From Pseudoclavibacter chungangensis (GTDB lineage: Bacteria > Actinomycetota > Actinomycetes > Actinomycetales > Microbacteriaceae), in contig NZ_JACCFV010000001.1 in NCBI RefSeq assembly GCF_013410545.1, forward strand, positions 620,001 to 684,000: a DNA stretch of 64,000 nucleotides. The letters run 5' to 3'. A model generated the notes under the pieces. It ran no database searches. It was not told the origin of the DNA and saw only the letters and a program-made list of their open reading frames with translations. The first letter of the stretch is position 1. Each line of letters opens with the position of its first letter. A program made the translations under genes and the position numbers. Shown here in pieces: positions 1 through 64,000 of this stretch.

Positions 1-1139
1 GTGGGCGCGACCGAGTCGAACGTCGAGAAGATCTGGCAGCCGAACGAGCGGGCGACGCCACCGGGCGACTGGTGCCAGTTGATCTCGTCCGGACGTGGGA
101 CGAGCGCCTCGACCCCGACCGTGAAGCCGGTCTCGGACGTCGGCGTGTACTCGAACGTGACGGGCGACTCGGTCACCGTGAGCTTGCCGTCCGCGATCGT
201 CGCGGCACCGTTCACGACGTGCAGATCACCGGGCTCGGCACCTTCGACCTGGACGTCGAGCGGACGGTTCAGCAGGTTCGTCTCGATCGTGAAGGAGGTC
301 GTCTGGCCGACCTGGAGGTGGGCGCCCTGGTCGGGCGAGGTGAGCTCGAGCTTCGCCTCCGAGCGCATCTCTTCGAGCGTGCTCTCCTGCCACCCGTCGG
401 GGAAGGTGTTCGCGCGGCAGTTGCTGCCGCCGGCGCCGTCGCTGATGCACCACACGGCCTGCGAGACCTTGTAGCGCGAATCGGTCGAGGAGTCGATCGT
501 GGCGGCGTGGTGTGTGCCGCTGCGGTCGGTGAAGCCGTGCGTGACGATCCACGAGATGAGCAGCTCGTCGTCGGCCGAGAGCTTCGGGTTCGTGTCGAGG
601 TTCTCGAGCGGCTTCAGCTCGGTGCCGTTCCCGGCGAGCAGTTCACCGTCCCGGCCGGTGCGGCCGCACGAGTCCTTGCCGAGGTCGGTGCAGTACATCC
701 ACGTGGAGACCGCGCCGACACCCTCGACGAACCTGACCGCGCACAGGGGCGTGCCGCCCGAGTTCGTCGAGCCCGTGTTGTCGTAGAGCACGACGACGTG
801 GCCGTCGTTGAAGTTCGTGAGTCGTTCACCCGAGACGAGGAGCGCCGACTTGCCCCACGGCGTCGAGCCCTGCCCCGTCGCGGGATCGATATTCGTGGAG
901 CCGAGGCACGCGGTAGCTTCGAACTCACCGACGGGCAGCGAGGTGATCGCGGTGTTGATCGATGTCGTGGCCGAGCTCCCGCCCTCGGCGGGTGGCGTCG
1001 CGTTGGCGCTGATCGCACCGGCGAACAGGCCTCCGAGCGCGAGCGCGGCAGCGGCGGAGCCCACCAGGATGGCCCTTCCGACTGTGATCAGACGTCCGTG
1101 GACGTCGCGGACCTTCGAGGTCCCGATGGACTGCTCCAT
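1..1139 (-). CDS. Secreted thioester-domain surface protein (partial, C-terminus outside window)
   Basis: Reads leftward from ATG at 1137-1139 and stays open to the window edge, giving about 379 residues. Residues ~18-47 form a signal peptide with a basic start, an Ala/Leu/Gly-rich core and an ANA-type cleavage site at ~47. A YCTDL motif puts Cys at ~140 and a VSQAVW motif puts Gln at ~217. This Cys ... (T/S)QxxW pairing is the signature of Gram-positive thioester domains, in which the two side chains form an isopeptide-like thioester that can bind host or environmental surfaces covalently. After ~250 the sequence looks like Ig-like beta domains. A sortase signal would be expected beyond the window. 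Family call is by motif; the ligand is unknown. Confidence 0.72.
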   Translation of the reverse strand, partial: MEQSIGTSKVRDVHGRLITVGRAILVGSAAAALALGGLFAGAISANATPPAEGGSSATTSINTAITSLPVGEFEATACLGSTNIDPATGQGSTPWGKSALLVSGERLTNFNDGHVVVLYDNTGSTNSGGTPLCAVRFVEGVGAVSTWMYCTDLGKDSCGRTGRDGELLAGNGTELKPLENLDTNPKLSADDELLISWIVTHGFTDRSGTHHAATIDSSTDSRYKVSQAVWCISDGAGGSNCRANTFPDGWQESTLEEMRSEAKLELTSPDQGAHLQVGQTTSFTIETNLLNRPLDVQVEGAEPGDLHVVNGAATIADGKLTVTESPVTFEYTPTSETGFTVGVEALVPRPDEINWHQSPGGVARSFGCQIFSTFDSVAP

Positions 1140-1436
1140 AGTGGTGCGTTCTCGCTCTCAAATCGGCGCGTCGAATGCAAGACGCGCACTACCCCCAAAA
1201 CACTGAAAGGTTAGTGAGCGTGTCCTGCGTGAACAACGCCCAGGAGTCCCCATGAATACAGCTTGTGCCGTCGATAGCAATGTGCTAATTCGCAGTGCAT
1301 CATCGGGGGTGGGGATGACGAACGGGTGTTCCGGGCGTGGCCTCCCCGGCCCGATGCCGGTCCGCGATGCCGTCGATTCGGCGAGCATCGGCGGAACACA
1401 CGGGCGAGGTCCCGAATCGAGACCGGATCGTCACCT
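1140..1436. other. Divergent intergenic region, no gene seen
   Basis: About 300 bp between the divergent surface-protein gene and the helicase gene. It is less GC-rich than its neighbours and must hold both promoters. Small frames here, such as one from the ATG at 1252, lack a ribosome site and a coding look. A GTG at 1326 would extend the helicase by 37 residues of low-quality Arg/Pro-rich sequence, so it is not taken as the start. Confidence 0.5.
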
Positions 1437-4400
1437 ATGTTGGCACTCGTGTGGGGCCTGTTCCGGAGACGTCATCAAGAGCCCGCCGCGGCGACGGGCG
1501 GCGGGGGGCCGTCCGGCGACGCCGAATCGCGTGACGAGCAGGCGACCGCTCCCGTCCCCGACCTGAGCGCCGTGCGCGAACGACTCGAAGCCGAACAGCG
1601 CGAGGCCGATGAGGGATTCGTCGAGGCGCGCGGTCGCGGAGCAGAGGCCCCGAAGCCGAGCGACGACGAGCGCGGGGCCACGTCGTGGGTCGCCGACGCC
1701 GTCGCGAATCGCGCCGGGTCGCGGCCCGGCCGCAACGCCCAACCCGACGTCGACGCCGGTACGGAGTCGCCGGAGATCGCGGCAGCACGCGCGGAACGCG
1801 ACGAGGCGGCCCGCGCCGAAGCGGCCGAACGCGCCGAGGCGCTCGCAGCCGTGCACGAGACGTGGCTCGACGCGCTCGCGGTCGTGGGTGGCCCCGCACC
1901 CCTGCTCTACTTCAGTGACGAGCCCGGCACCCTCATCGAACTGACGAGTGCGCACCCCGGCGGCATCGCCCCGCTCATGGCCGGCAAGACGGTCGCGCTC
2001 AGCAACCTCGTGCGGGAGAACAGCGCGTTCCGCGCGGCGCGCGCCGCCGCCGACCTCATCGCCCAGAAGGGCGGCGAACTCGTCTCCGGCCGCGGCATGG
2101 GCACGCTGAGTCTCGCGACGGGCATCGCGGAATGGACACACGACGACGTCCACCACCGCGCCCCGGTCCTCACTCGTCCCGTCGGCCTGCGGCGCATCGG
2201 TCGCGACTACGAGGTCGTCGTCAAGGGCCAGACCCACGTCAACGCATCGCTCGTGCGTGCGATCGCCGAGCAGTTCGGCGTCCGCCTCGTGCCTCGCGAG
2301 CTGCTCGAACTCGTGCGCGGAACCGACGCGTTCCTGCCCCAGGCGGTGTTCGATCGGGTCCGCTCGGAGACCGCCCGGATCCCCGGCTTCACCGTCTCGG
2401 CGCGTGCCGTCGTCTCGAGCTTCGGCGACGTCGCCGACGCGATGCTCCGCGACGCGACCCGGCTCGACCACCCCATGCTCCGCGCGCTCGCGGGTGATCC
2501 GTCGGCCGTGGTCGCTCTCGAACGTGCGAGCGGCGGACCCGGTGAGGCCACGAAGGATTCGAGGCCGGACCGTCCGGCACCCGACCGACGGGATCCCGCG
2601 ACCGATCGGCTGCTTCTCGACGCCGACGGTGAGCAGGAGCGCGTCGTCGACGCGATCGCGGCCGGCGGGTCGCTCGTCGTCGACGCCATGCCGGGCACGG
2701 GGTTGACCCAGACCGTCGTCAACGCGATCGGGACGCTCGTCGCCGACGGCCGTCGCGTCCTCGTCGTGAGTCCGCGCTCGGCGAGCCTCCGCGCGATCCG
2801 GATGCGATTCCGGGCGATCGGCCTCGACGGTCTCGCCCTGACGCCTCGCACCCTACGCCGGGACGCGATCGCCGCGATCTCGCGCAACGAGCGTGCGGCG
2901 AAGCCGGACGTCGGTGAGATCGACGACGCGCTCGTGCGGCTACGGCACGTCCTCGCCGACTACCGGGCCGCCATGACGCGCCCGGATCCGGTGCTCGGTG
3001 TCACGGTCGTGGAGACGCTCGACGAGCTCGCGCGCCTCGAGCTCGGCGACCGGCCGCCGTCGACCACGGCACGCCTCGATCGCACGGCCATCGAAGCCCT
3101 CGCGGCGGGTCGCGACGAGGTGGCGATGCAATTGCGTGAGGTCGGGACCCTCGGCCAGTTCCGGTACGGTCCCGACGACTCGCCGTGGTACGGCGTCGCG
3201 TTCGAGTCGACCGAGGACGCGAATCTCGCGCAGCGCACCGCCCGCGAGCTCGCCGACGGGGAGGTCGCCGATGTCGTCGAGGAGGCGCAGCGGCTCGTGG
3301 GGCGAACGCGATTGCGTTCCGCCGAGACCTTCGCCGAGCTCGGGATCTACCTGCGTCTGCTGCTCGACATCCGCGAGACGCTCGATCGCTTCAAGCCCGA
3401 GGTCTTCGACCGCTCGCTGGCGGAGCTGATCCAGGCCACTGCTCCGCGTCGCGATGCGGGCGACATGACGTCGGCACGCAAACGGCAATTGCGGCAGCTC
3501 GCTCGTGACTACGTGCGCCCCGGCGTGACGGTGCCGGACCTGCACGAGAACCTGCAGCTCGTTCAGCGTCAGCGCATCCTGTGGCAGCGTTACGTGACGG
3601 ACGGCTCGACACCGACCGTGCCGACCGGCATCGCCGAATCGCGCGCCGAGCACCGTGCCGTCGCGGAGCGTCTTCGCATCGTCGATGGTCCGCTCGTCGA
3701 AGCCGGAGCCCCGTCGCTCATTGACGTCCCCCTCGACGAGTTGCAGGAACGGCTCGACGAGCTCGCGGCCGAGAGCGAGGTGCTCGACAACCTCGTCGAG
3801 CGTCTGCGCATCACCGAACGACTCCACGGTCTCGGTCTCGAACCGCTGCTCGTCGATCTCGCCGACCGTCATGTCCCGGCCGACGAACTCGCCGCGGAAC
3901 TCGAGCTCGCGTGGTGGCAATCGGTCCTCGAAGATCTGCTCGAGCGCGACAAGTCGCTCCTCAACGCGAACACCCGCGTGCTCACGCGCCTCGAGGGCGA
4001 CTTCCGGCTCGTCGATCAGGCGCACACCGAAGCGAGTGCCGCGCAACTCGCGTGGCAGCTCGCGGAGGAGTGGAAGATCGCTCTCGTCGATCACGAGGAA
4101 CAGGCGGGGGAGCTGCGGCAATTGCTGCGTCGGGCCGGGCTCTCGTCGGCTCGCCTGGCCGCGCAGGCCGGCGCGGTCTCGGAACCCCTCACGCACGTCT
4201 GGCTGACGACGCCCTACGACGTCCCACTCGTCTCGGACGCCATCGAGTTCGACACCGTCGTCCTCGTCGACGCCGCCGCAGTGTCGCTCCCCGAGGTCGT
4301 CGGCGCGATCCGGCGCGGGCGACAGCTCGTCGCGTTCGGCGACCCCGTCACGCAGTTCCCGTCGCCCTTCTCGATCGCCGTCCGGACGACGGGCGACGGC

Positions 4401-5705
4401 GTCGGGCCGGAGGAGGGCCTCAGCGAGGACGAGGTGCGGGAGTCCGTTGCGGCCTCCGCCTACGCGAAGCTCGCGGCACTCGTCCCCGAACACCGACTCA
4501 CGCACAGCTACCGGGCCGGCGGGGAGGACCTCGCCGAACTCGTGAACCGCCGCTTCTACGAGGGCCGTATCAGATCGATGCCGTGGGCCGGCACCTTCCT
4601 CGGGTTCCCGAGCCTGTCCTACTCGTTCGTCGAGGGCGGGTCGGGCATGCCCGACCCGGTCTCCGGTGCGGTCGACTCGACCGATGCAGAGGTGACCCGT
4701 GTCGTCGAACTCGTGATCGATCACGCGATCCATCGGCCACGCGAATCGCTCATGGTCGTGAGTGCGTCCCCCCGCCACGCCCTCCGGGTCCAGCAGGCGG
4801 TCTATTCGGCGGCGTCGAAGCGGGCCGAGCTCGCACCGTTCTTCACGGAGGAGCGCGGGGAGCCGTTCATCTCGACGACGATCGAGCGATCCACCGCGCA
4901 ATCCCGCGACCGCGTCATCCTCTCGGTCGGCTACGGTCGCACACCGCACGGCCGCGTGCTGTCGGACTTCGGCGTGCTCGGCACGGCGATGGGGGAGCGG
5001 GCGCTCGCCGTCGCGATGACCCGCGCGCGCCGTTCGCTCGTGATCGTCTCGAGCATCCGTCCGGGGGAGATGGACCCGTCGCGGATGTCGCGGGGCACGC
5101 TCGGCCTCGCGCAGATCCTCGGCGAGGCGGAGCAACAGCTCGCGCTCCCGGAGCGGACGAGCGAGGACGCGGCCCCGATGCTGCTCGATCTCGCGCGACG
5201 GCTCGAGGACTTCGGGATGCGCGTGGAACTCGACCATCGTGGACGCATTCCGCTCGCCGCCGCGTACGGTGGCCGAGCGATCGCGATCGACACGGACGGA
5301 ACGGATGCCGACGTCATCGGCGACGTCGAGCCGACGCTGCGCGAGTCGCTTCGACTCCGGCCCGAGCTGTTGAAGCGGCTCGGCTGGTACTACCTGCGCG
5401 TCCACTCCTTCGAGCTGTTCGCCAACCCCGATGCGGTCGCGCGTCGCGTCGCAACCGCGCTCCAGGTGCCGCTGCCGTCGGAATCCACCGCGCTACCGGC
5501 ATCGGGGAGGCGAGGCGAGGTCGCGGGAAGCACGGGAATCGGTGCGGTGGAGCTGAGCGAGGCCGACGAGCTCGCAGCCTCGGAGGAGGCGCTCGCACGG
5601 GCGTCACGTCCGCACCTGCCACGCGCCGAGCCCGACGCGCGACGCGAGCCCGATGAGCGACGCGAGGACGACGGGCAGCGCGAGCCGGACGACGACGGGC
5701 ACTGA
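1437..5705 (+). CDS. Large SF1-type helicase-like protein with C-terminal nuclease-like domain
   Basis: About 1422 residues from the ATG at 1437. Residues ~1-150 are charged and Ala/Arg-rich, probably disordered or coiled. A DUF4011-like region (PLLYF... to ~380) precedes a RecA-like core. The P-loop position reads DAMPGTGLTQT, so the Walker A Lys is replaced. The Walker B position reads VVLVDAAAV, followed by GDPVTQFPSPF in place of a GDxxQ motif. Motifs LTHSYRAGG and VAMTRARRSL match the second helicase half. The C-terminal ~120 residues (LAAAYGGRAIAIDTDG ... RLGWYYLRVHSFELF) resemble the restriction-endonuclease-like domain fused to such helicases in Microbacterium relatives. It probably acts on nucleic acid, but ATPase activity is doubtful. 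It ends 156 bp before the next small gene. Confidence 0.8.
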   Translation: MLALVWGLFRRRHQEPAAATGGGGPSGDAESRDEQATAPVPDLSAVRERLEAEQREADEGFVEARGRGAEAPKPSDDERGATSWVADAVANRAGSRPGRNAQPDVDAGTESPEIAAARAERDEAARAEAAERAEALAAVHETWLDALAVVGGPAPLLYFSDEPGTLIELTSAHPGGIAPLMAGKTVALSNLVRENSAFRAARAAADLIAQKGGELVSGRGMGTLSLATGIAEWTHDDVHHRAPVLTRPVGLRRIGRDYEVVVKGQTHVNASLVRAIAEQFGVRLVPRELLELVRGTDAFLPQAVFDRVRSETARIPGFTVSARAVVSSFGDVADAMLRDATRLDHPMLRALAGDPSAVVALERASGGPGEATKDSRPDRPAPDRRDPATDRLLLDADGEQERVVDAIAAGGSLVVDAMPGTGLTQTVVNAIGTLVADGRRVLVVSPRSASLRAIRMRFRAIGLDGLALTPRTLRRDAIAAISRNERAAKPDVGEIDDALVRLRHVLADYRAAMTRPDPVLGVTVVETLDELARLELGDRPPSTTARLDRTAIEALAAGRDEVAMQLREVGTLGQFRYGPDDSPWYGVAFESTEDANLAQRTARELADGEVADVVEEAQRLVGRTRLRSAETFAELGIYLRLLLDIRETLDRFKPEVFDRSLAELIQATAPRRDAGDMTSARKRQLRQLARDYVRPGVTVPDLHENLQLVQRQRILWQRYVTDGSTPTVPTGIAESRAEHRAVAERLRIVDGPLVEAGAPSLIDVPLDELQERLDELAAESEVLDNLVERLRITERLHGLGLEPLLVDLADRHVPADELAAELELAWWQSVLEDLLERDKSLLNANTRVLTRLEGDFRLVDQAHTEASAAQLAWQLAEEWKIALVDHEEQAGELRQLLRRAGLSSARLAAQAGAVSEPLTHVWLTTPYDVPLVSDAIEFDTVVLVDAAAVSLPEVVGAIRRGRQLVAFGDPVTQFPSPFSIAVRTTGDGVGPEEGLSEDEVRESVAASAYAKLAALVPEHRLTHSYRAGGEDLAELVNRRFYEGRIRSMPWAGTFLGFPSLSYSFVEGGSGMPDPVSGAVDSTDAEVTRVVELVIDHAIHRPRESLMVVSASPRHALRVQQAVYSAASKRAELAPFFTEERGEPFISTTIERSTAQSRDRVILSVGYGRTPHGRVLSDFGVLGTAMGERALAVAMTRARRSLVIVSSIRPGEMDPSRMSRGTLGLAQILGEAEQQLALPERTSEDAAPMLLDLARRLEDFGMRVELDHRGRIPLAAAYGGRAIAIDTDGTDADVIGDVEPTLRESLRLRPELLKRLGWYYLRVHSFELFANPDAVARRVATALQVPLPSESTALPASGRRGEVAGSTGIGAVELSEADELAASEEALARASRPHLPRAEPDARREPDERREDDGQREPDDDGH

Positions 5706-5861
5706 GCCGCCGACGAACGCCATCGACGTCGACCGGTGGCATGCGCGAGCGACCGGTGTCGGGGGGGGCACGGACCCGTCGGGTAGGGGATGATGGACGT
5801 GCGTCCGCAGGGCGTGGCGCGTTCGACGCGTCTCTGGTGCTCGATCAGGAGGTGGCGTCCG

Positions 5862-6095
5862 ATGCCGCGAGGTTCGCGACGCGTGCGCACGCAACCCGCT
5901 CCCGGCGCCGACCCGGAGCCGCAGCGCGTCGTCGCGCGAGCGGGGCGCCTGTTCGGGGACGGACCCGATCCGGAGCTCGCCGCCGAGGATCGGGTCGATT
6001 CGTGGGGTGACGACGGTGTCGACGTGTTGCCCGACCGGGCTGCGTCCGACAACGCGGGACGCCTCGAGGAAGACCGGCCACCGCACTATGCCTGA
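5862..6095 (+). CDS. Small acidic-tail protein of unknown function (77 aa)
   Basis: Short frame with an excellent ribosome site (AGGAGG at 5847-5852, 9 nt before the ATG). Its TGA at 6093-6095 overlaps the ATG of the downstream exporter by 8 bp, which suggests translational coupling. The N-terminus is basic. The C-terminal half is acidic and ends in DRPPHYA. A similar RPPHx tail is, as I recall, seen in short uncharacterised actinobacterial proteins. There is no membrane segment or known domain. It could be a regulator or accessory of the exporter, or simply a leader that sets its translation. Confidence 0.6.
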   Translation: MPRGSRRVRTQPAPGADPEPQRVVARAGRLFGDGPDPELAAEDRVDSWGDDGVDVLPDRAASDNAGRLEEDRPPHYA

Positions 6096-7434
6096 GCCCG
6101 CCGCTCCGGACGGGCGCGGCGCGGACGAACGCGAGAGTCTCGAGGGCACCGGCGCGGTCCCCGTCGTCCCCGGGGCCACGCGTGGCCCCGTCGACGTCCC
6201 GATCGCGCCCCGCGCGACCTCGGCGCGGGGTCCCGCCGAGCCGACCGTGACCGAACGGATTCCGCCCGAGATCTGGACGCTCCTCGTCGCGACGTTCTTC
6301 ATGGCGATCGGTTTCGGGCTCATCGTGCCCGTCCTGCCGCAGTACGCGAACAGTTTCGGCGTGGGGGCCACCCTCGTCGCCGTCGTCGTGAGCGCGTTCG
6401 CGTTCATGCGATTCGTGAGCGCCCCGCTCGGCGGCTCGCTCGTGAACCGGCTCGGCGAACGCCCCGTCTACGTCGTCGGCATGCTGCTCGTGGCGGCGTC
6501 GACGTTCGCGACCGCGTTCGCGGAGGCCTACTGGCAACTGCTGCTGTTCCGGGGGCTCGGTGGCATCGGCTCGGTCATGTTCTCGATCGCCGCGTCGGGC
6601 TTGCTCGTCCGCTACGCACCTCCCTCGCTCCGGGGCCGGGTTTCCGCCCTCTGGGGCGGCATGTTCCTCGTCGGGAACATCACGGGGCCGCTGTTCGGCG
6701 GTCTGCTCGGACAGTTCGGCATGCGGGTGCCGTTCCTCGTGTATGCGGCGACGCTCGTCGTCTCGGCGCTCATCGTCGCCGTCTTCCTCCGCCCGGGCGC
6801 GGTGCGCGGAGCGGGCGGCCCGGCCGCGTCGGCGCCCCCACGGCGCCTCGCGGAGGCCCTGCGGGTACCCGCCTATCGCGCCGCGCTCGTCGGTGGCATC
6901 GCGAACGGCTGGGCGAACTTCGGCGTGCGCAGTGCCGTGGTGCCGCTGTTCGTCGCGGCGGTCGTGAGCAGCGAGCCGTGGATCGCGGGGCTCGTCGTCG
7001 CCGTGACCGCGGTCGGCAACGTCCTCGCGCTGCAGTGGTCGGGGCGTGCCGCGGACCGGATCGGACGCCGGCCGCTCATGCTCTGGGGAACGGGGATCGC
7101 GGTCGTCGCGATGCTCGTGCTCGTGTTCACCGGCGACCTCGTCACGCTTCTCGTGAGCGGATTCGTCGCGGGCATCGGTGCCGGTATCGCGGCGCCGGCA
7201 CAGCAGGCGGTCGTGGCGGACGTCGTCGGCTACGGACGCTCCGGCGGACAGGTGCTCTCGACGTTCCAGATGGCGCAGGACTTTGGCACGATCGTGGGCC
7301 CCGTCGTGACCGGGCTCGTCATCGACGCACTCGGCTACGGGTGGGGATTCGGCGTCGCTGCCGCCGTGCTCTTCCTGTCGTTCCTCATGTGGTTCCCCGC
7401 GCGCGAGACGCTCCAGAAGCCCGACGCGCGCTGA
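6088..7434 (+). CDS. MFS transporter, drug-efflux type
   Basis: 448 residues from the ATG at 6088. A ~60-residue hydrophilic N-terminal tail precedes about 12 hydrophobic segments. The cytoplasmic loop between helices 2 and 3 reads GSLVNRLGERP, a motif A variant with Asn for the usual Asp. The second half repeats it as GRAADRIGRRP. This is the layout of 12-helix proton-coupled multidrug exporters; the substrate cannot be read. Translation is probably coupled to the small gene whose stop it overlaps. A convergent terminator follows at 7479. Confidence 0.85.
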   Translation: MPEPAAPDGRGADERESLEGTGAVPVVPGATRGPVDVPIAPRATSARGPAEPTVTERIPPEIWTLLVATFFMAIGFGLIVPVLPQYANSFGVGATLVAVVVSAFAFMRFVSAPLGGSLVNRLGERPVYVVGMLLVAASTFATAFAEAYWQLLLFRGLGGIGSVMFSIAASGLLVRYAPPSLRGRVSALWGGMFLVGNITGPLFGGLLGQFGMRVPFLVYAATLVVSALIVAVFLRPGAVRGAGGPAASAPPRRLAEALRVPAYRAALVGGIANGWANFGVRSAVVPLFVAAVVSSEPWIAGLVVAVTAVGNVLALQWSGRAADRIGRRPLMLWGTGIAVVAMLVLVFTGDLVTLLVSGFVAGIGAGIAAPAQQAVVADVVGYGRSGGQVLSTFQMAQDFGTIVGPVVTGLVIDALGYGWGFGVAAAVLFLSFLMWFPARETLQKPDAR

Positions 7435-7478
7435 TCGGCGGCGCTCCCGTGCACGGTGACCGCATCCCGCCGGAACGC

Positions 7479-7506
7479 CGAAGGGCCCGCCTGAGCGGGC
7501 CCTTCG
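7479..7506. terminator. Bidirectional hairpin between MFS and mscL
   Basis: Perfect 12-bp stem (CGAAGGGCCCGC and its complement) with a CTGA loop, placed exactly between two convergent genes. No long U-run follows, as is common in GC-rich actinobacteria. Confidence 0.8.
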
Positions 7507-7540
7507 GGGCGGTGTGTTCGCGCCGCGCGGCGCGGCGCGA

Positions 7541-7939
7541 TCAGCGCGACTGTTGTGCCTTCAGGAGGTCGCGGATCTGGGTGAGCAGCTCCACGTCGGT
7601 GACCTCGGCGGCCGCCTCGGGCTCCGGGTGGCCGTGCTTGCGCACGTACGCCGCCTCCTTGAACTTGTTCATCGGGAGGATGAGGGCGAAGTAGACGACC
7701 GCGGCGATGAGGAGGAACTGGATGACCGCGGCGATGACGAGGCCGACGCCGAGGTTGACGCTACCGATCTGGATCGTCGCCTTGGAGATCTCGTCCGCGT
7801 TGAAGATCGCGGAGATGACGGGGTTGAAGATGCCGTCGACGAGTCCGTTGACGATCGCGGTGAATGCTGCGCCGATGACGACGGCGACCGCGAGGTCGAT
7901 CACGTTGCCGCGCAGGATGAAGTCCTTGAAGCCCTTCAT
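7541..7939 (-). CDS. mscL: Large-conductance mechanosensitive channel
   Basis: 132 residues, the normal MscL length. It starts MKGFKDFILRGNVIDLAVAV, the family's amphipathic helix and first membrane helix. A second helix lies at ~70-90 (VIAAVIQFLLIAAVVYFAL), followed by a charged C-terminal bundle ending LLTQIRDLLKAQ. The channel opens under membrane tension to release solutes in osmotic down-shock. It follows the FmdB-type gene in the same direction, a common actinobacterial pairing. Confidence 0.96.
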   Translation of the reverse strand: MKGFKDFILRGNVIDLAVAVVIGAAFTAIVNGLVDGIFNPVISAIFNADEISKATIQIGSVNLGVGLVIAAVIQFLLIAAVVYFALILPMNKFKEAAYVRKHGHPEPEAAAEVTDVELLTQIRDLLKAQQSR

Positions 7940-7994
7940 GGGATTCCATTCTCGAAAGGCCGAATGAATCGGCCGGAGTCGTGGGGTCGGGGGA

Positions 7995-8303
7995 TCAGTT
8001 GGTGGAACTGCCGGTGGCGCTCGGCGCCGCCGGTGTCGGGGCCGGGGTCGACGCAGGAGCCGGTGAGCTCGCGGGCGCCGAGTCCTGCGAACCGCCGGAT
8101 GCACCGTCGGTCTTCGGCGACGCCGAGGCGACCGAATCCGTGCGATAGAAGCCGGAGCCCTTGAACGCGATGCCGACGGGGCTGAACACCTTCCGCAGGG
8201 CACCACCGCAGCGGTCGCACACGGTCAGGGCGTCGTCGGTGAACGACTGATGGATATCGAAGGCATTGCCGCACGAGGGGCAACGGTACGAATATGTGGG
8301 CAT
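7995..8303 (-). CDS. FmdB-type zinc ribbon protein
   Basis: 102 residues. The N-terminal ~45 residues are the CxxC...CxxC zinc ribbon of the FmdB regulatory family (YSYRCPSCGNAF ... VCDRCGGALRKVFSP), with the conserved FKGSGFY segment after it. The rest is a low-complexity Ala/Pro/Ser tail, probably disordered. The role is unknown; homologues are often next to mscL or formyl-THF cyclo-ligase, as here. A possible -10 box (TACCCT on the minus strand, near 8326-8331) lies just upstream. Confidence 0.9.
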   Translation of the reverse strand: MPTYSYRCPSCGNAFDIHQSFTDDALTVCDRCGGALRKVFSPVGIAFKGSGFYRTDSVASASPKTDGASGGSQDSAPASSPAPASTPAPTPAAPSATGSSTN

Positions 8304-8501
8304 CGGATCTCGCTTTCCAAACCCGACTAGGGTACTCGCGTTCGCGCGCCCTGCCTACGGTCGAAAGTCCCCATGCCCTTCGCCCGCCGAAAACCTGTGC
8401 GGGAGAGTCTAAGCCTCTTCATCGGACGCCTCTCCGGCCGCTCGTCGCGATTCCGCGAGTGCGCGATCCGGGGACGGGGCGAGCGCCACGTGCGTGCGGG
8501 G

Positions 8502-9080
8502 TCAGCCGAAGTGGGTGACACCAGCGGGGCGGACGACGCCGTCGACGGGAACGTCATGCGCTTCCGCGGGCACCTCGTCGAGCAGTTCGTCGTCGTGGAT
8601 GACGGCGAAGACGTGCGGCCGCGCTCGCAGCGATGCGAGCGCTCGGTCGTAGTACCCGCGGCCCCAGCCGAGTCGCACGCCGCGTCGATCGACCGCGGCG
8701 GCGGGCACGAGGACGAGCTCGGCCTGCGCGAGCGCGGCGGCCCCGAGCGTCCGACCGACGGGCTCGGGGACACCGAGCGCGCCCGTTCGCTCGGCCGCAC
8801 CGTCCGCGTCCACCCAGTCGAGCGATCCGTCGGGCGCGGCAACGGGCAGCAACACGCGGATGCCCTCGGCAGCGGCGAGCGCCAGGAGCGCGCGGGTGCC
8901 GGGTTCGTCGGCGGACGAGAGGTAGGCCGCGACGACACGGGCGTCGAGGGCGGTGACGAGTTTGAGCGCGGCCTCCGCGATACGGCGGTCCGCATCCGAC
9001 CGCTCGTGGGCGGTGCGGTCGCGTCGTGTGCGTCGGATGCGTGCGCGGATGGACCGCTTGCGCTCCGCGTGCTCGTCCAT
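8502..9080 (-). CDS. 5-formyltetrahydrofolate cyclo-ligase
   Basis: 192 residues, matching the family. It converts 5-formyl-THF to 5,10-methenyl-THF using ATP in folate salvage. The basic N-terminus (RKRSIRARIRRTRR) fits the ATP-phosphate site, and the diagnostic GWGRGYYDR motif lies at ~139-147, followed by the VIHDDELLDEVP region. Divergent from galU, with only 62 bp between start codons. The 198 bp between its stop and the FmdB-type gene show no gene. Confidence 0.94.
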   Translation of the reverse strand: MDEHAERKRSIRARIRRTRRDRTAHERSDADRRIAEAALKLVTALDARVVAAYLSSADEPGTRALLALAAAEGIRVLLPVAAPDGSLDWVDADGAAERTGALGVPEPVGRTLGAAALAQAELVLVPAAAVDRRGVRLGWGRGYYDRALASLRARPHVFAVIHDDELLDEVPAEAHDVPVDGVVRPAGVTHFG

Positions 9081-9142
9081 ATCGTGAGCCTATGCCCCGG
9101 TGTCGTCCTGGTCGGGACGGGTGGGGCGGATACGATGCCCAC

Positions 9143-10042
9143 ATGCATGCGCGACCGCGGAAAGCCGTCATCCCCGCCGCCGGCCTCGGGACGAGGTTCC
9201 TCCCGGCGACGAAGGCCATGCCGAAGGAGATGCTCCCGGTCGTCGACCGGCCGGCGATCCAGTACGTCGTCGAGGAGGCGGCGGCAGCGGGGCTGCGCGA
9301 CGTGCTCATGATCACGGGGCGCAACAAGACGACGCTCGAGAACCACTTCGATCGGGTCGCCGAACTCGAGACCATGCTCGAGGACCGCGAGCAGCACGAG
9401 AAGCTCGCGCTCGTGCGCGAGGCAACGGAACTCGCCGACCTCCACTACCTCCGCCAGGGCGCCCCGCTCGGACTCGGACACGCCGTCCTGCGTGCGAAGA
9501 AGCACGTCGGGGCCGAGGCGTTCGCCGTGCTGCTGGGGGACGACCTCATCGTCGACGACGGTGTGCTGCTCCGCCGCATGCTCGATGTCCACGAGCGCAC
9601 CGGCTCGTCGGTCGTCGCGCTCGGCGAGGTGCCGCGCGAGCGCGTCAACTCCTACGGGGTCGTCGCCTACGAGCCCGGAGACGAACCGGACCTCGTGCGC
9701 GTGACGCGCCTCGTCGAGAAGCCGGACCCGGCCGACGCGCCCTCCAACCTCGTGATCCTGGGCCGCTACGTGCTGCGCCCCGAGGTGTTCGACGTGCTCG
9801 AACGCACCGGGCCCGGTCGCGGTGGCGAGATCCAGCTCACCGACGCACTCTCCGAGCTCGCGGCCTCGAGTGACGCCGGTGGCGTGATCGGTGTCGTGCA
9901 CTCGGGACGACGCTTCGACACGGGAAACCGGCTCGACTACGCGAAGGCGGTCATCGAGCTCGCGCTCGCGAACGAGGAGCTCGGTCCCGCGCTGCGTGCC
10001 TGGCTGCCGGGCTTCGTGGCCGGGCTGGAGGCCGGTGACTGA
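9143..10042 (+). CDS. galU: UTP--glucose-1-phosphate uridylyltransferase
   Basis: 299 residues. Makes UDP-glucose from UTP and glucose-1-phosphate for envelope polysaccharides. The nucleotide-binding signature GLGTRFLPATKAMPKEMLPV starts at ~residue 13. Further on come LGDDLI, a VEKP motif and RFDTGNRLDY near the end, all typical of bacterial GalU. The start was chosen at 9143 because the signature then sits where the family has it. A TACGAT -10-like box at 9131-9136 leaves ~6 nt to the ATG, so the mRNA may be leaderless. Its TGA shares one base with the next ATG. Confidence 0.95.
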   Translation: MHARPRKAVIPAAGLGTRFLPATKAMPKEMLPVVDRPAIQYVVEEAAAAGLRDVLMITGRNKTTLENHFDRVAELETMLEDREQHEKLALVREATELADLHYLRQGAPLGLGHAVLRAKKHVGAEAFAVLLGDDLIVDDGVLLRRMLDVHERTGSSVVALGEVPRERVNSYGVVAYEPGDEPDLVRVTRLVEKPDPADAPSNLVILGRYVLRPEVFDVLERTGPGRGGEIQLTDALSELAASSDAGGVIGVVHSGRRFDTGNRLDYAKAVIELALANEELGPALRAWLPGFVAGLEAGD

Positions 10043-10698
10043 TGGCGGTCATCCCGACCCTCACCGACGCCGGTGTGGTGGTCCGCGGGATCCGCACGCG
10101 CGACGCTCGTGAACTCGAGTCGCAACTGCTCGCGAACCGCCAGTGGTTGCAACCGTGGGAGGCGACGAATCCCGACGGAACCGGACGCTGGGACGTGCGG
10201 GGGAGCATTCGCTCCCTGCTGCAGCAGGCGAACGACCGGACCGCGCTCCCGTTCGTGATCGAGGTCGACGGTCGGCTCGTGGGGCAGCTCACCGTCTCCG
10301 GCATGGCGTACGGCGCGCTGTCGTCGGCGACGCTCGGCTACTGGGTCGCGCAGGCGGCGGCCGGACGGGGGGTCGCGACGATCGCGACGGCGCTCGCGAC
10401 GGATCACTGCCTCATGCAACTCGGCATGCACCGCATGGAGATCTGCATCAGGCCCGAGAACGACCGCTCGCTGCGTGTCGTGCAGAAACTCGGGTTCCGG
10501 TACGAGGGGCTCCGGCGTCGGTACATCCACATCGACGGTGATTGGCGCGATCACTTCTGCTTCGCGGTCGTGCGCGAGGAGGTGCCCTTCGGAGTGCTCG
10601 CCCGATGGCGTGCGGGGGATGCCGACCCGAGTCTCGCGGAGGTCACGGCTCATGACGTCGAACTCTCGCATCACCCGATGACGCGCGGCTCGCGCTGA
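10042..10698 (+). CDS. GNAT acetyltransferase, RimJ/RimL type
   Basis: 218 residues. GNAT fold with the acetyl-CoA loop at QAAAGRGVATIATA (~112-125) and the NDRSLRVVQKLGFRYEGLRRRYIHIDGDWRDH segment typical of ribosomal-protein or free-amine N-acetyltransferases of the RimJ/RimL branch. The start overlaps the galU stop, so the two are co-transcribed. The acceptor substrate cannot be told. The C-terminal ~25 residues look unstructured. Confidence 0.88.
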   Translation: MAVIPTLTDAGVVVRGIRTRDARELESQLLANRQWLQPWEATNPDGTGRWDVRGSIRSLLQQANDRTALPFVIEVDGRLVGQLTVSGMAYGALSSATLGYWVAQAAAGRGVATIATALATDHCLMQLGMHRMEICIRPENDRSLRVVQKLGFRYEGLRRRYIHIDGDWRDHFCFAVVREEVPFGVLARWRAGDADPSLAEVTAHDVELSHHPMTRGSR

Positions 10699-11003
10699 CG
10701 CACGGTCGCGCCGGCAACTCGAGTCACCGAGGGCGGTCTCGTCGGCGCGCGAGCCGCCTCGAGGCGGGGATCACGCCGCATGCGGGCGAGGCATCGGCGG
10801 TGCCGTGCTGACGCCACCCGGCGTCGATGCCCCGGTGGCTCGACGCCTCGACCCACGAAGCCCATCCGTCTCAACGGCAACACCAGCATCATGAGTCACG
10901 CGAGTCACATATGCCACAGCAAACCCATCATTCTCAAAATTCTCAGCAGACACGCCACTTTCAATTCGCCACATCCCTCACTCGTGCCCCTAGCGTTTGG
11001 GGC
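10699..11003. other. Intergenic region with probable promoter, no gene
   Basis: 305 bp. The right third (10890-10990) is clearly richer in A/T than its surroundings and carries a repeated GAGTCAC (twice within 10893-10908). A TAGCGT -10-like hexamer at 10991-10996 sits ~7 nt before the next ATG, suggesting a leaderless transcript. In-frame upstream starts exist for the next gene, but they would add a His/Gln-rich peptide that looks non-coding. Confidence 0.45.
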
Positions 11004-12128
11004 ATGGAATTCGGAGGCGCCAGCAGCATCGTGTTGCTCCTTGCGGTGGGGTTGTGGACCGCGTACTTCGTGCCCTCGTGGGTGCGTCGTCGCAACTACC
11101 TCGCGACGGAGCGCAACGCCGTCCGCCTGCAGCAGGCGCTGCGGGCCCTCGCCGAGACCGCGGAGGTGCCGGACGCGATCCGCGTCACCACGAGCGGTCG
11201 TGATGTCGCCGAGCAGCGTCGCAAGCTCAAGCGTGCGCGGAGCGCGGCCGAACAGGCCGAGCGTGCCCGGGTCGTCGCCGCCGAGCGGTCGCTGCCCGTC
11301 GTGCCGGCGCCGCGGAACGAGAGCGACCGGGCGCGCCAGGCGAAGGCGACTCGTCGTGGTCGTCTCGTCTCCACGACAGTGCTCGTCGCGGGTGCGATCG
11401 TCGCGGGCGTCGGTGTGCAGATCGGCCTCACGGTCGGCACCTGGTGGCCGACCGTCGGTGGCACCATCGCCGTCCTCGCAGGCCTGGCCGCGTTGCAGCG
11501 CCTCGCTCGGGTCGCGAACGCGCAGCGTCTCGCGGCAGAACGTCAGGTCGCCTCGGCGTCGACGTCCTCCCGACGGGCCGCTGCCGCGCCGTCGCCGACG
11601 GCCGTGACCGAACCCATCGACCTCGAGCCGGTCGCATCGGCGACCCCGGTCGCATCGCCGAGCGTCTCGCAGCCGGGATGGGTGCCGGTGTCGGTGCCCC
11701 GCCCGCTCTACCTCGGGCGGTCGAACGTCGACGACGACGCCACCGAGCCCGGCCCCGACGGTGGGCCCGGGGGCGGCGTGAAGGACGAGTCGTTCGGCCC
11801 CTCGCAGCTCGAGGCACTTCGTGCCGCGGCTCGCGCGTCCGAGCAGGCCATTCGAGACGCGCACCGGCAGGACGGCGTGATCACGTTCGGCACGCCGCGT
11901 GTCGCTCGCGCGTCCGACGCGCCGCGTGCCTCGGTGGACCAGGTCGACACGATGCCGATCGAGCGTGCGGCCGCCGCGGGCGCGACCGTCATCGAACCGA
12001 TCGCGGTGCCGGAGGGGGCACTCGTGTCCCGCTCGGACGCACGAAGTGCGTGGGCGCGGATGGGTGTCGTCGCCGAGGAAGACCTCGAGGCGCAGGCGTC
12101 GTTCATCGGTCGGCGTCGGGCCGGCTGA
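11004..12128 (+). CDS. Membrane protein of unknown function
   Basis: 374 residues, not recognised. An N-terminal hydrophobic helix (~7-25, LLLAVGLWTAYFVPSW) is followed by a charged, probably coiled-coil stretch rich in Arg/Glu/Ala (~30-115). Two close hydrophobic segments follow (~125-170, VLVAGAIVAGVGVQIGL and GGTIAVLAGLAAL). A long polar C-terminal region is rich in Ala/Ser/Pro. Proteins of this shape lie between galU/GNAT and a tRNA gene in other Microbacteriaceae, as far as I recall. It is probably an inner-membrane scaffold; no enzymatic motif is seen. Confidence 0.7.
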   Translation: MEFGGASSIVLLLAVGLWTAYFVPSWVRRRNYLATERNAVRLQQALRALAETAEVPDAIRVTTSGRDVAEQRRKLKRARSAAEQAERARVVAAERSLPVVPAPRNESDRARQAKATRRGRLVSTTVLVAGAIVAGVGVQIGLTVGTWWPTVGGTIAVLAGLAALQRLARVANAQRLAAERQVASASTSSRRAAAAPSPTAVTEPIDLEPVASATPVASPSVSQPGWVPVSVPRPLYLGRSNVDDDATEPGPDGGPGGGVKDESFGPSQLEALRAAARASEQAIRDAHRQDGVITFGTPRVARASDAPRASVDQVDTMPIERAAAAGATVIEPIAVPEGALVSRSDARSAWARMGVVAEEDLEAQASFIGRRRAG

Positions 12129-12213
12129 GGGAGTCCCGCAACGGCCCGGGGCGGACTTCCAGTACATTGGTGGATGACCCGTACCCGGGCTGTTCGACTT
12201 GTTGGGGGCCGTC

Positions 12214-13128
12214 ATGACCACGCGTGACCAGGGCGATCCCTTCGCCTCCGCGGACGCGGTTCCCCTCAATGTTCCCGGCGGCGTCTTCGATTCACGGCCC
12301 GACGAGGCACCCGACCGGACGGGGTCGACGAACGCGCGCATCCTGCTCGGGGGGCCGCTGTCCCGTGTGCGGGCCGCGCCGGTCGCGAAGCGGGCCGGCT
12401 GGCTCGTGGCGGTCGCGTCCATCGCGCTCATGCTCGTCGTCATCCCGGCGGGAATTACCACGTTCGCGTCCGTGCGGCGCGCGGCGATCGAGGCGGCCGA
12501 GGAGGCCGCCGCCTCGCCCGAGGTCGTCGTGCTGAGCGCGGCATCGGTCGCGGTGCAGGAGGGACTCCAGCCCATCGACTCGGCCTACCTCATGTCGAGC
12601 GGTATCGCGGCCGATCCCGAGAAGTCCGAGATGGCGAGGTTGCTGTCCGAGACGAACACGTTCGTCATGGCCGACAATGCGGCATCCGCGAAGACGTCGA
12701 GCGATGCCGCGGTGTCCTACTTCGTCAGCACGTACTCGCAGTCGTTGCCCGGCCGGGCTGCGACGATTCTCGAGGAGTACCCGGAGTCGAACTGGGAGAC
12801 GGACGAGCGCATTGATGAGCTCGGCGACATCATCCGGTCGAACGCGCAGGGGCAGGATCTCTCGGCACTCGTCAGTGCGGTGGTCGAGCTGCCGCAGCGT
12901 GTGGGTGACGCGATGTCGGAGCACCTCGGCAATCGGGTCACGTACGTCCCGCCGAGTCCGACGTCGACGTCGACGCCCGCGCCGACGACGAGCATTCAGC
13001 CGCAGCCGACTCAGCAGCAGCCGACGCAGAAACCGAGCCCGACGTACACGCAGGGGCCGAACCCCGACGACGGCGATGACGACAACGACAACGGGAACAA
13101 CGGCGGCGGTGGTGGGAACCGCGGCTGA
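12214..13128 (+). CDS. Single-pass membrane protein with extracytoplasmic Pro/Thr- and Gly/Asp-rich tail
   Basis: 304 residues from the ATG at 12214 (GGGGG at 12204-12208 as ribosome site; a TTG at 12199 would add five residues). A ~60-residue polar N-terminus, one membrane helix (~62-84), then an Ala/Glu-rich helical domain of ~150 residues. The C-terminus is low-complexity: Pro/Thr/Gln repeats, then a run of Asp/Asn/Gly. The function is not recognised. The tail resembles cell-wall-spanning linkers. It shares its 3' end with the antisense extension of the recombinase frame. Confidence 0.7.
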   Translation: MTTRDQGDPFASADAVPLNVPGGVFDSRPDEAPDRTGSTNARILLGGPLSRVRAAPVAKRAGWLVAVASIALMLVVIPAGITTFASVRRAAIEAAEEAAASPEVVVLSAASVAVQEGLQPIDSAYLMSSGIAADPEKSEMARLLSETNTFVMADNAASAKTSSDAAVSYFVSTYSQSLPGRAATILEEYPESNWETDERIDELGDIIRSNAQGQDLSALVSAVVELPQRVGDAMSEHLGNRVTYVPPSPTSTSTPAPTTSIQPQPTQQQPTQKPSPTYTQGPNPDDGDDDNDNGNNGGGGGNRG

Positions 13129-14829
13129 CGCACCGTACGGCGGTCCCCGTGGCGAGCGCGACACGCTCGATTTGCCCCGCGATCGGGGCCCGGTGTACAT
13201 TTGATCCTCGCAAGGGCCTATGGCGCAGTTGGTAGCGCGTCTCGTTCGCAATGAGAAGGTCAGGGGTTCGAATCCCCTTAGGTCCACCCAATCGGACGTA
13301 CTAGAACCGCTGACATCGGAAGATGTTGGTTCGGGTACCAGAGCGGCGAACGGCTCAGCGAGTCGGATCGTCGCCCTTTCGTCTTCGCTGATCTCGATGC
13401 CGTTGGTGAGTGCTTGGTTCGCCAGGCGCTTGCCTTGGTCGTCGGTGCGGGCGTAGAGCGTTGCGCAGTCGACGAGCAGGCTGAGCGCGGTGCTCAGTTG
13501 CTTGCGTGATCCCTCGTGCTGGTCGTGCTCGGTGGCGAGCCTGCGGTCGATGTCGGCCAGGCCGGTGCGGATGCGGTCTTGGTGCCGCTTGAGAGTGTCG
13601 AGGTCGATCGCGTCGGCGAAGTGGGCGGCGAGCAGCTTGTCGCTCTCGGTCTGGAGGCGTTGCCGGTTCGCGGTCAGCTCGGCCAGTTCCTCGGAGCGGG
13701 AGGCGAGGCGTTCATCGAACGCGGCCTCGACCTGTGCCGCGAGTGCGGCGTACTGCTCTTCCGTGATCGCGATGTCGCGGTAGCAGTCAGCGACGAGTTG
13801 CTCGGCGATCCCGACGGGCACGGCGCGGCGGGTGCAGTTCTTCCGCTTCGAGGCACGGCCGGAGCAGACGTAGTAGGCGTAGCGGACGCCTTGCCGGTTG
13901 GCCGGGAAGTCGAGCTGCATCCGTGATCCGCACGACCCGCAGAACAGTGAGCCTTTCAGGTAGTGGTCGTGGGTGCGTCGCCGTTCGGATGCTTTCTTGC
14001 GTGAGTCGAGCAGCCGTTGCACCTGCTGCCAGGTCTCCACGTCGACCAGGGCTTCGTGGGTGCCGGTCTGTTCCGCGCCTTTGTAGCGGACGATGCCGAT
14101 GTAGTACGGGTTGCGCAGCAGATCGAAGAACGTGGCGCGCCCGACCGGGCCAGAGGGTCGCTTCGGCGTGGGCACGCTGGTCAGCCCGCGCGCGGTCACC
14201 TCAGCAAGCAAGTCGACAACGGTGCGTTCCCCGGCGGCGTACTGCTCGAACACCCACCGCACCAGCGGTGCACGTTCGGGGTCGATCTCGACGGTGCGGT
14301 ACTCGCGGCCCTGCTCGTCGCGCTTGCGGACGTTGAGGTAGCCGATCGGGGCACGCATCGGGGTGCCGCCGGTCTCGAACTTCTGCGTCAGCCCCTTGGT
14401 GACCTCGGTGGCGAGGTTCTTGGAGTAGAACTCCGCGATGGACGACATGATGCCGTGCAGCAGCATCCCCGAGGGCGTCTCGTCGATGTTCTCCGTCGCC
14501 GACACCAACGTCACGCCAGCTTCGACCAGACGACGGTGAATCTCCACATCGTCCAAGCGATTCCTTGCCAGGCGGTCGACCTTGTGCACGATGCAGTAGG
14601 TCACCTGATGCGTGGCGATGTACTCCAGCATCCGTTGCAGGTCGGGCCGGTCGGCGGAGCGGGCGGACTCCCCGGCGTCCACGAACTCGGCCACGATCCG
14701 CGCACCGAGGTCGTCGGCCTTGCGGGCGTTGGCTTGTCGTTGGGCGGGGATTGAGAATCCCTCGTCACGACCGCCCTTGGACGCCTGTTCCTTGGTCGAG
14801 ACCCGCTGATAGGTCACCGCCGTCAACAT
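12292..14829 (-). CDS. Serine recombinase/integrase; frame reads on through the tRNA-Ala
   Basis: The recognisable protein is ~512 residues (14829 to about 13290). The resolvase-type domain begins TYQRVSTKEQ with catalytic Ser ~11, then ADRPDLQRML and HKVDRLARNR. The recombinase domain (~180-290) precedes a zinc ribbon (CGSCGSRM ... CSGRASKRKNC) and a long coiled coil. This is the layout of large serine integrases that insert phages and islands. No stop occurs before the tRNA, so the frame continues through the antisense tRNA (VDLRGFEPLTF...) and formally ends at 12292, on top of the opposite-strand membrane protein. I take everything left of ~13290 as read-through, not native protein. An IS sits just 15 bp upstream of the start and has probably replaced its promoter. 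Confidence 0.8.
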   Translation of the reverse strand: MLTAVTYQRVSTKEQASKGGRDEGFSIPAQRQANARKADDLGARIVAEFVDAGESARSADRPDLQRMLEYIATHQVTYCIVHKVDRLARNRLDDVEIHRRLVEAGVTLVSATENIDETPSGMLLHGIMSSIAEFYSKNLATEVTKGLTQKFETGGTPMRAPIGYLNVRKRDEQGREYRTVEIDPERAPLVRWVFEQYAAGERTVVDLLAEVTARGLTSVPTPKRPSGPVGRATFFDLLRNPYYIGIVRYKGAEQTGTHEALVDVETWQQVQRLLDSRKKASERRRTHDHYLKGSLFCGSCGSRMQLDFPANRQGVRYAYYVCSGRASKRKNCTRRAVPVGIAEQLVADCYRDIAITEEQYAALAAQVEAAFDERLASRSEELAELTANRQRLQTESDKLLAAHFADAIDLDTLKRHQDRIRTGLADIDRRLATEHDQHEGSRKQLSTALSLLVDCATLYARTDDQGKRLANQALTNGIEISEDERATIRLAEPFAALVPEPTSSDVSGSSTSDWVDLRGFEPLTFSLRTRRATNCAIGPCEDQMYTGPRSRGKSSVSRSPRGPPYGASAAVPTTAAVVPVVVVVIAVVGVRPLRVRRARFLRRLLLSRLRLNARRRRGRRRRRRTRRDVRDPIAEVLRHRVTHTLRQLDHRTDECREILPLRVRPDDVAELINALVRLPVRLRVLLENRRSPAGQRLRVRADEVGHRGIARRLRGCRIVGHDERVRLGQQPRHLGLLGIGRDTARHEVGRVDGLESLLHRDRCRAQHDDLGRGGGLLGRLDRRAPHGRERGNSRRDDDEHERDGRDRHEPAGPLRDRRGPHTGQRPPEQDARVRRPRPVGCLVGP
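13214..13286 (+). tRNA. tRNA-Ala (anticodon CGC)
   Basis: Acceptor GGGCCTA pairs with TAGGTCC (one G-T). The D arm is GCGC/GCGC. The anticodon stem TCTCG/TGAGA closes the loop TTCGCAA, giving anticodon CGC, which reads GCG. The T arm is AGGGG-TTCGAAT-CCCCT. The discriminator A is followed by CCCA, so the 3' CCA is not cleanly encoded. The 3' end abuts the mobile region and was probably its integration site. Confidence 0.95.
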
Positions 14830-14904
14830 CGGCGCGGTGTCGGTTGTCGCGCGTCAGACTTTGTGGCAGGACCGTTGATTGAGTCCTGAACGGAGTGTTT
14901 GACC

Positions 14905-15222
14905 ATGGGTAGACCACCAGTGATTCCGGTGGAGAAGAAGACGAGGATCGTGCTCAGCGTCCTCGCCGGCGAGATGACGATCGCCGAGGCAGCGGGGCGT
15001 GAGAAGGTCAGCGAGCAGTCGATCGGCCGATGGAAGGCGGACTTCCTCGAGGCCGGGAAGACTGGTCTGGCCGCGGGCAAGTCCGGTCCGTCGTCGCGGG
15101 AGCAGCAGCTCGAGGCGGAGGTCGAGGAGTTGACACAGGCACTCGGCGAGGCGGCGGTCGAGATCCGGGTGTGGAAGAAGTCTGCGGAGGGCCGGTTGGG
15201 CCCTTCGAGGACCTCGAGGTGA
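14905..15222 (+). CDS. IS transposase OrfA (helix-turn-helix subunit)
   Basis: 105 residues. The N-terminal helix-turn-helix (EMTIAEAAGREKVSEQSIGRWK) binds the IS ends. The C-terminal Glu/Leu-rich stretch (~65-95) is a probable coiled coil for pairing with OrfB. The ATG at 14905 is preferred to an upstream TTG. The TGA overlaps the OrfB GTG as GTGA at 15219-15222. Confidence 0.85.
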   Translation: MGRPPVIPVEKKTRIVLSVLAGEMTIAEAAGREKVSEQSIGRWKADFLEAGKTGLAAGKSGPSSREQQLEAEVEELTQALGEAAVEIRVWKKSAEGRLGPSRTSR

Positions 15223-16169
15223 TCCGCGTCGAGGCGGGCATGTCGACTTCGAGGTTCGTGAAGCTGATCGACATGCCCGAACGCACCTGGCGGCGCTGGC
15301 AGGCCAAGGCGAAGCAGGAGCAGCCACCGAAGGGGCCGTGGCCGCAGCCCGCGCGGGACGCCGCCCGGGATCTGGTGACCAAGCACGCGCTGGCGAAGCC
15401 GGCGTGGGGACACCGGAAGATCTGGGCGCTGACCCGCCACGACGGGCACAAGGTGTCGCAGGCGACCGTGCTGCGGCTGCTGCGCGACGGCGGGCTGATC
15501 CTGCCGTCGGAGTATCAGAAGCAGCGCCGGCAGCTGGCGAAGGATCGCAAGGCGGCGTTCGCGAAGAACCCGACCGGCCCGAACCAGGTCTGGCAGCTGG
15601 ACTTCAGCGAGTTCGAGACCACCCAGGGCGGGATCTGGCGGATCGCGGGGTGTCGGGACTGGTTCTCGAAGCTGGAGCACCCGTTCCACGTGTCGCCGAC
15701 CGCGAACCAGCACGACGCGATCGCCGCGATCGAGCTCGCTCTCGCCGACTACGAGGCGATGTTCGGTCACCCGCTCGTCGACGAATGTCACATCGATGAG
15801 GAGACCGGTGAAGTGCTGCCGGTGCTGACGATTGTGACAGACAACGGCGGTCCGTTCCGGTCGCTGAACTTCGAACTGTTCATCATGCGTCATCCGGAGC
15901 TACGGCACGTCCGCACCCGGGTGCGCACACCCGGCCAGAACGGGTCACGCGAACGCGGGTTCGGGACGCTGAAGTACGAGCGGCTGTTCCTCGATGAGAT
16001 CCCCGACGCCTTGACGCTCGTCGAGCGCGCCGAGGACTACCGAATCGAGTACAACACCGAGCGCCCTCACGAGGCGATCTCCTGGAACCGGCCACTGGAG
16101 GTGCACCTGGGCCTGGCCGATCCCGCCATCCCCACCTTTGAAACCGAAGAAATCCTGCCAACTACTTGA
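15219..16169 (+). CDS. IS transposase OrfB (DDE integrase core)
   Basis: 316 residues. The rve-type catalytic core shows Asp in QVWQLDFSEFE, Asp in TIVTDNGGPF and Glu in GSRERGFGTLKYE, then a family-typical NTERPHEAISW. A helical N-terminal part (MPERTWRRWQ ... GHRKIWAL) precedes it. The GTG start was chosen because it overlaps the OrfA stop; the frame is open further upstream but in non-coding style. It appears intact, so this may be the only potentially active element of the island. Confidence 0.87.
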   Translation: MIRVEAGMSTSRFVKLIDMPERTWRRWQAKAKQEQPPKGPWPQPARDAARDLVTKHALAKPAWGHRKIWALTRHDGHKVSQATVLRLLRDGGLILPSEYQKQRRQLAKDRKAAFAKNPTGPNQVWQLDFSEFETTQGGIWRIAGCRDWFSKLEHPFHVSPTANQHDAIAAIELALADYEAMFGHPLVDECHIDEETGEVLPVLTIVTDNGGPFRSLNFELFIMRHPELRHVRTRVRTPGQNGSRERGFGTLKYERLFLDEIPDALTLVERAEDYRIEYNTERPHEAISWNRPLEVHLGLADPAIPTFETEEILPTT

Positions 16170-16551
16170 CGCGGGACAGGAAGACCGAGGCCCTCGCCGC
16201 GACCCGGCACCTCGACATGGCATCCTTGAAAGAGTCGATCCGTCGACTCCAGACAACATGATGACTCGCCCCGGCATGTCCGGAGAGCTGTTTGCTGGTG
16301 TCAGCCGGCTCTTTCAACCGGTTCGTTGCGAGCGTAGTCGAGTTGCTCGACCTCGAGGGGTGTGAGGTCGTCGATGGAGCCGTGGGTGCGTTCGGTGTTG
16401 AACCAGAGCACCCAGGATGCGGTCGCCGCCTCGACCTGATCGACGTCACGCCAGGGACCTTCGTGGTGGATGAGTTCGGACTTGTAGAGCCCGATCTGCG
16501 ATTCCGCGAGAGAGTTGTCGTAGGCGTCGCCGACGGATTGGGCCGCCCCCT

Positions 16552-17367
16552 TCATTCGGTCCGGTCGCTGTGCGAGTCGTCGGTTTCCAGTTGATGGGTG
16601 CATTGCCGAGCGTAGTCGACCGGTGCGAGGTATCCGAGCGATGAGTGTCGGCGGTCGTGGTTGTACTCGGTCTTCCAGTCGCCGATCACGACCTGGGCGT
16701 GCAGCAGCGAGTAGAAGCTGTTGATGTTCAGGCACTCGTCGCGGAGCCTGCTGTTGAACGACTCGACATACCCGTTGTGCCAGGGCGAGCCGGGCGGAAT
16801 GTAGAACAGGCCGGTGCGGGTGCCGGCCCAGTCGGCCATCGCGTCGCTGATGAACTCCGGGCCGTTGTCTGATCTGAGCACCGCGGGCGCGCCGCGGACG
16901 GCGGCGAGGTCCTCGAGGTGGGCAGTGAGTCGGTCCGCGGTGATCGACCGCTCGACAAGCCCTCCGATGCATTCACGGGTGTGCTCGTCGACGATGGAGC
17001 AGATCTTGATCGGGCGGCCCTGCTCGTCGGCATCGAACTGGAAGTCCACCGCCCACACGAGATTCGGGGCGACCGCTGCCGGGGCATCGACGGTCGAGGA
17101 TCCGACGCGTTTGCGCCGCCGCCGCTGGGGGACACGGAGGCCTTCCTCGCGCCAGAGCCGCTGGATCTTCTTGTGATTCACGGCCCACCCCTCGCCGCGA
17201 GCGTCGTGGTAGGCCCTGCGGTATCCCCACCGCGGGTGCTTCTTTGCGTACGCGCGCAGCCAGTCCCGCAACGCCCTGTCCGGGTCGGCGGTCGTGTCGC
17301 CCTTGAGCGGGCGACGGTACGCGGACCTACTCAGCCCGGCCAGCCGGCACGCCATCCGCTCGCTCAC
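16552..17367 (-). CDS. IS3 transposase OrfB (inner element)
   Basis: 271 residues from the first ATG; the frame is open back to OrfA (GRRRAAVAHLIRTLQ...), so the real product is probably a frameshift fusion. DDE residues: Asp in VWAVDFQFD, Asp in LRSDNGPEF, Glu in GYVESFNSRLRDE. The HHRPRWGYRR-type N-terminal helix bundle appears here as KKHPRWGYRRA. It ends YNHDRRHSSLGYLAP plus a short tail. It looks intact. Confidence 0.88.
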   Translation of the reverse strand: MSERMACRLAGLSRSAYRRPLKGDTTADPDRALRDWLRAYAKKHPRWGYRRAYHDARGEGWAVNHKKIQRLWREEGLRVPQRRRRKRVGSSTVDAPAAVAPNLVWAVDFQFDADEQGRPIKICSIVDEHTRECIGGLVERSITADRLTAHLEDLAAVRGAPAVLRSDNGPEFISDAMADWAGTRTGLFYIPPGSPWHNGYVESFNSRLRDECLNINSFYSLLHAQVVIGDWKTEYNHDRRHSSLGYLAPVDYARQCTHQLETDDSHSDRTE

Positions 17368-17417
17368 CTGCAGTGTCCTGATCAGGTGAGCGACGGCGGC
17401 GCGGCGCCTACCCGGGC

Positions 17418-17702
17418 CTAGAAGTTTCCCTCAGCCAACTCCTTGAGCGCGGCCTTCTCCAGCTCCGCTTCGGCCAGCAGTCGCTTCAGAGTGGCGTTCT
17501 GCTTCTCGAGCTCCTTGAGCCGCTTCGCGTCGTCGGCCTTCAGGCCGCCATACTGGTTCCGCCACCGGTAGTACGTCTGCTCGGACACGCCGAGCTCCCG
17601 ACACACCGCCGCGACGTCCGCGCCGTCGGCGAGCATTCTGTCGGCCTGCCCAAGCTTTCGGACGACCTGCTCCGGGGTGTGGCGCTTCCTGCTATTCGTC
17701 AT
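17418..17702 (-). CDS. IS3 transposase OrfA (inner element)
   Basis: 94 residues from the ATG at 17702 (MTNSRKRHTPEQ). The helix-turn-helix (VAAVCRELGVSEQTYYRWRNQYGG, in two short runs) and a leucine-zipper-like LKELEKQNATLKRLLAEAELEK stretch are typical of the IS3 OrfA of this actinobacterial group. It ends ELAEGNF. OrfB lies downstream in another frame. Confidence 0.88.
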   Translation of the reverse strand: MTNSRKRHTPEQVVRKLGQADRMLADGADVAAVCRELGVSEQTYYRWRNQYGGLKADDAKRLKELEKQNATLKRLLAEAELEKAALKELAEGNF

Positions 17703-18480
17703 GATCTGACCAGTCTCCCTGCCCGAACCCTCGGGCGACAGGACCACTCACATAACGACTGGACCTACAAAACGGGGTCAGCCCAGGATCCGACGGACGG
17801 GTCGATGCCTTCGTCGACGAGCCGATCGGTGAAGGCGATTGACGTGTAGACGCTGCCCGCGTCGGTGTGATGCGTGAGCCCCTCGAACCCGGTGATGCCT
17901 TCGCGGCGGCGGGTGAAGAGAGCCATGTCGAGGCAGTCGAGCACGAGCGGTGTGGTCATGCTCGTCGCGGCGCGCCAGCCGATGATGCGGCGGGAGTGCG
18001 CGTCGAAGACGAACGCGACGTAGACCCATCCAGACCACGTCCACACGTATGTGAAGTCCGCGACCCAGAGCTGGTTCGTGCGGAACCGGGCGAAGTGTCG
18101 GTCGACGAGGTCCGCGGGGCGGGTCTCGCGCGGATCCGTGTCGACGGGACGCTTCCGCTTCCCGCGGAGCACGCCGGCGATCCCAAGCTCACGCATGAGG
18201 CGCTCGAGCGTGCAGCGCGCGATGTCGTGACCGTCACGGCGGAGCCGCAACCAGAGCTTTCGGGCCCCGAGCACCTTGCGGTGCGCCTGCCACGCCGCCA
18301 GGATGATCGGCTTCCACCGCTCATCCGACACGGCCTGGGATGACGGTCCGCGCCCGCGGGCGTCGTAGTAGGTCGATGGGGCGATCTTCACGCCGTGCTG
18401 GGTGAGCACAGCGCAGATCGACTCGACACCCCATCGGAGCCCGCCCTCGGTGCGGTCCTTGTGTTCGTCGATGAAGGCGA

Positions 18481-18804
18481 CTATCGCTTGTGTGGCCGGT
18501 CGAGTTCGGCCGCGAAGAAAGCTGAAGCCGCCTTCAAGATCTCGTTCGCCCGCCGCAGCTCGGCGTTCTCCCGCTTCAGGCGCTTGATCTCCACCGCCGC
18601 GTCAGTCGTCACACCGGGCCGGTCTCCCGCGTCGACCTGCTCCCGACGGATCCAGGTGCGAATCGTTTCCGGCGACCCGATGCCGAGCATCTGCGCGACC
18701 GCGGTCATCGCCTGATACTCGCTCGGATAATCGGCCCGCACCTCGACGACCATACGGACAGCGCGCTCACGAAGCTCGCGCGGATACTTACTGGGACGTC
18801 CCAT
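18481..18804 (-). CDS. IS3 transposase OrfA (outer element)
   Basis: 107 residues starting MGRPSKYPRELRERAVRMV. Helix-turn-helix with GIGSPETIRTWIRREQVDAG, followed by a coiled coil (IKRLKRENAELRRANEILK) and the family ending AAELDRPHKR. An upstream in-frame start at 18843 is not used because it lies in the terminal repeat region. The partner OrfB is interrupted. Confidence 0.87.
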   Translation of the reverse strand: MGRPSKYPRELRERAVRMVVEVRADYPSEYQAMTAVAQMLGIGSPETIRTWIRREQVDAGDRPGVTTDAAVEIKRLKRENAELRRANEILKAASAFFAAELDRPHKR

Positions 18805-18855
18805 AAGACAGATCCTTCCAAGGAATCCTGTCTCCGGACACACCGGGGCGAGTCA

Positions 18856-19089
18856 TTCCACGATTACGGAGGTTCAACCACTGGTTCACTCTCGTTATAC
18901 CTTCCTGCCTCGTTCGCCGGACCCGACCCATCTGGTAGTACTGGACCGTCCCGGCTTGGTCAGGGCTGCTTCCCACCCTCCCCAGCGTCTCCTGGGTCAG
19001 GCTGCCCTCAACTTCAACCCGGCCGCTGCGACGACCAAGCGACAGGGGTCTCTCACCCCCATCCGCACACACAGCGCCTCATGGCGCAC
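18856..19089 (-). ncRNA. Putative 5' fragment of a group II intron
   Basis: On the minus strand, directly after the ISL3 transposase codons for HVVK, the sequence starts GTGCGCC and continues with hairpin-forming GC-rich stretches (GGGGGTGAGAGACCCC). GUGCG is the 5' consensus of bacterial group II introns, which often sit inside IS genes. The match to ISL3 transposases stops exactly at this base. The fragment runs ~234 nt to the outer IS3 end, where it is cut, so no domain V or reverse transcriptase remains. The alternative is another unrecognised remnant. Confidence 0.5.
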
Positions 19090-19899
19090 CTTGACGACGT
19101 GGAACGCGTCGAGCACCGCGGTGGCGTCTTCGAGCTTGTCGTCGATCGCGGTCTTGTAGCCGGCGAACGGGTCCAACGCCGCGACCTGCACGTTCTTCCG
19201 GAACGCATCGCCGCGGTCTGCGAGCCAGGACGCGTAGGCCTTCCCTGACCGGCCGGGCACGAGATCGAGCAGTCTGGCCCGCGTCGTTCCGTGGTCGTCG
19301 CGGCTCAGGTCGACCATCCCGGTCAGCTCCTTCGGGCCGTGCTTGCGAGGATCGACGTGATGCCAGATGTGCTCATCCACGCCGAGCGTGGTCACGTTCT
19401 CGAACCGGGACTCATCGGCCGCCGACTTGACGAGCTCGGGCTCAACCGCGCGCCACACGGTCTTCCACGATGTGTCGAGCTGACGGGCCAGACTGTGAAC
19501 GGTCGCGTGCTCGCGACGTAGCTGCCCGATCGCCCATGCCACGGCGCGCTGGGTGATCGACCCGCGTCGGGCAACCAGATCCGGGAGCTGCTCCACGAAC
19601 GTCTTCCGCACGCAATCCTCCTCGCCACACCGCCAGACCCGTTGCCGCCACACAATCCGCACCCGTGTCGTCCCGGGCACGTCATGAAGCACGCGACGGC
19701 GCCGGCCGCGACTGGTCGCGATGACTCCACACGACAGGCACCCGATCGGAGCTGCCAGGCTCGAGACCGTCACGACCAGCAGCCCGTCACGGCGCTGGGC
19801 GTGCTCGACATAGACACCGGGAAGGCCGAGCAGAACGTCGCAGCGGGAACACGGATCGGCGGAGCGCGCGTCAGCGCACCCCGAAGTAGGGTGAAGCAC
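19090..19899 (-). pseudogene. ISL3-family transposase, C-terminus lost
   Basis: About 270 residues from the GTG at 19899. It contains the N-terminal zinc-binding cysteines (CLSCG ... WRCGEEDCVRKTF), the helix-turn-helix region (HATVHSLARQLDTSWKTVWRAV) and the first catalytic part (LGVDEHIWHHV ... VAALDPFAGY ... VLDAFHVVK). Full ISL3 transposases continue another ~150 residues after DAFHVVK; here the match ends at the putative intron junction. The formal frame runs on to 18997 through unrelated sequence. Confidence 0.8.
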
Positions 19900-20000
19900 G
19901 TCGAGGTCCTCGGAGTCGATCAGACAGTTAGCGCTACTGATCCTCCGGGACCTCGACCCCTACCCGCCGACCATCACCCGGCGAGCCTCACCCCCACCAA

Positions 20001-20038
20001 ATGTCCGAAGAGCCGGCAAATGTCCGAAGAGCCGGCAA
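20001..20038. repeat. Exact tandem duplication of an ISL3 terminal sequence
   Basis: ATGTCCGAAGAGCCGGCAA (19 bp) occurs twice head-to-tail. GAAGAGCC is the outer end expected for ISL3 elements, so this looks like the right end of the upstream ISL3 copy plus a duplicated end. The following GAAGAGCCGGCAAAGCGGC (20026-20044) recurs exactly at 23721-23739. Confidence 0.75.
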
Positions 20039-20044
20039 AGCGGC

Positions 20045-21365
20045 TCATCCCAATCGGGGGTGTAGGAGTTGGGGTCTGAAGCCGCCGGTCTCGAGCAGGC
20101 TGCGGGCGATGTAGTTGGTCAGGTTGCGGAACCCGAGTGCGGAGCCGCGCAGGTGTTCGAGCCGTCCGTTGAGCGCCTCGGTCGGCCCGTTGCTGGTGCC
20201 GGGTCGTTCGAAGTGGGCGAGCACGTCAGCGGCTCGCTTCTTCAGGGTCCGGCCCAGGGTGGTGAGCTCAGTGAGCACCTTGGGGACGCCGGCGCTGTGG
20301 TCGGTGATCAGCTTCTCCATGAGCTCGCGGCCACGTTGCCGGTCCTCGTGGCGATAGGCGGCGATCATGCGCTGGTAGACACCCCAGGCCGCCTCGACCT
20401 CGGCGTGAGCGTCATCAACGAACAGCGCGCGTAGCCTGTCTCTCTGCTTGTCGGTGAGCAGGTCCGCGCCGGTGTGCAGCGTGCGCCGCGACTTGTAGAG
20501 CGGGTCGTCGCTGAACCCACGGTGCCCGTGGATCGCCAGTTGGACCCGGCGCCGGCACCTGTCGAGGGCGTCACCGGCCAGGCGCACGACGTGGAAGGGA
20601 TCCATCACCGTGAACGCGTCCGGGATCTCCTCTGCAGCGGCGGTCTTGAACCCGGTGAAGCCGTCCATCGCGACCACCTCGACCGCGTCACGGAAGGCGT
20701 CGTCGCGGTCGGCGAGCCAGGTCTTGAACGCCGCCTTCGACCGGCCCTCGACCATGTCCAGCAGCCTGGGCCGGCGCCATCGCGGACCGGGTGAGGTCGA
20801 TGATCACGGTGACGTACTTGTCGCCACGCCTGGTGTGGCGCCAGACGTGCTCATCGACGCCAATGACCTTCACGCCCTCAAACCGCGTGGGGTCGTTGAT
20901 CAGCAGCCGCTTGCCTTCAGCCAGGACCGCGTTGGTGGCGGTGTCCCACGCGACCCCGAGTCCCTCGGCGACACGGGCGACGGTGAGGTGTGCGACCACG
21001 CTCCCTTCCAACGCCCACCGCAGCCCGGTGCGCGAGAGCTTCGCGCGTGGCTCCGCCGCGGCGCTGGTGTCTTGGCGCCACACGTGTCCGCAGTCGGCAC
21101 AGCGGTAGCGGCGCACTACAACTGCCAGCACGGTCGGTCGCCAGACCAGCGGCTCGTGGGCCAACCGCCGGATCACGGTGTCACGAGCAGCGCTTTCGCT
21201 GCCGCACCCTCGGCACCACTGATCTGGTTCCACCACGCGGCACGCGAGGACCGCACGATCCGGTTCAAGTCGTTGTCCAGTCACGCTCAGACAGAGGCCG
21301 TCGAGTCGAGCGAAGGCGGTCAGGTCAAGGCGGCCGAAGCCGGCCGGCGGGGTAGCGTCGGACAC
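20045..21365 (-). pseudogene. ISL3-family transposase with frameshift
   Basis: The 5' part (21365 to ~20800) shows the zinc ribbon CRGCG ... CADCGHVW and the catalytic start GVDEHVWRHT ... VIIDLT. The 3' part, in another frame from ~20790, continues RLLDMVEGRSK ... VAMDGFTGF ... DPFHVVRLAG through to LLETGGFRPQ. The break is near 20780-20800, where a C seems lost from an ACCCCGG-like run and a second small indel follows at CCCAGG. The two halves together cover a complete ~430-residue transposase, so inactivation is recent. Confidence 0.85.
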
Positions 21366-21997
21366 GTCGAGGTCTCTCGGATGGATGGCGTAGGAACTTC
21401 CGTCGTCGGGAGACCTCGACGTCTACCTGTGGACCGACGCGCCCGGCCGACCTACACCGTCATCTGAGAAGATCCCTGAAACGTCTTCGACGACGACGGG
21501 ACCGGCGAGGAGGAGGGCGCGGTGAGCTAAAGGAATGGAGCTTGCTCGGCTTCGACGCCGCCGCAAGCTCCGGTGAAACGGTCGGTACTGGTCGGTCGTC
21601 GTCGGTCACCACCGGATGGCGGCGTCCCTCACGCTCGGCGTTTGCGCAGGTCAGCGGCTCGTTCGCCCAGTGGGCGCATCAAGCGATAGACGCAAAGCCG
21701 ACGTGATGAGGTCGTCGGTTCGATTCCGACAGGCGGCTCCGGCGAAACGCCCCTGACCTGCGGAAACGCAGGGCAGGGGCTGTTCGGTTCTGGTGGTCGC
21801 GCGATGCGCTGGCCTCACGGCTCTGCCCGACACCGACGTCGCTCTCCTCTGCGACGGACCCCTCGCCGGCTGAGCGCTCGCGGCCGGCATCCTGTCCGTG
21901 TGCCGATAGGCCTCGCACCGCTCGGCAACGCAGCATGGCGTTGCGTCGCGACCTGGCGACGGCTCGGCGGGGCGCGATCATCTCGTGCGTTGGCGGA
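21366..21997. other. ISL3 flank and gene-free junction
   Basis: 632 bp without a convincing gene. 21366-21475 is the 5' non-coding end of the ISL3 element; it matches 23618-23728 closely, with a degenerate end GAGAAGATCC. A hairpin GGAGCTTGC/GCAAGCTCC lies at 21537-21571, with an inner CGGC/GCCG. A tRNA-like 3' fragment lies at 21703-21740. From ~21750 to 21997 I see only low-quality overlapping frames. Confidence 0.6.
21703..21740 (+). repeat. tRNA 3'-end-like fragment (possible attachment-site relic)
   Basis: GTCGG-TTCGATT-CCGAC forms a perfect T arm, followed by AGGCGGC, T and CC. That is a 3' acceptor strand, which would pair with a 5' GCCGCCT as in tRNA-Thr. GGTC precedes it like a variable loop. 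No matching D arm or 5' acceptor lies upstream, so it is not a whole tRNA. Such fragments are left when elements integrate into tRNA genes. Confidence 0.5.
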
Positions 21998-22309
21998 CTA
22001 CGGGAGCTTGGACGCGAGGACGTCGGCCGCCAGGATCTCGGGTGCTGCGCTGAGGAGGTGCTGGTTGGCCGTCAGGGCTGCGACGATGGCGCCGTTGGCG
22101 TGGGCGTCGCGAGCGGCCTCGTCGGGGAATGCATCGAAGATCCAGAAAGTGTCGGCGTGGGTCCTGACCGCGAACCAGACGATCGTTCCTACTTCTTCGT
22201 TGGCGAGTTCGACAGCGCCGGCGAGCAGATCGGCGAGCGCGTCGTGCTGTCCATCGGCCGCGACGATCTTGGCGACGAAGGCATACGGAAGTGATGCGGG
22301 TGTGGACAT
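21998..22309 (-). CDS. Antibiotic biosynthesis monooxygenase-type (YgiN-like) protein
   Basis: 103 residues, the usual ABM-domain length. A ferredoxin-like alpha-beta pattern starts YAFVAKIVAADGQHDALADLL, followed by EEVGTIVWFAVR, TFWIFDAFPDEAARDAHANG and a C-terminal helix. Family members are small cofactor-free quinol monooxygenases or dimeric stress proteins. Divergent from the AraC regulator, 107 bp apart, which is a common pairing. It sits as cargo between ISL3 sequences. The substrate is unknown. Confidence 0.85.
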   Translation of the reverse strand: MSTPASLPYAFVAKIVAADGQHDALADLLAGAVELANEEVGTIVWFAVRTHADTFWIFDAFPDEAARDAHANGAIVAALTANQHLLSAAPEILAADVLASKLP

Positions 22310-22416
22310 GAGGGACTCTCCTTGAGGTCGTGGTTCTTCGTGGGACGAGTTCAGCGTATGACGAGCAAGGGCCGGTGGGGAGTGGCGTATACGACAGTAT
22401 TGCTATTGTTTACGTC

Positions 22417-23358
22417 ATGCGTATCGGACTCATCGCGATTGACGGCTGCTTCGGTTCGGCTATCGCGTCGATCCTCGACATCGTGCGGGTGGCCGAGGGA
22501 GCCCGCGGCGAGGTCGACCCGCGGATCGACCCGATCGAACTCGCCATCCTCGGACCGAAACGGCGAGTGACCACGACGTCATCGATGACCCTGTCGGTGG
22601 ACCAACCGCTGTCGGAGTCCGGAGAGTTCGACGTGGTCGTCGTCCCTGCGCTTGGAACCCTTACGGCCGCCGCTACCAACGACGCCCTCCAGAGCCGAGA
22701 TGCTCGTTCGGTCATCGCCTCGCTCGGGCGCCTCGACGAGGCGACCACCCGGATCGCCGCGGCGTGCACCGGCGTGTTCGCTGTCGCCGAGACCGGTCGG
22801 ATGCATCATCGGCGGGCGACGACCAGCTGGTTCCTGGGGCCGGAGTTCCTGAAGCGCTATCCGACCGTCGCCCTCGATCTCGACACCATGGTCGTGGTCG
22901 ACGGGAACCTCGTCACCGCCGGCGCCGCGTTCGCCCACATCGACCTCGCGCTCTCACTCGTGCGATCGATCAGCCCCGACCTGGCCCAACATGTCGCCAA
23001 GCTCCTCCTCATCGACGAGCGCCCGTCGCAGGCGGCCTTCGTCGCCTACGAACATCTCCGGCACGAGGACCCGATCGTCGTCGAGTTCGAACGCTTCGTG
23101 CGCGCCCGCCTGGACGAACCGTTCAACGTCGCCTTCGTCGCGCAGTCGCTCGGCACCAGCCGGCGCACCCTCGAACGACGAGTCCGTGCGGCGCTCAACC
23201 TCACTCCGCTCGGCTTCGTCCAACGGCTTCGCATCGAACGAGCTCGGCACCTCTCAGCAACCACGGACCTCACCTCCGCCGAGATCGCGCTACGGGTCGG
23301 CTACGCGAACGCCGAGACTCTGCGCTCCCTCCTGCGCAGGGAGCGACGCCGTTCCTGA
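22417..23358 (+). CDS. GlxA-type AraC-family transcriptional regulator
   Basis: 313 residues from the ATG at 22417. Residues 1-~190 form a DJ-1/PfpI-like domain (IGLIAIDGCFGSAIASI ... FDVVVVPALGT ... IAAACTGVFAVAETG, with Cys in the nucleophile-elbow position). Residues ~215-313 hold two helix-turn-helix motifs (FNVAFVAQSLGTSRRTLERRV and LTSAEIALRVGYANAETLRSL). It probably controls the divergent monooxygenase gene. An imperfect palindrome around ACAGTATTGCTATTGT lies just upstream of its start. The family often senses oxidants or amines. Confidence 0.88.
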   Translation: MRIGLIAIDGCFGSAIASILDIVRVAEGARGEVDPRIDPIELAILGPKRRVTTTSSMTLSVDQPLSESGEFDVVVVPALGTLTAAATNDALQSRDARSVIASLGRLDEATTRIAAACTGVFAVAETGRMHHRRATTSWFLGPEFLKRYPTVALDLDTMVVVDGNLVTAGAAFAHIDLALSLVRSISPDLAQHVAKLLLIDERPSQAAFVAYEHLRHEDPIVVEFERFVRARLDEPFNVAFVAQSLGTSRRTLERRVRAALNLTPLGFVQRLRIERARHLSATTDLTSAEIALRVGYANAETLRSLLRRERRRS

Positions 23359-23790
23359 CCTATCGCCATGCCTTAGAACCACCTCTCAGCACGTTGCGTC
23401 GACGCTCCTGCGTCGCCCCTGGACGACCCACTCGACACGCCCGCAGCACAGGCCATGCGACGTGCCCCGGCTTCCCGGACGGTCGGGTTTGGGTGGCTGT
23501 GATGTCGCTGCGTTCTCGTCGAGAGGATCAGCAGACCCGATCAGAGTCGATTGGGATAAAACGCGAAGGCGGTCAGGTCAGGGCGGCCGAAGCCGGCAGG
23601 CGGGGTAGCGTCGGACACGTCGAGGTCTTTCGGATGGATGGCGTAGGAACCTCCATCGTCGGGAGACCTCGACGTCTATCTGCGGACCGATGCGCCCGGC
23701 CGACCTACACCCTCATCTGGGAAGAGCCGGCAAAGCGGCCAAGACCTCGGGGGAGATGGCTTCTGCGTCCCGCTTGAACTCATACCGCCG
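23359..23790. other. Gene-free junction with an ISL3 end fragment
   Basis: 432 bp. 23359-23562 shows no gene. 23563-23728 repeats 21310-21475 with few changes, that is the 5' tip of an ISL3 transposase gene plus its terminal region, in the same orientation, ending GGGAAGAGCC. 23729-23790 leads into the left repeat of the next IS. Confidence 0.7.
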
Positions 23791-23823
23791 GGGACTGCTG
23801 CACGAGTAGGTGACAGTTCCTAG

Positions 23824-24711
23824 TCACGCCGCCAGCGCGACGGTCGTGTTCATGATGGTCTCGAACTCGATGGGCGTCAAACGGCCCAGGCGTGCCTGTC
23901 TGCGGCGGCGGTGGTAGGTCCGTTCGATCCAGGTGACGATCGCGATCCGCAGCTGGTCGCGGGTGGTCCAGGTGCGGCGGTCGAGGACGTTCTTCTGCAG
24001 CAGCGCGAAGAACGATTACATGGCCGCGTTGTCCCCGCTCGACCCGACTCTGCCCATGCTCCCGACCATGCGGTGGCGGGTCAGAGCGCACAGGAACTTC
24101 CGGCTGCGGAATTGACTGCCCCTGTCGCTGTGCACCACGCAGCCGGCGACGTCGCCGCGCATCAAGGCGGCGTTCTCGAGCGCCTGGACGGCCAGACGCG
24201 ACTTCATTCTCGAGTTGATCGAGTAGCCCACGATCCGGCCGCTGAACACGTCCTTGATCGCGCAGAGGTAGAGCTTGCCCTCTGCGGTCTTGTGCTCCGT
24301 GATGTCCGTGAGCCAGAGTTCGTTCGGCGCCTCGGCTGTGAACTCGTGCCGCACCCTGCCGTCCTCGTCGATGACGGCGCAGAGATCGTCGTGCACGGCC
24401 GGCCCCGGCTTGCGGGCCTTGCCGCGCTTGGGCTTGCCGAACACGGACCACCAGCCGTTGCTCGACGCGATCCGCCACGCGGTCCGGTCCGACATTGCCT
24501 CACCCGCGTCACGGGCCTCATCGGCGAGCAGTCGGTGCCCGAACTCGGGGTCTTCCTGGTGGGCGTCGAACAGCGCGTTCGCGCGATACGCCTCGACCAC
24601 CTCGCTCGGGGTGATGGGGGAAGCCAGCCAACGGTAGTAGGGCTGACGGGAGAGCTTGAGCACCCGGCACGTCACCGTCACAGGGATCCCTGCGTCGGCG
24701 AGCTCCGTCAC
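23824..24711 (-). pseudogene. IS3 OrfB with nonsense codon at the catalytic Glu
   Basis: From the GTG at 24711 the frame runs 231 residues with Asp in LWLTDITEHKT and Asp in VVHSDRGSQF, then hits TAA at 24018-24016 directly after GDNAAM. The same frame continues SFFALLQKNVLDRR ... GRLTPIEFETI to a stop at 23824. In this family the residue after NAAM is the third catalytic residue, Glu (ESFF). So one codon change (GAA or GAG to TAA) removes exactly the active-site residue and truncates the enzyme. Confidence 0.9.
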
Positions 24712-25016
24712 GAGCGGGTACCACCTTTTCCCGGCAGGTTCGCCTGCGACAGATACGCCGCCGCGCGGCGCAGAACCTCGTTCTCCTGCTCCAAGAGCCG
24801 GTTCCGCTTGCGCAGCTCACGGATCTCGGCTGCCTCCGACCGGGTCTGCCCGGGCTTGGCGCCCTCGTCGATGTCGGCACGACGCAACCACTTCTGCAGC
24901 GTCATCGGGTGGACCCCGAAGTCTTTCGCGACCTGCTCGATCGTCACTCCGGGCTCACGGTTCCTCGCGACGCGCACCACGTCGTCACGGAACTCGGACG
25001 GGTAGGGCTTAGGCAC
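24708..25016 (-). CDS. IS3 transposase OrfA
   Basis: 102 residues from the GTG at 25016, which has AAGGAT upstream. Helix-turn-helix (TIEQVAKDFGVHPMTLQKWLR) followed by a coiled coil (EIRELRKRNRLLEQENEVLRR, in two runs) and AAYLSQANLPGK. Its TGA overlaps the OrfB GTG as GTGA at 24708-24711. Intact, but its partner is broken. Confidence 0.87.
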   Translation of the reverse strand: MPKPYPSEFRDDVVRVARNREPGVTIEQVAKDFGVHPMTLQKWLRRADIDEGAKPGQTRSEAAEIRELRKRNRLLEQENEVLRRAAAYLSQANLPGKGGTRS

Positions 25017-25085
25017 AGCAACATCCTTCCAGGCCGCCCTCCCGGGCAAGCCAGATCAGATGTCACCTACTCGTGCAGCAGTCCC

Positions 25086-25480
25086 ATCTGCTCGTCACAA
25101 CCACCGTGCGCGAGGAGGTGCGCAGCGCCCTCGGGCGCGGCCGCGTCGATCTCGCGGAACGTCCCGACGCAGTCGCCGAACTCCTCGAACGTGCCGGACT
25201 CGCGGGGCTCGAGGAGCAGCACCCGCTGCGCCTCTCGGGGGGCCAGCGCCAGCGCCTCGCCGTCACGCTCGCCGTCGCCGCCGAGCCCGAGCTCGTCCTG
25301 GTCGACGAGCCCACGAGCGCACAGGACCTCGCGGGGGCCGAGCACGTGCGCCGACTCGTCGCCGACGGGGCCGAACGCCGCGCGACGGTGATCGTGTCCC
25401 ACGACCCCGCGACCTTCGCGGACCTCGCCACCCGTCACCTGGAGATCCACGACGGCACGATCCGCGAGGCGACGCGATGA
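25086..25480 (+). pseudogene. ECF transporter ATPase, N-terminal half deleted
   Basis: About 130 codons remain, open from the IS edge: HLLVTTTVREEV (just after where the Q-loop would be), LRLSGGQRQRLAVTLAVA (ABC signature), LVLVDEPTSAQD (Walker B and D-loop) and TVIVSHD (H-switch). The Walker A half, ~80-90 residues, is absent and not found elsewhere in the window. A formal start 13 bp inside the IS end (GTG 25073) would give a 135-residue product that cannot bind ATP. It overlaps ecfT as ATGA. Confidence 0.88.
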
Positions 25481-26286
25481 CCGCCCGCGCGACGCGCACC
25501 GACAGGCCAGATGCGGGCCGTTCGCGCGCGGTGCCACGTGCGGCGGGCGCGGTGCATCCGCTCGCGCTCGTGATCCTGCCGCTGCCCGCGATCGTCGCGA
25601 CGCTCCTCACCGAGGGCGTCGGCATCGGGCTCGCCGCGATCGCGGTCGGGCTCGTCGTCGCGGCGGCACGCGGCCCCCGCTTCGCGGGAGGGCTCCTCGT
25701 CGCGACCCTGCTCGGCACGTTCGTCCTTTGGACCGGCTTCGCGTTCGCGATCCCGGCCGAGCCCGCCGAGTCGTCCGCCGTCGTCACGTGGCTCCCGTTC
25801 CACCCACCCGTCGACACCGCCCTCGTCGCCCTGCGCAGCGCGCTGCGGATCGTGTCGATCATGACCCTCGCCATCGCGATCGCCGCATTCATCCGCTGGG
25901 ACGTGCTCGCCGACACCCTCATCGACCGGTTCCGCGTGCCCTACCGCCTCCTCGACGTCATCGGGCTCGGTGGTCGATTCGCGGTCCTCATGCGCCGGGA
26001 CCTCGCGACCGCGCGGACGCTCGTGCGATTGCGCACGCGCGGATCCCGCCTCCGGTCCGCGCGGCTCGGCGCGGGGCTCGCGGTGCCGGTGCTCATGGCC
26101 GCCTTCCGGCACGCCGACGAACTCACGGTCGCGATGGAGGCCCGGGGCTTCGGCGCCCACGACGACCGGACGGTGCACGCGGCGGTGCCGCTCCGAGTCC
26201 GCGACGGTGTCGTCGTCGGGATCGTGTGGGGTGTCACGGTGTTCGCGGCGGTCGTGCAGGAGGGCGTTCCCGTCCTCGTCGTGTGA
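25477..26286 (+). CDS. ECF transporter T component (EcfT/CbiQ-like permease)
   Basis: 269 residues. A ~25-residue polar N-terminus, then about five hydrophobic segments (LALVILPLPAIVATLL, IGLAAIAVGLVVAAA, LLVATLLGTFVLWTGF, IVSIMTLAIAIAAF, VVVGIVWGVTVFAAVV). The coupling-helix region reads MEARGFGAHDDRT, matching the Ala-Arg-Gly motif that docks T components on the ATPases. The ATG overlaps the stop of the broken ATPase gene. With that ATPase truncated, the module can work only if another ATPase substitutes. The vitamin or metal is not evident. Confidence 0.85.
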   Translation: MTARATRTDRPDAGRSRAVPRAAGAVHPLALVILPLPAIVATLLTEGVGIGLAAIAVGLVVAAARGPRFAGGLLVATLLGTFVLWTGFAFAIPAEPAESSAVVTWLPFHPPVDTALVALRSALRIVSIMTLAIAIAAFIRWDVLADTLIDRFRVPYRLLDVIGLGGRFAVLMRRDLATARTLVRLRTRGSRLRSARLGAGLAVPVLMAAFRHADELTVAMEARGFGAHDDRTVHAAVPLRVRDGVVVGIVWGVTVFAAVVQEGVPVLVV

Positions 26287-26377
26287 GCGCGCGGTCACGG
26301 TGCCGCGCGGTAGCGTCGGGACTGCGCCGCGTCGTCGCTCCGCCGGAGCGCGGGCGCGCGGAAGACGGGAATCGCAC

Positions 26378-27709
26378 ATGGAGCACGTCGACACGATCGT
26401 GGTGGGGGCCGGGGTCGCCGGCCTGACGGCCGCGCGACTGTTGCATCGCGCGGGGCGCCGGGTCGTCATCCTCGAGGCACGGGATCGCGTCGGTGGCCGC
26501 GTCTGGACGGATCGGTCCGACGGCCACATGACCGACCTCGGGGCATCGTGGATCCACGGCATCACCGACAATCCCGTCGCGGCCGCCGCTGCCGCGTTCG
26601 GCATGCGCACCGTCGAGTTCACGGTCGGCGGGTACCAGCCCGACGGGCGGCCGATCGCGCTCCACGACCCCGACGGCACGCGATTGAGCGACGCCGAGGC
26701 GGCCGCGTTCGCGGCGGACGTCCACGCGATCGACGAGGCACTCGTCCCGATCATCGCCCGATCGGCACCGACGGCCTCCTACCGCGAGGTCGCCGAGGAG
26801 GCGCTCGCGGCACAGGACTGGGACGACGAGCGGGCCGAGCGCGCTCGGGAGTACCTCGAACACCGCGCCGAAGAGCAGTACGGCGCGTGGATCGAGGACC
26901 TCGCCGCCCACGGACTCGACGACGATCTCATCGAGGGCGACGAGGTCGTGTTCCCCGACGGCTACGATCGGCTTCCCGAACACCTCGCGCGGGATCTCGA
27001 CGTGCGACTCGGAGCGATCGTGACCCGGGTGACGTGGACGGGAACGGGCGTTGTGGTGCAGCTCGGCGCGGCCGAACTGAGCGCCGACACGTGCATCGTG
27101 ACGGTGCCCGTCGGTGTGCTGCGGTCCGGATCGTTCACGATCGAGCCGCCCCTGCCGGAGCCCGTCGCGGGAGCGCTCGACCGGCTCACCATGAACGACT
27201 TCGAGAAGATCGTGCTGCGCTTCGAGCACCGGTTCTGGGACGACGACGTCTACGTCGTCCGCAGGCAGGGCCCCGCGGCGCGCTGGTGGCACTCCTGGTA
27301 CGACCTGACCCGCCTCGACGGGACGCCGACGCTCCTCACGTTCGCGGCCGGTTCCGCGGCGGTCGCGACGCGTGGCTGGGACGACGAACGCATCGTGTCG
27401 TCGATCCTCGAGCAGTTGCGCGGCATCTACGGCGACCGCGTGACGTCGCCGATCGCGGTCGAGCGGTCCGATTGGCGCGGTGACCCGTTCGCGCGGGGCT
27501 CGTACGCCTACATGACGCTGGGCTCGACGACGGCCGACCACGATGCGCTCGCGACGCCCATCGAGGGCGTGCTGCACCTCGCGGGGGAGGCGACGTGGAC
27601 GGATGATCCCGCGACCGTCACGGGTGCCCTGTGCTCGGGGCACCGAGCGGCCGAGAACGTCCTCGGCGCGACGATCCCGATCGAGTCGCTCTGGGCCCCA
27701 CCCGCTTGA
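26378..27709 (+). CDS. Flavin monoamine oxidase family protein
   Basis: 443 residues. FAD dinucleotide motif at ~7-22 (IVVGAGVAGLTAARLL), then LEARDRVGGRVWTD, and the C-terminal FAD contact HLAGEATWTDDPATVTGA. The substrate domain includes ASWIHG and a FWDDDVYVVRR stretch, common in polyamine or monoamine oxidases. It oxidises an amine to an imine/aldehyde with H2O2 release; the substrate is unknown. Start at the ATG at 26378. Alone between ecfT and a giant hairpin. Confidence 0.9.
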   Translation: MEHVDTIVVGAGVAGLTAARLLHRAGRRVVILEARDRVGGRVWTDRSDGHMTDLGASWIHGITDNPVAAAAAAFGMRTVEFTVGGYQPDGRPIALHDPDGTRLSDAEAAAFAADVHAIDEALVPIIARSAPTASYREVAEEALAAQDWDDERAERAREYLEHRAEEQYGAWIEDLAAHGLDDDLIEGDEVVFPDGYDRLPEHLARDLDVRLGAIVTRVTWTGTGVVVQLGAAELSADTCIVTVPVGVLRSGSFTIEPPLPEPVAGALDRLTMNDFEKIVLRFEHRFWDDDVYVVRRQGPAARWWHSWYDLTRLDGTPTLLTFAAGSAAVATRGWDDERIVSSILEQLRGIYGDRVTSPIAVERSDWRGDPFARGSYAYMTLGSTTADHDALATPIEGVLHLAGEATWTDDPATVTGALCSGHRAAENVLGATIPIESLWAPPA

Positions 27710-27750
27710 CACCCCCTGCCCCTGACACCCCTGCCGCCCCTCCCGCCACA

Positions 27751-27807
27751 AAAAAGCCGGGTTGTTGCTACCGGGCCGCGGGCCAGGTAGCAACAACCCG
27801 GCTTTTT
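27751..27807. terminator. Giant hairpin, copy 1
   Basis: 22-bp perfect stem (AAAAAGCCGGGTTGTTGCTA then CC, and complement) around a 13-nt loop GGGCCGCGGGCCA. The A/T tracts at both edges make it a credible terminator in both directions. Nearly the same sequence recurs at 30112-30164. Confidence 0.85.
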
Positions 27808-27894
27808 CGCGGTTGCCGGGGCGCGCGATCCCATGAGTGCCCGTTTCGCGAGGGCTGTGGTCGCCGGACGCTGGCGCGGGCGGCGCCCCTCGAT

Positions 27895-27910
27895 ATGATG
27901 GTTTCATCAT
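27895..27910. promoter_or_regulatory. Palindrome over the arsR start codon (likely operator)
   Basis: ATGATG-GTTT-CATCAT is a perfect inverted repeat whose right arm includes the first base pair of the regulator's ATG (27909). Its size and position fit a self-repression site for the ArsR-type protein encoded immediately downstream. Confidence 0.6.
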
Positions 27911-28277
27911 GTCGCCAATTCGTCGCGGGAGCCCGATCTACGAGATCAAGGCGAACCTGTTCAAGGGGCTCGCCCACCCGTTCCGCATCCGCATCCTCGA
28001 GCTGCTCTCGGCGTCGCCCGAGGTCGCCGTCTCGAGCATGATCGAGGAGACGGGGCTCGAGGCGTCGCACCTCTCGCAGCACCTCGCGGTGCTGCGGCGC
28101 TATCGGCTCGTGGACTCTGAGCGCCGCGGGAGCACCGTGTACTACCGCCTCGCGCACCCCGAGACCGCCGACATGCTCGCCGTCGCCCGGACCCTCCTCG
28201 TCGCGATCCTCGCCGAGGACGGCGAACGCCTCGACGAGGCGCGCGAACTCGCCCCGGCGGAGCCGGTGCAATCGTGA
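27909..28277 (+). CDS. ArsR-family winged-helix regulator, cysteine-free
   Basis: 122 residues. Winged helix with LFKGLAHPFRIRILELLS, recognition helix LEASHLSQHLAVLRRYRLV and wing SERRGSTVYYRL. The protein has no Cys at all, so it is not a classic thiol-based As/Cd/Zn sensor. It overlaps the SulP transporter start as GTGA, so the pair is one operon, and it probably controls transporter expression through the palindrome on its start codon. The signal may be an anion or another small ligand. Confidence 0.88.
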   Translation: MSPIRRGSPIYEIKANLFKGLAHPFRIRILELLSASPEVAVSSMIEETGLEASHLSQHLAVLRRYRLVDSERRGSTVYYRLAHPETADMLAVARTLLVAILAEDGERLDEARELAPAEPVQS

Positions 28278-30001
28278 CCACGGCCTCGCTCGGCGATCGG
28301 CTCGGCGGCGCCGTGCGGTCGCTGCTCCCGTCGCGGGCCGACTACCGAGACGTACGCCGCACCTGGCGACGCGACCTCCTCGCCGGTGTCACCGTCGGCA
28401 TCGTCGCCCTCCCGCTCGCACTCGGTTTCGGCGTGAGCTCCGGTCTCACGGCCGAGCAGGGGCTCGTCACGGCCATCGTCGCGGGCGTGCTCGCCGCCGT
28501 GTTCGGTGGCTCGAACGTGCAGGTCTCGGGGCCGACCGGCGCCATGGTCGTCGTCCTCGTGCCGATCGTCGCGGCACACGGGCCGCAGACGGTCGCGCTC
28601 GTCAGCATCCTCGCGGGGCTCGTCGTGCTCCTCGCGGGTGTCCTCCGGCTCGGACGCGCCGTGAGTGTGATCCCGTGGCCCGTCATCGAGGGGTTCACGC
28701 TCGGGATCGCGATCATCATCTTCCTGCAGCAGATCCCGTTGCTCACGAGCGCGACGCAGGCGTCGGCCGGGGCACACAGCTCAAACGCCCTCGTCGCGGC
28801 GGTGCAGTCGCTCGTCGAGGCGGACTGGGGTTACGTGCCCTGGGCGGTCGGGGCGGCACTCGTGGTCATCGCGTGCATGGTGCTCGCGCAGCGGCTGCAG
28901 CCGGCCGTGCCGGGATCGATCGTCGGTGTCGTCCTCGTGACGCTCCTGTGCGCGTTCGTCGCGACGCCGCTCGCCGTGATCGGTGCCCTACCGAGCGCGC
29001 TCCCCGCGCCGAGCCTGCCCGACGTCCCGATCAGTGCGTTGCCGGGCCTCGCGGGGGCCGTGCTGACGGTCGCGGCGCTCGCCGCCATCGAATCCCTGCT
29101 CTCGGCACGCGTCGCCGGGTCGCTCGAGGACACCGGCCGGTTCGATGCGGACCGCGAGCTCGTCGGGCAGGGGATCGCTTCGATCGGATCCGGCGTGTTC
29201 GGCGGTATGCCCGCGACCGGTGCCATCGCCCGGACCGCGGTGAACGTCCGCTCCGGTGCGCGAACCCGGCTCGCCGCGATCGTCCATGCCGGGGTCCTGC
29301 TCCTCGTCGTTCTCGCGGTCGCCGGCCCCGTCGGCATGATCCCGCTCGCGGGGCTCGCGGGTGTCCTCATGCTCACGGCGTGGCGCATGGTGCACGCCGG
29401 AACCGTGCGGTCGATCCTCCGATCGACGCGGGCCGACGCGATCGCGTTCGTGCTGACGGCGCTCGTCACGGTCGCCTTCGACCTCGTGATCGCGGTCGCG
29501 ATCGGTGTCGTGTTCGCGGGTGTCGTGGCGATCCGCAACATGGCGGGCGGTACCGCCGCGGTGCTCGAACCCCTTCCGGGAGAGCACGAGTCGGGCGACG
29601 AACGGATCGCGCTCGTGCGCCTCGACGGGCCACTCATCTTCGCGTCGGCCGAGCGGGTCTTCGAGCGGGTCACGGGGCTCGACGGGGTCGCCGTCGTGAT
29701 CCTGCGGGCGTCCCGGATCGAACACGTCGACGCGACGGGTGCGCACGCGCTCGCGGACATCGTCCGGGCGCTCGAACGGCGGGGGATCACGGTCCTGCTG
29801 AAGGGCGTCCGCCCGGCGCACGAGGACCTCTTCCGGCGGATCGGCGTGCTCGGCTCGCTCCGACACCAGAACCACCTCTTCGACGAACTGCCGGACGCGG
29901 TGGCCCACGCGCGGCGGCACGCCGCACAGGGCGCCGCGACCGACCGGTCGACGAGCCGGAACGCCGCGGGGGAGGACGCACAGGACGACGCCCCGGCCTG
30001 A
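28274..30001 (+). CDS. SulP-family anion transporter with STAS domain
   Basis: 575 residues. About 10-14 hydrophobic segments follow a ~35-residue tail. QVSGPTGAMVVVLVPI and GMPATGAIARTAVNVRSGARTR (in two runs) are the conserved SulP substrate-region and helix-10 motifs. Residues ~430-545 form a STAS domain (IALVRLDGPLIFASAERVFE ... IEHVDATGAHALADIV). Family members carry sulfate, bicarbonate or other anions. The GTG start overlaps arsR. Its 3' end faces iolD across the second giant hairpin. Confidence 0.9.
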   Translation: MTTASLGDRLGGAVRSLLPSRADYRDVRRTWRRDLLAGVTVGIVALPLALGFGVSSGLTAEQGLVTAIVAGVLAAVFGGSNVQVSGPTGAMVVVLVPIVAAHGPQTVALVSILAGLVVLLAGVLRLGRAVSVIPWPVIEGFTLGIAIIIFLQQIPLLTSATQASAGAHSSNALVAAVQSLVEADWGYVPWAVGAALVVIACMVLAQRLQPAVPGSIVGVVLVTLLCAFVATPLAVIGALPSALPAPSLPDVPISALPGLAGAVLTVAALAAIESLLSARVAGSLEDTGRFDADRELVGQGIASIGSGVFGGMPATGAIARTAVNVRSGARTRLAAIVHAGVLLLVVLAVAGPVGMIPLAGLAGVLMLTAWRMVHAGTVRSILRSTRADAIAFVLTALVTVAFDLVIAVAIGVVFAGVVAIRNMAGGTAAVLEPLPGEHESGDERIALVRLDGPLIFASAERVFERVTGLDGVAVVILRASRIEHVDATGAHALADIVRALERRGITVLLKGVRPAHEDLFRRIGVLGSLRHQNHLFDELPDAVAHARRHAAQGAATDRSTSRNAAGEDAQDDAPA

Positions 30002-30111
30002 GTCGACGAGGCACACGAAACGCACCGCGCCTCGAAGGCCGCGACCCCCGAATGCGAGCCTGCGGACATGTGAACCCGCGAGTGCGCGAATCGAGGCCAC
30101 CCGCAGCGCAA

Positions 30112-30164
30112 AAAGCCGGGTTGTTGCTACCGGGCCGCGGGCCCGGTAGCAACAACCCGGCTTT
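30112..30164. terminator. Giant hairpin, copy 2
   Basis: 25-bp perfect stem with a GCG loop; the arms share AAGCCGGGTTGTTGCTACC with copy 1. It lies between convergent sulP and iolD, so it ends both transcripts. Together the copies enclose exactly the arsR-sulP operon. Confidence 0.88.
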
Positions 30165-30187
30165 GTTCGGGAAGAGGTCGGAGGGGG

Positions 30188-32062
30188 TCAGAGGTAGAGG
30201 TGCTGGTTCGCCTTCTCCTCGTCGTACTCCGCGCGGGCGCGCTGCGTCGACTCGAGCTCCGACACCTCCGAGACGGGCACGTCCCACCACGCGCCCGAGC
30301 CGCCGAAGCGGCCCTGTGCGTCGACGCGCACGTACACGACACTCGTGCCGTCGTACGCCTTCGCCTCCTCGAGCGCCGCGCGGAACGTGTCGGCCGTGTC
30401 GGCCGTCCACACCTTCGCGCCGTAGCTCGCCGCGTTCGCGGGGAAGTCGACGTCGATGCGTGCGCCGTCGTGGCGGAGGCCCTCGCCGCGCTCGCGGAAG
30501 CGCGTGCCGAACTCCTGCGAGCCGCGCGTCTCCGAGAGCGCCGCGATCGAGCCGTAGCCAGAGTTGTCGACCACGACGAACGTGATCTTCAGGTGCTCCT
30601 GCACGGCCGTCATGATCTCCTGCGAGAGCATGAGGAACGTGCCGTCACCGATGAGGCCGAACACGTGCCGTGTGCGGTCGGCGAGGCCGTTGCCGATCGC
30701 GCCGGGGATCTCGTAGCCCATGCACGAGTTGCCGTACTCGATGTCGTAGCCCTTCGTGCTGCCGGGCCGCCACAGGCGGTGCAGATCACCGGGCATCGAG
30801 CCCGCGGCGTTCACGACGACGTCGCGCTCACCCGCGGCGTCGTTGAGGATGCCGAGCATCTGCGCCTGCGAGAGCGTGGGGCTGTCGTCGAGCTCGATGA
30901 TGCGGTCGATCTCGCTGCGCCACGCGGACGCCGACTCGGTCGTCGCCGCGCGCACCTCGGGGGCGACCGACCAGTCGCCGAGCAGTTCGAGCAACTCGTC
31001 GAGCGTCTCGCGCGCATCGCCGAGGAGCGGCGTCGCGGCCTCCTTGAACGCGTCGATCTCGGCGACGTTGATGTTCACGAACGCCACGTCGGGGTTGCGG
31101 AACAGCGTGTTCGAGGCCGTCGTGAAGTCGGTGTAGCGCGTGCCGATACCGATCACGACGTCGGCCTCGCCCGCGGGCGCGTTCGCGTACACCGAGCCCG
31201 ACGCGCCGAGCGCGCCGAGTGCGAGCTCGTGGGTGTGCGGGAAGGACGCCTTGCCGGCCTGGGTCACGCCGACACCGATGCCGGTGGACTCGGCGAAGCG
31301 CACGAGCGCGTCCGTCGCGTCCGAGTAGATGACGCCGCCGCCCGCGATGATGATCGGCTTCGAGGCGCCGCGGATGAGCTCGGCGGCGCGCCGCAGGGCC
31401 GCGCGGTCGGCGCGGTTGCGGGCGATGTGCCACACGCGGTCGCGGAACAGCGAGGCGGGGAAGTCGTAGGCCTCGGCCTGCACGTCCTGGGGGAGCGCGA
31501 TCGTCACGGCGCCCGTGTCCGCCGGGCTCGTGAGCACGCGCATCGCCTCGAGCAGCGACGGCGCGAGCTGTTCGGGCCGCCAGATGCGGTCGAAGAAGCG
31601 ACTCACGGCACGGAACGCGTCGTTCGCGGTGATGTCGGCGGCGTAGGGCATCTCCTGCTGCTGCAGCACGGCGCCCGTGCTGCGCGTCGCGAACACGTCG
31701 GCCGGGAGGAGCAGCACGGGGAGGTGGTTGACGGTCGCCGTCCCCGCGCCCGTGACCATGTTCGTCGCGCCCGGACCGATGGACGTGCTGACGGCGAGCG
31801 CGCCGAGGCGATTGCGCATCTTCGCGTAGCCGGTGGCGATGTGCACCATGCCCTGCTCGTTGCGGCCCTGGTAGTACGGGAACTCGTCCTGGTACTGGAG
31901 CATCGCCTGGCCGATGCCCGCAACGTTGCCGTGGCCGAAGATGCCGAAGGCGCCGCCGAAGAACTTCTCGGTCACGCCGTCGCGTTCGACGTACTGTGCG
32001 CCGAGGAATCGGATGACGGCCTGGCCGACGGTGAGGCGGACGGTGGATTCGTTGTGCGTCAT
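30188..32062 (-). CDS. iolD: 3D-(3,5/4)-trihydroxycyclohexane-1,2-dione hydrolase
   Basis: 624 residues, close to the family's ~640. ThDP-dependent enzyme that opens the ring in myo-inositol catabolism, giving 5-deoxy-D-glucuronate. N-terminal ThDP region EKFFGGAFGIFGHGNVAGIG. ThDP/Mg motif GLIGDGTFLMLSQEI ... VVVDNSGYGS. C-terminal AWWDVPVSEVS is diagnostic of IolD. Start at the ATG at 32062, 31 bp after iolB, so the two form one operon with iolB first. Confidence 0.95.
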   Translation of the reverse strand: MTHNESTVRLTVGQAVIRFLGAQYVERDGVTEKFFGGAFGIFGHGNVAGIGQAMLQYQDEFPYYQGRNEQGMVHIATGYAKMRNRLGALAVSTSIGPGATNMVTGAGTATVNHLPVLLLPADVFATRSTGAVLQQQEMPYAADITANDAFRAVSRFFDRIWRPEQLAPSLLEAMRVLTSPADTGAVTIALPQDVQAEAYDFPASLFRDRVWHIARNRADRAALRRAAELIRGASKPIIIAGGGVIYSDATDALVRFAESTGIGVGVTQAGKASFPHTHELALGALGASGSVYANAPAGEADVVIGIGTRYTDFTTASNTLFRNPDVAFVNINVAEIDAFKEAATPLLGDARETLDELLELLGDWSVAPEVRAATTESASAWRSEIDRIIELDDSPTLSQAQMLGILNDAAGERDVVVNAAGSMPGDLHRLWRPGSTKGYDIEYGNSCMGYEIPGAIGNGLADRTRHVFGLIGDGTFLMLSQEIMTAVQEHLKITFVVVDNSGYGSIAALSETRGSQEFGTRFRERGEGLRHDGARIDVDFPANAASYGAKVWTADTADTFRAALEEAKAYDGTSVVYVRVDAQGRFGGSGAWWDVPVSEVSELESTQRARAEYDEEKANQHLYL

Positions 32063-32093
32063 TGCAGTGTCTGTGTCTTTCTCGATGGATGGA

Positions 32094-32930
32094 TCAGGGG
32101 CGCGCCGGGACGAAGGGGACGCGCGGGTCGATGCCCGACTCCGCCCAGTCGTCGGCGAGCGCGGCGAGGCTCGGGTCCTGGTGGGCCTGCAGCGTGCGCT
32201 CCGGTGCGGGGCCGGCGAGCACGTTGAGGTAGTAGAGGTCGTGGCCGTGGGCCGCGACGGTCGTGTGGTAGCCCCAGGGGATGAGGCAGATGTCGCCGTC
32301 GCGCACGGGCTCGTCGAGCTCGAAGTCGCGCTCCGGGCCGTAGACGCGCTGGAGGGCCCAGCCGTTCTCGGGATCCCGGAGTCGGTAGTAGTAGGTCTCC
32401 TCGAGCTGGGCCTCCCCGGCGTGGTCGTGCTCGTGCTTGTGGGGCGGGAAGCTCGACCAGTTGCCACCGGGTGTCCACACCTCGACGACGTGGAGGCGGT
32501 CGGCGGGGAACGAGGGCGGCATGAGGGTCGAGACCTGGCGCGAGGCGTTGCCACCGCCGCGGGCCTCGACCGGTAGGTCCTCGGGCGTGACGAGCACGAC
32601 CTCGTGCTTCGTCGTGGCGGGGGCCGCGGCGACGGCGATCTGCGCGCCGGGGCTCGCGGTCAGCTCGACGCGCGTGTCGCGCGGGACGTAGAGCAGGTGG
32701 GCGAGGCCGGCGAACACGTTCTCGCGACCGCCGAAGGTGTACTCGGCGTCGTCAACCGTCGCCGACACCGTCCCCGAGAGGGGGATGAATGCGCGCTCCG
32801 CGCCGTCCGCGGCGAACTCGACGGTCTCGTCGCCGGGCTCGAGCACCTCGAACGACACGTACTCCCAGCCGGCCAGCTCGGGCGTGACGGTCTTCCATTC
32901 GCCGGCGGCGAGGATCTGCGGATTCGTCAT
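32094..32930 (-). CDS. iolB: 5-deoxy-glucuronate isomerase
   Basis: 278 residues. Double cupin enzyme converting 5-deoxy-glucuronate to 2-deoxy-5-keto-gluconate. Metal-site residues appear in FPPHKHEHD and AQLEETYYYRL, and the C-terminal cupin in CLIPWGYHTTVAAHGHDLYYLN. The ATG at 32930 has GAAGGGA upstream. It heads the iolB-iolD operon, behind a large palindrome at 32965-33011. Confidence 0.95.
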   Translation of the reverse strand: MTNPQILAAGEWKTVTPELAGWEYVSFEVLEPGDETVEFAADGAERAFIPLSGTVSATVDDAEYTFGGRENVFAGLAHLLYVPRDTRVELTASPGAQIAVAAAPATTKHEVVLVTPEDLPVEARGGGNASRQVSTLMPPSFPADRLHVVEVWTPGGNWSSFPPHKHEHDHAGEAQLEETYYYRLRDPENGWALQRVYGPERDFELDEPVRDGDICLIPWGYHTTVAAHGHDLYYLNVLAGPAPERTLQAHQDPSLAALADDWAESGIDPRVPFVPARP

Positions 32931-32964
32931 GCGGGGTCCCTTCTGCATCGAACGACGCGACCAA

Positions 32965-33011
32965 CAGATCGTATCGGACAATGGACGAGCTGTCCACGTT
33001 GCGATAATCTG
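32965..33011. promoter_or_regulatory. Extended palindrome upstream of iolB (likely IclR operator)
   Basis: Core TGGAC-GAGCT-GTCCA (32982-32996). Around it, TATCG (32972-32976) mirrors CGATA (33002-33006) and CAGAT (32965-32969) mirrors ATCTG (33007-33011), nearly all centred on 32989. Two IclR regulator genes are adjacent. Confidence 0.65.
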
Positions 33012-33058
33012 TGGTTCGTGGTGAGGTGCCCGCCAGACCATCGACGCCCGATCGTGGC

Positions 33059-33808
33059 TCAGTCGACGCGAGCGGGCAGCAGTGCCGCTTCGCCGCGGAG
33101 CACCCCGGCCAACTCGTCCACCGAGGAGCGGATGTCCTCGGCGAGGCCACCGACGGATAGGCAGCCGACCGTGGTCCCCTCGGCGTCGCGCACGGGCACG
33201 CCGATCGCGCCGATGCCCACCGTGACGTCCTCGTCCGAGGTTGAATGTCCGGTGTCCCGCGTGCGTGCGACATCCGCCCTGAGCTCGTCCGCCGTCGTGA
33301 GGGTCGTCGGGGTGAGGGCCTCGAACGGGGCGTTCGTCAGGTAGTGCTCGACCTCGTCGTCGCTCCGGAATGCGAGGAACGCGCGCCCCGCGGCGCCCGC
33401 GTGCAGCGGGAGCGTGCGGCCGGGGCGGAGGATGAGGACGTCGAGTCCGCGCCCCGGGGCCCAGTCGATGCACACCGCGTGAGTGCCGCGGGGCACGCTC
33501 AGGAACGCCGTCTGTCCCGTGTCCTCGGCGATCCGGTCGAGTGCCGCTCGCCCGTCGCGCCACTCGCGCATGCCGGCGCGACTCGCGTCGGCGAGGCGCA
33601 GCCAGCGCTTGCTGAGGTTGATCCGCCCGTCGTTCGACGGCCGCACGAGGTCGACGGCCTCGAGCCCCGCGGCGAGCCGGTAGACGGTCGGGCGGGGGAC
33701 GTCGATCGCCTCGGCGATCTCGGCAGGGCTCAGTGCGCCGCGCTCGGCCAGGGCATCGAGCAGGTCCTTCGCGTTCGCGAGGACGCGCGTGGGTTTCGTG
33801 GCGCTCAT
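33059..33808 (-). CDS. IclR-family transcriptional regulator (first)
   Basis: 249 residues. N-terminal winged helix (LLDALAERGALSPAEIAEAIDVPRPTVYRLAAGL, read in two parts) and an IclR effector domain from ~75 (TGQTAFLSVPRGTHAVCIDWAP ... LPLHAGAAGRAFLAF ... GIGAIGVPVRDAEGTTVGCLSVGG). Overlaps the second IclR gene as ATGA (33805-33808). The pair probably governs the iolBD and transketolase promoters that flank it. Confidence 0.9.
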   Translation of the reverse strand: MSATKPTRVLANAKDLLDALAERGALSPAEIAEAIDVPRPTVYRLAAGLEAVDLVRPSNDGRINLSKRWLRLADASRAGMREWRDGRAALDRIAEDTGQTAFLSVPRGTHAVCIDWAPGRGLDVLILRPGRTLPLHAGAAGRAFLAFRSDDEVEHYLTNAPFEALTPTTLTTADELRADVARTRDTGHSTSDEDVTVGIGAIGVPVRDAEGTTVGCLSVGGLAEDIRSSVDELAGVLRGEAALLPARVD

Positions 33809-34590
33809 GCCGCCTCGCCGCCCCCCGACGCGCGCGCCGGTTCGAACCCCAGCGCGTCGCTCACGCGTGCCGCCGCGTCCAGGACACGCGTGCGCGTGTT
33901 GAGCGCGGGGTCGAGCAGGCGTCCGCGCACACCGCTGATCGAGAGCGCGGCCTCGACCTCGCCGCGGTGGTTGAAGATCGGTGCCCCCACGGCCGCGATG
34001 CCGGGGGTGACGTCGCCGTCCGAGAGCGCCGTGCCCGATTCGCGGATCTCGTCGATCAGGGCGGTGAGCTCGCGTCGTTCGGTGCCGTTGCGTGTGAGCT
34101 GTGCGATGAGCGCCGTCCGCTCCGCCGCGGGCAGGAAGGCGAGGATGGCCCTCGGGGCCGCGCCGTGATGGAGTTCGAGGGACTTGCCGAGGGCCAGTGC
34201 GAGGCTCCGGACGTCGGAGCCCTCGAAGCGTTCGACGCACACGGCGCGGTCGTCGGCGCGAAGGCACAGGAAGCTCGTGGCGCCGGTCTCGGCGAGGAGC
34301 TTCCGCAGTTCGGGTACGGCCGCCTCGCGGACGCTCAGGCGGTCTTCCACGACGCTGCCGACGCGGAGGAAGTCGAGGCCGAGGCGGAACGTTCCGCGTC
34401 GGCTGCCCGACTCGATCCAGCCGAGGAGCTGGAGGTTCGACAGGATCCGGTAGGTGGAGGAGGTGGGCTCGTCGACCGCGTTCGCGATGCTCGTGGCGCT
34501 CGATTCGCCGGCCTCGCCGAGGTGGCGGAGGACCGCGTCGGCCTTGTCGAGGATCTCGAGTCTCGCCCGTGCTGGCGCATCGTTGTTCAC
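33805..34590 (-). CDS. IclR-family transcriptional regulator (second)
   Basis: 261 residues. Winged helix (ADAVLRHLGEAGESSATSIA ... STYRILSNLQLLGWIESG) and effector domain (TGATSFLCLRADDRAVCVERFEG ... LHHGAAPRAILAFLP ... GIAAVGAPIFNHRGEVEAALSISG). Divergent from the split transketolase genes across a 120-bp region holding a TGGAC-N5-GTCC site. Two unequal IclR proteins made from one transcript could respond to different inositol or sugar intermediates. Confidence 0.9.
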   Translation of the reverse strand: MNNDAPARARLEILDKADAVLRHLGEAGESSATSIANAVDEPTSSTYRILSNLQLLGWIESGSRRGTFRLGLDFLRVGSVVEDRLSVREAAVPELRKLLAETGATSFLCLRADDRAVCVERFEGSDVRSLALALGKSLELHHGAAPRAILAFLPAAERTALIAQLTRNGTERRELTALIDEIRESGTALSDGDVTPGIAAVGAPIFNHRGEVEAALSISGVRGRLLDPALNTRTRVLDAAARVSDALGFEPARASGGGEAA

Positions 34591-34647
34591 GGTGACACTC
34601 TCTCATGGAGTGGACAATGAGTGTGAATACCGTTTCATCTCATTGAA

Positions 34648-34662
34648 TGGACAAACAGTCCG
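34648..34662. promoter_or_regulatory. TGGAC-N5-GTCC site at the transketolase promoter
   Basis: TGGAC-AAACA-GTCCG, the same spacing as the core upstream of iolB. A TATATT -10-like box lies just downstream (34670-34675). An extra half-site TGGAC lies at 34611-34615. Bound protein here would block the promoter. Confidence 0.6.
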
Positions 34663-34710
34663 TTAGGCGATATATTGGTCTCCGATGCACTCGACCAACG
34701 AAGGAACGAC

Positions 34711-35598
34711 ATGACCGCGACCACATCACGGCCCTCGCCGGAGGAGCTCGCCGCCGTCGCGCGGCGCGCCCGATGGCGCATCATCGAGACGGTGACCTCG
34801 AGCAAGGCGGGCCACATCGGTGGGCCCCTCTCGGCGACCGATCTGCTCGTCGCGCTCTACTTCGCCGAGCTCGACATCGATCCCGCCGACCCGAAGAAGA
34901 CCGACCGCGACCGCTTCATCCTCTCCAAGGGGCACTCGGCCATCGGCCTCTACTCGGTGCTCGCGCTGCGCGGCTACTTCCCGGAGGAGGAGCTCGCGAC
35001 GTTCGACCACGGCGACTCGCGCCTGCAGGGCCACCCCGACATGCTGCTCACGCCGGGCGTCGACGCCTCGACCGGCTCGCTCGGCCAGGGGCTCGCGTTC
35101 GGCGCGGGGATCGCCCTCGGTGCGAAGAAGCTCGGACGTGACTTCCACACGTGGGTCATGGTGGGCGACGGCGAGATCGAGGAGGGCATGGTGTGGGAGA
35201 CGGTGCTCTCGGCCCCGCGCTTCGGCCTCGACAACCTGACGCTCATCATCGACCTCAACGGGCTCCAGCAGTACGGCTGGCCCGCCGGCCCCGACGACCG
35301 CTTCGATCGCAGCGAGCCGGTCGGGCACGTCGACCTCGAGCGCGTGTTCACCGGATTCGGCTGGAACGCCCTCTCGATCGACGGGCACGACTTCGACGCG
35401 ATCCTCGGCGCCTTCGACCGCGTCACGGACGACCGCGGCGTCTCCGGGCGCCCGACGGTCATCATCGCGAACACGCGCAAGGGGCGCGGCATCTCCTTCA
35501 CGGAGGGCACCTACAAGTGGCACAACGGCGTCGCGACGGACGAGCAACTGGACCTCGCCCGCACGGAGCTGCTCGGAACGACGGAGGACGCACGATGA
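34711..35598 (+). CDS. Transketolase, N-terminal subunit
   Basis: 295 residues, the ThDP-pyrophosphate half of a split transketolase. Motifs: SKAGHIGGPLSATDLLVALY, LSKGHSAIGLYS, GSLGQGLAFGAGIALG and GDGEIEEGMVWE with DLNGLQQYG as the GDG...N ThDP/Mg motif. Needs the next gene product to form the active site. Split transketolases occur in sugar-catabolic clusters, including apulose-4-phosphate transketolase. ATG at 34711 with GAAGGA upstream. Confidence 0.93.
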   Translation: MTATTSRPSPEELAAVARRARWRIIETVTSSKAGHIGGPLSATDLLVALYFAELDIDPADPKKTDRDRFILSKGHSAIGLYSVLALRGYFPEEELATFDHGDSRLQGHPDMLLTPGVDASTGSLGQGLAFGAGIALGAKKLGRDFHTWVMVGDGEIEEGMVWETVLSAPRFGLDNLTLIIDLNGLQQYGWPAGPDDRFDRSEPVGHVDLERVFTGFGWNALSIDGHDFDAILGAFDRVTDDRGVSGRPTVIIANTRKGRGISFTEGTYKWHNGVATDEQLDLARTELLGTTEDAR

Positions 35599-36524
35599 AG
35601 GCACAGCGCGTGGTGTGGGGCGAGACCCTCGCCGAGCTCGCGGCGAGCGACGACCGGGTCGTCGTCCTCGACGGTGACCTCGCGACGTCGACGCGGTCCG
35701 ACCTCGTCGCCACGGCCGTGCCGGACGCGTTCGTGCAGGTCGGCATCGCCGAGCAGAACATGGTCGGCATGGCCGTGGGGCTCTCGACCCTCGGCTACCG
35801 GCCCTGGCTCTCGACGTTCGGCGTGTTCCTCACGAACCGCGCACTCGACCAGATCCGCATGCTCGTGTCGCAGACGCGCGCACCCGTGCGGGTTGCGGCG
35901 GCCTACAGCGGCCTGTTGAACGGTTCGGCGGGGAAGACCCACCAGGACATCGAGGACTTCGCGATCATGCGGGCCATGCCCTACATGACCGTGCTCGCCC
36001 CGGCGGACGAGTTCGAGGCCGAGGCGGTGTTCCGCTGGGCGGCCGAGTTCGACGGCCCGCTCTACGTCCGTGTCGCACGGGACCCCGTCGCGCCCGTCTT
36101 CGACGAGAGCTACGCCTTCGAGCCCGGGACGCCTCGACTCCTGACCGAGGGCGGCGACGTGACGATCGTGTCGACGGGCGTGCAGACCTCGCGCACGGCC
36201 GAGGCCGTTCGCCTGCTCGCCGAGCGCGGCGTGTCCGCGACGCACGTGCACCTGCCCACGCTCAAGCCGCTCGACGTCGACGCGTTCCTCGGGCTCGTCG
36301 GGGACGCATCGCTCGTCGTGACCGTCGAGGAGCACAGCCGTATCGGCGGGCTCGGTGGGCTCGTGAGCGAGATCCTCGCCGAGCGCGGCGGACCCCGGCT
36401 CGTGCGGGTCGGGCTCGAGGACCGCTGGTCCGAGTCCGCGCCGAACGACTTCCTGCTCGACAAGTACGGGCTCTCGCCCGAACGCGTCGCGGACGCGGTC
36501 GCGCAGCAGCTCGCCGCGGTGTGA
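35595..36524 (+). CDS. Transketolase, C-terminal subunit
   Basis: 309 residues. Pyrimidine-binding half, with the catalytic Glu in VQVGIAEQNMVGMAVGLS, then GKTHQDIEDFAIMRAMP and a C-terminal domain (VTIVSTGVQTSRTAEAVRLLAERG). Overlaps the N-terminal subunit as ATGA (35595-35598), which ties the two in equal amounts. The specific ketose donor cannot be read from sequence. Confidence 0.93.
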   Translation: MKAQRVVWGETLAELAASDDRVVVLDGDLATSTRSDLVATAVPDAFVQVGIAEQNMVGMAVGLSTLGYRPWLSTFGVFLTNRALDQIRMLVSQTRAPVRVAAAYSGLLNGSAGKTHQDIEDFAIMRAMPYMTVLAPADEFEAEAVFRWAAEFDGPLYVRVARDPVAPVFDESYAFEPGTPRLLTEGGDVTIVSTGVQTSRTAEAVRLLAERGVSATHVHLPTLKPLDVDAFLGLVGDASLVVTVEEHSRIGGLGGLVSEILAERGGPRLVRVGLEDRWSESAPNDFLLDKYGLSPERVADAVAQQLAAV

Positions 36525-36528
36525 ACCC

Positions 36529-37548
36529 GTGACGGTCATCGCCTCCACGGGGCCCTCGACCCGCCCCGAGGACGGAATCGTCCGTCCTCGGGCGCGCGTC
36601 GTGACGCTCACGCCGTCGCCCGCGATCGACCGGCTCTACGTCGTCGACGCGGTCCTGCCGGACGAGGTCAACCGCGCGCGAGACGTGCGCTGGTTCCTGT
36701 CCGGCAAGGGCGTCAACGTCGCCCGGAATCTGGCGCGCGTCGGCGGCGGCGCGCTCGCGGTGACCCCGCTCGCCGAGCGGGAGCACCACCTGCTCGTCGA
36801 GGAGCGGCTCTACCGCATCGTCCCGACCACGCGCCCGACCCGGGTCAACACGGTCGTCGTGTCGCGATCGGGCAGCACCATGAACGTCAACGAGCACGCG
36901 CGACCCATGCCGGCCGACGAGTGGGACGGCATCGTGGCGGCGACGATCGCCGCCGTGCAGGAGCGGCGAGCGCACTGGCTCGTCGTGGCGGGGAGCATTC
37001 CGGCTCGCGCCGACGGGACGGGCGGGCAGGATCCGCGCGCACTCGTCGCCGGGGCGCGGGCCGTCGGCGCACGCGTGTGTCTCGACTCCGGCGGGCCGAC
37101 CCTCCGGGCGTGGCTCGAGGCCGGCGCCGCGCCCGATCTCGTGAAGCCGAACGCCGCCGAACTCGCCGACGCCGTCGGCCGCCCCGTGACGACGGTGGGG
37201 GAGGCGGTGGACGCGGCGCGGGAACTCGTCGATCGCGGCGCTGTGGCGGTGCTCGCGAGTCTCGGTGGTTCGGGTGCCGTCCACGTCACGGCCGACGGCA
37301 GCCTCTGGGGCAGGCCGCCGCGCGTCGAGGTCGTCAACACGACCGGCGCGGGTGATGCCGCGCTCGCGGGCTTCGTCGCCGATCTGGACGGCGAGGCCGA
37401 CGTCGACACGCTCGCGGCCGCGATGCGTCGAGCCGTCGCGTGGGGAGCCCACGCGGTCGCAACGTTCGAGGCCGTTCCGCCGAATCACGCCGAGCTCCCG
37501 GGGGTCGTCGTCGACGAACCGCCGCGGGACCTCCCCGTCGAGGCCTGA
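36529..37548 (+). CDS. PfkB-family sugar-phosphate kinase, 1-phosphofructokinase type
   Basis: 339 residues from the GTG at 36529, four bases after the transketolase stop. Starts VVTLTPSPAIDRLY like 1-phosphofructokinases and tagatose-6-phosphate kinases. WFLSGKGVNVARNLARVG is the substrate site and NTTGAGDAALAGFVADL carries the catalytic Asp and anion hole. In this operon it may phosphorylate a ketose for, or after, the transketolase. It is not the usual IolC type, so a role as 5-dehydro-2-deoxygluconokinase is possible but unproven. Confidence 0.85.
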   Translation: MTVIASTGPSTRPEDGIVRPRARVVTLTPSPAIDRLYVVDAVLPDEVNRARDVRWFLSGKGVNVARNLARVGGGALAVTPLAEREHHLLVEERLYRIVPTTRPTRVNTVVVSRSGSTMNVNEHARPMPADEWDGIVAATIAAVQERRAHWLVVAGSIPARADGTGGQDPRALVAGARAVGARVCLDSGGPTLRAWLEAGAAPDLVKPNAAELADAVGRPVTTVGEAVDAARELVDRGAVAVLASLGGSGAVHVTADGSLWGRPPRVEVVNTTGAGDAALAGFVADLDGEADVDTLAAAMRRAVAWGAHAVATFEAVPPNHAELPGVVVDEPPRDLPVEA

Positions 37549-37605
37549 ACCGTCGGTGTGCGAGCCGTCGGTGCCGGACGCGGAACGGCACCGACACGAA
37601 CGCGT

Positions 37606-37653
37606 GACGGCGAACGGGCCGGGAAGCGAGTGCTTCCCGGCCCGTTCGCCGTC
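37606..37653. terminator. 22-bp perfect hairpin between convergent operons
   Basis: Arms GACGGCGAACGGGCCGGGAA plus GC and exact complement around a GAGT loop, halfway between the kinase and the convergent TIM-barrel gene. Serves both directions. Confidence 0.88.
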
Positions 37654-37667
37654 CACGGGCGGTGCCG

Positions 37668-38519
37668 TCAGTCGGGGACGCGCTCGAACGCGTGGACCCC
37701 GGAGGCGTACGCCGAGCGGAGCGCGGCATCGAGCGGGAGCGCGCGATGGGCGTCGGAGAGGATCTCGACGCCCCACGGGCCGTCGAAGCCGAGGCTGCGC
37801 ATCGCGCCGATGAATCCCGTGACGTCCTGCACGCCCTCGCCGAGCAGGCGCCGACGATCGCGGGTGTCCTCGAAGAGCGTCCCGATCGGCTCGGCCTCGG
37901 CGTCGCACAGCTCCACTCCGAAGACGCGCTCGGGCGGCATGGTCGCCGTGAGGTCCACGAGCGAGGTCCCCGCGCGGAACACGTGCCAGAAGTCGATGAC
38001 GAGCCCTGCCGCGGGATGCCCGACGAGCTCGACGAGTTCTGCTCCACGAGGTACCGTCTCGATCATCGAGAAGGGGAGAGGCTCGAGCGCGACACGGGTA
38101 CCGCGGTCGGCGGCCTCGACGGCGAGTGCGCGGAGCGGGGTGACGAGGGGACCGAGGTCGTCGATCGGCGGCCCCATGTCGGTTCCCGCCTTGATGAACG
38201 TCGCCCCGAGCGCCTCCGCGGCATCGAGCAGGAGCGTCCAGCGCTCTCCGCGACCGCCGGGACGCCACCAGCCCTCGGCGAGCTCGACCTCGACGTGCGT
38301 CAGCCCGGCGTCGCCGATCGCGTCGCGAAGTGCCGCGAAGCCGATCGTGTCGCGCGCGAGGCGGAGGTCGTCGTGGACGAGCCCGAGCCCGCTCCAGCCG
38401 GCGGCCGCGACGGCCCGCACCCTGTCCAGGACCGGGTACGGGCTCGTCTGGTCGGCGGCGCCGGGGAGCGCCGCACCGGCGCTCGTCCAGCACGTCGCGA
38501 CGAGCCGCGGCGTCGTCAT
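37668..38519 (-). CDS. Sugar phosphate isomerase/epimerase (xylose-isomerase-like TIM barrel)
   Basis: 283 residues. Acidic and His metal-site candidates follow the AP endonuclease-2/xylose-isomerase pattern: THVEVELAEGWW, VIDFWHVFRAG, VFGVELCDAE and PWGVEILSD. Last gene of the minus-strand operon, overlapping the upstream dehydrogenase as ATGA. Probably isomerises or epimerises a keto-sugar or inosose produced by the dehydrogenases. No closer name can be given. Confidence 0.82.
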   Translation of the reverse strand: MTTPRLVATCWTSAGAALPGAADQTSPYPVLDRVRAVAAAGWSGLGLVHDDLRLARDTIGFAALRDAIGDAGLTHVEVELAEGWWRPGGRGERWTLLLDAAEALGATFIKAGTDMGPPIDDLGPLVTPLRALAVEAADRGTRVALEPLPFSMIETVPRGAELVELVGHPAAGLVIDFWHVFRAGTSLVDLTATMPPERVFGVELCDAEAEPIGTLFEDTRDRRRLLGEGVQDVTGFIGAMRSLGFDGPWGVEILSDAHRALPLDAALRSAYASGVHAFERVPD

Positions 38520-39529
38520 GCGTGCAGGTCGACGGGGACCGTGATCCCCTCGGCAGCGGAGCGCACGGCGGCATCGGCGAGCACGAGCGCGGCACGTCCG
38601 TCCTCGAAGCCGGGGCTCTCGTGCGTCGCATCGCGGATCGTCCGGACGAACGCGGCGAGCTCGGCCCGGTAGGCCTCGGCATACCGTTCGAGGAAGAACG
38701 TGTGGTACCCGGCGCGCCCCTCGACACCGTTCGGGCCGAAGGCACGGACGGTCGTCGGGCTCACGTTCGAGACCTGCAGGAGCCCCTGTGCACCGAACGC
38801 CTCGAGGCGCTGGTCGTAGCCGTAGACGCTGTGTCGCGAGTTCGTGATCGTGATCAGTTCGCCGCCGGCACCGCGCAGGGTCACGACGGCGGCGTCGTAG
38901 TCGCCCGCGTCGCGGATGCCCGCATCGAACTGGTGCGCGCCGCGCGCCGTCACCTCGACGATGTCGGGCACGAAGAAGCGCGCCATGTCGAAGTCGTGGA
39001 TCGTCATGTCCCGGAAGATGCCACCCGACACGGCCACGTAGCCGATGGGCGGCGGCTCGGGGTCGCGGCTCGTGATCGAGAGCTGTTCGAGCCGGCCGAT
39101 CTCGCCGGCGGCCACGCGGCGGCGGACCTCGGCGAAGTCGGGGTCGAAGCGTCGGTTGAAGCCGAGCGCGATCGGCGTGGTCGACCCGGCCGCCTTGCCC
39201 CGCAGGGCGTCGACGCGGGCGATGTCGAGGTCGATCGGCTTCTCGCACAGCGCCGGGACACCCGCGTCGATCGCGGTCGAGAGCAGATCGACGTGCGTGG
39301 GGGTCGGCGAGGCCATGATGATCGCGTCGACGTCCGGCGCGGCGAGCACCTCGGCGGCGTCGGCCGTGACGTTCGTGACGCCGTACCGCGCCGCGGTCGC
39401 CGTGGCCTGCTCGACGAAGGGATCGCACACCCAGGTGAGCGTCGTCTCCGGCAGCGCGGCCACGCTCGCGGCGTGGACCTGGCCGATGCGGCCGGTGCCG
39501 ATGAGGCCGATCTTGAGCGGTTCGGTCAT
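38516..39529 (-). CDS. iolG: Gfo/Idh/MocA dehydrogenase, inositol 2-dehydrogenase type
   Basis: 337 residues. Rossmann motif IGLIGTGRIGQVHA, the CEKPIDLD motif with the catalytic Lys, LGFNRRFDPDFAEV, and SGGIFRDMTIHDFDMARFF with the catalytic Asp/His pair. This set is typical of myo-inositol 2-dehydrogenases, which make 2-keto-myo-inositol with NAD+. Nine bases separate it from the upstream gene, with AAGGAACGACC before the ATG. Of the three paralogues here it is the best IolG candidate. Confidence 0.87.
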   Translation of the reverse strand: MTEPLKIGLIGTGRIGQVHAASVAALPETTLTWVCDPFVEQATATAARYGVTNVTADAAEVLAAPDVDAIIMASPTPTHVDLLSTAIDAGVPALCEKPIDLDIARVDALRGKAAGSTTPIALGFNRRFDPDFAEVRRRVAAGEIGRLEQLSITSRDPEPPPIGYVAVSGGIFRDMTIHDFDMARFFVPDIVEVTARGAHQFDAGIRDAGDYDAAVVTLRGAGGELITITNSRHSVYGYDQRLEAFGAQGLLQVSNVSPTTVRAFGPNGVEGRAGYHTFFLERYAEAYRAELAAFVRTIRDATHESPGFEDGRAALVLADAAVRSAAEGITVPVDLHA

Positions 39530-39538
39530 GGTCGTTCC

Positions 39539-40606
39539 TTACTGGGTCGTGGTCGTCACGTCGACGGGGCGACCCGTTCTGCACGATTCGGCGGCCGCCT
39601 GGGCGATGCGGATCGCGTCGAGTCCCGCTCGAGGCGGCGTGAGGTTGGCATCGAGCTCGCCGTTCGCGACACGCACGAAGGCCGCGATCTCGGCGCGGAA
39701 GGCGCGTTCGAAGCGCTCGATGAACTGCTCGTGCGGTGCCTCGGGCGCCGTGCCGCCGGGCTCCGTCGAGGTGATGGGCGTGTGCGCGTCGAGACCCGCA
39801 CCGAACGAGTCGAGGGACCCGAAGACCTCGAGACGGACGTCCTGACCCGCGCCGTTGCGACGGAGCCCCGTGACGTCCGCGATCGCCCCGGAGTCGAGCA
39901 CGAGCGTCGCGCTCGCGGTGTCGACGTCGTCATGCTCCGCGTGGACGGGCGCGTCGAGGACGGCACCCGTCGCCCACACACGCGTGACGCGGCGGCCCGT
40001 GACCCACGGGATCGAGTCGAAGTCGTGGATGAGCAGGTCGCGCCAGATGCCGCCCGAGTGCGGGATATAGTCGGGCGAGAGGGGGAGCCGGTCGTGGTCG
40101 ATGCCGTGCACGGCACGGACCGTCCCCGCGTCGCCCGCGCGCACGCGTCGCCGCAGCTCCTGGTGGGCGGGGTCGTAGCGGCGATGGAACGCGACCATGA
40201 CGGGCGTTCCGAAGCGGTCGAGCTCGTCGGCGAGCGATTCGAGGCGTTCGAGGTCGAGCGTGAGCGGCTTCTCGACGAGCGTGGGGACGCCCGCGCGGGC
40301 CGCCCGCAGCGTCAACTCCGGGTGCGAGGCTGTGTTTGTCGCGATGACGATGCCGTCGAGCGCGGGCAACTCGCTGTCGAGGCCGTCACCGATCCGGACG
40401 TCGGCCGCCTCGCCGGCCGGGGCGTGTGCCCCGGCCAGCGACGCGGGCGCATCGAGCGCGATGGCCGCCCGGACGTCGTCGAGCGCCGGGCCGAGGCGGC
40501 CCGGGTCCCGCCCGAGCAGCACGACCTCGTCGACCCCGGGGTCCTGCGCCAGGTTCCGCGCGTGCATCCTGCCGACCCGTCCGAGGCCGATGACGCCGAT
40601 GGGCAC
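39539..40606 (-). CDS. Gfo/Idh/MocA-family oxidoreductase (second)
   Basis: 355 residues from the GTG at 40606, four bases after the IolE-like stop; a GTG at 40642 would add 12 residues and overlap. Motifs IGVIGLGRVGRMHA, LVEKPLTLDLE, VAFHRRYDPAHQ and GGIWRDLLIHDFDSIPWVTG. Close in design to inositol dehydrogenases, so perhaps for scyllo- or D-chiro-inositol or for a second oxidation step. NAD(P)-binding is expected; the substrate is not known. Confidence 0.83.
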   Translation of the reverse strand: MPIGVIGLGRVGRMHARNLAQDPGVDEVVLLGRDPGRLGPALDDVRAAIALDAPASLAGAHAPAGEAADVRIGDGLDSELPALDGIVIATNTASHPELTLRAARAGVPTLVEKPLTLDLERLESLADELDRFGTPVMVAFHRRYDPAHQELRRRVRAGDAGTVRAVHGIDHDRLPLSPDYIPHSGGIWRDLLIHDFDSIPWVTGRRVTRVWATGAVLDAPVHAEHDDVDTASATLVLDSGAIADVTGLRRNGAGQDVRLEVFGSLDSFGAGLDAHTPITSTEPGGTAPEAPHEQFIERFERAFRAEIAAFVRVANGELDANLTPPRAGLDAIRIAQAAAESCRTGRPVDVTTTTQ

Positions 40607-40610
40607 GGCG

Positions 40611-41507
40611 TCAGCCCCGCTCGGCGAGGTCGGCGAGGACACCGCGCAGGAACGTCACGGATGCCCGCGCGTCCTCGATCGGTCCGGTCCCGGGCGCCGG
40701 TTCCTCGAGCACGACCTTGTCCTGTTCGAGCACGAACCAGCCGTCGTAGCCGGCGTCGACGAGGCTCGACACGATCGCGCGCACGTCGACGTCGCCCTGC
40801 CCGAGCGGTCGGTAGAGGAGGTCGTCGCGGATCGCCTCGAAGTAGCTGAGCTCGTCGCCCTTCACGCGCTGCATGCCCTCGATCGACACGTCCTTGAGGT
40901 GCGTGTGGGCGATGCGTGCCGCATACGTGCGCGCGAACGCGACCGGATCGGTGCCACCGATCATGAGGTGCCCGGTGTCGAAGCAGAACAGCGCGCTCGA
41001 TCCGTCGACGACGCGCTGCACCTCGTCCGCGGACTCGACGACCGTTCCCACGTGGGGGTGGAGCGCCGCGGTGACGCCGCGGGATGCCGCGAGCTCGCGG
41101 ATCGCGTCGAGGTTCACGAACAGCGTCGACCACTGCGTCTCGTCGAGAACCGGCCGTGCGGCGTCGTAGCCGTCGATGCCCGTGACCGCCGCGACGACGA
41201 GCACGCCCGCGCCGGCCGCCTCGTAGTCGTCGAGCTCGCGCGAGATGCGGGGGAGCGGGTCGCTCGCAGGGTCGTGGAGCACGACGGGGACGAAGCTCCC
41301 GATCGCCCGCATGTCGAAGCGGGCGAGCTCGGCCGCCTTCGCGGCGGGTTCGGGCGGCAGGAAGCCGTCGGGGCCGAGTTCGGTCGCCCCGAAGCCGATC
41401 TCACGCATCTCCGTGAGCACTCGCTCGGGCGTGAACTGGAATCCCCAGTCGGGAACCTCGCTGATGCCCCAGCTGATCGGGGCGGTCGCGATCTTCGGTG
41501 TGCTCAT
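40611..41507 (-). CDS. IolE-like TIM-barrel protein (inosose dehydratase family)
   Basis: 298 residues. Starts KIATAPISWGISEVPDWGFQ, close to the IolE beginning, and keeps LHPHVGTVVESADEV, FCFDTGHLMIGG, HTHLKDVS and GWFVLEQDK, the metal-site pattern of 2-keto-myo-inositol dehydratases. It would supply the trihydroxycyclohexane-dione that IolD opens. Overlaps the upstream dehydrogenase as ATGA. The exact assignment as IolE versus a related inosose isomerase is not certain. Confidence 0.85.
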   Translation of the reverse strand: MSTPKIATAPISWGISEVPDWGFQFTPERVLTEMREIGFGATELGPDGFLPPEPAAKAAELARFDMRAIGSFVPVVLHDPASDPLPRISRELDDYEAAGAGVLVVAAVTGIDGYDAARPVLDETQWSTLFVNLDAIRELAASRGVTAALHPHVGTVVESADEVQRVVDGSSALFCFDTGHLMIGGTDPVAFARTYAARIAHTHLKDVSIEGMQRVKGDELSYFEAIRDDLLYRPLGQGDVDVRAIVSSLVDAGYDGWFVLEQDKVVLEEPAPGTGPIEDARASVTFLRGVLADLAERG

Positions 41508-42721
41508 CGTGCGTCGCCTCCCGTGCGGATGTTCGCGGTCGAACCCTCGATCACCGGGGTGGCGACCCACTGGCCGGACGCGGCGGACTCCTCGGCGGCG
41601 GTGAGCACCTGCGCCGAGGCGAGTGCGTCGTGGATGTTGGACGTGTCGGACGGGCGGCCGGTCGCGGCGAGCAGGAACTTGTTCGCCTCGATCGTCTTGA
41701 GGTCGTCGTAGCCCATGGGCGTGCCCGCGCTCGGCTGGAAGCGCGAGAACTCAGGGAACGTCGCGTCGGCGAGAAGGCGGCGGTAGCCGACCGACCCGTC
41801 GGCCTCGCGCACGGCGAGTTCGAGCTCGTTCATGCGCTCGAAGTTCCAGCGCAGCGAGCCGTTCGTGCCGAAGATCTCGATCGCGTACTCGGCCTTGGGG
41901 CCGACCGCGATCCACGACGCATCGAGCGTGCCGAGGGCCGTGCTCGCGAGCGCGGTCTCGTCGAAGCGGATGAGCAGGTTCGCGTAGTCCTCGTTCTCGA
42001 CGGGGAGGAGCTTGCCCTCGTCCGGTGAGCCGGGCACGCCGGGACGCTCGTGGATGAACGTGCCCGTCGACGCCGTCACGGCACCGATGGGGCCGAGCAG
42101 GAAGTGCACGAGGTCGACGAGGTGGCCCATGAGGTCGCCCAGGACGCCCGAGCCGCTCTGTTCACGGACGAATCGCCACGCACGGGGCGCGTTCGGGTCG
42201 GCGTTGAAGCCGCCGAAGAATCGGCCGCGCACGTTCGTTATCGTGCCCAGGGCGCCCTCGTCGACGAGTTTGCGGGCGAGCTGGATGGCCGGTGGGTGGC
42301 GGTAGTTGAAGCCGATCGTCGTCGCGACGCCCGCTTCGATCGCGGCGTCGCGGACGGCGGCCGTGTCGGCCTCACCCCGGCCGACGGGCTTCTCGATCCA
42401 GAACGGCTTGCCGGCCTTCGCTGCCGCGATCCCGATCTCCGCGTGGAGGAAGTTCGGGGCACAGATCGACACGACCTCGACCTCGGGGTTCGCGAGGACC
42501 TCGTGGTAGTCGGCGGTCGTCGAGGCGTAGCCGAGGACGTCGCGCGCATAGGCGCGCCCGGCCTCCGCGGTGTCGGCCGCCTGGACGAGTCGCGGGCGCA
42601 GGCCGAGGTCGGGATACACCTGCGGCACGTTCGTGTAGGCACGGCTGTGCAGGCGTCCCATCCAGCCGACGCTGATGAGTCCGACGCCGATCTCTCGGGC
42701 GTCACGGGGGGCGTCAGTCAT
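41504..42721 (-). CDS. Gfo/Idh/MocA-family oxidoreductase (third)
   Basis: 405 residues, longer than the other two. Motifs IGVGLISVGWMGRLHSRAY, FWIEKPVGRGE, TIGFNYRHPPAIQLARKL and GSGVLGDLMGHLVDLVHFL. First gene of the minus-strand operon, with AAGGAG ahead of the ATG. Its length and the W-M-G-R-L-H-S motif fit the sub-group often called inositol or scyllo-inositol dehydrogenase-related. Transcribed from the region holding the perfect 18-bp palindrome. Confidence 0.83.
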   Translation of the reverse strand: MTDAPRDAREIGVGLISVGWMGRLHSRAYTNVPQVYPDLGLRPRLVQAADTAEAGRAYARDVLGYASTTADYHEVLANPEVEVVSICAPNFLHAEIGIAAAKAGKPFWIEKPVGRGEADTAAVRDAAIEAGVATTIGFNYRHPPAIQLARKLVDEGALGTITNVRGRFFGGFNADPNAPRAWRFVREQSGSGVLGDLMGHLVDLVHFLLGPIGAVTASTGTFIHERPGVPGSPDEGKLLPVENEDYANLLIRFDETALASTALGTLDASWIAVGPKAEYAIEIFGTNGSLRWNFERMNELELAVREADGSVGYRRLLADATFPEFSRFQPSAGTPMGYDDLKTIEANKFLLAATGRPSDTSNIHDALASAQVLTAAEESAASGQWVATPVIEGSTANIRTGGDAR

Positions 42722-42823
42722 GACGGTCTCCTTGTGCTGGCCGCGCTCGTCGCGGCCGAACGGGTGATGACACGTCACCGGGAGACGGTCGCGCATCGTC
42801 GCGCTCTCGGTGGTCCGTGGTCG

Positions 42824-42841
42824 TGTTGGACCGGTCCAACA
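42824..42841. promoter_or_regulatory. Perfect 18-bp palindrome between dehydrogenase operon and permease
   Basis: TGTTGGACCGGTCCAACA. It contains TGGAC/GTCCA half-sites like the other inositol-locus sites, but with a 2-bp spacer instead of 5. It lies ~100 bp before the minus operon and ~190 bp before the permease start, so it may control both. Confidence 0.7.
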
Positions 42842-43033
42842 TACGATCGCCGCTCGCTGGTGTCAATCGGGCATCCGGTCGTGTCGCGAGCGAGTCGGCC
42901 TGCGGTGGATCGTGACGTCACCCCTTGCGCGATACATCTCGATTACGTACCGTGTGCCGGACAGTTTGTTCACTGAATGAGTTATGTATGGGGTCCGATC
43001 GAGATCGGAACCAGCACGGACAAGGAAGTCGAC

Positions 43034-44494
43034 ATGAATACAGCAGAACCCGGGGCAGGGTCCAGAATCGCGTTGCCACCGCTCGTCGCGGGGGCCTACC
43101 GCAAGCGGCTCGGCCTCATCTCGATCGTCGCCTGCTTCGGCGGCCTGCTCTTCGGCTACGACACGGGCGTCATCAACGGCGCCCTGCGGCCGATGGCTGC
43201 GGAACTCGGCCTCACGGCGCTCACCGAGGGGGTCGTGACGAGCTCACTCGTCTTCGCCGCCGCCGTGGGGGCGCTCTTCGCGGGGCGCATCTCGGACGCC
43301 TGGGGTCGCCGCACCACGATCATCGGCCTCGCGGTGCTGTTCTTCGCCGGAACCGTCTTCGTCGTCCTCGCGCCGGGCATCGGCGTCCTCATCGCCGGTC
43401 GCATCATGCTCGGCCTCGCCGTCGGCGGTGCCTCGACGGTCGTCCCGGTGTTCCTCGCCGAGCTCGCGCCGTACGAGATCCGCGGCTCGATCACCGGTCG
43501 CAACGAGGTCGCGATCGTCATCGGTCAGCTCTCCGCGTTCGTCATCAACGCGATCATCGGCAACGTCTTCCACGCCGAGGCGCACTCGTGGCGCATCATG
43601 TTCGCGATCTGCGCGATCCCCGCCATCTGCCTCTTCGTCGGCATGCTCCGCATGCCCGAATCACCCCGCTGGCTCGTCGAGAAGGGGCGTCACGAGCAGG
43701 CACTCGCCGTGCTCAAGACCGTGCGCCCCGCGGACCGCGCCGAGGCCGAGCTCGAGGAGGTCCTCGAGATCGCACGCGAGGAGCGCGAGGAGCACCAGAT
43801 CGGTCTCAAGGCCGTGCTCACCAACAAGTGGCTCCTTCGGATCCTGTTCATCGGTATCGGTGTCGCGATGGCCCAGCAGCTCACGGGCATCAACTCGATC
43901 ATGTACTACGGGCAGATCGTCCTCATCGAGTCGGGCTTCGACGAGAGCGCCGCCCTCATCGCCAACATCGCGCCCGGCATCGTCGCCGTCATCGGCGGGT
44001 TCATCGCGCTCTACATGATGGACCGCGTCGACCGTCGGAAGACGTTCGCCATCGGCCTCACCCTCACGACGACGTCCCACCTGCTCATCGGCTTCGCGTC
44101 CATGCTCCTCCCGGTGGGCAACCCGGCCCGTCCGTTCGTGATCCTCGCGCTCGTCGTGCTGTTCGTCCTGTCGATGCAGACGTTCCTCAACGTCGCCGTC
44201 TGGGTGTGGCTCGCCGAGGCGTTCCCGCTGCACATGCGCGGCCTCGGCATCGGCGTGTCGGTGTTCTTCGGGTGGACGACGAACGGCTTCCTGTCGCTCT
44301 TCTTCCCCTCGCTCATCGCCGCTGTCGGCATCACGGGCGCGTTCTTCATCTTCGCCGGCGTCGGCGCGATCGCGCTGCTCTTCGTCATCACACAGGTGCC
44401 GGAGACACGCGGCGTGACGCTCGAGAAGCTCGAGGTCGGCGTCACGACCGGTGCGATCTTCACCGTCCCCGCGACGAGGAAGCGGCGCCGCTGA
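43034..44494 (+). CDS. Sugar/inositol MFS permease (IolT-like)
   Basis: 486 residues, 12 membrane helices. Sugar-porter signatures: FGYDTGVINGAL in helix 1, GRISDAWGRRTTI after helix 2, PESPRWLVEKGR after helix 6, QQLTGINSIMYYG in helix 7, DRVDRRKT, and PETRGVTLEKLE at the end. Proton symport of an inositol or hexose is expected, and the setting favours inositol. The ATG at 43034 has GGAAG upstream; an upstream ATG at 42977 would add 19 residues of non-conserved sequence. Confidence 0.9.
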   Translation: MNTAEPGAGSRIALPPLVAGAYRKRLGLISIVACFGGLLFGYDTGVINGALRPMAAELGLTALTEGVVTSSLVFAAAVGALFAGRISDAWGRRTTIIGLAVLFFAGTVFVVLAPGIGVLIAGRIMLGLAVGGASTVVPVFLAELAPYEIRGSITGRNEVAIVIGQLSAFVINAIIGNVFHAEAHSWRIMFAICAIPAICLFVGMLRMPESPRWLVEKGRHEQALAVLKTVRPADRAEAELEEVLEIAREEREEHQIGLKAVLTNKWLLRILFIGIGVAMAQQLTGINSIMYYGQIVLIESGFDESAALIANIAPGIVAVIGGFIALYMMDRVDRRKTFAIGLTLTTTSHLLIGFASMLLPVGNPARPFVILALVVLFVLSMQTFLNVAVWVWLAEAFPLHMRGLGIGVSVFFGWTTNGFLSLFFPSLIAAVGITGAFFIFAGVGAIALLFVITQVPETRGVTLEKLEVGVTTGAIFTVPATRKRRR

Positions 44495-44503
44495 GGTCTG
44501 TTC

Positions 44504-44536
44504 GTGCCCGGGGTGCCGTCACGGCGCTCCGGGCAC
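44504..44536. terminator. Hairpin after the permease gene
   Basis: 15-bp stem with two G-U pairs (GTGCCCGGGGTGCCG / CGGCGCTCCGGGCAC) and a TCA loop, between convergent genes. Confidence 0.8.
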
Positions 44537-44541
44537 GGGCC

Positions 44542-45057
44542 TCAGCTCCCGTACGCGTCGCTGATCTCGTCGAGCCGGTCCCACGCCCGCTCGACGGCGT
44601 CGTCCTCGCCGTCGACCGCGAGGGCGAGCGCGTCGAGCATGACGTGCCATCCGATCGCGAACTCGGTCGCGGCGTCCGCGTCCGCTCCGTCGTGTACGAG
44701 CCCGAGTGCGGTGGCGCCAGTCCCGTCCGGTGACACGCTCCAGGTGACCACCGAGTCGTCGATGCCCTCCCACTGCCACGTGTGCGCGTACCGGCCGTCG
44801 GGGGCGTCGTCCGTCGCGGGCTCCGCGACGAGCACCGTTCCCGTCGCGACGAGGTCCTCGCCGAAGTCGAATCGGATCGAGCCGCCCACGCGTGGATCGA
44901 GCCGGCAGTCGGGCAGCCACTCGGCGAGTCGATCGGCGTCCGTCAGCCACGTCCATGCGTCGACGGGGCCGATCGGGAGCGTGCGGCGCAATTCGATGCG
45001 GACCCGTCCGTCCTCGTCGTTCGAGAGCGTCGCTCGGTCGTCGTCGGGCCTCGTCAC
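44542..45057 (-). CDS. SRPBCC (AHSA1-type) protein
   Basis: 171 residues from the GTG at 45057. START-like fold signals: IELRRTLPIGPVDAWTWLTDADRLAEWLPDC (two runs), then GGSIRFDF, TWQWEGIDDSVVTWSV and a C-terminal helix GWHVMLDALALAV. Members bind hydrophobic ligands or assist chaperones, and are often paired with ArsR genes, which is not the case here. The specific role is unknown. Confidence 0.85.
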   Translation of the reverse strand: MTRPDDDRATLSNDEDGRVRIELRRTLPIGPVDAWTWLTDADRLAEWLPDCRLDPRVGGSIRFDFGEDLVATGTVLVAEPATDDAPDGRYAHTWQWEGIDDSVVTWSVSPDGTGATALGLVHDGADADAATEFAIGWHVMLDALALAVDGEDDAVERAWDRLDEISDAYGS

Positions 45058-45262
45058 GGTGCTGTCCTCCGCTCGGCGCCACGCGGGCGCTCGGTGCTCG
45101 TCGTGGTGTCCGGCGGGCGAATCGCCCGGTCGGCCACATGCTGGAACTCGCCGCCGGAGTCCAATAGCGTCGGTCCCGGCCCGGCGCGATCGACGATACC
45201 CGGCGGGGCCCGGTCATCGCCCGAGGCGGTGCCCGTTCGATCGGCCCACGAAGGGAATCCGC

Positions 45263-46306
45263 ATGTCGTACCTCGCAGCAGACGACCGATACGAGCACAT
45301 GCCCTATCGGCGCACCGGTCGGTCGGGCCTCGATCTGCCGGCGCTCTCGCTCGGCTACTGGCACAACTTCGGCGACGACCGCTCGTTCGAGACGCAGCGC
45401 GCCATCAGCCGCCGCGCATTCGATCTCGGGATCACCCACCACGATCTCGCGAACAACTACGGCCCGCCGTACGGCTCGGCCGAGCGCAACTTCGGCAAGC
45501 TGCTCCGCGAGGACTTCGCGCCGTACCGCGACGAGCTCGTCATCTCGACGAAGGCCGGGTGGGACATGTGGCCCGGACCCTACGGTCAGGGCGGCGGATC
45601 GCGGAAGTACGTGCTCGCGTCGCTCGATCAGTCGCTCGAACGGCTCGGTCTCGACTACGTCGACATCTTCTACTCGCACCGGCTCGACGCCTCGACTCCC
45701 CTCGAGGAGACGATGGGTGCGCTGCACACGGCGGTCCAGCAGGGCAAGGCGCTCTACGTGGGCATCTCGTCGTACGACGCGGCGCGGACGCGGGAGGCCG
45801 CCGAGATCCTGCGCGATCTGGGGACGCCGCTCCTCATCCACCAGCCCTCGTACTCGATGCTCAACCGGTGGATCGAGACGACGGGTCTGCTCGACGCGGT
45901 GGGGGAGCTGGGCGTCGGCGTCATCGGCTTCACCCCGCTCGCGCAGGGCCTGCTCACGAGTCGCTACCTGAACGGCGTCCCGGCGGACTCGCGCGCCGCG
46001 CACGACTCGTCGCTCGACCGCGACACGATCACGCCCGAGGTCGTCGAACGGCTTCGCGCGCTCGACGCGATCGCCACCGAACGCGGGCAGACGCTCGCGC
46101 AACTCGCGCTCGCGTGGGCACTGCGCGACGAGCGGGTCACCTCGCTCGTCATCGGCGCCTCGCGTGTCGAGCAGCTCGAGGAGAACGTCGCCACACTCGG
46201 GCGACTCGACTTCGACGACGCCGAGCTCGCCCGGATCGACGAGCTCATCACGGCGCCGACCGCGGGGGTCGACCTGTGGGAGGCGGCACGCGAGGGGCGC
46301 GTCTGA
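45263..46306 (+). CDS. Aldo/keto reductase, YghZ/GAP-reductase type
   Basis: 347 residues. Tetrad region: Asp and Tyr in THHDLANNYGPPYGSAE (TxxxLANNYGPPxGxAE is diagnostic for this subgroup), Lys in VISTKAGWDMWPGPYG and His in YVDIFYSHR. NADPH site near IGASRVEQLEENV. E. coli relatives reduce L-glyceraldehyde-3-phosphate and methylglyoxal. AAGGGA precedes the ATG. Monocistronic and divergent from the SRPBCC gene. Confidence 0.9.
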   Translation: MSYLAADDRYEHMPYRRTGRSGLDLPALSLGYWHNFGDDRSFETQRAISRRAFDLGITHHDLANNYGPPYGSAERNFGKLLREDFAPYRDELVISTKAGWDMWPGPYGQGGGSRKYVLASLDQSLERLGLDYVDIFYSHRLDASTPLEETMGALHTAVQQGKALYVGISSYDAARTREAAEILRDLGTPLLIHQPSYSMLNRWIETTGLLDAVGELGVGVIGFTPLAQGLLTSRYLNGVPADSRAAHDSSLDRDTITPEVVERLRALDAIATERGQTLAQLALAWALRDERVTSLVIGASRVEQLEENVATLGRLDFDDAELARIDELITAPTAGVDLWEAAREGRV

Positions 46307-46343
46307 CGGCACGGATGCATCGTCGCGGGTGACGGACGTCGCG

Positions 46344-46814
46344 TCAGGATGCGTCGGCGGCCGCGCGAACGTGCGCGGCGAGCTGTTCGAGCGAGGTCGT
46401 GAGCGCCCGTGAATGCTCGCCGGCGTCGATGCCGTCGGGGACGTCCGTCGCCCGGACCGTGATGATCGTGCGGTCCTCCGTCCCGCTCAGTGCCCAGGTC
46501 ATCGTCATGGTTCCCGCGAAGCGCGGGTCGTCGGACGCGAACTCGATCCGTTCGACGACCCGGCGGTCGGTGACGATCTCGGCGAACTCCGCTTCGACGA
46601 CGTCCGTGTCGTCCGTGGACTTCCCGCCGCCCGCCTCGTCGAAGCGGAGCACCATGCGGTACCCGCCGCCGTCGGTCGCGTCGAAGCGCTCCATCGTCGC
46701 GTGCGCCCCGGGCGGCGGGAGCCACGCGCTCCGCGCGTCGGGATCGAGGAGCGCGCGGAACACGTCACTGCGGGGCGCGTGGACGAGGACGGAGGCCGTG
46801 TCGGTGCGGGACAT
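46344..46814 (-). CDS. SRPBCC (AHSA1-type) protein
   Basis: 156 residues. Pattern SVLVHAPRSDVFRALLDPDARSAWLPP, GGGYRMVLRFDEAGGGKSTDDTDVVEAEF (in parts), VERIEFASDDPRFAGTMTMTW, and a C-terminal helix ALTTSLEQLAAHV. Matches SRPBCC proteins of the Aha1/polyketide-cyclase-like branch. Second such gene in 2 kb but only distantly similar to the first, so not a recent duplicate. Role unknown. Confidence 0.85.
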   Translation of the reverse strand: MSRTDTASVLVHAPRSDVFRALLDPDARSAWLPPPGAHATMERFDATDGGGYRMVLRFDEAGGGKSTDDTDVVEAEFAEIVTDRRVVERIEFASDDPRFAGTMTMTWALSGTEDRTIITVRATDVPDGIDAGEHSRALTTSLEQLAAHVRAAADAS

Positions 46815-46887
46815 GCGGGGAGTGTAGGGGCGCCGCCTGGCCGTCCCGGGCGTGGTCCTTGACAGTCCCGGTGCCGCTCCGGAAAAT

Positions 46888-46904
46888 TGAGAAAGCGCTT
46901 ACTC
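46888..46904. promoter_or_regulatory. LacI-type operator upstream of the GMC oxidoreductase
   Basis: TGAGAAAGCGCTTACTC, one mismatch from the symmetrical TGAGTAAGCGCTTACTCA form. 32 bp before the start codon. One of four near-identical sites in the window. Confidence 0.75.
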
Positions 46905-46936
46905 GCATCGTGGCGACAGCGTCGAGGAGGAAACCC

Positions 46937-48550
46937 GTGACCAACCAGCAAGCGTTCGACTACATCATCGCCGGGGGAGGGACGGCAGGAAGCGTGCTCG
47001 CCGGTCGGCTGAGCGAGGACCCGTCGGTCCGCGTCCTGCTCCTCGAGGCGGGACGCTCGGATCGCCACCCGTTCATCCACGTGCCCGCCGGGTTCGCGAA
47101 GCTCACGGCCGGCCCCTTCCAGTGGGGCTACTCGAGCGTTCCGCAGGAGCACGGCAACGGACGGCGGATCCCGCTCGCGCAGGGGCGCGTGCTCGGCGGC
47201 GGCGGATCCATCAACGCCCAGGTGTTCACGCGCGGGGTCGACGGTGACTACGACGGCTGGGCGAACGAGTACGGCGCGGAGGGCTGGTCGGCCGCCGATG
47301 TGCGCCCGTACTTCGTGCGCTCCGAGCGCAACAACCGACTCGCCGGACCGCGCCACGGCACGGAGGGGCCCCTCGGCGTCTCCGATCTCGCCTCGCCGCA
47401 CCCGCTGTCGCGGGACTTCGTGAAGGCCGGGCAGGAGTTCGGTCTGCCCTACAGCAACGACTCCAACGGTGACCGCCAGGAGGGCATCGGCTTCTACCAG
47501 ACCACGACGTACAACGGTCGGCGCTGCAGCGCGGCCGTCGCGTACCTCGGTGGGGGAGCCCGCAAGCGACCGAACCTCGTCGTCCGCACGCACGTCACCG
47601 TGTCGCGCATCATCGTCACCGACGGGCGTGCCACCGGCGTCGAGGTCATCGAGAACGGCACGCGGCACCGCTGCCTCGCGCGACGCGAGGTCCTCGTCGC
47701 GAGCGGCGCGTTCGGCTCCCCCAAGCTCCTGCAGCTCTCCGGCATCGGCGACCCCGCGGATCTCGCGGCGGCCGGGGTCGAGACGGTGCACGCACTTCCG
47801 GGTGTGGGCAAGAACCTGCAGGACCACTGCGATCTCGACATCATCGACGAGCTGAAGGACTACGCCAGCCTCGACCGGCTGAACAGGGTACGTCCCGCGA
47901 CCGCGATCGCGGGCCTCGAGTACCTCGCGTTCCGCTCGGGTCCCCTCGCCTCGACGGTGGTCGAGGCCGGCGGCTTCAGCTTCGGCGACCCGAACGAGGC
48001 CACCCCGGATCTGCAGTTCCACTTCCTCCCCGCCGCCGGGGTCGAGGCCGGCATCGGGTCCGTGCGTCCCGGCTACGGGGCGACCCTCAACTCCTGCTTC
48101 GTGCGACCGCGGAGCCGCGGGACCGTGCGCATCGCGTCCGCCGACCCGACCGTCGCGCCGCTCATCGACCCGAACTACCTCGCCGACGAGCGCGATCTCG
48201 AGATGGCCGTCGTCGGGGTCGAGCAGAGCCGCGAGATCATGGCGCAGCCCTCCATGGCGCGCAACATCAAGAAAGAGCACATCGGCGACGGCAGTCCCGT
48301 GCGCACGAAGGACGAGCTCGTCCGGTTCGTGCGCAACTTCGGCCGCACCTCCTACCACCCCGTCGGGACGTGCGCCATGGGCGTCTCGGACGACTCGGTC
48401 GTCTCGCCGCGTCTCCAGGTGCACGGCCTCGAGGGCCTGCGCGTCATCGACTCCTCGATCATGCCGCGCATCGTGAGCTCGAACACGCAGGCGCCGACCG
48501 TGATGATCGCCGAGAAGGCGGTCGACATGATCCGCGAGGACGCTCGCTGA
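46937..48550 (+). CDS. GMC-family flavin oxidoreductase (choline dehydrogenase-like)
   Basis: 537 residues from the GTG at 46937, preceded by AGGAGG six bases away. FAD motif YIIAGGGTAGSVLAGRLSED and GMC signatures GRVLGGGGSINAQVFTRG and ASGAFGSPKLLQLSGIG. The C-terminal catalytic region has His in TSYHPVGTCAMG and Asn in SSNTQAPTVM. Oxidises a primary alcohol or polyol to an aldehyde. The shared operator links it to the aldehyde dehydrogenase and the ABC importer nearby, so its substrate is probably the imported compound or a product of it rather than choline. Confidence 0.9.
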   Translation: MTNQQAFDYIIAGGGTAGSVLAGRLSEDPSVRVLLLEAGRSDRHPFIHVPAGFAKLTAGPFQWGYSSVPQEHGNGRRIPLAQGRVLGGGGSINAQVFTRGVDGDYDGWANEYGAEGWSAADVRPYFVRSERNNRLAGPRHGTEGPLGVSDLASPHPLSRDFVKAGQEFGLPYSNDSNGDRQEGIGFYQTTTYNGRRCSAAVAYLGGGARKRPNLVVRTHVTVSRIIVTDGRATGVEVIENGTRHRCLARREVLVASGAFGSPKLLQLSGIGDPADLAAAGVETVHALPGVGKNLQDHCDLDIIDELKDYASLDRLNRVRPATAIAGLEYLAFRSGPLASTVVEAGGFSFGDPNEATPDLQFHFLPAAGVEAGIGSVRPGYGATLNSCFVRPRSRGTVRIASADPTVAPLIDPNYLADERDLEMAVVGVEQSREIMAQPSMARNIKKEHIGDGSPVRTKDELVRFVRNFGRTSYHPVGTCAMGVSDDSVVSPRLQVHGLEGLRVIDSSIMPRIVSSNTQAPTVMIAEKAVDMIREDAR

Positions 48551-48583
48551 CACGAACGTCGCGAACGCCACGAACGCCACGAA

Positions 48584-48628
48584 CGGGCGGGCGGTGCCGG
48601 ACGAACCTCGTCCGGCACCGCCCGCCCG
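48584..48628. terminator. 21-bp perfect hairpin after the GMC gene
   Basis: CGGGCGGGCGGTGCCGGACG plus A, exact complement after an ACC loop. Preceded by a short tandem of ACGAACGCC-like units (48552-48580). Confidence 0.85.
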
Positions 48629-48710
48629 CCGCGGACGCCCGACGTCGTGATCGGCCGGCGGACGGCTCCGGCCGTCGCGCCGCACTCGACACGTGTCCGC
48701 GTGGGCGGGA

Positions 48711-48756
48711 CGACGAGGCGGGGCCCACCGTGCGCACGGTGGGCCCCGCCTCGTCG
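48711..48756. terminator. 46-bp perfect palindrome before the aldehyde dehydrogenase stop
   Basis: Both 23-base halves (starting CGACGAGGCGGGG, centre GTGC|GCAC) are exactly complementary, leaving only a minimal turn. Probably the terminator for the minus-strand gene, separate from the hairpin serving the plus-strand gene. Confidence 0.8.
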
Positions 48757-48796
48757 TCCTGCCTCGGTTCGTCCTCGCCTCGGTGTCGTCGATGCC

Positions 48797-50278
48797 TCAG
48801 GCGAGCGAGGTGCGGATCTGGATCGTCTTGACCTCGGTGAACTCCTCGAAACCGACCTGGCCCATCTCGCGCCCGTAGCCGCTGCGCTTGACGCCCCCGC
48901 CGGGCAGTTGCGGCGCACCGTCGATCGTCGTGTTCACCCACACCGTGCCGCTGCGCAGGCGACGGGAGACCTCGAGGGCGGTGTCGATGCTGCCGCTCCA
49001 CACCGAGTTCGCGAGGCCGTAGTCGACGGCGTTCGCGAGGCGCACCGCCTCGTCGGTGTCGGTGAAGCGCGTCACCGCGAGCACCGGCCCGAACACCTCC
49101 TCCGAGAACAGCCGCGTGCCGGGGGCGACGTGGTCGACGATCGTGGGCGCGACGTAGAACCCGTCGCCGAAGGCACCCTCCGTGAGGCGCTCACCGCCCG
49201 ACACGACGGTCGCGCCGTCCTCGCGGGCTCCGGCGACGAAGCCGAGCACGTCGTCGAGGTGCTGCTCGTGGATCATCGCGCCGACGGTCGCCTCCTCGTC
49301 GAGCGGCGCACCGACGTGCAACTCGGCGGCCTTCCGGCCGAGCACGGCCACGAACTCGTCCGCGATGTCCTCGTGCACGAGCAGGCGGGCGCCCGACACG
49401 CAGCACTCACCGGAGTTGAACGTGACGGCGAACAGCACGCCGTCGGCGGCCTTCTCGAGGTCCGCGTCGGGGAAGACGATGCTCGCCGCCTTGCCGCCGA
49501 GTTCGAGGGAGAGTCGCTTGAGCGTGCCCGAGGAGGCCGCGACGATCGACTCGCCGACGGCCGTGCTCCCGGTGAAGGACAGGAAGTCCACCTCGGGGGA
49601 GCGCGCGAGCAGCTCGCCGACAACGCGCCCCGGCCCGGTCACGACGTTGAAGACGCCGCTCGGGAGGCGGGCCTCCTCGAGGAGCGATGCGACCTCGAGG
49701 GTCGTGCCCGCCGTGAGCTCTGACGGCTTGCAGACCGCCGTGCAGCCGGCGGCGAGCGCGAACGGGAGCTTCTGCATGAGGAGCAGGAGCGGGAAGTTCC
49801 ACGGGGTCACCATCGCCACGACGCCGCACGGTTCGCGCGTCACGAGCCCCGTGAATCCGGGTCCGAGATTCGTGTGCACGTCGCCGTGTGTCGTGAGCGC
49901 GCACGCGGCCGCGTACTCGACGAGGCCGATGCTGCCCTCGACGTCGCCCCGGGCCGTCGAGATCGGCTTGCCCGTCTCCTCCGCCTCGATGCGCGCGAGC
50001 TTCTCGTGGTCGCGTCGCATGAGCGTCGCGAGCGTCGAGAGCACGCGGGACCGGGCCTGGCCCGAGATCGTCGGCCACTCGCCCTCGTCGAACGCGCGGC
50101 GAGCGGCGTCGATCCCGCGCTGGGTCACGTGCTCGTCGGCGCGCGCGAAGCGGGCGACGAGCTCGCCCGTCCCGGGGTTTCGCCGTTCGAACGGCTCCGA
50201 GTCGAGATGCTCGGTCGCGCCGTCGATGACGACACCGTACGACTTGACCCGGTTGATGTCCGTGTGGGTTGCTGCCAT
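48797..50278 (-). CDS. Aldehyde dehydrogenase (NAD-dependent)
   Basis: 493 residues. Motifs AMVTPWNFPLLL, KPSELT, FTGSTAVGESI, LELGGKAA with the general-base Glu, and NSGECCVSGARLL, where the first or second Cys of the CC pair is the nucleophile. Close to betaine-aldehyde and related dehydrogenases. AAGGAG before the ATG and a perfect AAGCGCTT operator just upstream. Probably oxidises the aldehyde made by the GMC enzyme or the alcohol dehydrogenase of the same regulon. Confidence 0.92.
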   Translation of the reverse strand: MAATHTDINRVKSYGVVIDGATEHLDSEPFERRNPGTGELVARFARADEHVTQRGIDAARRAFDEGEWPTISGQARSRVLSTLATLMRRDHEKLARIEAEETGKPISTARGDVEGSIGLVEYAAACALTTHGDVHTNLGPGFTGLVTREPCGVVAMVTPWNFPLLLLMQKLPFALAAGCTAVCKPSELTAGTTLEVASLLEEARLPSGVFNVVTGPGRVVGELLARSPEVDFLSFTGSTAVGESIVAASSGTLKRLSLELGGKAASIVFPDADLEKAADGVLFAVTFNSGECCVSGARLLVHEDIADEFVAVLGRKAAELHVGAPLDEEATVGAMIHEQHLDDVLGFVAGAREDGATVVSGGERLTEGAFGDGFYVAPTIVDHVAPGTRLFSEEVFGPVLAVTRFTDTDEAVRLANAVDYGLANSVWSGSIDTALEVSRRLRSGTVWVNTTIDGAPQLPGGGVKRSGYGREMGQVGFEEFTEVKTIQIRTSLA

Positions 50279-50287
50279 AGGAACTCC

Positions 50288-50307
50288 TTGGGTAAGCGCT
50301 TACTCAA
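50288..50307. promoter_or_regulatory. LacI-type operator upstream of the aldehyde dehydrogenase
   Basis: TTGGGTAAGCGCTTACTCAA with the perfect core GTAAGCGCTTAC, directly before the AAGGAG of the minus-strand gene, so binding would block its promoter or start. Confidence 0.78.
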
Positions 50308-50373
50308 TTTGGCGCGCGGCGGTTGCAGCGTATCACCGCGCTCGGTGCGACGGGAGTCTCGACGCCTCGGCTC

Positions 50374-50392
50374 TGAGGAAACCGTTTACTGA
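50374..50392. promoter_or_regulatory. Variant operator upstream of the LacI gene
   Basis: TGAGGAAACCGTTTACTGA. Same spacing as the other sites but with a changed centre (AACCGTTT), 38 bp before the regulator's ATG. Possible weaker self-regulation site. Confidence 0.55.
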
Positions 50393-50430
50393 TCGACTAG
50401 GCTCCCTGTGGAATCACGGAAGGATCCCCA

Positions 50431-51432
50431 ATGGCGCGAGAATCCACCCGGCGGGTCACGATCCAGCACGTCGCCGACGAGGCCGAGGTGTCGATCGCGA
50501 CCGTCTCGCGCGTCGTGAACGGCGACGCGAAGGTGAGCCCGGTGCTCGCCGAGCGGGTTCGCGAGGTCGCCGGCCGCCTCGGCTACCGGCCGTTCGCAGC
50601 GGCGAGGGATCTCGCCTCGGGGCACTATCGCAGCATAGGGGTCGTCGTCCCCGACCTCGGCAACCCGTACTTCTACGACGTCATCAAGGCGACGAGCGTC
50701 GGCGCCTCGGCCGAGGGGTATCGGCTCGTCATCTCCGATTCGGGGGACGACCCGGCCGTCGAACTCAGCATCGCCCGGGAACGACTGTCACAGGTCGACG
50801 GACTCCTGTTGCTCTCGTCGCGCATCGACGCCGACGGTCTCGCGACGCTCGCCCGAGCGACCACGCCCGTGACGCTCGTGAACCGCGTGGATCCCGAGTC
50901 CGGCCTGCCCGCCGTCGCGGTCGACAACTTCTCGGCCATGCTCGGCCTGTGTCACCACCTGTCCGTGCTCGGGCACCGACGGGTCGTGTACCTCGCGGGT
51001 TCCGCGAACGCGTGGCAGAACCGGGAGCGGTGGCGCGCGATCGAACAGGCCCGGGTCATGGGGCTCGAGGCGACGCGCATCGATGTCGCGGCGACGATCG
51101 AGAGCGGTGTCGCCCACGCGGAGGCCGCGCTCGAGACGAAGCCCACCGCGATCATCTGCTGCAACGACCTCATCGCCGTCGGGCTGCTCACGAGGCTCCG
51201 TGAGCTCGGGGTCCGCGTGCCCGAGGACGTGTCGGTGACGGGATTCGACGACATCGATTTCGCCCAGCACACGGTGCCGACGCTCACGACCGCCGTGAGT
51301 CCCCGGGCCGAGCTCGGCGACCGCTCGTGGCGTGTGTTGCGCGCGCTGCTCGCGGGCGAGCAGCCGCCCGCGGTGCCACTGCTCCTGGCGACCGTCGTGC
51401 ACCGTGGCTCGACCGGTCCGGCGCGCGACTGA
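50431..51432 (+). CDS. LacI-family transcriptional regulator
   Basis: 333 residues. N-terminal helix-turn-helix and hinge (VTIQHVADEAEVSIATVSRVVNG ... VREVAGRLGYRPFAAARDLASG), then a sugar-binding domain from ~62 (IGVVVPDLGNPYFYDVIK ... GLLLLSSRID ... IICCNDLIAVGLLTRLRELG ... SVTGFDDIDFAQHTVP). It sits between the aldehyde dehydrogenase and the ABC importer operon, both of which carry the same operator, and is the obvious repressor of both plus the GMC gene. Confidence 0.92.
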   Translation: MARESTRRVTIQHVADEAEVSIATVSRVVNGDAKVSPVLAERVREVAGRLGYRPFAAARDLASGHYRSIGVVVPDLGNPYFYDVIKATSVGASAEGYRLVISDSGDDPAVELSIARERLSQVDGLLLLSSRIDADGLATLARATTPVTLVNRVDPESGLPAVAVDNFSAMLGLCHHLSVLGHRRVVYLAGSANAWQNRERWRAIEQARVMGLEATRIDVAATIESGVAHAEAALETKPTAIICCNDLIAVGLLTRLRELGVRVPEDVSVTGFDDIDFAQHTVPTLTTAVSPRAELGDRSWRVLRALLAGEQPPAVPLLLATVVHRGSTGPARD

Positions 51433-51486
51433 CCGAGGCCCGCTCCGAAGTCGTGCTTGCGCGTTCCGTGCGGGGGTCGTATGGTC

Positions 51487-51503
51487 CATGAAAGCGCTTA
51501 CTA
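51487..51503. promoter_or_regulatory. LacI-type operator, distal site of the ABC operon
   Basis: CATGAAAGCGCTTACTA around 51487-51503, ~87 bp upstream of a second copy. Paired sites at roughly eight helical turns could allow looping. Confidence 0.68.
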
Positions 51504-51573
51504 GCCCGATTCGCCGCCCCCGGTCGAGAACGATCTCGTCGAGGGAAGCTCGGATCGGCGAAGCTTGACTTTG

Positions 51574-51590
51574 TGAGTAAGCGCTTACAC
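51574..51590. promoter_or_regulatory. LacI-type operator, proximal site of the ABC operon
   Basis: TGAGTAAGCGCTTACAC, best match to the symmetrical form, 70 bp before the binding-protein ATG. An upstream in-frame GTG at 51573 overlaps this site and is not taken as a start. Confidence 0.75.
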
Positions 51591-51659
51591 GATGCGAGTC
51601 CCACGGGACGACGTTTCAACGAGGAAACCAAGCATCACCTGCACCGTAGGGAAGATTCA

Positions 51660-52763
51660 ATGAGGAATTCGTTCAGGGTGGCCGCCGTCGCGGCCGGTCT
51701 CGTCACCGTCCTGCTCGGCGCGACCGCGTGCGCCGACGCCGTCTCGAGTGGCGGCGGGAGCGGCGAGGCCGGGCAGTGTGCCCCGGAGGACGTGCAGCTC
51801 GTGCAGTCGGGCCGCGGACTCGACAACGAGTACTACGTCGCCGTCGACGCGGCGGCACGCGCGTTCGCGGCGTCGCAGGGGCTCGAGGACAACTATCACT
51901 GGATCGCGAGCGACGGCGACTCGTCGAAGCAGCTCCGCCAGATCAAGTCGATCCTCGCGAAGGGGGGCGAGTGCGTCGTGCTCAACGTCGACGCGAACGA
52001 GTCCTCGCTCGTGCCGTCGATCGTCAAGGAGGCAGAGAACGCGGGCGCCTGGCTCGTCACGCAGTGGAACCGTCCCGACGGGGTCGCGCCGGAGACGAGC
52101 GACTCGCCGAACTGGGTCGCGCACATGTCGGTGGACGGCGTGCCCCAGGGATACGAGACCGCGAAGGCGCTCTTCGAACGCATGGGCGGGAGCGGGTCGA
52201 TCGTCGCGCTGCAGGGCATCCTCGACAACCCGCCGGCGAAGGAACGCTTCGAGGGCCTGCAGCAGGCACTCGAGGAGTACCCGGGCATCACGCTCCTCGA
52301 GGACCAGACCGCCGAGTGGTCGCGAACCTCCGCGCAGGACATCACCCAGACCTTCCTCACGAAGTACCCGGGCCAGATCGGCGGGGTGTGGGCCGCGAAC
52401 GACTCGATGGCGCTCGGTGCGCTCGAAGCGATCAAGAACGCCGGCCAGCAGGGGACGATCGCGGTCTCCGGCATCGACGGACTGAGCGAGGCGATCGACC
52501 TCGTGCAGGATCCCGCGAGCGGCTACGTCGCGACGTCGCAGTCCACGGCCGCCGCCCAGGCCGCCTTCGGCCTCGCGATCGGCCTCGCGGCCGCCACGGG
52601 CCAGATCGACCCGAGCTCCGAGCCCGCCGAGCACCGCTCCTTCTATCTGAAGCCCCTGCCCGCGGTCACCCCGGACACGGCATCCTCGCTGCCCGACCCG
52701 GCCGATATCAGCGGGTTCGACCTGACGGACATCTGGTCGGAGGTCGGGGGGCCGATCACATGA
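51660..52763 (+). CDS. Sugar ABC transporter substrate-binding lipoprotein
   Basis: 367 residues from the ATG at 51660, with AGGGAAG upstream. Lipoprotein signal with Cys at residue 24 (LLGATAC). The mature part is a type I sugar-binding fold of the RbsB/YtfQ kind (QIKSILAKGGECVVLNVD ... GSIVALQGILDNPPAKER ... IGGVWAANDSMALGALEAI ... SGIDGLSEAIDLV). It delivers a sugar or polyol to the two permeases. First gene of an operon continuing to at least the alcohol dehydrogenase. Confidence 0.92.
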   Translation: MRNSFRVAAVAAGLVTVLLGATACADAVSSGGGSGEAGQCAPEDVQLVQSGRGLDNEYYVAVDAAARAFAASQGLEDNYHWIASDGDSSKQLRQIKSILAKGGECVVLNVDANESSLVPSIVKEAENAGAWLVTQWNRPDGVAPETSDSPNWVAHMSVDGVPQGYETAKALFERMGGSGSIVALQGILDNPPAKERFEGLQQALEEYPGITLLEDQTAEWSRTSAQDITQTFLTKYPGQIGGVWAANDSMALGALEAIKNAGQQGTIAVSGIDGLSEAIDLVQDPASGYVATSQSTAAAQAAFGLAIGLAAATGQIDPSSEPAEHRSFYLKPLPAVTPDTASSLPDPADISGFDLTDIWSEVGGPIT

Positions 52764-53806
52764 CCCGCCTCGACAAGACCATCAGTGCGGCCGCGACGGC
52801 CGTCCCCGAGACGGACACGCGCTCCGGCCGGGCCGAGCGACTGCGCGCGCTCGTGAGCTCCGAGCGGGTCCCCGTGCCCGCGCTCCTCGTCCTGCTCGTC
52901 ATCGCGATCGTCATGCTCGTCGTGAATCCCGTCTTCCTGAGCCCGGGCAACCTCCGGGGCATCGCCGAGCAGAGCGCCGTGCCCATCGTCGTCGCGGTCG
53001 GGATGACGTTCGTGATCCTCATGGGTGGGATCGACCTGAGCCTGCCCGGCGTCATGGCGGCCGTCTCGCTCGTGACCGCGCTCACGCTCGCGAACGACCG
53101 CACGGGCCTCGACCTCGGGCTGTGGTCCATACCGCTCGGCTGCGCCGTCGGCGCGGCGCTCGGGCTCCTCGCGGGCCTGTCGGTCGCCGTGCTCAAGGTC
53201 CCGTCGTTCATCGTGACGATCGGGACGTGGCAGATCGGGCTCGGCATCGGCCTGCTCCTCTTCGGCGCGAAGCCCCCGCGCATCCTCGACGACGGCGTCC
53301 GCCAGCTCGTCAACGGGACCGTGCTGGGGGTCGCCGGCGCCGTGTGGATCGCGCTCGCGGTCGTCGTGCTCGGGTGGCTCCTCGAGACGCCCACCCGCTT
53401 CGGTCGGTACGCGTTCGTCATCGGCGGCAGTGAGGAGATCGCCCGGCTCTCGGGCGTCCCCGTGCGTCGCTACCGCGCCGCCTCGTTCGCGGTCGCGGGC
53501 GGGACGGCCGGCCTCGCCGCCGTCCTCGCGACACTCCGGACGGGCGTCGGCGACGTCGGAATGGGCGACAGCCTCCTGTTCACGACGATCGCGGGCATCG
53601 TGATCGGCGGCACCCTCCTGACGGGCGGCAAGGGCGGGGTCGTGCACTCCGTCGTCGGCGTCGTCGTGATCGTCGTCATCTCCAACGCCATGGTGCTCGG
53701 CGGCGTCAGTTCCTACATCCAGCAGGCCGTCCAGGGCGGCGTGGTCATCGTGGCCGCGGCCCTGTCGCTGTGGCGACTGCGCGCGAGATTGCGAGTCGTG
53801 AAATGA
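52760..53806 (+). CDS. Sugar ABC transporter permease (RbsC-like, first)
   Basis: 348 residues, about nine hydrophobic segments after a ~38-residue tail. RbsC-family markers: VAVGMTFVILMGGIDLSLPG, VPSFIVTIGTWQIG, TRFGRYAFVIGGSEEIARLSGVPV (in two runs) and GTLLTGGKGGV. Overlaps the binding-protein stop as ATGA and the ATPase start at its end. Works with the second permease, probably as a heterodimer. Confidence 0.92.
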   Translation: MTRLDKTISAAATAVPETDTRSGRAERLRALVSSERVPVPALLVLLVIAIVMLVVNPVFLSPGNLRGIAEQSAVPIVVAVGMTFVILMGGIDLSLPGVMAAVSLVTALTLANDRTGLDLGLWSIPLGCAVGAALGLLAGLSVAVLKVPSFIVTIGTWQIGLGIGLLLFGAKPPRILDDGVRQLVNGTVLGVAGAVWIALAVVVLGWLLETPTRFGRYAFVIGGSEEIARLSGVPVRRYRAASFAVAGGTAGLAAVLATLRTGVGDVGMGDSLLFTTIAGIVIGGTLLTGGKGGVVHSVVGVVVIVVISNAMVLGGVSSYIQQAVQGGVVIVAAALSLWRLRARLRVVK

Positions 53807-55320
53807 GCGGACAGCCCGTCCTCGAACTGCGGGGCGTCTCCAAGTCGTTCCCCGGGGTCGCAGCACTCACGGACGTGTCCATCGAGATCCGCCCGCACCA
53901 GGTGCTCGGACTCATCGGCGAGAACGGTGCCGGGAAGTCGACGCTCCTCAAGATGCTGACGGGGCTCGAACAGCCCGACACGGGCGAACTCCTCGTCCGC
54001 GGTGAGCGTGTCGCGCTCCGGGGCGTGACGGCCGCCAACGCACAGGGCATCGCCATGGTCTTCCAGGAGCAGTCGCTCCTCGAGAACATGCTCGTCGGCG
54101 AGAACGTGCTGCTCGGCACCGAGGGGCCCGCCGTCCGCTTCGGCGTCTACCGGTGGGGGCAGATCCGACGTCGCGCGCAGCACTACCTCGACGTCGTCGG
54201 CGGCGATCTGCGCGCGGGAGAACAGACGAGCAGGCTCTCGTTCGCGAAACGACAGATGGTCGAGGTCGCGAAGGCGCTCGCGACGGGCGAGCACGGCAAC
54301 GACCAGCCCGTCATCCTGCTCGACGAGCCGACCTCCGTGCTCGAACACGACGAGATCCGAACGCTCTTCCGCATCGTGCGAGAGCTCACCGAGCGCGCGA
54401 GCGTCGCGTTCGTGTCGCACCGGCTCGAGGAGGTGCTCGAGCTGTGTGACCGCGTCTACGTCATGCGCGACGGTCAGGTCGTGCACGAGTGCGTGCCGCG
54501 CGAGGTCGGGCACGACGAACTCTTCGCGCTCATGGTGGGGCGCGACGCGTCCGAGGGGTACTACCACGACGAGCTGCAGCGGCCGGCCGACCCGGACACG
54601 CGCGTCGAGGTGCGCGGGGCGAGCGCGGGCGCGTTCGAGGACGTGTCGTTCTCGATCGCTCGCGGTGAGGTCCTCACGATCATGGGGGTGCAGGAGAGCG
54701 GGCGCGAGGACATCGGCCGGGCACTGTTCGGGGCGATCCCGCTGCGCGCGGGCAGCATCACGATCGACGGGGAGGCGGTCGCGTTCCGCAGCCCGGCCGA
54801 CGCCGTGCGGGCCGGCATCGGCTACGTCCCGAGCGAACGCAAGGTCGACGGTGCCGTCCTCGGGATGAGCGTCGCCGAGAACCTCGTGCTCGCGCACCCC
54901 GAGGAGGTGAGCGTCGGGCCCGTGCTCTCGGCCCGGAAGGAGCGCGAGGCGGTCGCCGGATGGACCGAGCGGTTGCGCATCAAGACGCCCTCGCCGACAA
55001 CCCCGATCCGGAACCTCTCGGGCGGCAACCAGCAGAAGGTCGTGCTCGCCAAGTGGCTGCAGGATCCCGATCTGCGCCTGCTCGTGCTCGACACACCGAC
55101 ACGCGGCCTCGACGTCGGCGCGAAGGCCGACGTGTACGCGCTCGTGCGCGAACTCGCGGCGAAGGGGCTCGCCGTCCTGCTCATCGCCGACACGCTCGAG
55201 GAGGGTATCGCCATGGGCCATCGGGTTCTGACCATGAAGGACTGCCGCATCACGGGCGAGTCCGCCTCGACCCCCGACGACCGCCCGGACCGGGCGGCCC
55301 TGCTCGAGAGGAGGGTGTGA
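53803..55320 (+). CDS. Sugar ABC transporter ATPase, two-domain RbsA-like
   Basis: 505 residues, two ABC domains. The first has Walker A GENGAGKST, signature RLSFAKRQMVEVAKAL, Walker B VILLDEPTS and VSHRLEEV. The second has a degenerate P-loop (IMGVQESGRED), a good signature NLSGGNQQKVVLAKWL, and Walker B LLVLDTPTRGLD, where the catalytic Glu is Thr. In RbsA-type proteins one site often degenerates, but loss of both P-loop and Glu in one half is notable. Start ATG 53803 overlaps the permease stop. Confidence 0.92.
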   Translation: MSGQPVLELRGVSKSFPGVAALTDVSIEIRPHQVLGLIGENGAGKSTLLKMLTGLEQPDTGELLVRGERVALRGVTAANAQGIAMVFQEQSLLENMLVGENVLLGTEGPAVRFGVYRWGQIRRRAQHYLDVVGGDLRAGEQTSRLSFAKRQMVEVAKALATGEHGNDQPVILLDEPTSVLEHDEIRTLFRIVRELTERASVAFVSHRLEEVLELCDRVYVMRDGQVVHECVPREVGHDELFALMVGRDASEGYYHDELQRPADPDTRVEVRGASAGAFEDVSFSIARGEVLTIMGVQESGREDIGRALFGAIPLRAGSITIDGEAVAFRSPADAVRAGIGYVPSERKVDGAVLGMSVAENLVLAHPEEVSVGPVLSARKEREAVAGWTERLRIKTPSPTTPIRNLSGGNQQKVVLAKWLQDPDLRLLVLDTPTRGLDVGAKADVYALVRELAAKGLAVLLIADTLEEGIAMGHRVLTMKDCRITGESASTPDDRPDRAALLERRV

Positions 55321-55321
55321 C

Positions 55322-56329
55322 GTGACCACGACCACCGAAACCGCCGCGCTCGCGATCGCTGCCCGTCAGGAGAACCGCACGTTCGGGGGACGCGTCCGGC
55401 GCCTCCACGAATCCGGGTTCGCGCCGGTCGTGCTCCTCGTGCTCCTCGTCGCGATCGTCGCGATCTACGACCCGTCGTTCCTGCGGGTCCGCAGCCTCAT
55501 GTCGCTCCTCGAGCAATCGGCACCGCTCGTGCTGCTCGCGCTCGCCCAGGGCGTCGTCGTGCTCACGGGACGCATCACCCTCGCGAACGCGACCCTCGCG
55601 AGCCTCGCGGGCATCACGCTCGCGAAGCTCCTCGGCGCGTGGGGCGGGGCCGCGGTTCCCGCGGTCCTGCTCGGCGCCGTCGTCCTCGGTGCACTCATCG
55701 GCATCGTGCACATGGTCGCGCAGATCCCCTCCTTCATCGTGACGCTCGGGTTCATGGGCGTGTTCGCGGGGCTCTCGCTGTTCCTCTCGGGTGCGGACTC
55801 CGTGCTCGTGACCGACGGCTACGGCGCGGTCGAGTGGATCGGCTTCCGACTTTTCGGGATCCCGATCTCGTTCCTGCTCGTGCTGCTCGTCGCGGCCGTG
55901 CTCATGGCCGTCTACCGGTGGCTGCCGATCGGACGGGCGGTCATCGCGATCGGCCTCAACCAGCGCGCCGCCGCGTTCAGCGGGATCCGCGTCGACCCCG
56001 TCATGGTGTTCGTCTTCGCGCTCTCGGGGCTCCTCTCGGGGCTCGCGGCGGTCGTGCAGCTCGCACAGCTCCAGTCCGCGGGTGCGACGACCTCGGACTC
56101 GCTCCTGCTGCCGAGCATCGCCGCCGTCATCGTGGGCGGCTGCTCGATCGCGGGCGGTGTGGGCGGCATCGGCCGGATGGTGCTCGGGGCGCTCGTCATC
56201 GCGCTGCTCAGGGTCGGGCTCGATCTCGTGGGCGTCGATTCGGCGTACCAGCCCATCGCCTACGGCGTCATCGTGATCCTCGCGATCGCCGCGACCGTCG
56301 ACCGCCGCCGGGGCAGTGTCGTCGCCTGA
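55322..56329 (+). CDS. Sugar ABC transporter permease (RbsC-like, second)
   Basis: 335 residues from the GTG at 55322, one base after the ATPase stop. Hydrophobic throughout, with LALAQGVVVLTGRITLANATLASLAG (two runs) in place of the GGIDLS motif, IPSFIVTLGFMGVFAG, GRAVIAIGLNQRAAAFSGI and IVGGCSIAGGVGG. The GxxDLS motif is altered (GRITLANA), unlike the first permease. Confidence 0.9.
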   Translation: MTTTTETAALAIAARQENRTFGGRVRRLHESGFAPVVLLVLLVAIVAIYDPSFLRVRSLMSLLEQSAPLVLLALAQGVVVLTGRITLANATLASLAGITLAKLLGAWGGAAVPAVLLGAVVLGALIGIVHMVAQIPSFIVTLGFMGVFAGLSLFLSGADSVLVTDGYGAVEWIGFRLFGIPISFLLVLLVAAVLMAVYRWLPIGRAVIAIGLNQRAAAFSGIRVDPVMVFVFALSGLLSGLAAVVQLAQLQSAGATTSDSLLLPSIAAVIVGGCSIAGGVGGIGRMVLGALVIALLRVGLDLVGVDSAYQPIAYGVIVILAIAATVDRRRGSVVA

Positions 56330-56378
56330 ACGAACGCGGACCGCGACGGCGCGGTCCGCTCGACGAAAGGAGAACCGC

Positions 56379-57413
56379 ATGCACGCGCACGAGACGAGGA
56401 CGCTCGGACGCACCTCGATCGGGACGACGCTGCTCTCGTTCGGGGGCTCGCCGATCGGCAACTTCCTGCGACCGATGGATCATGAGGAGGCCCGGTCGCT
56501 CGTCGACGACGCCTGGGCACTCGGGACCCGCACGTTCGACACCGCGCCCCTGTACGGCCACGGCCTCAGCGAGCTCCGGCTCGGCGAGGCGCTCGCCGGA
56601 CGGCCGCGCGAGGAGTACGTCGTCTCGTCGAAGGCCGGCCGCGTGCTCATGCCCGCGGCGCCCGGCAGTTTCGAGTCGGGGCTCTGGGCGGAGCCCGCAC
56701 CGTTCCAAGCGACCTTCGACTACACGCGCGACGGCGTCCTGCGTTCGGTCGACCAGAGTCTCGAGCGGCTCGGGATCGACCGGATCGACATCGTCTACAT
56801 GCACGACGTCGATCGGTACACGCACGGCGAGACGCAGCCCTCAGCGTTCCGGACGGCCGTCGACGAGGGTTTCGGGGCGCTCGCCGAACTGCGCGACCAG
56901 GGCGTCGTCGGCGCGATCGGCTTCGGTGTCAACGAGGCCGATGTGTGCGCGCAGGTCGTCCGCGAGACCGACACCGATTGCGTCCTCCTCGCCGGGCGCT
57001 ACACGCTGCTCGAACAGGAGCCGCTCGACGACCTCCTGCCGCTGTGCGAGGAGCGTGGCGTCGGCGTGGTGCTCGGCGGGGTCTACAACAGCGGCATCCT
57101 CGCGACGGGTCCCACGGACCGATCGAAGTTCAACTACGCCCCCGCGCCGCCCGAGGTGCGTGCGCGGGTCGCGCGGATCGCCGAGGTGTGCGCGAGGCAC
57201 GACGTGCCGCTCCCGGCCGCCGCGCTCGCGTTCGCCGCCGCTCACCCCGCCGTCGCGAGCATCTGCATCGGCTCGCGCACGGTCGCGCAGCAGCGCGAGA
57301 CGGCGGCGCTCCTCGGGACGGTCGTGCCCGCGGAGCTGTGGGCGGAGCTGCGCGAGGCCGGTCTGCTGCGCGACGACGCCCCGACGCCCGAGTCGGCGGG
57401 AGCGTCCCGATGA
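56379..57413 (+). CDS. Aldo/keto reductase, L-fucose/D-threo-aldose dehydrogenase type
   Basis: 344 residues. Asp/Tyr in TFDTAPLYGHGLSELRLGEAL, Lys in VVSSKAGRVLMP and the IDIVYMHDVDRYTHGE region with catalytic His are characteristic of the pyridoxal-4-dehydrogenase/L-fucose dehydrogenase branch, which oxidises free aldoses at C1 to lactones. AAAGGAGA precedes the ATG. In the ABC operon, so its substrate is probably the imported sugar. Confidence 0.88.
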   Translation: MHAHETRTLGRTSIGTTLLSFGGSPIGNFLRPMDHEEARSLVDDAWALGTRTFDTAPLYGHGLSELRLGEALAGRPREEYVVSSKAGRVLMPAAPGSFESGLWAEPAPFQATFDYTRDGVLRSVDQSLERLGIDRIDIVYMHDVDRYTHGETQPSAFRTAVDEGFGALAELRDQGVVGAIGFGVNEADVCAQVVRETDTDCVLLAGRYTLLEQEPLDDLLPLCEERGVGVVLGGVYNSGILATGPTDRSKFNYAPAPPEVRARVARIAEVCARHDVPLPAAALAFAAAHPAVASICIGSRTVAQQRETAALLGTVVPAELWAELREAGLLRDDAPTPESAGASR

Positions 57414-58531
57414 GCGCGGCGGTCGGCGACGACGGGCGGATGCGGGCGGCGCGGTTCCACGGTCCGGGCGACATCCGCATCGAACGGATCGCGCGGCCGC
57501 CACTCCGTGGCGGTGCCGTCGAGATCCGTGTCGAGTGGTGCGGCATCTGCGGAACGGATCTGCACGAGTTCACGGACGGCCCGATCTTCTGCCCGACGCC
57601 CGACGATCCGCACCCGCTCACGGGGGAGACGTCGCCCGTCGTCCTCGGGCACGAGTTCACGGGCATCGTGACTGCGATCGGTGACGGGGTGCACGGGGTC
57701 GCGAACGGTGAACGCGTTGCGGTCGAACCGCGGCTCGTGTGCGGCACGTGCGACGCGTGCCGTCGCGGCCTGCGCAATTGCTGCGCATCGGCAGCGACGA
57801 TCGGCCTCGCGGGTGGCGGCGGCGGTCTCGCCGAGTACGTCGTCGTCGACGCGGACCTCGTCTTCCCGTTCGGTGAGCTCGGTGCCGAGGCCGGTGCGCT
57901 CGTCGAGCCGCTCGCGGTCGCGTACCACGCGATCCGGCAGTCGGGCTTCGAGGCGGGGGACACGGTGGTCGTCTTCGGCGCAGGGCCGATCGGACTGCTC
58001 GTGCTCGCCGTGCTCCGGGCACTCGGTGCCGGGCCCGTCGTGGTGGTCGAACCGACCGCGACGAGGCGCGCGCACGCCGAGGCGGGCGGCGCGGCCGCCG
58101 TGCTCGATCCGCGGGTCGACGACGTCGCCGGGGGCATCGCGGCGCTGACGGGCGGTGACGGCGTCGCGGTCGCGTTCGACTGCGCGGGCGTGGACGCGAC
58201 GCTGCAGGGCTGCCTCGACGCCGTCCGGGCGGGCGGCACGGTCGTGAACGTCGCGATCCGGGGGCGCCCCGCGACCGTCGATCTCCTTCCCCTCGTGCTC
58301 AAGGAGGTGCGTCTCGTCGGCACGATCTGCTACGCGGGCGACCATGCGTCGGTCATCGAACTCCTCCGCGCGGGTCGCCTCGACGTCGGGCATCTCGTGA
58401 CCGCCAGGATCGGGCTCGACGACCTCGTGGACGGTGGGCTGCGCGCGCTCCTCGACGACCACGGTGCCCAGGTGAAGATCCTCGTCTCGCCGGCGGCGGG
58501 CGCGACCGGCGCGAGCGAGGAAACGACTTGA
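57410..58531 (+). CDS. Zinc-dependent alcohol dehydrogenase
   Basis: 373 residues. Catalytic zinc: Cys in WCGICGTDLHEF, His-Glu in VLGHEFTG, Glu in ALVEPLAV. Structural zinc: CGTCDACRRGLRNCC. Rossmann motif VFGAGPIGLL. The length and the PIFCPTPDDPHPLTG insert resemble butanediol/sorbitol dehydrogenases. Overlaps the aldo/keto reductase as ATGA and closes the ABC operon. Likely oxidises a polyol intermediate. Confidence 0.9.
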   Translation: MSAAVGDDGRMRAARFHGPGDIRIERIARPPLRGGAVEIRVEWCGICGTDLHEFTDGPIFCPTPDDPHPLTGETSPVVLGHEFTGIVTAIGDGVHGVANGERVAVEPRLVCGTCDACRRGLRNCCASAATIGLAGGGGGLAEYVVVDADLVFPFGELGAEAGALVEPLAVAYHAIRQSGFEAGDTVVVFGAGPIGLLVLAVLRALGAGPVVVVEPTATRRAHAEAGGAAAVLDPRVDDVAGGIAALTGGDGVAVAFDCAGVDATLQGCLDAVRAGGTVVNVAIRGRPATVDLLPLVLKEVRLVGTICYAGDHASVIELLRAGRLDVGHLVTARIGLDDLVDGGLRALLDDHGAQVKILVSPAAGATGASEETT

Positions 58532-58655
58532 CGACGTCGCCGATCTGTTGAACGAACGACAAACAGATGCCTGACCCGACCGGGTCCGAATCAACTGTTT
58601 GACGAATGTAATTGACGAGCGTAAAGTTCCCTCTCGGTCGACGAAGGGAACGGAA

Positions 58656-59303
58656 ATGGGACGCGAAGATCCGAGGCTCGCCCGGTCGCGCGACGCGCTC
58701 GTGGCGGCGATGACGGAGGCGCTCGACTCCGACGAGGGGATCGACCGACTGACGATCGCCGAGCTCACGAAGCGCGCGGGCGTCAGTCGGCCGACCTTCT
58801 ACCAGCACTTCGCCGACCCGGCCGCGCTCGTCCGCGCGGCAGGGGTCGCCCGGCTCGAAGCCGTCTTCGTGTGCGTGCCCCAGGCCGCCCTCGGGGAGAG
58901 CTGGCGACGATTCGTGCGCGGAACGATCCGCACGATCCTCGCCGAGCTGCACGAACGGCGTCGCTTCTACCTCCGCGCGCTCGATGCCGACAACGGGGGC
59001 GATCTCAGCCGCGACGTCATCGAGTTCCTCGCCGTCCGGCTCCGTGACGTGTCGCCGCTCGGACCCGTGCTGCGACGCGGCGTCGGCGACGACCTCGCCG
59101 TCGCGCGCTCCGAGTTCCTCGCGGCGGGCGTCTTCTGGCACGTCGCGCGCTGGTTGCAGCGCGACGGTGCGAGCGCCGAGGCGATCGACGACATCGTCGA
59201 AGAGGTGAGCGAACTCCTCCTCACCGCCTCGGGCGCGACGCCCGAGGAGATCGCGACCGCGCGTGCCGAGGACGCGCTCGACGCCACGGGGGTGCGCGCA
59301 TGA
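58656..59303 (+). CDS. TetR-family regulator
   Basis: 215 residues. Helix-turn-helix ~32-55 (LTIAELTKRAGVSRPTFYQHFADP). The C-terminal ligand domain is not assignable. It overlaps the YhgE/Pip gene as ATGA, so it probably controls its own operon. Upstream, CAAACAG (58560-58566) and CTGTTTG (58595-58601) are inverted repeats near AT-rich promoter-like sequence. GAAGGGA precedes the ATG. Confidence 0.9.
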   Translation: MGREDPRLARSRDALVAAMTEALDSDEGIDRLTIAELTKRAGVSRPTFYQHFADPAALVRAAGVARLEAVFVCVPQAALGESWRRFVRGTIRTILAELHERRRFYLRALDADNGGDLSRDVIEFLAVRLRDVSPLGPVLRRGVGDDLAVARSEFLAAGVFWHVARWLQRDGASAEAIDDIVEEVSELLLTASGATPEEIATARAEDALDATGVRA

Positions 59304-61813
59304 CCGAACGACTCCAGGCGATCGCGAGCAAGCTGCACATCTCGCCCCGCGTGCTCATCGTCCTCTTCGGGCTCTCGATCATCCCCCTCATCTACGCGGG
59401 TGCGCTCATCTGGTCCAACGAGGATCCGACGCACCGGCTCGACACGATCCCCGCGGCCATCGTGAACCTCGACCAGCCCGCCGTGCCCGCCGTCGGTGAC
59501 CCCATCCACCTCGGCGATTCGCTCACCGACGAACTGCTCTCGACGACGTCCGAGACGAATTTCGCCTGGCAGGAACTCGACGCGCAGACCGCGCAGTCGC
59601 GACTCGAGTCGGGTGACGTGCTCGCGGTGCTCACGATCCCCGAGGGGTTCTCGGCGGCCGCGGCCTCGCTCGGCGGGGACGACCCCGCGGCGGCACGGCA
59701 GGGGCGCCTGCAGATCGAGACGAACGACGGCGCGAACCTCATCGTCGGCAACATCGCATCGACCGTCGGGACGGCCGTCGCGGATGCCCTCGCGACACAG
59801 GTCTCCGAGCAGTATCTCGGCCAGATCTACGCCGGGTTCAGCAAGATCCACACGAACCTCACCGATGCCGAGGACGGCGCGTCGCAGCTCGCCGACGGCG
59901 CGGCCACCGCCAACGACGGTGCGGACGAACTCGTGGTCGGTCTCGGTGACCTGCGCACCGGTGCGTCGCAGGCATCGTCCGGCGCGCAGCAGCTCGCGGC
60001 GGGCAGCGGCGAGCTGGCGGACGGCGCGCAGCAACTCGGTCAGGGCGCCACCACGGCCGCCGACGGAGCCGGGCAGCTCGCGGACGGCGCACAGCGCACG
60101 AACGCCGGCGCCCAGCAACTGAGCGACGGGCTCACCGAATTGAACGGGGTCACGAGCCGTCTTCCAGCGGCGACCCAGCTGGCGTCCGACGGCGCCGGCG
60201 TCGTCGCGACCGGGGCCCGCACCACGGCGACCGACGCGCAGACGGCCTCGACGACCGCCACCACGGTCGCCGAGGAGACGGCCGCCGTCGCCGCGGCGCT
60301 CGACGCCTACCAACCCGCCACGGGCGGGACCTCGACGCCGGTCGACACCACCGCGGTGACGCAGGGTGCGAGCGGGGTCGCGTCCGGCGCATCCGGCGTC
60401 TCGGACGGTATCGCCGCGCTCGCGGCCGACGCCGACGGCCTCACGCCCGAGGAGCTCCAGGCCCGACTCGCCGAGCTCCAGACGCAGGCGGACGGGGTCA
60501 GCAGCGACGCCACGACGCTCGAGTCCGACGCCGAGGCACTCGGGACCGGGGGAACGGGCAGCGGTGGGGAGACCCCCGCCGACACCGATCCCGAGCTCGC
60601 GGCGCTCCGAACACAGGCGCACGGTGCGGCCGACGACGCCGCGACGCTGCAGCAGCAGAGTGCGACCGTCCAGGCCGAGACCGAACAGGTCGCGATCGGG
60701 ACGGAGGCCGCCTACCTCGGGACGAAGGTCGTCGTCGTGGCCATGGAGCAGCTCTCGACCGCCGTCTCCGGTGCCGCCCAGGGCGCGGCCGCGGTCGCCG
60801 ACGGGACCGCCCAGGTCTCCGACGGGTCGACGTCGCTCCAGAGCGGTGTCCAGGCCCTCGCGCAGGGGACGACGGGGCTGCAATCCGGTGCCGAGGACCT
60901 CGAATCGGGGGCCTCGCAGCTCGCCGACGGCACGGGCCAGCTCGCGGACGGCGCATCGCAGGCACAGGACGGTGCCTCGCAGCTCGCCGACGGGACGGGG
61001 CAGCTCGCGGACGGCAGTTCCGAGCTGCAGAACGGGCTCGCGAACGGCGCGTCCCAGGTGCCCAACTACACGGACTCGCAGGCGCAGACCCTCGCGACCG
61101 CCGCCGCCGCGCCCGTGGGCATCGACACGGTCAGGCAGAACAAGGTACCCGGCTACGGCGCGGGACTCGCGCCCTACTTCATGGCCCTCGGGCTCTGGGT
61201 CGGTGCTATGGCGTTCTATCTCATGATGCCCGCGATCAACGAACGGCTGCTCGCGAGCCGCCGGGGCGGCTTCGCCGTCGCGCTGCGGAGCTGGCTGCCC
61301 GGCGCCATGATGGCGGTGGTCCAGGCGATGCTCATGGTGCTCACCGTGCACGTCGTCCTCGGTGTGCCGGCCGCGAACCCGTTGCTCCTCGTCGGTGTCG
61401 CGCTGCTCACGGGGATCACCTTCATCGCGATCAACCAGGCATTCATCTCGCTGCTCGGTGCGCCCGGCCGGTTCCTCGCGCTCATGATGGTGGTGCTCCA
61501 GCTCGCTTCCGCGGGCGGGACCTACCCCGTCCAGACCGCGCCCGAGCCGTTCCAGGTGCTGCACGGCATCCTGCCGCTGACGGCGACCGTCGAGTCGTTC
61601 CGCTCGCTCATCGCGGGGGGCACGATCGGCCTCGACCGGGTGCTGCCGGTGCTCCTCACGTGGCTGTTCGCGAGTCTCGCGATCACGTGGATCGCGGTCG
61701 CGCTCAAGCGCCGCGCCGCCCGCGCGAAACTCACGGACGGGCCGGGGGAGGGGGCCGCGGCGACCGGACGGGGACGTGTGGCGAGCTCCCGTCGCGCGGT
61801 CTCGGCCGCGTGA
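59300..61813 (+). CDS. YhgE/Pip-type membrane protein with long repeat domain
   Basis: 837 residues. One N-terminal membrane helix (~18-38, VLIVLFGLSIIPLIYAGAL), an extracytoplasmic domain, then ~450 residues of imperfect (G)A.QLADG(A/T) units of about 7-11 residues (~195-590), and a C-terminal membrane domain of about five helices (SWLPGAMMAVVQAMLMVLTVHVV onward, in parts) like ABC-2 permeases. The YhgE/Pip family includes phage-infection proteins and secretion-linked or efflux proteins such as EsaA. The repeat region should form a long helical stalk. Expression is probably under the overlapping TetR. Confidence 0.88.
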   Translation: MTERLQAIASKLHISPRVLIVLFGLSIIPLIYAGALIWSNEDPTHRLDTIPAAIVNLDQPAVPAVGDPIHLGDSLTDELLSTTSETNFAWQELDAQTAQSRLESGDVLAVLTIPEGFSAAAASLGGDDPAAARQGRLQIETNDGANLIVGNIASTVGTAVADALATQVSEQYLGQIYAGFSKIHTNLTDAEDGASQLADGAATANDGADELVVGLGDLRTGASQASSGAQQLAAGSGELADGAQQLGQGATTAADGAGQLADGAQRTNAGAQQLSDGLTELNGVTSRLPAATQLASDGAGVVATGARTTATDAQTASTTATTVAEETAAVAAALDAYQPATGGTSTPVDTTAVTQGASGVASGASGVSDGIAALAADADGLTPEELQARLAELQTQADGVSSDATTLESDAEALGTGGTGSGGETPADTDPELAALRTQAHGAADDAATLQQQSATVQAETEQVAIGTEAAYLGTKVVVVAMEQLSTAVSGAAQGAAAVADGTAQVSDGSTSLQSGVQALAQGTTGLQSGAEDLESGASQLADGTGQLADGASQAQDGASQLADGTGQLADGSSELQNGLANGASQVPNYTDSQAQTLATAAAAPVGIDTVRQNKVPGYGAGLAPYFMALGLWVGAMAFYLMMPAINERLLASRRGGFAVALRSWLPGAMMAVVQAMLMVLTVHVVLGVPAANPLLLVGVALLTGITFIAINQAFISLLGAPGRFLALMMVVLQLASAGGTYPVQTAPEPFQVLHGILPLTATVESFRSLIAGGTIGLDRVLPVLLTWLFASLAITWIAVALKRRAARAKLTDGPGEGAAATGRGRVASSRRAVSAA

Positions 61814-61874
61814 ATCCGGGTGGCCCGGACGGTGCGCCCGTGACGACCGCTCGGCGCGATGGGAGGATGCGGGC

Positions 61875-62594
61875 ATGTCCGATGCCGCCCCGATCCGCAG
61901 CGCCGTGACGCTCATGCTCGTCCGCGCGTCGCCACTCCGCGTGCTCATGGTGCGTCGGGGCGACGTCGGTGCCTTCGCCGGTGCGCTCGCGTTCCCCGGC
62001 GGGGTCGTGGACCCGGACGACGCGAGCCCGGAATGGCTCGGCGTGCTCGACGGCGCCCACGGACTCGACGTCGACGAGCGCGCCCGCCGCGTCGCGGTCG
62101 TGCGCGAACTCTACGAGGAGACGGGGCTCGTGTTCGGCCACGCGGATCCGCGGCGAGGCCCGGTGGGAGACGATCTGCGGCGGGTGTGCCTCGAGGGTGG
62201 GCTGCGGCTCGATGTCGGGTCGATCCGTCCCGTGTCGCGGTGGGTGACGCCCGCGGGGTACCCGAAGCGCTTCGACACCCGGTTCTACGTCGCCGCCGTC
62301 GACGGCGAGCCGATCGTGCGCGCCGACGGCCTCGAGATCGCGTCGCTCGGGTGGGAATCACCGCGGGATCTCGTCGAGCGAGCCGGCGGTGCAGGGGTGA
62401 ACGTGATGCTACCGACGCTCGCGAACCTGCAGCGGCTCGCGGCGACGGGGCCCGAATGGGGTGCGTGGGCCGATGCGTTCGAGCGTGCGCCCGATCCGGT
62501 CGAGCCGACGCTGCGCGTGCGCGAGGGCGGCGTGCGCGTCGTGGCAATTCCCGCCGTGGCAGGCTCCGGCCCCCTCGAACTCCCGATCGACTGA
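61875..62594 (+). CDS. NUDIX hydrolase
   Basis: 239 residues. A NUDIX box is split by an insert: GALAFPGGVVDPDD, ~25 extra residues, then RVAVVRELYEETGLVFG with the REx2-EE-TG metal-binding helix. This long-loop box resembles NUDT19-like CoA or nucleotide pyrophosphatases. VTPAGYPKRFDTRFYVA also fits that subgroup. ATG at 61875. Followed by a strong hairpin; no obvious partner gene. Confidence 0.88.
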   Translation: MSDAAPIRSAVTLMLVRASPLRVLMVRRGDVGAFAGALAFPGGVVDPDDASPEWLGVLDGAHGLDVDERARRVAVVRELYEETGLVFGHADPRRGPVGDDLRRVCLEGGLRLDVGSIRPVSRWVTPAGYPKRFDTRFYVAAVDGEPIVRADGLEIASLGWESPRDLVERAGGAGVNVMLPTLANLQRLAATGPEWGAWADAFERAPDPVEPTLRVREGGVRVVAIPAVAGSGPLELPID

Positions 62595-62627
62595 GCGGGC
62601 GGCGCATTCGACGGATGAGGGACGGAC

Positions 62628-62670
62628 ACGGCGGGGCGCAGGGTGTCGAGAATGCCCTGCGCCCCGCCGT
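62628..62670. terminator. Hairpin after the NUDIX gene
   Basis: 16-bp stem ACGGCGGGGCGCAGGG / CCCTGCGCCCCGCCGT with an 11-nt loop and a short downstream T/A-containing stretch. Confidence 0.8.
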
Positions 62671-62818
62671 TCAACCGACCGGCATCGGACGTGACCGCGC
62701 ACCGACGCCTGGTCCGTCCGGACGCGACCGACACGTCCGGGGACTCGATCGTCCGGTCGTGATGCGCGCCCGTCGGCCGACGTTCGCTCCCGAAGCTCGG
62801 GATCCCGAACCGGATGAT

Positions 62819-62837
62819 GCAGGTAAGGCTAACCTAA
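62819..62837. promoter_or_regulatory. DtxR/IdeR-type iron box
   Basis: GCAGGTAAGGCTAACCTAA; read on the other strand it is TTAGGTTAGCCTTACCTGC, which follows the actinobacterial consensus TTAGGTTAGSCTAACCTAA with few differences. Lies 82 bp before the next start codon, so the downstream gene is probably repressed by iron. Confidence 0.78.
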
Positions 62838-62918
62838 AAGCTCGACCGTGCCAAGGGAATCCGCGAATCCGGACGGAACGCTCGCGTATCGTTCACGCAG
62901 GTCCATCCCGGAGGTGTC

Positions 62919-63719
62919 GTGCCCGATCCGATCGCACGTGCTGCCCGCCGCGGAGCGTTCGAGTGTTTCGCGGCCGAATCCGTCGTTCTCCTCGGCGGGG
63001 GAGCAGCACTCCTCCTGCAACTCGCGCACCCCGCCATCGGCACGGCGGTCGCGCGCCACAGTCGCGTGCGGAGCGATCCCCTCGCGAGGCTGTTCGGCAC
63101 GCTCGAGTTCCTCACGGCGGAGGCGTTCGGTGACGACGACGATCGCGCGAGGGTCCGGCGTCGCGTCGCGGCCGCCCACCGGCCCGTCCACGGCGACGAG
63201 CCCGCCGCGGGAGGGGCGTACCGTGCGGACGATCCCGAACTGCAGCGATGGGTGGCGGCCACGCTCTACGTCGCCGGTCGGGCCGCGCACACGCGAGCGT
63301 TCGGGGAGCTTCCCGCCGACAGGGCCGCCGCGGTGCTCGCGGGCTTCGGCGGCGCGGCGACGGCACTCGGGATGCCAGCCGCGATGTGGCCGAGCGACGA
63401 GGCGACGTTCCGTCGGGTCTGGCGCGCGGGCCTCGCGTCGCTGCGCGTGACGGACGAGGCGCGTGCGATCGGCCTCGGGCTGTTCGACGGAACGGGGGTG
63501 CCGTGGCCGCTTCGTCCGCTCCTGCCCGTGCTCCGGGCCGTCTCGATCGACCTGCTCCCCGCTGAGGCCCGTGCCGCCTACGGCGTGCGGCACCGTCGGC
63601 GCGACCGCTTCGCCGCGGAACTCGTGTGGGCGCTCGTCGTCCCCGCGTATCGGCTCGCCCCGGCCGTCCTGCGACGACTCCCGGCACGGGTCCTGCTCGC
63701 GCGCCTACGTCTGGCCTGA
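62919..63719 (+). CDS. DUF2236 / MpaB-type oxygenase family protein
   Basis: 266 residues from the GTG at 62919, with GGAGG upstream. Family features: LLQLAHPAIGTAVARHS near the start with the AHP motif, RVRRRVAAAHRPVHG, YVAGRAAHTRAFG and WRAGLASLRVTDEARAI. DUF2236 proteins include latex-clearing and MpaB-type haem oxygenases with a His ligand in the C-terminal half. Preceded by an iron box, which would make sense for a haem or iron enzyme, or for an iron-starvation function. Substrate unknown. Confidence 0.85.
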   Translation: MPDPIARAARRGAFECFAAESVVLLGGGAALLLQLAHPAIGTAVARHSRVRSDPLARLFGTLEFLTAEAFGDDDDRARVRRRVAAAHRPVHGDEPAAGGAYRADDPELQRWVAATLYVAGRAAHTRAFGELPADRAAAVLAGFGGAATALGMPAAMWPSDEATFRRVWRAGLASLRVTDEARAIGLGLFDGTGVPWPLRPLLPVLRAVSIDLLPAEARAAYGVRHRRRDRFAAELVWALVVPAYRLAPAVLRRLPARVLLARLRLA

Positions 63720-63763
63720 ACCGGCTGGCACCGACACCCAGCAGCCTTCCGTATGCTCGGAGC

Positions 63764-64000
63764 ATGCCGGAACAACGCGACGACACGCAGGCCTCCGCAT
63801 CGGCGCAGGGGACCTACTCGACCGTCGGGCAACCGTACGACCGCGACACGAACTACATCACCGACCGCATCACGCGCGACGCGCGGCCGGTCGGTGACGG
63901 AACCCTGAGCTGGCCCGTCGAGGCCGGCAGGTACCGTCTCGTGGTCGCCCGCGCGTGCCCGTGGGCGAACCGCGCGACGATCGTCCGGCGCCTCCTCGGC
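63764..64000 (+). CDS. Glutathionyl/mycothiol-type S-transferase (partial, C-terminus outside window)
   Basis: 79 codons from the ATG at 63764 to the window end, still open. After a polar start come YDRDTNYITDRITRD, LSWPVEAGRYRLVVARACPWANRATIVRRLLG (read in parts). The RACPWA motif with its Cys is the active site of Xi-class S-glutathionyl-(chloro)hydroquinone reductases. Actinobacteria lack glutathione, so mycothiol is the likely thiol. It reduces quinone-thiol adducts in detoxification. Confidence 0.85.
   Translation, partial: MPEQRDDTQASASAQGTYSTVGQPYDRDTNYITDRITRDARPVGDGTLSWPVEAGRYRLVVARACPWANRATIVRRLLG

Follow-up and report, generated by a model that had tools for sequence, protein, structure and literature searches.

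A predicted LacI regulon joining a ribose-type importer to alcohol and aldehyde oxidation genes in Pseudoclavibacter chungangensis and other actinobacteria

LacI-controlled operons for CUT2 importers of the ribose, threitol and xylitol type combine palindromic operators with a CG centre, a Peripla_BP_4 solute-binding protein (SBP), a tandem-ABC ATPase and two BPD_transp_2 permeases. All these elements are shared by a locus of Pseudoclavibacter chungangensis that lies in the 64,000-nucleotide stretch of DNA analysed here (the window); however, its gene set is devoid of an FGGY/PfkB kinase and instead contains a GMC-family oxidoreductase, an aldehyde dehydrogenase (ALDH), an aldo-keto reductase (AKR) and a zinc-dependent alcohol dehydrogenase (Zn-ADH). 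It shares with the L-sorbose/L-sorbosone pair of Gluconobacter, whose L-sorbose dehydrogenase is a GMC-type FAD alcohol dehydrogenase, the combination of an FAD alcohol dehydrogenase and an NAD(P) ALDH for the conversion of CH2OH to COOH, but adds ABC import, the AKR, the Zn-ADH and LacI. With the non-phosphorylating L-fucose/L-rhamnose-type pathways it has in common an AKR of the aldose dehydrogenase type and a predicted oxidation before phosphorylation, whereas lactonase, dehydratase and FAH hydrolase are absent from its nine genes and the GMC/ALDH pair is extra. We found no paper in open-licence PMC describing a pathway with such a gene combination. We propose that the locus is probably a LacI-repressed catabolic regulon, in which a small polyhydroxylated compound (a sugar, polyol or relative) is taken up by the CUT2 system and oxidised without phosphorylation.

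Organization of the locus and its operator-like sites

The features of the locus, in window coordinates, are as follows (operators carry no strand):

46859..46887, plus strand: promoter-like site of GMC, TTGACA-17-GAAAAT, one of 2 in 12 kb against 0.1 expected
46889..46904: operator O1, GAGAAAGCGCTTACTC, one base past the -10-like hexamer of GMC
46937..48550, plus strand: GMC-family FAD oxidoreductase (PF00732, PF05199), predicted primary-alcohol oxidase/dehydrogenase
48797..50278, minus strand: ALDH (PF00171)
50290..50305: operator O2, between the divergent ALDH and lacI genes, 11 bp from the ALDH start
50378..50389: operator O3, weaker variant GAAACCGTTTAC, 41 bp before lacI
50431..51432, plus strand: LacI-family regulator (PF00356 and PF13377)
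51488..51503: operator O4, ahead of the importer operon
51575..51590: operator O5, upstream of the SBP gene, 87 bp from O4
51660..52763, plus strand: CUT2 (ribose-type) SBP (PF13407)
52760..53806, plus strand: CUT2 permease 1 (PF02653)
53770..55320, plus strand: CUT2 ATPase with tandem ABC domains (PF00005, two stretches)
55322..56329, plus strand: CUT2 permease 2 (PF02653)
56379..57413, plus strand: AKR of the L-galactose dehydrogenase type (PF00248), predicted aldose/hemiacetal dehydrogenase
57410..58531, plus strand: Zn-ADH (PF08240, PF00107), polyol/secondary-alcohol dehydrogenase, start possibly at 57440

The ALDH and lacI genes are divergent, and the importer operon runs in the order SBP, permease, ATPase, permease, AKR and Zn-ADH. 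All nine genes are intact ORFs. Their Pfam families agree with the identities given in an earlier sequence-only reading of this DNA (GMC, ALDH, LacI, a ribose-type importer and two dehydrogenases): both LacI domains score over their cut-offs (PF00356, 48.1 bits against 27; PF13377, 116.5 against 26.5) and the CUT2 importer is complete in make-up. The AKR of that reading is the operon copy at 56379; a second AKR gene (45263-46306) occurs just upstream without a site. We rejected this second AKR, the MFS gene at 43034 and the SRPBCC gene at 46344 as members of the regulon, as none of the three is preceded by an operator-like site. The upstream AKR and SRPBCC genes also had zero matches at 1e-20 in the 13 carrier neighbourhoods described below, a table that does not include the MFS gene.

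The palindrome core GTAAGCGCTTAC is shared by the four strong sites, of which one belongs to GMC, one to ALDH and two to the importer operon. Pattern searches of the window and the genome thus recovered the proposed set of four sites before three transcription units around lacI, with a variant before lacI itself; the form proposed for these sites is exact on one strand in three of them, while the fourth (51488) departs from it at 2 positions beyond the core. When up to 3 mismatches were allowed, the site pattern gave 11 strand matches in the window against 3.7 expected, a number reached in 1 of 100 shuffles. Exact AAGCGCTT occurs 5 times against 0.33 expected, the fifth copy (62265) falling within a long ORF. 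Allowing up to 1 mismatch, GTAAGCGCTTAC is found at only 4 places in the 3.985-Mb genome, all within 4,701 bp, for which uniform placement gives an after-the-fact estimate of about 6.6e-9. As a reversed control pattern yielded an equal number of genome-wide places, the count of sites is in itself ordinary, whereas their clustering is not.

This arrangement suggests that without inducer LacI would be bound to the palindromic sites of all three units (GMC promoter, ALDH start and importer operon); the two sites of the last, 87 bp apart, would suit a DNA loop. The location of O3 makes autoregulation of lacI possible, perhaps as a mild self-repression. Binding of the compound or of an early product to LacI would then open all three units.

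Recurrence of the gene set in other actinobacteria

From 18 SBP loci we retained 13 named actinobacterial loci as carriers, excluding a fragment (L055) and four loci with SBPs of 42-47% (L054 and L056-L058). The latter four adjoin a KduI-like isomerase, a name given by NCBIfam for L054 only, and further SBP relatives (L088-L090) lie in other gene contexts. GMC, ALDH, LacI and the four importer genes are present in all 13 carriers, the AKR in 12 and the Zn-ADH in 10. A search using a consensus derived from the window's own sites recovered 38 operator-like sites in the carrier loci against 2.25 expected (the largest of 20 shuffles gave 6), and 35 of the 38 lie upstream of called genes, in windows covering 32% of the sequence. 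Five Streptomyces among the 13 carriers (L043-L047) are close relatives of one another, hence neither sites nor genes are independent across the carriers; the sites of these five are each 3 mismatches away from that of the window. LacI is 45-70% identical across all 13 neighbourhoods, with recognition helices that appear near-identical by eye. Its hinge reads AARDLA in the window, L041 and L042, and AAQ(G/R)LA in 9 of the 11 remaining carriers, but the match between hinge and site is imperfect, with L052 and L053 each having a 1-mismatch site yet other hinges. The shared gene content and the 38 operator-like sites indicate, at the level of sequence comparison, that the GMC/ALDH/LacI/CUT2 set behaves as a conserved regulon, in which the genes named by the sequence-only reading appear joined by operator-like sites kept in relatives.

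Individual carriers illustrate the range of arrangements. In Gulosibacter (L076) the importer, AKR, ADH, glycerate kinase, FAD protein, Gfo/Idh, TIM-barrel and DUF993 genes form a colinear row, with LacI and ALDH-GMC adjoining it, and in M. aquaticum (L053) sites precede the acyl-CoA dehydrogenase, DUF993, ALDH, LacI and CoA-transferase genes. In M. hydrocarbonoxydans, the nearest relative, an AKR (only 43%), an enolase-superfamily dehydratase and an FAH-family hydrolase adjoin the cluster; the fetched neighbourhood contains neither an AKR nor an ADH of the window's type, and these two are thus not essential everywhere. Near relatives seldom carry the cluster: the SBP search recovered 6 of 249 genomes of the family at 1e-50, all except its own at just 42-44%, and 1 of 394 in the class at 1e-100, namely its own genome. 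On plasmids there was no SBP match at 1e-60. The AKR belongs to a broad family, with relatives at 1e-60 in 97 of 249 genomes of the family (38-54% identical apart from its own), and is hence uninformative for tracing the cluster.

Predicted oxidations and candidate substrates

In the proposed regulon the FAD-dependent GMC protein would convert a primary alcohol to an aldehyde, the NAD(P)+-dependent ALDH would convert the aldehyde to a carboxylate, and the AKR and Zn-ADH would oxidise a hemiacetal or a secondary hydroxyl. The nearest solved structures are: 1) for GMC, a choline dehydrogenase (9lq0), an alcohol oxidase (8rpg) and a chloramphenicol-inactivating oxidoreductase (8b7s); 2) for AKR, the L-galactose dehydrogenases 8scc and 9w6y; 3) for Zn-ADH, the (R,R)-butanediol dehydrogenase 6ie0; and 4) for SBP, 2rjo, for which no paper was found in open-licence PMC. 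Uptake and the oxidation of alcohols and aldehydes, as first suggested for this locus, are in line with these families; the accompanying suggestion of C1 oxidation was dropped, as Pfam and NCBIfam place no window gene in a C1-specific family.

The nearest solved relatives of the ALDH are an uncharacterised enzyme (3u4j, 444 bits) and the L-sorbosone dehydrogenase of G. oxydans (7w5l, 443 bits). The latter raises the alternative that GMC is a sorbose dehydrogenase and ALDH a sorbosone dehydrogenase, together forming a 2-keto-aldonate which Zn-ADH and AKR then reduce or oxidise. An FAD-dependent L-sorbose dehydrogenase and SNDH are both reported to serve 2-KLG production (PMC7092628, PMC10602560), and Zn-ADH is weakly similar to L-idonate 5-dehydrogenase (154 bits, cut-off 469). 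Yet the ALDH scores equally to 3u4j and is under the cut-off of all 25 families listed, of 44 ALDH families matched, and the importer has no tie to ketoses, making this alternative unlikely. It is a special case of the catabolic regulon, which leaves the substrate unnamed.

Much less likely still is the degradation of choline/betaine or vitamin B6, in which GMC would be a choline dehydrogenase or a pyridoxine 4-oxidase, ALDH a betaine aldehyde dehydrogenase (BADH) and AKR a pyridoxal 4-dehydrogenase. Microbacterium luteolum does possess an AKR-type pyridoxal dehydrogenase, and GMC is related to pyridoxine 4-oxidase (4ha6, 211 bits), but other alcohol oxidases are closer to it. GMC matches the choline dehydrogenase models PRK02106 (539 of 605 bits) and betA (473 of 732) and ALDH matches BADH (425 of 669), all below cut-off; the ATPase likewise misses the model of a putative B6 ABC importer (NF047930, 309.5 of 670 bits), and the nine genes include no lactonase. 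With NCBIfam scores under the cut-offs, membership was rejected for the choline/betaine and B6 families, and also for IolM, considered below.

The window set had been described as having no kinase, and among the window genes neither ORFs nor Pfam disclosed a sugar or polyol kinase. In tblastn searches of the 13 carrier neighbourhoods with three queries, the single PfkB query matched in none and the two FGGY queries in 2, where the matches lie 6.8 kb or more away from the cluster. The kinase that recurs in relatives is glycerate kinase (4 of 13), which favours the earlier suggestion that the compound would be oxidised before it is phosphorylated.

Downstream branches and the DUF993 family

Two sets of genes accompany the cluster in relatives: 1) a TIM-barrel protein and DUF993 in 9 of 13 carriers, with Gfo/Idh in 5; and 2) a CoA-transferase and an acyl-CoA dehydrogenase in 10 of 13. 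Their products could process the acid further. By the first branch Gfo/Idh, a TIM-barrel isomerase and an aldolase-like DUF993 protein would lead to glycerate and glycerate kinase; by the second, as an addition or an alternative, CoA-transferase, acyl-CoA dehydrogenase, enoyl-CoA hydratase and an SDR would degrade the acid. A single acid common to both is not obvious, the CoA branch implying one saturated at C2-C3 and the aldolase branch a polyhydroxy acid.

An alternative is a cyclitol route like the IolG-IolM-IolO pathway of Thermotoga, in which Gfo/Idh, Zn-ADH and the TIM-barrel protein would act on an inositol-like ring. The best NCBIfam models point this way, but each score falls under its cut-off: Zn-ADH reaches 226.7 of 450 bits for the scyllo-inosose dehydrogenase IolM (NF041097), Gfo/Idh 156 of 355 for inositol 2-dehydrogenase, and, of the two TIM proteins tested, one reaches 52.6 of 300 for IolO. 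Moreover, neither a GMC/ALDH step nor a DHDPS-like protein of the DUF993 kind is known from the Thermotoga pathway, and we regard a cyclitol route as improbable.

DapA enzymes have a Schiff-base lysine on strand 6 and a tyrosine on strand 5. The predicted model of DUF993 adopts the DHDPS/KDG-aldolase fold (TMq 0.63-0.70 among the DHDPS matches listed), with an invariant lysine, Lys206, on the strand that comes sixth in the sequence and an HWLG motif on the fifth in place of the tyrosine. We tentatively read DUF993 as class I aldolase-like, Lys206 being the putative Schiff-base residue. DUF993 (PF06187) has a 570-bit profile match to the solved but unnamed 4dnh (S. meliloti SMc04132); unlike that protein, DUF993 in the relatives is tied to a regulon. 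No paper on DUF993 function was found in open-licence PMC; the release of 4dnh in 2012 described it as a hypothetical protein, and SMc04132 appears in an S. meliloti expression table (PMC12542648).

Returning to the catabolic regulon, we tentatively suggest, as a possibility, a new actinobacterial pathway in which an imported polyol- or carba-sugar-like compound is converted by GMC and ALDH to an acid that DUF993, as a new class I aldolase, cleaves, with phosphoglycerate formed by glycerate kinase as the first phosphorylated intermediate; Streptomyces and relatives would add the CoA/acyl-CoA dehydrogenase branch. If correct, this would represent a kinase-free route for a compound usable by several actinobacterial genera, a first handle on DUF993 function and a cleanly bounded regulon with one repressor and four strong sites.

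In the genome of the window the first branch is located about 260 kb from the cluster, and the sole DUF993 gene found there is interrupted by an ISL3 element, so that the route in this strain may stop at the acid or use other enzymes. A search of this genome for CoA-transferase, run without a positive control, found none, and the FAD protein has no close relative in it (the best match is at 34% and covers part of the length). These observations would fit a decaying or partial-oxidation remnant, in which uptake and the first oxidations persist after loss of the downstream steps, leaving the acid to be excreted or the pathway dead. Against this stand the nine open genes, the well-kept operators and the promoter-like site; further, downstream enzymes could be generic, and the distant DUF993 module, with a LacI and an MHS-type permease of its own, may serve another substrate. 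A remnant thus seems rather doubtful for this strain, although as to origin it is compatible with the LacI-repressed catabolic regulon.

The LacI regulon and its operator-like sites

The window represents bases 620001-684000 of one 3,985,007-base contig, and the genes that the sequence-only reading had joined into a LacI regulon were all recovered where it had placed them.

Regulon genes in the window
46937-48550, + strand, GMC oxidoreductase
48797-50278, - strand, aldehyde dehydrogenase (ALDH)
50431-51432, + strand, LacI regulator
51660-58531, + strand, operon of CUT2 binding protein (SBP), permease, ATPase, permease, AKR and Zn-ADH

Neighboring genes of the importer-AKR-Zn-ADH operon overlap or lie at most 49 bp apart. 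Directly after the regulon there is a TetR regulator (58656-59303), overlapped by an 837-aa repeat-rich membrane protein (59300-61813), which we take by eye to be YhgE/Pip-like. The four operator-like sites previously read from the sequence, and a variant before the regulator, are borne out: the core GTAAGCGCTTAC occurs with at most one mismatch at 46891, 50292, 51490 and 51577, the last two lying ahead of the importer genes with a spacing of 87 bp, and a 3-mismatch form is found at 50378, ahead of lacI. Across the whole genome these four places are the only ones at this threshold; a control search with the reversed pattern likewise returned four places, so the number of sites is not in itself unusual. 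Unlike their number, their crowding is unusual, with all four inside 4,701 bp (~6.6e-9 under uniform placement, as an after-the-fact estimate). The first site lies one base past the -10-like hexamer of a sigma-70-like promoter, one of only two such promoters found in 12 kb.

Conservation of the cluster in actinobacteria

Eighteen loci turned up when named genomes were scanned with the SBP; 13 of them were counted as carriers (L041-L053: Microbacterium, Pseudarthrobacter, seven Streptomyces, Wenjunlia, Planosporangium, Gulosibacter and Mycobacterium), and a fragment (L055) and four outgroup loci (L054, L056-L058) were set aside. Co-occurrence was counted by tblastn within the fetched neighborhoods, which are of unequal size; L044-L047 comprise only the ~20-kb locus, whose end cuts GMC in three of them.

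Genes found in carrier neighborhoods (tblastn)
GMC, ALDH, LacI and four importer genes: 13/13
AKR at at least 52%: 12/13
ADH at at least 50%: 10/13
CoA-transferase and acyl-CoA dehydrogenase (ACAD): 10/13
close SDR (at least 62%): 9/13
DUF993 and TIM-barrel protein (TIM): 9/13
Gfo/Idh (at least 59%): 5/13
ETF: 5/13
glycerate kinase: 4/13

With at most three mismatches to the core AANCGNTT, the 13 loci contain 38 operator-like sites (one touching the L050 contig edge) versus 2.25 expected from Markov shuffles (largest of 20: 6); those in L044-L047 are all 3-mismatch forms. Windows upstream of called genes of any family, 32% of the sequence, hold 35 of the 38. Two of the others fall within an over-long ALDH ORF call in Microbacterium hydrocarbonoxydans (L041), where the LacI match starts at 8681, and hence sit in the ALDH/lacI gap; the third is at L051 19900.

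In Gulosibacter a single row, SBP-TM-ATP-TM-AKR-ADH-glycerate kinase-FAD protein-Gfo/Idh-TIM-DUF993, is followed by LacI (reverse) and ALDH-GMC, and in M. hydrocarbonoxydans FAD-Gfo/Idh-TIM-DUF993 leads directly into GMC. The Streptomyces row is SDR-CoA-transferase-ACAD-importer-(ETF)-AKR-ADH, with operator-like sites ahead of SDR, and an enoyl-CoA hydratase lies close to the cluster in S. humicola (by Pfam) and S. iranensis (by eye). In Mycobacterium aquaticum (L053) such sites precede ACAD, DUF993, ALDH, LacI and CoA-transferase. The regulon is real, conserved and sensible, and its architecture is of a known kind.

Beside the M. hydrocarbonoxydans cluster (L041 14561-18558), an AKR, an enolase-superfamily dehydratase, a FAH-family hydrolase and an SDR look like an L-fucose/rhamnose-type oxidative set. 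S. iranensis encodes a second GMC-ALDH pair (L074 6232-9332; 71% and 58%) ~3 kb from the first. In the outgroup (SBP 42-47%) the importer adjoins a KduI-like isomerase, a label taken from the NCBIfam name for L054 and from sequence clustering for L056-L058; L054 also has KduD/KdgK/KdgA-like genes by eye, and L089 appears similar. These neighbors suggest a hexuronate-importing sister group.

Proposed oxidation before phosphorylation

Import and repression would follow the usual CUT2/LacI pattern. The closest relatives of GMC are bacterial choline/alcohol oxidases, and it would pair with ALDH in forming an acid; among its nearest solved structures is 8b7s, an enzyme that oxidizes a primary alcohol. 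No sugar kinase occurs among the regulon genes of the window, one PfkB query found nothing near the 13 carrier clusters, and the kinases that two FGGY queries picked up, in 2 of the 13 neighborhoods, are no closer to the cluster than 6.8 kb. Given these searches, the earlier proposal that the imported compound is oxidized before it is phosphorylated is the better reading. Glycerate would be the likely exit of the pathway, and a glycerate kinase is encoded elsewhere in the genome. A CoA-transferase search of this genome gave no match, but was run without a positive control, so that its emptiness alone shows nothing. The sequence-only reading knew of no described pathway of this composition, and our searches of the open-licence PMC literature turned up no description of it.

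The DUF993 module

DUF993 was detected in all 11 carrier genomes searched (L041-L043, L045 and L047-L053; for L045 and L047 the fetched region is on another contig) and in 0 of 14 control genomes. The profile matches 4dnh, the unnamed Sinorhizobium meliloti protein SMc04132, and the AlphaFold model (mean pLDDT 79.4) has 4dnh and then DHDPS enzymes as structural matches (TMq 0.63-0.70 among the rows shown). K206 is invariant across eleven members and lies on the sixth strand of the model, counted in sequence order; DapA enzymes carry their Schiff-base lysine on strand 6. We read DUF993 as a putative class I aldolase/lyase.

The sole DUF993 gene found in the P. chungangensis genome is ~260 kb from the regulon and ends a row in which it follows another LacI, a permease of the MHS type scoring 365.9 bits against metabolite/H+ symporter (cut-off 443), a Gfo/Idh gene (72% to L041) and TIM (65% to L042, another carrier). 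It is interrupted after model position 334 by an ISL3-family element (L062 10916-12399; genome C1 939915-941398) whose 23-bp inverted ends are 96% complementary. The 19-kb stretch holding this row yielded no operator-like site for the first LacI. In three Streptomyces loci (L079, L080, L084) Gfo/Idh-DUF993-TIM stands beside apparent CUT1-type importers, so the module may work with different uptake systems.
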